18,564 nucleotides of DNA from Desulfobacterales bacterium. GTDB taxonomy: Bacteria > Desulfobacterota > Desulfobacteria > Desulfobacterales > Desulfobacteraceae. Positions 1-18,564 of the stretch are shown here, piece by piece. Both the position numbers and the translations under genes were made by a program. Location: the NCBI GenBank assembly GCA_022361315.1, contig JAKSBB010000717.1, positions 1 through 18,564 on the forward strand, given 5' to 3'. The notes under the pieces are model-generated. The model had not been told where the DNA came from and made no database searches. It saw only the letters and a program-made list of their open reading frames with translations. Within the stretch, counting starts at the first letter, position 1, and each line of letters opens with the position of its first letter.

Positions 1-571
1 CGCATTCAGCGACCTTTTCAAGGGTTTCCCTGGTGTAAACCGTCCCGGTGGGGTTATGGGGGGTGTTTACCACCAACATTTTGGTCTTGGGCGTCAGGGC
101 CTTTTCAAGGGAAGAGATATCCAGCTGAAAATCGTCACCGGCTTTCACAGCGACCGGGACAGCCCCCGCCATGTGGGCGCAGGAAAAATAAGTGGGCCAG
201 CAGGGGGAAGGAATCAGAATTTCGTCACCGGGGTCCAGCAAACTCATGATGGTCGCAAAAACCGCTTCATTGGCTCCTGCCGTCACAATAATTTCGTTAC
301 GAAAATCATATTCCAGTCCGTTATCCTGCCGGAACTTTTCGGCAACGGCCTTGCGAAGCCCCGGAATACCGTAGTTCGAAGTGTAATGGACCTGTCCGTC
401 ATCCAGTGCGGAATGACAGGCGTTTACGATGTTTTCAGGGGTCGTAAAGTCCGGCCTTCCGATTTCCAGATGGATAATCTTCTTTCCGGCAGCCTCGAGC
501 TGGCCGACCTTTTCAAACACTTTACGGATACCTGAAAAAGGGATCAGATCCATGCGTTGCGCCAGTTTCAT
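1..571 (-). CDS. Class I/II aminotransferase (aspartate aminotransferase family), N-terminal part, truncated by the window edge
   Basis: An open frame of about 190 codons reads leftward off the window with no stop. It begins MKLAQRMDLIPFSG and contains the class-I aminotransferase hallmarks in order: the EIGRPDFTTP substrate loop, HYTSNYGIPGLRKAVA, the GANEAV stretch where the PLP phosphate loop lies, and NTPHNPTGTVY with the family NPTG motif. The catalytic lysine would lie beyond the edge. It should be a cytosolic PLP enzyme moving an amino group between an amino acid and a 2-oxo acid. Two ATGs stand in tandem (574 and 571). The AAGGAG ribosome site at 583-578 is 2 nt from the first and 5 nt from the second, so I chose the second. 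It follows the aldehyde oxidoreductase gene by 17 nt and should be its operon partner. The family is certain; the substrate is unknown. Confidence 0.9.
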   Translation of the reverse strand, partial: MKLAQRMDLIPFSGIRKVFEKVGQLEAAGKKIIHLEIGRPDFTTPENIVNACHSALDDGQVHYTSNYGIPGLRKAVAEKFRQDNGLEYDFRNEIIVTAGANEAVFATIMSLLDPGDEILIPSPCWPTYFSCAHMAGAVPVAVKAGDDFQLDISSLEKALTPKTKMLVVNTPHNPTGTVYTRETLEKVAEC

Positions 572-588
572 CATTACTCCTTAAGGTT

Positions 589-2433
589 TTATTTCAAACT
601 GTCAATAAGTTCTGTGAGTCCGAGATCTGTCAGGGTTTCCGGCAGTGGAATTCCCTCTGCAGTCCAACCCATATGGGTGTAATAGTCTTCAAGCATCTCT
701 TTCCAGTGTGCTGAAAATTCATGGCCCGAGGCAGGCCCGTCCACCGGTTTGGACCCATACCGTTTTGACGGCCGTTCCATCTCCTTGGTGAGCCCGTGCC
801 TCAGGTTGAACATGCGAAGCTGGTTCACAACCCTGCGTCCCACTGTGAACACATCTTTCAATGTCAGCTCCCACCCGGTAACGGCATTCAGGCAGGCAAG
901 CTGCAGTTTTGGATGGCAGGCCACAAACCGGCAGGTTCCCATACAATCATCAAAGGGACGTACCCCGTTATAATCGCCGTTCAACTGGCCCACTTCCTTG
1001 GGATCAAAGGGGTCGGTCTGGGGATCCATGTCCACCAGCTGAGGATGAACCCCCACCCAGGTGGACTCAATGGTTGACGTATTACTGGCGCAGGTGTCCA
1101 GTAATTCCGCCCATTTGCCACCCCTGTGATCGTGGCTCCGGGGACTGCTGCCTTTATGTGTGTAGATAGCCATGTCAGCGGCCTCTCCCCCCAGCTTCTG
1201 GCTGGCCACCTTTACCCCCTGGGCCAGAAATTCACCAAAACCGTCCCTGGCTGCGATTTTGCAGAGAAGTTCCCGGACGGCCTCTACATTTCCCCAGGAC
1301 AGATCCAGTCCGTCCAGGTCGGTCTGGCTTAGTATGCCCTTATCGTAACATTCCATTACCCAGCCCACTGTCCAGGAAGCCTCATTACAGTCAAGACCCA
1401 GACGATCCACTTCACGGGCGAGCATCACCACGGCACCCAGTTCCGTATTTCCGATCTGGGGTCCCCAGGCGGCAACCTGTTCGTACTCGGGTTCCTCACC
1501 CACAAACCCCTTATAGGGTCCTTCGGTCACCTCAACCGTTCTGACATGGGCATATTTGCACTTATAGCAGGGTTTTGGACGGTGCTTATAATTTGTGCGC
1601 ATATACTGACCGTTCATGGTGTCATGTTCGGGATAGATATTGGTGGTAAAGTTTTTTACGGGAAGTCCGCCGGTTTCAGCCAAAAATGAAACGCCGCCTG
1701 CGGTGCCCCATTTATAAGTGTGGCCCCATTCCTTAGCGAACTCAAACATCTCTTCATTGGCGGTTTTCAGGGTGGCCGGATCCTCTATGTCAAAATTTAT
1801 GGGCCCCTTGTATGCCACCACGGCTTTAAGATTTTTGGATCCCATGACGGCCCCCAGGCCGTTATGGGCTGCAAAATGGCCCTGATCCCCGCCTATTGAC
1901 GCGTAATGGACCTTGCTCTCACCGGCAGGGCCGATACCGTATATAGAAACCTTTGCCCCTTTGACACCCAGTTCGGCACGTAATTTATCTTCCAGTTCAA
2001 ACAGGTCCAGGCCGGCAAGATGGGTGGCGTCTTTAATCTCTATTTGCCCGTCTTTGATGACCATATAGCTTAGCTGGGGGGCCTTACCCTGGAATATCAG
2101 CCCGTCAAATCCCGAAAATTTCAGATACGCACCGAAATATCCGTTGGCCTGGGAGCATCCGGCAAGGCCGCTCAGGGGCCCCTTGGCAGCCACATTGAAG
2201 GTGCCGGCACCGTAAACACCGGTACCCGCCAGCGGACCTGAGGTCCAAACCATCCTGTTTTCAGGATCGTCCCAGGCAACATCAGCAGGCACTTCATCCC
2301 ACAATATTTTACTCCCAAAGCCCTGGCCACCGACCCACTTGCGAATGAAATCATCACTCAGCTCTTCTACGCTGACGGCAGAACTGCTCAAATCAATCCT
2401 TGCCATCTTTCCCAAATAACCTTTGACCGTCAT
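589..2433 (-). CDS. aor: Tungsten-type aldehyde:ferredoxin oxidoreductase (AOR family)
   Basis: This 614-residue protein has the usual length of the tungstopterin AOR family, whose members oxidise aldehydes to carboxylic acids and reduce ferredoxin. The N-terminal AOR domain (about residues 4-205) is typical: GYLGKMARIDL, the GGQGFGSKILWDEV glycine turn and SGPLAGTGVYGAGTFNV. The pterin-binding pattern DRLGLD is at 343-348. The iron-sulfur region is odd: Cys289 and Cys292 match the first two cluster ligands and Cys501 (DDCMGTCRF) the last, but the third position is His296 (CYKCKYAH) where Cys is usual. A cluster with one His ligand, or a loosened cluster, is possible. The start has AAGGGG 9 nt upstream. 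The gene lies in a run of PLP enzymes, so its substrate is probably an aldehyde made by transamination nearby. The family is clear and the substrate is unknown. Confidence 0.93.
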   Translation of the reverse strand: MTVKGYLGKMARIDLSSSAVSVEELSDDFIRKWVGGQGFGSKILWDEVPADVAWDDPENRMVWTSGPLAGTGVYGAGTFNVAAKGPLSGLAGCSQANGYFGAYLKFSGFDGLIFQGKAPQLSYMVIKDGQIEIKDATHLAGLDLFELEDKLRAELGVKGAKVSIYGIGPAGESKVHYASIGGDQGHFAAHNGLGAVMGSKNLKAVVAYKGPINFDIEDPATLKTANEEMFEFAKEWGHTYKWGTAGGVSFLAETGGLPVKNFTTNIYPEHDTMNGQYMRTNYKHRPKPCYKCKYAHVRTVEVTEGPYKGFVGEEPEYEQVAAWGPQIGNTELGAVVMLAREVDRLGLDCNEASWTVGWVMECYDKGILSQTDLDGLDLSWGNVEAVRELLCKIAARDGFGEFLAQGVKVASQKLGGEAADMAIYTHKGSSPRSHDHRGGKWAELLDTCASNTSTIESTWVGVHPQLVDMDPQTDPFDPKEVGQLNGDYNGVRPFDDCMGTCRFVACHPKLQLACLNAVTGWELTLKDVFTVGRRVVNQLRMFNLRHGLTKEMERPSKRYGSKPVDGPASGHEFSAHWKEMLEDYYTHMGWTAEGIPLPETLTDLGLTELIDSLK

Positions 2434-2475
2434 TTGTCTATCCCCTTGACTGTAAATTAACCCTTAATATTGATA

Positions 2476-2514
2476 GGACAGTTGAAAACATTCTGCATGT
2501 ATCTTCAACTGTCC
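2476..2514 (-). promoter_or_regulatory. Intercistronic stem-loop ahead of the aldehyde oxidoreductase gene
   Basis: The arms GGACAGTTGAA (2476-2486) and TTCAACTGTCC (2504-2514) are perfect 11-bp inverted repeats with a 17-nt loop. They lie in the 105-bp gap between the SelA-like gene and the aldehyde oxidoreductase gene, both read leftward. No U-run follows on the minus strand, so this is not a standard terminator. It could set the relative mRNA level of the two halves of the operon (stability element or attenuator), or be a protein-binding site for a second promoter. The structure is seen; the role is inferred. Confidence 0.55.
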
Positions 2515-2538
2515 CGGATCTTACTTATTGCAATGGCG

Positions 2539-3807
2539 TCATTCCCCGAGGATTAACGCTTTCATGGTATCAATGGACTGGCCGTTTTCAGCCACATACC
2601 GCAACCCGTTGTCAATGGCGTTGACCAGCACATCCAGCCCCCCCATCTTTTCAATCACGTTGGGTTCGGCCTTGAACCGCAGCCAGATACTGGCCCCGGG
2701 CTGTCCCAGGGCATTAACGCTGATCATGCCGTACTCTTTCAGCCAGTACATGCCGATGGCTGCGCTGACCTCGCCCGGACTTATGGGCAGATTATCATTG
2801 GTGCCTCTGATCTCTTTCACCAGTTCATAGGCACTCTCTGCAGTCAGGCTTGCGCCGATACCGGACTTGATCACCTTGTCCTTCCCATAGATTCCGGAAA
2901 GGCGTTCGTACACCTTCACCCCGAAAGCCACTTCATCTTCCAAGGCACGGGGAGTGAACTCTTTCAAGGATGCCCAGATACCGGCAGCCAGGGGAGCCCG
3001 CGCTTCCAATCCAAGTTCGGCCGCCTTGGTATTCACCTGCTCCATGAATTGTTTCTCACCCACCATCAATCCGGCCCGGGGGCCGCTCATCCCGGCTTTA
3101 TCACAGGCGGTAACCCCTAAATTCACACCGGTTTCCATGGTGCCCGGGCCGTTATATATGATCGGGCGGAGCCGGGTGCCGTATGCATCATCAAGCATCA
3201 CCGGCACTCCGACTTTTTTTGCCAACGCAATGGAATCGGTCATGGTATCGACATCAATGACTTCAAGTTCACTTGACACACCTGTGATGACCATAAAACT
3301 GACGATTTCCGAATCCAAGACCTCTGCAACTTCTCGGTATTCATTCACCTGAACCAGCTCTCCGCCGGCCAGCCGAACCCCACGGCCGATGGAAGGATGG
3401 CTTCGTTTTCCCGGTACCAGGCTGATGACCTTGGTACCGGGCCGGACAATGGCGAGGCAGGCGGAGATAATACCGGCCGAACACCGGTTGAAGACAAGCA
3501 CATCATGGTCGGAAGTACCGCCGAAATGGGCCCTTGCCATCACTTCCATTTCATCCCAGAAATAGGCCGGCCCGACCCATTCCTCAGCGTGGTTCAACTT
3601 ATCCCGATCAAGGGGATAGCCGCGGTGCAGGCCGGTAATATTATAAAACGCGTCTGCACCATGGGTATCTCTGCGGCGACGGATCAGTTCCAGCGCATGC
3701 AGTCTTCTTTTGGCCTCTTCAAGGGAACCTTTGATAATCGGTCCCCTGGCAAATCCCACTGTGGGATCAATGGGAAAGCCGTAGGGATCCATTGCTGGCG
3801 AATTCAT
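2539..3807 (-). CDS. SelA/MJ0158-like fold-type I PLP-dependent enzyme
   Basis: This 422-residue protein belongs to the fold-type I PLP enzymes and most resembles the MJ0158/SelA-like branch, which includes selenocysteine synthase relatives and some ammonia lyases. Visible features are an FNRCSAG turn (107-113, likely PLP phosphate region), MLDDAYGTR with Asp206/Asp207 (one should hold the PLP pyridine nitrogen), and ACDKAGMSGPRAG with Lys237 as the likely Schiff-base lysine, aligned with the DK..GGP motif of SelA. The reaction is unknown: lyase, aminotransferase and racemase chemistry are all possible. A TTG at 3828 would extend the frame by 7 codons, but the strong GGAGG sits between it and the ATG at 3807, 9 nt from the latter, so I start at 3807. 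The upstream gene's stop codon lies just before this ribosome site, which suggests coupled translation. Confidence 0.8.
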   Translation of the reverse strand: MNSPAMDPYGFPIDPTVGFARGPIIKGSLEEAKRRLHALELIRRRRDTHGADAFYNITGLHRGYPLDRDKLNHAEEWVGPAYFWDEMEVMARAHFGGTSDHDVLVFNRCSAGIISACLAIVRPGTKVISLVPGKRSHPSIGRGVRLAGGELVQVNEYREVAEVLDSEIVSFMVITGVSSELEVIDVDTMTDSIALAKKVGVPVMLDDAYGTRLRPIIYNGPGTMETGVNLGVTACDKAGMSGPRAGLMVGEKQFMEQVNTKAAELGLEARAPLAAGIWASLKEFTPRALEDEVAFGVKVYERLSGIYGKDKVIKSGIGASLTAESAYELVKEIRGTNDNLPISPGEVSAAIGMYWLKEYGMISVNALGQPGASIWLRFKAEPNVIEKMGGLDVLVNAIDNGLRYVAENGQSIDTMKALILGE

Positions 3808-3821
3808 GGTAGCCTTCCTCC

Positions 3822-4853
3822 TTACCAACCGCGTTCGAGTGCAGGTTGTACAGCATTTTCAACCAGCATGCGGAGGATGGTGATCATGGATTCCTGAACC
3901 TGGGGACGGGTACCGTCGACCCAGGGCTGTTTCATACCGCCTTCCCCCTCAGCACCGGCATACACACAATCCATGCCCATTCTCTTCTCGGTTTCCTCAT
4001 CCTGAAGGACGTTAATGTCCTGACACAGATAGGCCAGACAGGCAGCAATACCATACCCCACCCAGTTGCTCACCGCACCTGCGGCCACCACATCGGTGGT
4101 GACTTCGCACAAGGGACTGCCGCCGCAGGGGCATTTGCACTCCGCCCAGCTGGGCATGGCTTTTTTAAGCTCTTCCGCCACAAGGCCGAATCCGACTTCG
4201 TTGCCGTAGTCACCGATCCCCAGGGTAAAGATGCCCCGCTCCCGGGCCTGTTCCACCAGGTGGTAAGTCAACGCCACGTGCTCGGCTTCCCGCTCATAAC
4301 CGGTCATACTGTGAATGATTCCGTTGGCGTTGGGTCCCAACGATTCTATGCTGATAACCGCAGCCGGCTTGAGCTCATCCAAAAGCTCCAGGGCCTTGTC
4401 AAGCGCCCCCTCATGACCCAGGGGGAAGTTTCTGACCAGGGCTGTGGGGTAGAAACCGTCATAGTCGGCCATCTCTTTTAACTCCGTGGCCGTAATCCCT
4501 GCGGCATCAGAGGCGGCTGCCACCGGTGCCATGTATGGTTCACCGGCCACATAACAGGGGCGCCCCCCCAGTCCCAGTTTGATCGCCCTTGCAAGACTTA
4601 CCGCACCCAATGGTCCGTCGGTTTCACCGGCAGGACGCCAGGGCGCCTTACCGGAACCTGTGGCAATCAGGACATATTCACCGGGTTTCACATGTTCTTT
4701 GAGCTTTTCAGCAGCCAACAGGGTCAAGGGACGGCCCTGTACTTTGCGCGCCGCCTCATAAAGGGGCAATATCACACCCCGGCTTTCTATGCCGGGACGT
4801 TTCATTTCAATTGTTACCAATCGGTCAACGTGTTCTCCAAATATTTCAGGCAC
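3822..4853 (-). CDS. DUF4392 protein (D-glutamate cyclase-like C-terminal domain family)
   Basis: This 343-residue protein is one DUF4392 domain, the fold of the C-terminal part of vertebrate D-glutamate cyclase (D-Glu to 5-oxo-D-proline). Family signatures are IATGSGKAPWRPAGETDGP (63-81), SIESLGPNANGIIHSMTG (168-185), IGDYGNEVGFG (213-223) and AVSNWVGYG (260-268). Between the last two lies a cysteine group, Cys239, Cys241, Cys243 and Cys249, that looks able to bind a metal. The start is GTG with GGAG 7 nt upstream. It stands 54 nt after the class-III aminotransferase gene and 14 nt before the SelA-like gene, so it is an operon member. Cyclase or lactam chemistry on an acidic amino compound would fit, but substrates of bacterial members are mostly unassigned. 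Family assignment is firm; function is inferred. Confidence 0.82.
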   Translation of the reverse strand: MPEIFGEHVDRLVTIEMKRPGIESRGVILPLYEAARKVQGRPLTLLAAEKLKEHVKPGEYVLIATGSGKAPWRPAGETDGPLGAVSLARAIKLGLGGRPCYVAGEPYMAPVAAASDAAGITATELKEMADYDGFYPTALVRNFPLGHEGALDKALELLDELKPAAVISIESLGPNANGIIHSMTGYEREAEHVALTYHLVEQARERGIFTLGIGDYGNEVGFGLVAEELKKAMPSWAECKCPCGGSPLCEVTTDVVAAGAVSNWVGYGIAACLAYLCQDINVLQDEETEKRMGMDCVYAGAEGEGGMKQPWVDGTRPQVQESMITILRMLVENAVQPALERGW

Positions 4854-4881
4854 GATTTTTCTCCAATCTGAGTTAGTATGT

Positions 4882-4896
4882 CATTGCATCGCAATG
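4882..4896 (-). repeat. Small intercistronic hairpin
   Basis: CATTGC and GCAATG are perfect 6-bp inverted repeats around a 3-nt loop. They lie in the 54-bp gap between the class-III aminotransferase and the DUF4392 gene. There is no U-run beside them. The hairpin may affect message processing or be chance. Confidence 0.3.
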
Positions 4897-4907
4897 CATG
4901 GCGGTTT

Positions 4908-6215
4908 TTACAGCTGTGCATCCACTTCCCCGAGAATTTCGTCGATAATGGCCAGGCCTTTATCAAGATCTTCCCGGGTTGCAATGAAAGGAGGGCCTAT
5001 GAACAGACGATTGGCAAGCACATTGGTGGAAAGCCCTTTTTCCATCATTCGCCTTGCAAGCGTACTTGAAATATCAGGGTTCAGCATTTCTCTGGTGTTC
5101 CGGTCCTGAACCAACTCAAGACAGAAAAAGCTGCCGGTACCCCGCACATCACCCACGCATTTGTGTTTTGCCTTAAACGCTTCCAGCTTCGGCCTGAGGT
5201 ATTCACCGTTGGCGGCGCTGGCTTCAATTAACTTATCTTCTTTATAAAGGTCCAGTACGGATTTGGCAGTGGCACAGGCAAGGGGATGGCTGTTAAAGGT
5301 CAAGCCTCCGTACAACATTTCCTTGCCCAGTTTTTCCATGATACGATCACTGATGGCCACGGCACCCAAAGGCACATAACCGCAGGTCAATCCTTTTGCC
5401 ATGGTCATCATATCCGGCACAACACCTTCATAATGCTCGATTGCAAACCATTTGCCCGTGCGGCCGCAGCCGACCATGACTTCGTCGGTAATGAGCAGAA
5501 TCTCGTGCTTGTCACAAATCTCTCTCAGGCGCTGAAAATATCCTTCGGGGGGAGCAAAAAAACCACCGGCACCGGTCATGGGTTCAATCAGTATTGCGGC
5601 GACATTCTGGGGACCTTCGTATCCGATGATTTCCTCAACGTGATCTGCACAACGAAGGTTACAGGACGGGTATTCCAACCCGAAGGAACATCTGTAACAA
5701 TACGGATCAAAGAAAAAACGGACGCCGGGGATACCGGGTTCAACGGGGAGCCGTCTCGGATCTCCGGACATACTGATGGCCCCGTAAGTCGCACCGTGAT
5801 ATGCACGGTATTTGGTCAGTACCTTGGACTTTCCCGTATATGCCCTGGCAAATTTCAATGCATTTTCATTGGCATCCGCCCCCCCCAGGGTAAAAAAGAA
5901 TTTATTCAGATCCCCGGGGGTCAGCTCCGCCAGATCTTTTGCCAGTTCCACCCTGGCAGAACAGGCAATTCCAGGATGGATAAAGCACTGCTTCTCCGCC
6001 TGTTTTTTGATTCCCTCAATTACCTTGGGATGCTGGTGCCCCACGTTCATATTCACCAGGGAAGAACTGAAATCCAAGTATTTGTTTCCGTCGGCATCCC
6101 AGTAGTACATGCCTTCACTCTTGTCGACTACAAGCGGATCCAGTTTTTCCTGCACGGACCAGCTATGGACAACATGCCTGCGATCCAGTTCCTTAATCGT
6201 ATTTTTGTCCAACAT
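4908..6215 (-). CDS. Class III aminotransferase (omega-amino acid/taurine-type), first gene of the catabolic operon
   Basis: This 435-residue, full-length class-III (omega) aminotransferase would convert a terminal amine or amino acid to an aldehyde or keto acid with pyruvate or 2-oxoglutarate as acceptor. Seen in order: YYWDADGNKYLDF (37-49), SLVNMNVGHQHPKV (52-65), the PLP phosphate loop GGADANENA (111-119), LITDEVMVGCGRTGKW with Asp244 at the pyridine nitrogen, and MAKGLT with the Schiff-base Lys274. An insert at 170-191 carries four cysteines (173, 176, 185, 189; spacing C-x2-C-x8-C-x3-C). The overall look is close to taurine/beta-alanine-type enzymes, but no sulfonate gene is nearby, so I do not name the substrate. 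GTG (6218) or ATG (6215) could start it; AGAGG lies 7 nt from the ATG, which I chose. A promoter and operator-like site lie upstream. Confidence 0.9.
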   Translation of the reverse strand: MLDKNTIKELDRRHVVHSWSVQEKLDPLVVDKSEGMYYWDADGNKYLDFSSSLVNMNVGHQHPKVIEGIKKQAEKQCFIHPGIACSARVELAKDLAELTPGDLNKFFFTLGGADANENALKFARAYTGKSKVLTKYRAYHGATYGAISMSGDPRRLPVEPGIPGVRFFFDPYCYRCSFGLEYPSCNLRCADHVEEIIGYEGPQNVAAILIEPMTGAGGFFAPPEGYFQRLREICDKHEILLITDEVMVGCGRTGKWFAIEHYEGVVPDMMTMAKGLTCGYVPLGAVAISDRIMEKLGKEMLYGGLTFNSHPLACATAKSVLDLYKEDKLIEASAANGEYLRPKLEAFKAKHKCVGDVRGTGSFFCLELVQDRNTREMLNPDISSTLARRMMEKGLSTNVLANRLFIGPPFIATREDLDKGLAIIDEILGEVDAQL

Positions 6216-6274
6216 CACTTCACCTCTATCATATAACGAATTAGATTAACGGGTATTAACACTCACCCCAGCTC

Positions 6275-6298
6275 TCATATATTGTCTTTAATATATCA
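6275..6298. promoter_or_regulatory. Candidate GntR operator over the catabolic operon -10
   Basis: An imperfect palindrome has arms TCATATATT and AATATATCA (8 of 9 pairs) around a 6-bp centre. It covers the -10 of the minus-strand promoter. The right half, read on the minus strand, is TGATATATTAAA, and the same 12 bases occur in the gntR promoter palindrome at 7196-7207. Sharing between the two promoter regions makes a common regulator, most simply the adjacent GntR protein, the best explanation. Binding is inferred. Confidence 0.55.
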
Positions 6299-6317
6299 GG
6301 AGAATTATCCTTGTCAA
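6290..6317 (-). promoter_or_regulatory. Sigma70-type promoter of the catabolic operon
   Basis: On the minus strand a perfect TTGACA -35 (6317-6312) is followed after 16 bp by TATATT (6295-6290), one mismatch from the consensus -10. Transcription would begin near 6283, giving a leader of about 65 nt before the class-III aminotransferase. The -10 is buried in the palindrome at 6275-6298, which suggests repression by a bound regulator. Read from sequence only. Confidence 0.6.
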
Positions 6318-6396
6318 TCACAAACTCAACAAAAGCCATAATTATTTTAAGCCACTTAATTTATAGGATTTATTCGCCTTAAAAATGGCGATTTAG

Positions 6397-6407
6397 TGTA
6401 AATTACA
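6397..6407. repeat. Short perfect palindrome TGTAAATTACA
   Basis: An 11-bp perfect palindrome with a TGT...ACA outline common in GntR-family operators lies in the 246-bp gap between gntR and the catabolic operon, about 80 bp upstream of the -35. It could be a distal binding site or be chance in AT-rich DNA. Confidence 0.25.
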
Positions 6408-6408
6408 A

Positions 6409-6439
6409 TCGCAGACATCTACCACGGAGATGCCTGCGA
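6409..6439 (-). terminator. Stem-loop terminator-like structure after gntR
   Basis: Arms 6409-6420 and 6428-6439 pair over 12 positions with a 7-nt loop, 25 nt after the gntR stop. The one imperfect pair is a G-U wobble in minus-strand RNA but A-C in plus-strand RNA, so the structure suits the gntR message. The following minus-strand tract TTGTAATTT is only weakly U-rich, so termination may be partial, letting some gntR transcripts run into the catabolic operon. A second, competing pairing exists: GCGATT (6388-6393) with AATCGC (6407-6412). Confidence 0.5.
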
Positions 6440-6464
6440 CGCGAATTCAGGGAGAGATTTATAC

Positions 6465-7157
6465 TTAATGGGCGGATTCCTGCATATCACCGGAGGTATT
6501 GCTGACAGCCATTTTTATGGCCGTTTGCTTACTTTCTTTCAAATGAATGATGAGAAGCGCATCGGCCAGATTCCCTTCACCGGCTTTAAGCGCCTTGAGC
6601 ATGGATTCATGCTGCTCTATGAGATAATCCATTTTAATGGAGTTTTTGCCCTGTAAGGCAATGAGGCATATGACATCAACAAGATCACCATAGGTATCCT
6701 GCATACGCTTATTGTCACACATTTCAGCCAACTTGTAATGGAAGTCACCATTGGCCTTAAGATATGCAGGCACGTCTTTTTCCGAACGGGCTTTTCTCTG
6801 CTCCCGGATAGAGTTCTCCAGGCCCGTGAAATCGTATTGAGACGGTGTGCTCGCTATTTTTTTAAAGAAGTATCTTTCAAGAATTTCTCTTAGTTCGAAA
6901 AGTTCGTTCACATCTTTTTCCGAAATCAACCGAACCATGATGCCGCGCCGGGGCAGGAACTCCACGATCCCCTTGCTCGCCAATTCTAAAAGCGCCTCCC
7001 GAACCGGGGTTCGGGAAATACCCATCTCTTTGGCCAGAGACATTTCCGTGTAAAGTTCTCCGGCCGCGAGTTCACCGTTCAATATAGACGTGCGTAATTT
7101 TTCATTCGCAATTTTGGCTAGACTTTTAGGCTGCGAAATTGTATTTAGACTCTCCAT
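6465..7157 (-). CDS. GntR family transcriptional regulator, FadR/FCD subfamily
   Basis: This 230-residue cytosolic DNA-binding regulator has an N-terminal winged helix-turn-helix (about residues 12-76) with the recognition segment GISRTPVREALLELASKG and the wing LPRRGIMVR. An all-helical FCD effector domain follows (about 85-215). His140, His183 and His205 sit where FCD domains hold a metal; the Asp or Asn normally four residues before the first His is Asn136. Members bind small carboxylates or amino acids and usually act as repressors. The ribosome site is weak (AGGT close to the ATG), as is common for self-limiting regulators. The gene stands between the catabolic operon and the divergent carrier, and two strong palindromes overlap its own promoter. 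It should control all three units. The ligand is unknown. Confidence 0.92.
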   Translation of the reverse strand: MESLNTISQPKSLAKIANEKLRTSILNGELAAGELYTEMSLAKEMGISRTPVREALLELASKGIVEFLPRRGIMVRLISEKDVNELFELREILERYFFKKIASTPSQYDFTGLENSIREQRKARSEKDVPAYLKANGDFHYKLAEMCDNKRMQDTYGDLVDVICLIALQGKNSIKMDYLIEQHESMLKALKAGEGNLADALLIIHLKESKQTAIKMAVSNTSGDMQESAH

Positions 7158-7192
7158 GATACCTGCGCTGGACTCCGATTCTTTTCTGTTGT

Positions 7193-7219
7193 GTTTTTAA
7201 TATATCATATATCCAAAAC
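7193..7219. promoter_or_regulatory. 27-bp palindrome, candidate GntR operator O1
   Basis: The site reads GTTTT-TA-ATATAT-C-ATATAT-CC-AAAAC. It pairs at 11 of 13 positions around the centre base 7206. It covers the gntR -10, and its left half contains the 12-mer also found at the catabolic promoter. The position over the -10 suggests autorepression. The palindrome is seen; binding is inferred. Confidence 0.6.
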
Positions 7220-7235
7220 CACTATTATCTGTCAA
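7206..7235 (-). promoter_or_regulatory. Promoter of the GntR regulator gene
   Basis: On the minus strand a perfect TTGACA (7235-7230) is followed after 18 bp by TATATG (7211-7206), or after 17 bp by ATATAT. The -35 lies in the palindrome centred at 7236 and the -10 in the one centred at 7206, so regulator binding at either would block polymerase. Confidence 0.55.
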
Positions 7236-7249
7236 GATGACAGATAATA
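7223..7249. promoter_or_regulatory. 27-bp palindrome, candidate GntR operator O2
   Basis: Perfect 12-bp arms, TATTATCTGTCA and TGACAGATAATA, flank a 3-bp centre. It lies between the divergent gntR and carrier genes and contains TTGACA on the minus strand and ATGACA on the plus strand, that is, the likely -35 boxes of both genes. Its centre is 30 bp from that of the palindrome at 7193-7219. No U-run follows on either strand, so an operator is likelier than a terminator. Confidence 0.65.
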
Positions 7250-7267
7250 ATATTAGCCGCTTATAAT
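7237..7267 (+). promoter_or_regulatory. Possible promoter of the AEC carrier gene
   Basis: ATGACA (7237-7242, right arm of the palindrome) is followed after 19 bp by a consensus TATAAT (7262-7267). The spacer is long but still within range. It would give a leader of about 270 nt before the carrier start. A weaker alternative is TTTGCA (7393-7398), 17 bp, TATATT (7416-7421). Confidence 0.35.
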
Positions 7268-7542
7268 ATTCAGGTCCAGATCTTTTATCGTTATAGAGAG
7301 AGATTCACCGCCTGTGGACACAGGACAATGACAACCAATTACCCTTAAAATTAAAGCAATTAAAGACAACCCTGCACATACCTGCATGTTTTTTTGCACC
7401 ATTTGCTGTTACATTTATATTCCGCCGACAAAAGCAGCTTATACTTGTTTTTTTTAAGATATGGGATAGACTCCGGATTTCTGCCGGGGTGCAACGTCAT
7501 TGACAATTGTTATAAGGTCTCGGCCAGAAAGAAGGGGGATCA
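7268..7542 (+). other. Untranslated region ahead of the carrier gene
   Basis: About 275 bases hold no convincing gene. The short frames in it have no ribosome site and run into the carrier gene out of frame. It is AT-rich with T-runs near 7387 and 7449 and a small CCGG...CCGG pairing near 7473. I see no riboswitch class I can name. If the TATAAT at 7262 is used, this is the leader RNA. Confidence 0.4.
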
Positions 7543-8493
7543 ATGCTTATCCATACCAGCGTATCGGTATTCAATACCATCGTTCAACTATTTGTCATAT
7601 CCATTGCTGCGGGGCTTCTGGTTCGCAAAAAAATGATCCTGGCCAACCAGATTCAGGCCTTATCAACCATTACTGTCAATATCTTTCTTCCCTGCCTGAT
7701 AGTAACAAAAATAATTGCGGGCTTTCATCCGGAGCAACTTGAAAACTGGTGGATTCTGCCCCTGTCTGGATTCCTGATATCCGTCACCGGCCTCTTGATT
7801 AGCAACCTCTTTTTCCGGCTCCGGCCTGAAAAGAGGCCAGCCATGGTTGTTGCGAGCCTGCCCAACGCCATATATGTTGTCCTGCCCATAGGCCAGGTGC
7901 TATTCGCAGACGATTTTGATTCATTTGCATTATATTGTTTTCTTTTTGTTCTGGGCCTAAACCCGGTGATGTGGAGTATCGGCAAGGTGATGCTTGCGGG
8001 CAAAACTCAACAAAGGATTCATTGGAAAGATTTTTTTACCCCTCCCCTTCTGGCGATTTTTATCTCTGTGTTCATGGCATTCACAGGCGCATCAAAATTT
8101 ATACCTGCCGCAATAACCGCACCGCTGGACCTCCTTGGCCAGGCAACTGTTCCGGTATCCATTTTTGTTCTTGGTGCTGTTTTGGGTTCACTATCCATTG
8201 AAAACCTGCCCCCTCTAAAAGATATCCTGATTGTCGGAGCAGTGAAATACCTTGTGGTACCATTCATTGTTTTCACCGTTCTGTACCATGGCCAGCTATA
8301 TTCGACGATGCCGCTTCTATGCGCGCTTCTGATAATCGAGGCCGCCGCACCACCCGCTGCCAATTTGGTTATAATCACAGAGAATTACTGCGGTGATACC
8401 CAGGCGGTGAGCAGTATGATGCTGGTACAATATCCAATCTGTTTATTTTTTATGCCGCTATGGATAGCAGCATGGCAATACCAGGTATTTTGA
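7543..8493 (+). CDS. AEC family (auxin efflux carrier-like) membrane transporter
   Basis: This 316-residue inner-membrane protein has about ten hydrophobic segments in two sets of five (roughly 8-27, 37-57, 70-90, 102-122, 128-148, 165-182, 198-217, 226-247, 254-273, 288-311), the layout of AEC carriers. Family marks are the broken helices with polar/Pro residues: SLPNAIYVVLPIG (105-117), GLNPVMW (138-144) and EAAAPPAANLVI (266-277). Bacterial relatives move malate, malonate and other small carboxylates or amino acids. It starts at ATG 7543 with AAGGGGG 4 nt upstream; the few hydrophilic residues before the first helix fit. Divergent from gntR across shared palindromes, it probably imports the substrate of, or exports a product from, the minus-strand catabolic operon. 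The substrate cannot be read from the sequence. Confidence 0.88.
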   Translation: MLIHTSVSVFNTIVQLFVISIAAGLLVRKKMILANQIQALSTITVNIFLPCLIVTKIIAGFHPEQLENWWILPLSGFLISVTGLLISNLFFRLRPEKRPAMVVASLPNAIYVVLPIGQVLFADDFDSFALYCFLFVLGLNPVMWSIGKVMLAGKTQQRIHWKDFFTPPLLAIFISVFMAFTGASKFIPAAITAPLDLLGQATVPVSIFVLGAVLGSLSIENLPPLKDILIVGAVKYLVVPFIVFTVLYHGQLYSTMPLLCALLIIEAAAPPAANLVIITENYCGDTQAVSSMMLVQYPICLFFMPLWIAAWQYQVF

Positions 8494-8563
8494 GAATCAC
8501 CACAACTTGTCTGTTAATCCTCTGCGTGGATTTGCTGTTTGATGAGAAAGCAAATACCTGGTA
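8479..8563. repeat. 12-bp inverted repeat bracketing the end of the carrier gene
   Basis: TACCAGGTATTT (8479-8490, the last codons of the carrier) and AAATACCTGGTA (8552-8563) are perfect inverse copies 61 bp apart in a 121-bp gap. They could pair in RNA after the carrier stop, though there is no U-run. The role is unknown. Confidence 0.35.
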
Positions 8564-8614
8564 CAACGGTTCTATATCCAGATACCACAACCCGGATCTT
8601 CGAAGGACATAAAA

Positions 8615-9919
8615 ATGAGAGCTTTCTTTAAAATAATTTTGTTCCTGTCTTTTGTATTTATCCTCCTGATACCGCCCCTGTTGGTCTGGAAAGCGGCTGA
8701 TCCGTATCCTTATATCAAAGCGGCCGGTCCCATCAGTCAACAGGACATATTACGGGCAAGGGAGATTATCCGGGATAACCGTCCGGACCGTACAGGCCCC
8801 AGGCAAAACCATACGTTGGAATTAACAGCCCATGATCTGAATCTGCTGGTGCGTTACGCCTTGGGACAGGGCCTTGGCATTGACGGGATCGGTTCCCGTG
8901 TGGATTTAAAAAATAACCAGGTGATATGCCATCTATCCGTTCCCCTTCCGGATACCCCTTTGGGCAAGTATCTCAATATCAGCGTCGGGATCGCCCTGAA
9001 CAAAGGGGTGCCACGAATTTATTGGATCCAGGCAGGCGCCCTGACGATCCCGGGATCCGTTGCGCAATCCGCAGCCGAACTTGCCCACACGTATCTTTTG
9101 AAACTGGATGCCTATGGGGCAGCCTATGGCATGATGGACGGTGTCCGGCAGATTCGGATTCAGCCCGACCTTATCCAGCTTTCTTACAGCTTGAATCCCG
9201 GGGATGTTGAAGGTCTGAAATCAAAAGTCAAACAGCAATTATTTTCACAGATCCAGCAGGAACGGATAAAAAGATATCACAATCTCCTGGCGGATTCAGC
9301 CGTCTGCTACGGCGGCAGGCAAATCCCCCTTGTGAACATACTCCCCCCCTTGTTTGCCGCAGCGGCTGAAAATACCCGGAGCTCCGGTGACCCCGCAGGA
9401 GAAAACAAGGCCTTGCTCCAGGTACTGGCCGCATTTGTGTCCCAGAGGAGTATGTCGGACTTCATGTCGGCGCAGATCCGCAGGGATTTAAACCCCTTGC
9501 CTAATTGTACGCCCATGCTGTTCGGCCGTGAGGACCTGGCCCAGCATCTTCTGGTCTCTGCCGGCCTGACGGTCTCCGCATCCGGCAACCTGGCAAACGT
9601 CATCGGGCTGGCCAAGGAAATCGAGGATGCAGAAGCCGGAGGATCCGGATTCAGTTTTGCCGATCTTGCGGCGGACAAAGCCGGAGTGAGATTGGGAGAA
9701 TTGGCGGCAGGCAGCCCGGATCAGGCAGGCAGACTGCAGCAGCGCATCATGCGTCTGCAAAGAGACGGTGAACTGATGCCGGATATCAGTGATCTTCCCG
9801 CACCCATGTCCGCATCGGCATTCAGGCAGCGATACCAAAACATCAATTCACCTGCCTATAAGACGGTGGAAAATTATATCGAGGCCAAACTGGCCGGATG
9901 TTCAGTGCTGCAGGACTGA
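8615..9919 (+). CDS. Membrane-anchored protein of unknown function
   Basis: I do not assign this 434-residue protein to a named family with confidence. Residues 5-25 form one N-terminal hydrophobic anchor, and the rest is soluble and probably outside the cytoplasm. The first half (about 65-200) alternates short beta-like stretches, such as VICHLSVPLPDTPLGKYLNISVGIAL split by turns. The C-terminal part (about 302-365) has a patterned set of polar residues: His311 in DLAQHLLVSAGL, then GLAKEIEDAEAGG and GFSFADLAADKAGVRLGE. This H...KE..D...D.A.D.AG pattern recalls the YfiM/DUF2279 lipoproteins; that likeness is from memory and weak. The protein ends without a membrane segment. ATG 8615 has GAAGGA 7 nt upstream. 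The gene stands alone between the carrier and the membrane operon. Confidence 0.75.
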   Translation: MRAFFKIILFLSFVFILLIPPLLVWKAADPYPYIKAAGPISQQDILRAREIIRDNRPDRTGPRQNHTLELTAHDLNLLVRYALGQGLGIDGIGSRVDLKNNQVICHLSVPLPDTPLGKYLNISVGIALNKGVPRIYWIQAGALTIPGSVAQSAAELAHTYLLKLDAYGAAYGMMDGVRQIRIQPDLIQLSYSLNPGDVEGLKSKVKQQLFSQIQQERIKRYHNLLADSAVCYGGRQIPLVNILPPLFAAAAENTRSSGDPAGENKALLQVLAAFVSQRSMSDFMSAQIRRDLNPLPNCTPMLFGREDLAQHLLVSAGLTVSASGNLANVIGLAKEIEDAEAGGSGFSFADLAADKAGVRLGELAAGSPDQAGRLQQRIMRLQRDGELMPDISDLPAPMSASAFRQRYQNINSPAYKTVENYIEAKLAGCSVLQD

Positions 9920-10174
9920 AGGTCCTAATCTTGACAGCAACCAATGCGGTGAGATAGGGTGCTAAAGTGTATTTTTTTGTTTTTTGGCAAATAGTTTTCC
10001 TATTTTCTACCAAAGTTCATTTTTTTTATCCATATGGAAGCACTGTCTGAATTCCATTTTTACGATTTTTCGGAGGCGTCTCCGTGTCAGGGACCAAACG
10101 TATAATCATCCGCTCTGTCTCCGGCCTGAGTTGGTTTGTTTTTAGTGACGTAAACTTAAAAAGTGGGGTGTAAG
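9920..10174 (+). other. T-rich spacer with possible promoter of the membrane operon
   Basis: The 255 bases hold no gene. T-runs lie at 9971-9985 and 10020-10027, after a loose CCTAATCT...AGATAGG pairing (near 9925-9958), so Rho-independent termination of the preceding gene is possible but not clean. An AT hairpin AAATAG/CTATTT is at 9989-10005. A GC hairpin CGGAG/CTCCG is at 10071-10084. A consensus TATAAT follows at 10101-10106, 69 nt before the operon's first ATG, but no good -35 stands at the right distance. The GC hairpin overlaps that place and could be an activator site. Confidence 0.4.
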
Positions 10175-11350
10175 ATGTCGGAACAAAAGTATAATCTGAT
10201 TTTTACAGGGAAAATTGTCCAAGGAAAAACACCGGACGAAGTTTACGAGAAAATTGCCGCCCTTTTCAAGGTGGAGATTGACTATGTCCGGCAAAAATTC
10301 GGCCAGGGCCGGACCATCATTAAAACCAATGTGGGACAGGTCATGGGAGAAAAAATGCTGGCCGCTCTGACGGATGCCGGTGCAACCTGCACCCTGGAGG
10401 CCGTCCCGGGAGAGGTGCCTTCTCCCCGGCCCGAAACGGAGCCCCCCGAACCTGCCCCTGCAGCGCCACCAAAGCCTGAGCCTGCAGCGCAACCCGCACC
10501 GGCAGCACCGGAAAATCCCTATGCAGCCCCGAAAGCGGATCTCAGAACGCCTGACTTGGGCAGTGCCACTGGCTTTACCGATCCGGTGAAAGTACCGGCA
10601 TCCCGGGGGGCAGCCTGGGTGTTCAGAACCTTTGAACTGGTGAAAAAAAGTCCGTTGAACTGGTTCCTTACCATGCTGCTCTATCTCGCTGTGAATCTGA
10701 TCCAGATCATCCCTATTATCGGTCCCATCATCGTATGGCTTCTGGGGCCGGCGTTTATCGGCGGATTGATACAGGGGGTCAAAGAGCTGGATGAAGGAGA
10801 GGGCTTGCGACCCACCAGTCTATTTTACGGATTCAAAAACAATTTAGGACGGCTGATCGGGTTTTCAGTCATTTTTCTGCTGATTACAATCCTTGTCATG
10901 GGCATTGTTTTCGGCATTATGGCTGCGATCTTCGGATTTAATATGGCAATGTTTACGAATCCCCAGGCCATGGCCGGATCATCCGCAGTCATCTTCGCCC
11001 TGTTCCCCTTGCTCGTAATGGCATTGATGATTCCCATATTTATGCTCTACTGGTTCACCCCCGCCCTGATATTGATCAATGACCAGTCCATTTTCCAGGC
11101 CATGAAACTGAGTTTTTCAGGCTGCCTGAAAAACTGGCTGGCCTTCATTGTGAACGGCCTGGTGCTGATGGGGTTAGGCATTGCGGCAGCGGTTGCCATG
11201 GGAGGGGCGGTCTGGCTGCTGAACACCCTTATTGGCGAAGCCGGATCTATGATTGCGGTGGTCCTTGTGGGGATTCTGGCAATGATTTTTATGATGCCTG
11301 CAATGATATGTGTCATGTATGCCTCCTACGACGAAATATTTTACGAATAA
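10175..11350 (+). CDS. BPSS1780-like membrane protein with an extra N-terminal domain
   Basis: This 391-residue protein has three parts. Residues 1-77 form a small alpha/beta domain (YNLIFTGKIVQGKTPDEV, KFGQGRTIIKT, LTDAGATCTLEAV) of a type I have seen at the head of other proteobacterial membrane proteins. Residues 80-118 are a Pro/Ala/Glu linker. Residues 138-391 match the BPSS1780-type integral membrane family: VPASRGAAWVFRTFELVKKSP, then about six hydrophobic segments with IIPIIGPIIVWLLGP and GFKNNLGRLIG between or within them. It begins the seven-gene membrane operon, 12 nt before the RDD gene. A GTG at 10163 would add four residues, but GGGGTG lies just ahead of ATG 10175, so I start there. 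It may be an assembly or scaffold protein; function is not established for the family. Confidence 0.78.
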   Translation: MSEQKYNLIFTGKIVQGKTPDEVYEKIAALFKVEIDYVRQKFGQGRTIIKTNVGQVMGEKMLAALTDAGATCTLEAVPGEVPSPRPETEPPEPAPAAPPKPEPAAQPAPAAPENPYAAPKADLRTPDLGSATGFTDPVKVPASRGAAWVFRTFELVKKSPLNWFLTMLLYLAVNLIQIIPIIGPIIVWLLGPAFIGGLIQGVKELDEGEGLRPTSLFYGFKNNLGRLIGFSVIFLLITILVMGIVFGIMAAIFGFNMAMFTNPQAMAGSSAVIFALFPLLVMALMIPIFMLYWFTPALILINDQSIFQAMKLSFSGCLKNWLAFIVNGLVLMGLGIAAAVAMGGAVWLLNTLIGEAGSMIAVVLVGILAMIFMMPAMICVMYASYDEIFYE

Positions 11351-11362
11351 CCGGGACGGGTC

Positions 11363-12046
11363 ATGCCGGGAATTGATACGGTAAAGCGGTACGAGACACC
11401 CGAGGGGGTGGTGATCCGGCTGAAGGTTGCAGGCCCGGTATCCAGGGCCTGCGCCTGGTTGGTTGACCTGTCCATCAAAGTGGGCTTGTGCCTGGTGATC
11501 GCCATCATATTAGGTATTCTCGGTCATGCAGGGCAGGGGATTATCCTGATCTTTATCTTTTTGATTGAATGGTTCTATCCCGTAATTTTCGAGCTGTACT
11601 GGGGGGCGACCCCTGGTAAAAAAAGCATGAATCTGATGGTGGTCCAGGACAATTGTACCCCGGTCTCCTTTACCGCCTCTGTATTGCGCAACCTGCTGCG
11701 GGCCGCCGACTTTTTCCCCTTCTTCTACGGGGCCGGCCTGGTCACCATGGTATGCAACAAAGATTTCAAACGTCTGGGGGATATTGCCGCCGGTACCCTG
11801 GTGGTGTACGACACCCCGGGACGTACGGTGAATAAAATCGCTGAGGCTCAGCCCAAACAGCCGCCTGCGGACTTGCGGGTCAACGAGCAGCGGACCATTC
11901 TGGATTTCTCGGAGCGCAGCATATATCTGTCAAAAGAACGGCGTATTGAGCTTGCCGAAATCCTCCGCAACGTGACCGGCAAAACCGGTGAGGCAGCGGT
12001 GAATGAACTATACGCCTACGCATCCTGGCTGTTCAAAGGGAAATAG
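11363..12046 (+). CDS. RDD family integral membrane protein
   Basis: This 227-residue protein has an RDD domain in its first two thirds: SRACAWLVDLSIK with the conserved Arg28 and Asp35, two hydrophobic segments (about 38-54 and 57-77), TPGKKSMNLMVV (83-94) and LRAADFFPFFYG with Asp116, then LGDIAAGTLVV. The cytosolic tail (about 155-227) is charged and includes SKERRIELAEILRNVTG. RDD proteins occur as small membrane partners of SpoIIM and MoxR genes; their activity is mostly unknown. The start ATG has GGACGGG just upstream, 12 nt after the preceding stop. It precedes the SpoIIM gene by 27 nt. Confidence 0.85.
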   Translation: MPGIDTVKRYETPEGVVIRLKVAGPVSRACAWLVDLSIKVGLCLVIAIILGILGHAGQGIILIFIFLIEWFYPVIFELYWGATPGKKSMNLMVVQDNCTPVSFTASVLRNLLRAADFFPFFYGAGLVTMVCNKDFKRLGDIAAGTLVVYDTPGRTVNKIAEAQPKQPPADLRVNEQRTILDFSERSIYLSKERRIELAEILRNVTGKTGEAAVNELYAYASWLFKGK

Positions 12047-12073
12047 GGTAAGGAAAAAGGGCAATGAAATAAA

Positions 12074-13060
12074 GTGCGACAGGAAGATTTTGAAAATAAA
12101 TACAAAGCCCTTTGGGACAGGTATGACCGTATTCTGGCCGGTCTTGACAACAAGGATGTTGGTCCGGGCAATGCCCCGGCCCCGGACGGTCTGCCTTCCC
12201 TGTACAGAAAGGTCTGCCACCACTATGCCGTGGCCCTGAGCCGGCAGTACAGCCCGGCTCTGGTCTCATCACTTCACAGCCGCATCGTGTCAGGGCATCA
12301 GAAAATTTATAAAAAACGCAGTCATCACATGGCTGCAGTGGCCCGGTTTTTCATCACCACCTTTCCCGTGACCTTCAGGGCCAATTTCACTTTTTTTATA
12401 CTGGCCCTTGTCCTGTTTGCCCTTCCCTTTATCGGAACGGGCCTTTCAACCTATAAGAATCCGGATGTCATTTATGCCATCATGGACGAGAGCCAGGTTT
12501 CAAACTTTGAATATATGTACGACCCGGCCAACAGACACCTTGGAAGATCCCCGGACCAGGCGGACGACAGAAGTGTGATGATGTTCGGATTTTACATTAA
12601 AAACAACATATCCATTGGTTTCCGCACCTTTGCCACCGGTGCCCTGGCCGGCCTGGGCACCGTCTTCTCCCTGGTGTACAACGGGGTAATCTTAGGCGGG
12701 GTCTCCGGCCATGTCACCCGCCTTGGGTTTAATCAAACCTTCTGGCCGTTTGTGTCCGGCCACGGGGCCTTTGAACTCACCGCCATTATTATCTGCGGTA
12801 TGGCAGGCCTTATCCTTGCCCGGGCCATTGTGGCCCCGGGGAACTTAAAACGGATTCATGCCCTTAAAAAGGCAGCACCCGGGGCGCTGACACTTGTGCT
12901 GGGCGCAGCAGCCATGCTGTTCATCGCCGCCATTATCGAAGCCTTCTGGTCCCCGTCTGCCGTGGCTGTCCAGGCAAAATACACAGCGGCCGCTGTGTTC
13001 TGGGTCATGGTAATCCTCTATCTGGCCCTTGCCGGCAGGAGGCGGCCGGCGTGGATTTAA
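12074..13060 (+). CDS. SpoIIM family (stage II sporulation protein M-like) membrane protein
   Basis: This 328-residue protein has a charged cytosolic N-terminus (1-90) and about six hydrophobic segments. SpoIIM signatures are NNISIGFRTFATGALAGLGT (177-196), VYNGVILGGVSGH (201-213) and the HGAFELTAIIICGMAGLILA helix from His230. In endospore formers SpoIIM helps engulfment, but homologues are widespread in non-spore-formers within MoxR operons, so the name does not imply sporulation. The start is GTG at 12074: an in-frame TGA lies at 12065-12067, and no ATG is available. An AAGGG is about 12 nt upstream, rather far, and a two-codon frame ATG AAA TAA (12064-12072) sits between. The stop overlaps the next gene. 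Confidence 0.87.
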   Translation: MRQEDFENKYKALWDRYDRILAGLDNKDVGPGNAPAPDGLPSLYRKVCHHYAVALSRQYSPALVSSLHSRIVSGHQKIYKKRSHHMAAVARFFITTFPVTFRANFTFFILALVLFALPFIGTGLSTYKNPDVIYAIMDESQVSNFEYMYDPANRHLGRSPDQADDRSVMMFGFYIKNNISIGFRTFATGALAGLGTVFSLVYNGVILGGVSGHVTRLGFNQTFWPFVSGHGAFELTAIIICGMAGLILARAIVAPGNLKRIHALKKAAPGALTLVLGAAAMLFIAAIIEAFWSPSAVAVQAKYTAAAVFWVMVILYLALAGRRRPAWI

Positions 13061-14550
13061 ATACGGTCAATATCGAAATCAGACCCAGGCCCCCCTATGA
13101 AGGGCTTGACCTGGGATTTATCATGGCATCCCGCTGGTTCCTGCGGCTGTGGGGGCTCTGGGCCCTGACCGCCCTGCCCGTCTGTTGTATTATATTGATC
13201 GTATTCCATAAGTCACCGGCGTGGGGCGCCCTGATTATCTGGTGGCTCAAACCTGTGTTTGAAACCCCATTGCTCTACTGGATCAGCCGGAAAGTGTTTA
13301 ATGAGGATCCCCGGATCCGCCCCATGCTGAAAAACATGACCGGCATCCTGAAGCCCCAGCTTATCCGGCGCCTGACCACCCGGCGCCTTTCTCCATCCAG
13401 ATCTTTTTTTATGCCGGTGATGCTCCTTGAAAACATGCGGGGAAGGGATTATGTAACCCGTACGGACATTCTCGGCCGGAACCAGTCTGCAGCCCTGGTG
13501 CTCACCTTTATCTGTCTACTTTTTGAAATGCTCCTGTATTTTTCGGTCATTGGGTTATGCCAGATGCTGATCCCGGAAACCTTTGAGGTTTCAATATTTG
13601 ATTCGTTTTTTGGAGACAGTCTCACCTCGTGGCTGGCTTCTAATATGCTTGGGATTATTTCCATGTCAGTGGTTGCCCCCTACTATATCTGCGCCGGCTT
13701 TGCCCTCTACATTTCCCGGCGAACCGCACTGGAAGCCTGGGATATCGAAATGAACTTCAAACGTCTGATCAAACGAAAGCAACAAAACAAAGGCTCAGGC
13801 GGCGCTGCAATCCTGCTGATCTGCGGTATGATACTGATGTCCGGTGCAGGCCAGCTTGAAGCAGCGGAACGCCACACCTCCCAATCAGAGGCAGCACAGA
13901 CAGCCCGGGGCCAGGCCAAACAGATCATTGCAGAGGTGCTGGCCAACGCGGATTTTGGCCGTGAAGAGACCGTGACCTATTGGGAATTGAAAGATTTTTT
14001 TAGGGACCGTGAAAGAAAGAACTATCAGCTACCGGATTTTTTCCGGGCCCTCGCGGAATTCTTCGCCATGGTGGCAAAACCCTTGATCTGGGCGGCCTGC
14101 GGTACACTCGCGGTCTTCCTGATCTATTACCTGTCAACATATACGGGAACCGGCAACGGACTCCCGGCCATCCGGAAAACAAAGCCGCCCCGGGAATTGT
14201 TCGGCCTGAAAATTACCGCTGAATCCCTGCCCGCAGACATCATGGCCGAGATCGACAAGCTTCTTGAAGCCAAAGATTTCAGGGCGGCCCTGAGCTTATT
14301 ATACAGGGGCACCCTGTACCGGCTTGTGTTTGAAACGCTGATCGACATCCCCGCCAGCGCCACTGAAGGGGAATGTATCCGGCTGGTTGAAAACCACACA
14401 GATGCCGAAACCGCCGTTTTTTTCAAAACCCTGACCGGGGTATGGCTGAAGCTGGCCTACGGCCATATTCAACCGGATCTCAACACCGTTGAATCCCTGT
14501 GCAACACATGGCAAAGGTTATACGGAGGAGCGGCTAAAGCGAATGGATAA
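13051..14550 (+). CDS. DUF4129 protein with N-terminal multi-pass membrane region
   Basis: This 499-residue protein has an N-terminal membrane part (hydrophobic segments near 30-52, 60-75, 146-172, 197-220) joined by KRLIKRKQQNKGSGG to a signal-peptide-like segment (250-272, AILLICGMILMSGAG). A non-membrane stretch of about 70 residues follows, then another helix (343-362) and a C-terminal DUF4129 domain (about 400-495, ALSLLYRGTLYRLVFE, VWLKLAYG). The layout suggests the 273-340 loop is outside the cytoplasm and DUF4129 inside. It may be an ancient joining of two proteins. The start is GTG, overlapping the SpoIIM stop by 10 nt, with AGGAGG 8 nt upstream. It overlaps the next gene by 8 nt, so translation is coupled. 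DUF4129 often accompanies transglutaminase-like or MoxR/DUF58 genes; its role is unknown. Confidence 0.82.
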   Translation: MDLNTVNIEIRPRPPYEGLDLGFIMASRWFLRLWGLWALTALPVCCIILIVFHKSPAWGALIIWWLKPVFETPLLYWISRKVFNEDPRIRPMLKNMTGILKPQLIRRLTTRRLSPSRSFFMPVMLLENMRGRDYVTRTDILGRNQSAALVLTFICLLFEMLLYFSVIGLCQMLIPETFEVSIFDSFFGDSLTSWLASNMLGIISMSVVAPYYICAGFALYISRRTALEAWDIEMNFKRLIKRKQQNKGSGGAAILLICGMILMSGAGQLEAAERHTSQSEAAQTARGQAKQIIAEVLANADFGREETVTYWELKDFFRDRERKNYQLPDFFRALAEFFAMVAKPLIWAACGTLAVFLIYYLSTYTGTGNGLPAIRKTKPPRELFGLKITAESLPADIMAEIDKLLEAKDFRAALSLLYRGTLYRLVFETLIDIPASATEGECIRLVENHTDAETAVFFKTLTGVWLKLAYGHIQPDLNTVESLCNTWQRLYGGAAKANG

Positions 14551-15754
14551 AAAGGCCCTTCAACCCCTCGGTGTTACGGTCCTTGTGATCTGTGTCGCCA
14601 CCGGTCTTTTTTTCCTCCTGTTTGAAAAAGTGGAAAAAACCGTATACGCGCCGGGCTCTGCCGAGGCCCGGAAAAATCCCTTTTTAGCCGCCATCAGATG
14701 CCTGGATACCGCCGGAATTCCGGCCGCAGGCTCTCAACAGCGTGAATTTTTAACCCGGCTGCCCTCTGCCCGGGATATGATTTTCATCCACCGGCCGGGC
14801 TCCAATTATCCGGAAAGCCGTATCCAAAACATTGCTGCCTGGGTGGAGGATGGCGGCACCCTTGTGATCCACCACAACTTTTTCGGACAGGCCCCCCATC
14901 CCCTCCTGGACGCCCTGGGAATTCAATTCCGGACCCAGGATAAAAAAAAGGATGAAGAGGAGACTACGAAGAAAGCCACCGCCCCGGATGGTCCGTCCGG
15001 TGACACGGAAGCCTGTGACTGCGACGAAGAAGAAACCTTGGAAGATATGTTCAGGGGAGAGATAATGACCCTGGCCTTTGATTCAGGCCGGGCACTTCCC
15101 CCGCTGGCAAAATCATCCACCGCTCAAAAGCTGTTCCAGGGGAAATACGGTGCCCATGTCCTGCAGCAGTCCGTGGGCGAAGGCCGGCTGATTGTACTGA
15201 GCGATGACCGGTTGCTGACCAATGAGCAGATCGGAAAGAACGACCACGCCTTTTTCCTGCTCACCCTCAGTGAGGGCAGGGATAAGGTCTGGATATTGTA
15301 CAACAGTGTCATGCCTTCCATTTTTGCCCTTGTTATGGAAAAAATGCCGCTGATGGTGTTTTCTTTTTTCGTCCTGATTCTCTTTGCCTTTCTATACCTG
15401 ACCCGGCGGATCGGCCCCATTTATCCGCCCAAAGATTATTCCGGCCGTAACATTATGGAGCACCTGCTGGCAGCCGGGCATTTTGTGAGAAAAAACGATA
15501 AAAACCACAGGCAGCTCTATAGATCCAGGAAGGTCCTTGAAAAGAAAATTGTTGCCCGATATCTGTATTTTGCAAAGAAACCCAGGCCGGATCAGATCCG
15601 GCTGATATCAAAATGGACACAAATGACGGCAGCGGATGTCCGGACTGCAATGGAGCATCCCGCCAACACCCCCCAGGAATATATCAGGGCCACCATGCTG
15701 ATGAAAAAAATCCGGGATGCCATTGCTGCCAATCACAAACAAACGGAGAAATAA
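14543..15754 (+). CDS. DUF4350 membrane protein
   Basis: This 403-residue protein has one helix at 9-27, an extracytoplasmic DUF4350 domain (about 40-250) and a second helix (268-288) followed by a basic cytosolic tail with YSGRNIMEHLLAAGHFVRK. The DUF4350 domain shows NPFLAAIRCLDTAGIP, WVEDGGTLVIHHN and GRLIVLSDDRLLTN; the fold is like glutamine-amidotransferase-type domains but lacks an obvious catalytic Cys in the visible motifs. An acidic insert at 133-173 contains DACDCDEEE-like residues (CDC at 158-160). A long alternative start (TTG 14489) would lie deep inside the previous gene; ATG 14543 overlaps that gene by 8 nt, with GGAGGAG 12 nt upstream, and I chose it. It probably forms part of a membrane complex with DUF4129 and DUF58. 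Confidence 0.82.
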   Translation: MDKKALQPLGVTVLVICVATGLFFLLFEKVEKTVYAPGSAEARKNPFLAAIRCLDTAGIPAAGSQQREFLTRLPSARDMIFIHRPGSNYPESRIQNIAAWVEDGGTLVIHHNFFGQAPHPLLDALGIQFRTQDKKKDEEETTKKATAPDGPSGDTEACDCDEEETLEDMFRGEIMTLAFDSGRALPPLAKSSTAQKLFQGKYGAHVLQQSVGEGRLIVLSDDRLLTNEQIGKNDHAFFLLTLSEGRDKVWILYNSVMPSIFALVMEKMPLMVFSFFVLILFAFLYLTRRIGPIYPPKDYSGRNIMEHLLAAGHFVRKNDKNHRQLYRSRKVLEKKIVARYLYFAKKPRPDQIRLISKWTQMTAADVRTAMEHPANTPQEYIRATMLMKKIRDAIAANHKQTEK

Positions 15755-15757
15755 TCA

Positions 15758-16738
15758 TTGGAAAACGTATCAGACGCACCAGACGCTTCAGAATTAGTTG
15801 CCCGGCTCGGACGTGTTGAGGCTGAGATTAATCGTACGGTGATCGGCCAGAACAAGGTTGTCAGGGAAGTGATGATTGCCATGCTGGCCGGTGGCCACGC
15901 CATTGTGGAAGGGGTGCCGGGCTTAGGTAAAACGCTTCTGGTCAAAAGCATTGCCGCAGCGGTAAACGCCCGCTTCAGACGGGTACAGTTTACACCGGAT
16001 CTCATGCCTTCGGATATCAGCGGCCACGAGATGTTTGAAATGAAAACCAATACCTTCAAGGTCCGCCAGGGGCCGGTGTTTACCAATTTCCTTCTCGCCG
16101 ACGAGATCAACCGGGCCCCGGCAAAGACCCAGTCCGCACTCCTGGAGGTCATGCAGGAGCACCAGGTTACCATTGAGGGGCGGTCCTACCTGCTCAAACC
16201 GCCCTTCCTGGTCCTGGCCACCCAGAACCCCATTGAGCATGAGGGAACCTACCCCCTTCCCCAGGCACAGCTGGACCGGTTTTTATTGAAAATATTTATT
16301 GATTACCCGGATCTGGAAAGTGAAACCGCCATCGTCAAAACAATTACCAACAGGGCCATTGGGGATAAACTGGATGTATCCGGGATAAAGAAGATGTTGG
16401 ATATTGATTCGGTACTGGCCCTGCAGAAACTCACCGCCACCCTGAAAACAGACACCGCCATCGTTGATTATGCCGTGAAGATCGCCAGAGCCACCCGGGA
16501 ATGGTCCGGCATTGAAATCGGAGCCGGTCCCCGGGGCTCCCTTGCCCTGCTGCGGGCCGGCAGAGGCAATGCGTTGTTAAACGGGAACACCTTTGTCACC
16601 CCGGATGATATCAAATCCATTGCACCGGCCGTATTGCGCCACAGAATAAAACTGACCACAGACATGGAAATCGAAGGGTATCACCCCGATGATGTATTAA
16701 AGGATATTCTGGATACCGTGGAAGCCCCCCGGGTATAA
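15758..16738 (+). CDS. MoxR family AAA+ ATPase
   Basis: This 326-residue cytosolic AAA+ protein is the length expected for MoxR. It has Walker A GVPGLGKT (52-59), Walker B LLADEIN with Asp115/Glu116, sensor 1 in LATQNP (Asn157), a likely arginine finger Arg174 in QLDRF, and sensor 2 Arg259 in AGPRGSLALL. MoxR proteins form hexamers and act as chaperones for complexes that contain vWA proteins. Here the partner is the DUF58 protein encoded 6 nt downstream. The start is TTG (15758) with GGAG 9 nt upstream, and only 3 nt separate it from the DUF4350 stop. No other start codon stands near. All catalytic residues are present, so it should be active. Confidence 0.95.
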   Translation: MENVSDAPDASELVARLGRVEAEINRTVIGQNKVVREVMIAMLAGGHAIVEGVPGLGKTLLVKSIAAAVNARFRRVQFTPDLMPSDISGHEMFEMKTNTFKVRQGPVFTNFLLADEINRAPAKTQSALLEVMQEHQVTIEGRSYLLKPPFLVLATQNPIEHEGTYPLPQAQLDRFLLKIFIDYPDLESETAIVKTITNRAIGDKLDVSGIKKMLDIDSVLALQKLTATLKTDTAIVDYAVKIARATREWSGIEIGAGPRGSLALLRAGRGNALLNGNTFVTPDDIKSIAPAVLRHRIKLTTDMEIEGYHPDDVLKDILDTVEAPRV

Positions 16739-16744
16739 AATCCC

Positions 16745-18049
16745 ATGAGACCCTCAGGCATCAGCATTGTTATTCTCACCCTCATGACTGTTTTGGCAGG
16801 AGTTGCCGCATTTTCAGAAGCGGTGGCCGCGGCATGGAAGATAGCAGCCGCAGCCGGCACAGGGATCTTCTGTCTGGACTTATATCTCGGGCTCAGGTTG
16901 CCGGACCTGGAACTGAAAAGAACGGTAAAACACTCCCTGCCCGTGGGAACCTGGTCCGATGTGCACCTGGAATTCAAAAACCTTGAAAACCGGACGATCC
17001 GCATCAAGGTCCACGACCACCATCCCGGGGCATGCGACTGCCGCGATCTCCCCCTGGAACTGACCCTGCCCCCGGGAAAGCGCTTAAAAACCCACTATGA
17101 ACTTCGCCCCTATCAAAAGGGGGATATGACCTTCGGCAGGGTGGATCTGCTGATCCGTTCCCCTCTGGCCCTGTGGTGGAAAAAAACAAGCGCCGGCCGC
17201 TCCGAACCGGTCAAGGTGCTCCCGAATTTCAGACAGATCAAGAATTATACGCTGCTGGCCGGGGACAACCGCCTGAGTCAGATCGGCATCCTCAAAAAAC
17301 GGCGCCGTGGAGAGGGAAATGATTTCCATCAATTGCGGGACTACCGGGCCGGTGACCCCTTCAGGCAAATCGACTGGAACAAAACCTCCAGATATCTCAA
17401 GCTGATCACCAAAGAGTACCAGGACGAACGGGATCAGCAGATCCTTTTCCTCCTGGACTGCGGACGGCGCATGCGCCATGCCGATGACAGGGACACCCAT
17501 TTTGACCAGGCACTTAATGCCATGCTCCTGCTCTGCCATGTGGCCTTGAAACAGGAAGATGCAGTGGGATTCATGGCCTTCGGCGGGATTGACAAATGGT
17601 TCCCTCCCAAAAAGAATACCGGCACCATCCGGCATATCCTCAATCAGGTCTACACCCTCCACCCCACCACCGATGCTGCGGATTACCTGACCGCGGCGAA
17701 AAACCTGACGGCCCTTCAGAAAAAACGGTCTCTTGTGATCATCCTCACCAATACCCGGGATGAAGATTATGATGACCTGCTGGGGGCCGTAAAAATACTA
17801 AGAAAAAAACACCTGGTGGTGCTGGCCGATCTGCGGGAAAAAATAATAGACGCCACCATGGCCCAACAGGTGACGAACCTTGATTCTGCCGTACTCTACC
17901 ATGCTGTGACCGACTACACGGAAAGGCAGAACAAGAACCACAAAGCCCTGTCCCGTCACGGGGTTATTTCCATCAACACCCTGGCCGAAGCCCTGCCCGC
18001 ACGGCTGGTTAATGAATACCTGAATGTGAAGGCTTCGGGCAAACTTTAA
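16745..18049 (+). CDS. DUF58 (vWA-like) protein, MoxR partner
   Basis: This 434-residue protein has two N-terminal helices (7-24, 31-48), a beta-rich region outside or at the membrane, and the DUF58 signature GNDFHQLRDYRAGDP followed by QIDW (191-211). It then has a vWA-like domain (about 230-390). The metal-binding motif of vWA domains (DxSxS) is replaced by DCGRRM at 238-243, so classical metal binding is doubtful; changed MIDAS motifs are frequent in DUF58. Such proteins are encoded next to MoxR ATPases and are taken as their substrates or adaptors. The start ATG has no clear ribosome site and lies 6 nt after the MoxR stop, pointing to coupled translation. It is the last gene of the operon, and its stop codon overlaps the stop of the convergent flavin enzyme gene. 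Confidence 0.92.
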   Translation: MRPSGISIVILTLMTVLAGVAAFSEAVAAAWKIAAAAGTGIFCLDLYLGLRLPDLELKRTVKHSLPVGTWSDVHLEFKNLENRTIRIKVHDHHPGACDCRDLPLELTLPPGKRLKTHYELRPYQKGDMTFGRVDLLIRSPLALWWKKTSAGRSEPVKVLPNFRQIKNYTLLAGDNRLSQIGILKKRRRGEGNDFHQLRDYRAGDPFRQIDWNKTSRYLKLITKEYQDERDQQILFLLDCGRRMRHADDRDTHFDQALNAMLLLCHVALKQEDAVGFMAFGGIDKWFPPKKNTGTIRHILNQVYTLHPTTDAADYLTAAKNLTALQKKRSLVIILTNTRDEDYDDLLGAVKILRKKHLVVLADLREKIIDATMAQQVTNLDSAVLYHAVTDYTERQNKNHKALSRHGVISINTLAEALPARLVNEYLNVKASGKL

Positions 18050-18564
18050 CGGGCTGAACAGGCCGCCCTCTGCTTGCCATGGAAAACACAGGCCATTCCC
18101 GTATCCATTTGTAATTCAAGACATTTGTTACACGACACACAGAGGGCCGGTGAAAGGTCACCCGAGAACCATCGATTGGCCAAATGAGGCTCCCGGATAA
18201 AGGGGCGGCTCATGGATATCGCATCTATCCTCTCAAGGGCATTTTCTATTGCCCCAGGGCTTCGCCAGCCCTCCACCGAAATAACGGGGCAATTGACCTT
18301 TTCTTTGATTAATAACGCATATTTCAACAAGGAACCCTCTTCAAAAGGGGCGGGAAGAATATGGTCCCACCCGCCCTTTTTAAGCCCTTCCGGAGTCCCT
18401 GCGCTGACTTCGATGGCGTCAATGCCCATGGCATCCATTATGGCCGCTGTACGTGCGGCCTCATCCGGTGTCACCCCACCGGAAAATCCGTCATACGCAC
18501 TCATTTTGATAAACACGGGAAATGTCCCCCCCACTGCACCCCTGACGGCTTCATATATCTGACA
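18046..18564 (-). CDS. Old yellow enzyme/NADH:flavin oxidoreductase family protein, C-terminal part, truncated by the window edge
   Basis: The frame enters from the right edge and stops at 18046; 172 residues are visible. FPVFIKMSAYDGFSGGVTP, GIDAIEVSAGT, PVISVEGWRSP and IDAISMSRPFIREPHLANRW follow the TIM-barrel strands of FMN-dependent old yellow enzymes, with SMSRPFI at the FMN phosphate site. The tail CVSCNKCLELQMDTGMAC carries CxxC and a later Cys. In larger members (dienoyl-CoA reductase type) this region binds an iron-sulfur cluster, but here the protein ends soon after, so it is a short, single-domain member. The apparent start inside the window is not real, because the frame continues upstream. 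The electron acceptor is unknown. It converges on the DUF58 gene. Confidence 0.85.
   Translation of the reverse strand, partial: CQIYEAVRGAVGGTFPVFIKMSAYDGFSGGVTPDEAARTAAIMDAMGIDAIEVSAGTPEGLKKGGWDHILPAPFEEGSLLKYALLIKEKVNCPVISVEGWRSPGAIENALERIDAISMSRPFIREPHLANRWFSGDLSPALCVSCNKCLELQMDTGMACVFHGKQRAACSAR

Follow-up and report, generated by a model that had tools for sequence, protein, structure and literature searches.

A tungsten-type aldehyde oxidoreductase accompanies the SelA-like/DUF4392 pair in a rare variant of a widespread uncharacterised gene module

Which amino compound would be degraded by a gene set that combines two aminotransferases, a SelA-like PLP enzyme, a DUF4392 protein and a tungsten-type aldehyde:ferredoxin oxidoreductase? 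The question is raised by an 18,564-nt stretch of DNA from a Desulfobacterales bacterium (hereafter the window), whose host is an anaerobic relative of sulfate reducers and whose gene set would serve the degradation of some amino compound. ORF calls together with Pfam and NCBIfam matches confirmed that the five minus-strand genes are real, and the features concerned are as follows.

2 to 574, minus strand: class I/II aminotransferase (AT1), N-terminal 191 aa, cut by the window edge (PF00155, 116 bits)
589 to 2433, minus strand: tungsten-type aldehyde:ferredoxin oxidoreductase (AOR), 614 aa (PF02730 and PF01314)
2539 to 3807, minus strand: SelA-like, MJ0158-type fold-I PLP enzyme, 422 aa (TIGR03576; PF00155 and a sub-threshold UPF0425_C match)
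3822 to 4853, minus strand: DUF4392 protein (GLUCM-like_C, D-glutamate-cyclase-like), 343 aa (PF14336)
4908 to 6218, minus strand: class-III aminotransferase (AT3), 436 aa, PRK06062 subfamily (PF00202; NF004718)
6290 to 6317, minus strand: promoter-like site, TTGACA-16-TATATT with TG (called by consensus alone, 11 of 12 positions matching)
6408 to 6440, minus strand: terminator-like hairpin 3' of the GntR gene (consensus match only)
6465 to 7157, minus strand: GntR/FCD regulator (PF00392 and PF07729; 65% identical to the regulator of locus L001)

The ORFs and the Pfam families agree with the original prediction of five same-strand genes separated by small gaps of 14 to 105 nt. The longest SelA-like ORF (2539–3828) overlaps the DUF4392 gene by 7 nt. 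The database entry for this protein has 422 aa; it would start at 3807 and so give a 14-nt gap. The other gaps are 54 nt (AT3 to DUF4392), 105 nt (SelA-like to AOR) and 14 nt (AOR to AT1). The good promoter that had been claimed before the set was found again as a candidate site about 70 nt 5' of AT3, with 11 of 12 matches by consensus alone. Since the six promoter-like sites of the 1.7-kb region compare to 4.2 (sd 2.1) in shuffled sequence, the claim rests on the score of this single site and not on the count. The GntR/FCD gene is the probable regulator of the set.

To what extent is this arrangement conserved? DUF4392 lies on the same strand and within 1.5 kb of the SelA-like gene in 58 of 70 loci from other genomes, and we conclude that the two genes are a conserved unit that recurs across phyla. 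In addition, the size of the longest contig was common to the DUF4392 and SelA-like proteins for 8 of the 120 DUF4392 proteins listed, all within the top 35, whereas controls with shifted sizes averaged 0.8 and never exceeded 5. An NAD-type aldehyde dehydrogenase (ALDH) was present within 8 kb in 60 of the 70 loci, on the same strand and within 3 kb in 59, AT3 within 8 kb in 35 and a HIBADH-type dehydrogenase in 31, and 55 of the ALDH loci had AT3 and/or HIBADH; these profiles match any member of their large families. As an internal control, ALDH hits per 100 kb numbered 15.3 up to 3 kb away, compared to 0.5 at 3–6 kb and 0.2 at 6–10 kb. With an aldehyde-oxidising gene nearly always near the pair, the predicted order of events, in which an aminotransferase would make an aldehyde and AOR would oxidise it to an acid, is reasonable. 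The counts suggested mutual exclusion of AT3 and HIBADH, which the tree did not support. AT3 and demethylation genes changed jointly in about five of five informative independent tree pairs, but at a median p of only 0.0625.

On rhizobial plasmids a LysR gene stands beside the series HIBADH, ALDH, DUF4392, SelA-like, a further DUF4392 and an amino acid ABC transporter, a layout that, read from gene families, is one of uptake and catabolism. One further rhizobial plasmid is alike, its SelA-like region being annotated as hypothetical proteins. The Roseobacter and rhizobial clusters have in common with the window the pair, aldehyde oxidation and AT3 or a HIBADH-type dehydrogenase; they carry NAD-type ALDH and LysR, whereas the window carries AOR and GntR/FCD. 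Viral contigs gave five pattern matches to the SelA-like/DUF4392 relatives, none of them confirmed, and literature searches, partly on narrow terms and covering few subscription journals, retrieved no description of the gene set.

Conservation of the exact trio with AOR did not extend as far. Besides the window, only one of 71 loci, L001 from a Desulfosarcina MAG, has AOR near the pair, so that AOR stands in for ALDH in these two. L001 matches the window (AT3 87%, DUF4392 92%, SelA-like 70%, AOR 67% and GntR 65% identical) and keeps four of the five window genes together in a rearranged order, with MttB added and with AOR and MttB on the strand opposite to the other genes. In the next-closest locus by SelA-like protein (54%), L002, the 10 kb preceding the SelA-like gene contained no AT3, AOR or ALDH, and the contig ends 0.3 kb after that gene. 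Among 395 sampled genomes of the phylum, no SelA-like carrier was found beyond the genomes of L001 and L002. Of 389 genomes of the order, three carry DUF4392, namely that of L001 and two (G416 and G452) that have no intact SelA-like gene. These two were rejected as further carriers: their DUF4392 adjoins, by eye, TRAP/TAXI-type and branched-chain ABC-type transport genes and an AtuA/DUF1446-like protein of 456–479 aa, and the SelA-like remnant of G416 has lost its middle and lacks the partner genes. We conclude that the window set is a real but rare variant, equipped with a tungsten AOR, of a widespread uncharacterised module.

The AOR of the window aligns over its full length with 1aor, its closest solved relative (323.7 bits), and is covered by the same two domains, AFOR_N and AFOR_C. 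It differs from 1aor in its first cluster motif, C289, C292, H296 and C501, where His replaces the third of four Cys that we take to be the [4Fe-4S] cluster ligands of 1aor. This column holds His in all 12 distinct relatives at least 38% identical and Cys in all 20 at 31–35%; judged from these alignments, His for the third Cys of CxxCxxxC is a trait of an AOR subfamily. AOR matches at E ≤ 1e-60 occur in 253 of the 389 genomes of the order, and in G416 and G530 the AORs related to that of the window have different neighbours, by eye genes for a CoA-transferase and for peptide transport, which indicates that this type of AOR is not tied to the pathway. The stretches around AOR relatives in G450 (a 3.2-kb contig), G416, G530, G641, G689 and G653 contained neither SelA-like nor DUF4392 genes, and AOR relatives were therefore rejected as guides to further copies of the set. 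Such varied contexts, the 105-nt gap before AOR and the opposite strand of AOR in L001 would suit two adjacent unrelated sub-operons, AT3-DUF4392-SelA-like and AOR-AT1, with AOR in general aldehyde oxidation. We consider this very unlikely, since the 67% identical AOR has stayed beside AT3-DUF4392-SelA-like in L001 despite the changed order, and since 60 of the 70 other loci have an aldehyde dehydrogenase close to the pair.

AT3 scored 528 bits against the NF004718 (PRK06062) cut-off of 472, and its best solved relative, with a near full-length alignment, is taurine:2-oxoglutarate aminotransferase 6jix (346 bits, compared to 278 for the next). For the best plasmid relative of AT3 (Deinococcus, 50%), the annotation shows a Zn-dependent hydrolase/PucR regulator on one side and a methylmalonate-semialdehyde dehydrogenase on the other; a Moraxella relative likewise adjoins such a dehydrogenase, and we take this context to suggest pyrimidine or beta-amino-acid breakdown. 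These data could be accommodated by an operon for taurine, beta-alanine or beta-aminoisobutyrate, in which AT3 would form sulfoacetaldehyde or malonate semialdehyde for oxidation by AOR and the SelA-like and DUF4392 proteins would serve another pathway. No taurine-specific partner genes were recognised in the window, however, and the L001 genes stay together despite rearrangement. Furthermore, in other lineages the module is accompanied by AT3s of different groups (22–28% identical across groups), suggesting that the pair acts in the pathway of AT3 itself; we hold such an operon to be decidedly unlikely. By eye, and not by profile, the AT3 of a sponge locus (L022) resembles glutamate-1-semialdehyde aminomutase. 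The NCBIfam matches shown for AT1 were all far under their cut-offs.

The best family for the SelA-like protein is TIGR03576 (MJ0158), and its closest solved relative is 2aeu. It shares the fold and the PLP lysine of this family, K244 in the 429-aa numbering being conserved in 71 of 71 aligned rows, and differs from described MJ0158/TIGR03576/UPF0425 enzymes in a score of 242 bits, below the curated cut-off of 304.45, and may also differ in its link to DUF4392. A bacterial SelA, that is a real selenocysteine synthase, was rejected, as no SelA profile (PF03841, TIGR00474) was among the two Pfam and seven NCBIfam families matched at E ≤ 0.001. The racemase or lyase role first proposed for this enzyme, and amino-group recycling by the truncated aminotransferase, found no support.

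The DUF4392 protein matched PF14336 with 175.1 bits (cut-off 27.9). It is 27% identical to its solved relative TON_0340 and keeps all six metal ligands of that protein (E77, D79, E170, D215, E219 and D313), as do all 26 alignment rows and all 92 locus rows, some of the latter being one gene fetched twice. Position 216, in the motif GDYGNE, is Tyr where TON_0340 has Gly, and since the window clade has Tyr or Phe where most DUF4392 rows have Gly, its pocket differs. Tyr/Phe216 was rejected as a marker of SelA-linked DUF4392, SelA-linked proteobacterial rows carrying Gly.

DUF4392 is absent from 12 loci, and in five of these (L015, L022, L058, L069 and L070, from two clades of the tree) hydantoinase/oxoprolinase subunits HyuA and HyuB, both confirmed by Pfam, lie within 8 kb, compared to 0 of 58 loci with DUF4392 (Fisher p 6.5e-5, kinship ignored). 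In L058 and L070 their frames lie opposite overlapping frames without a Pfam match. This apparent replacement points to a lactam-type step and, together with the intact metal ligands, speaks for the step of this kind that had been predicted. For many HyuA/HyuB proteins, however, the substrate is a compound different from 5-oxoproline.

Could the step be the one of D-glutamate itself? In a strict D-glutamate/5-oxoproline route, DUF4392 would be D-glutamate cyclase, or act in reverse, the SelA-like enzyme would be a racemase, lyase or aminotransferase, and AT3 and AOR would feed in from a reduced C5 precursor. A mouse DUF4392-containing protein is reported to be a D-glutamate cyclase (PMC5339696), and a Bordetella locus in which a LysR gene is followed by no more than SelA-like, DUF4392 and a TctC-type binding protein fits such a route, as does HyuA/HyuB where DUF4392 is absent. 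The mouse protein, however, has a further domain, DUF1445, and the activity reported is that of the purified protein, not of DUF4392 alone; the window protein would be a homologue of the enzyme's second domain only (PMC5339696). A stand-alone archaeal DUF4392 is reported to be a weak Mn-dependent phosphatase (PMC5132392). Given also the altered pocket and the range of HyuA/HyuB substrates, we regard the strict route as unlikely.

With moderate confidence, we favour instead an operon that degrades a small amino compound, an anaerobic variant of the widespread module running from amine to aldehyde to acid and on to the SelA-like and DUF4392 proteins. We infer each reaction, their order and the membership of all five genes in one pathway. 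AT3 would use 2-oxoglutarate or pyruvate as acceptor for the amino group of an omega-amine (R-CH2-NH2), and the aldehyde left behind would be oxidised by AOR (R-CHO to R-COOH plus reduced ferredoxin), for which aerobic relatives would use NAD-type aldehyde dehydrogenase. The acid is probably an amino diacid able to form a lactam of the 5-oxoproline kind, to be handled by the SelA-like PLP enzyme and the metal-dependent DUF4392 protein, and AT1 may finish the pathway or recycle nitrogen. The candidate substrates that we weighed, none of them settled, are trimethyllysine, beta-alanine betaine, carnitine, 4-hydroxythreonine, 4-substituted glutamates, taurine, ornithine and lysine.

A bolder extension, which we offer tentatively and hold to be doubtful, is an undescribed, widespread pathway for an omega-amino acid, which in the marine members and part of the anaerobic ones would be N-methylated and quaternary. 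A non-pyrrolysine MttB, joined in aerobes by FAD/GcvT-type demethylases, would demethylate it before transamination; ALDH, or in anaerobes tungsten AOR with ferredoxin reduction, would oxidise the aldehyde; and the MJ0158-type PLP enzyme and DUF4392 would then act on a lactam-forming amino diacid, with a hydantoinase/oxoprolinase in DUF4392's place beside the MJ0158-type enzyme in some lineages.

Our data reveal that MJ0158-type PLP enzymes and DUF4392 proteins, two families without a settled role, are regular neighbours across phyla, in the company of uptake and aldehyde-oxidation genes. Since the pair is regular in such operons, gene deletion followed by growth tests could reveal its substrate in those rhizobia and roseobacters that grow in culture. 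In the anaerobe, a ferredoxin-linked tungsten enzyme may serve the same route and so save reducing power. If the omega-amino acid pathway were true, bacterial MJ0158-type enzymes would gain their first function, and stand-alone DUF4392 proteins a true substrate.

The original prediction was of an anaerobic amino-compound operon; its five minus-strand genes, separated by small gaps, are seen as open reading frames, and Pfam and NCBIfam profiles place each of them in a family.

6218 to the left edge, minus strand: class-III aminotransferase (AT3), DUF4392 protein, SelA-like (MJ0158-type) PLP enzyme, tungsten-type aldehyde:ferredoxin oxidoreductase (AOR) and the start of a class I/II aminotransferase
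About 70 nt upstream of AT3: promoter-like site, 11 of 12 consensus positions
Between that site and the upstream GntR/FCD regulator gene: terminator-like hairpin
589–2433: AOR of a subfamily with a His in its CxxCxxxC motif (also in L001, L086–L094, L116 and L120, loci from other genomes)

All 12 distinct relatives with at least 38% identity have His in place of the third Cys of this motif, against Cys in all 20 AORs of lower identity; to our knowledge, no such change of ligand has been described. An AEC-type membrane transport protein (7543–8493) is encoded divergently to the GntR regulator; it has no match in L001 and is a possible transporter for the pathway. Farther right, a row of RDD, SpoIIM-like, DUF4350, MoxR-type AAA and DUF58 proteins (11363–18049) forms an ordinary-looking MoxR/DUF58 cluster.

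To follow the SelA-like gene across genomes, an alignment of 31 SelA-like proteins was used to scan species genomes. This returned 71 loci, in which Alpha- and Betaproteobacteria predominate (taxa as named in the records); the remainder comprised five Gammaproteobacteria, three Actinomycetota, two Desulfosarcina/Deltaproteobacteria MAGs and one Rokubacterial fragment. L071, without a SelA-like profile match, was left out of the counts, leaving 70 loci. DUF4392 lies on the same strand within 1.5 kb of the SelA-like gene in 58 of these (downstream only in 42, on both sides in 15, upstream only in one), and the 12 others include L002 and L065, where the contig stops at the SelA-like gene. Among the matches listed, 8 of 120 DUF4392 proteins (with 320 more matches) had the same longest-contig size as a member of a set of 83 SelA-like proteins, and these eight all rank in the top 35. 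Controls with shifted sizes gave 0.8 such coincidences on average and 5 at most, so the eight are an independent hint of the association. One SelA-like remnant (L131, G416:C2 30527–31430) has its middle part missing and its partner genes absent.

Profiles built from neighbor clusters were used to count the genes lying up to 8 kb away from each of the 70 SelA-like genes. NAD-type aldehyde dehydrogenase (ALDH) was found at 60, LysR at 51, AT3 at 35, HIBADH-type dehydrogenase at 31, DMGDH-type FAD/GcvT proteins at 30, class-V PLP enzyme at 28 and MttB-type methyltransferase at 15. The ALDH loci carry AT3 only (24), HIBADH only (21), both (10) or neither (5). Hit densities (per 100 kb of sequence) in the same loci at 0–3, 3–6 and 6–10 kb from the SelA-like gene served as an internal control: ALDH (15.3, 0.5, 0.2), AT3 (7.8, 0.3, 1.1) and HIBADH (5.5, 2.4, 0), with DMGDH (1.5, 8.1, 5.0) and MttB (1.0, 0.5, 4.8) lying farther out. 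A minimal form, in Bordetella (L039), is a LysR gene beside SelA-like, DUF4392 and TctC-type binding protein genes. AOR was found in one of the 71 loci, L001; of the trio whose conservation the original prediction proposed to check, the SelA-like/DUF4392 pair recurs, but its combination with AOR is not broadly conserved. These counts indicate that an aldehyde-oxidizing enzyme is the regular partner of the pair, for which the window and L001 use AOR instead.

DUF4392 repeatedly adjoins tripartite tricarboxylate (Tct) transporter genes (L039 11293–13319; L072 and L073 near 12000), and in a Devosia stretch the two stand in a row without any other annotated enzyme gene, which suggests that the substrate of DUF4392 is a carboxylate taken up by the cell. 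Two genomes of the order (L079 8797–14218; L080 2782–10117) have DUF4392 together with transport genes and an AtuA/DUF1446-like protein, assigned by eye, possibly another partnership.

Five loci (L015, L022, L058, L069 and L070) have the Pfam-confirmed hydantoinase/oxoprolinase genes HyuA and HyuB no more than 8 kb away. In the fetched stretches they were carried by 5 of the 12 loci without DUF4392 and by none of the 58 with it (Fisher p 6.5e-5, ignoring kinship). The SelA-like tree places these loci in two separate clades (L006/L015/L022/L069 and L058/L028/L070), which indicates roughly two events. One stretch fetched by DUF4392, from Sinorhizobium meliloti (L072), has both DUF4392 and HyuA/HyuB and no SelA-like gene. 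The replacement hints at a lactam-type step.

By sequence identity, the closest relative of the window set is L001, a Desulfosarcina MAG contig (GntR 65%), in which AOR and an MttB-type protein lie on the strand opposite to the rest and no class I/II aminotransferase was found. Identity is uneven (window 589–6218 vs L001 1639–10097), at 92% for DUF4392 and 87% for AT3 vs 70% for SelA-like and 67% for AOR, and hints at a possible exchange of part of the operon. In L002 (SelA-like 54%), no AT3, AOR or ALDH was found in the 10 kb upstream of the SelA-like gene, just past which the contig stops. The SelA-like gene was detected in 2 of 395 sampled genomes of the phylum, those of L001 and L002, and DUF4392 (E ≤ 1e-30) in 3 of 389 sampled from the order, one being that of L001. 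Few sequenced genomes of the phylum thus carry the set, although proteins at 65–76% identity exist in databases.

The SelA-like gene also occurs on 18 plasmid records, 14 of them Bradyrhizobium or Sinorhizobium (H22–H33, H35, H36), with Glycine the stated source in 12 of the 14. Two of three opened rhizobial plasmids are annotated as LysR beside NAD(P)-oxidoreductase, ALDH, glutamate cyclase, selenocysteine synthase, glutamate cyclase and amino-acid ABC transporter; the third has a similar order, but its annotation gives hypothetical proteins in the SelA-like region. Given these soybean-rhizobia plasmids, the pathway may act on a compound from soybean. On one S. fredii plasmid, an annotated type-III effector gene lies within a few kb of the SelA-like gene.

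Because MttB occurs in L001, and MttB and DMGDH in mostly marine clusters, an N-methyl idea was also considered. The L001 MttB-type protein has 494 aa without an in-frame stop and scores 455 bits against TIGR02369, under the cut-off of 525. AT3 and DMGDH occur together in 26 of the 70 loci, alone in 9 and 4, respectively, and neither in 31 (Fisher p 1.4e-7, ignoring kinship); kinship-free pairs stand at about 5 to 0 (median p 0.0625). Neither MttB nor DMGDH is found within the window.

Most likely, AT3 would convert an amine to an aldehyde, which AOR would oxidize to an acid with reduction of ferredoxin, and the SelA-like and DUF4392 proteins would then pass the acid into central metabolism; the class I/II aminotransferase, cut by the window edge, would act downstream. 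The first two steps are inferred from the chemistry of the families and from the position of AOR, which takes the place that ALDH has in relatives; the third is drawn from neighborhood and HyuA/HyuB replacement. No description of the gene set was found in the literature searched, which left most subscription journals outside. We file the AOR-based anaerobic set as a variant of a recurrent, uncharacterized catabolic module of known enzyme families.
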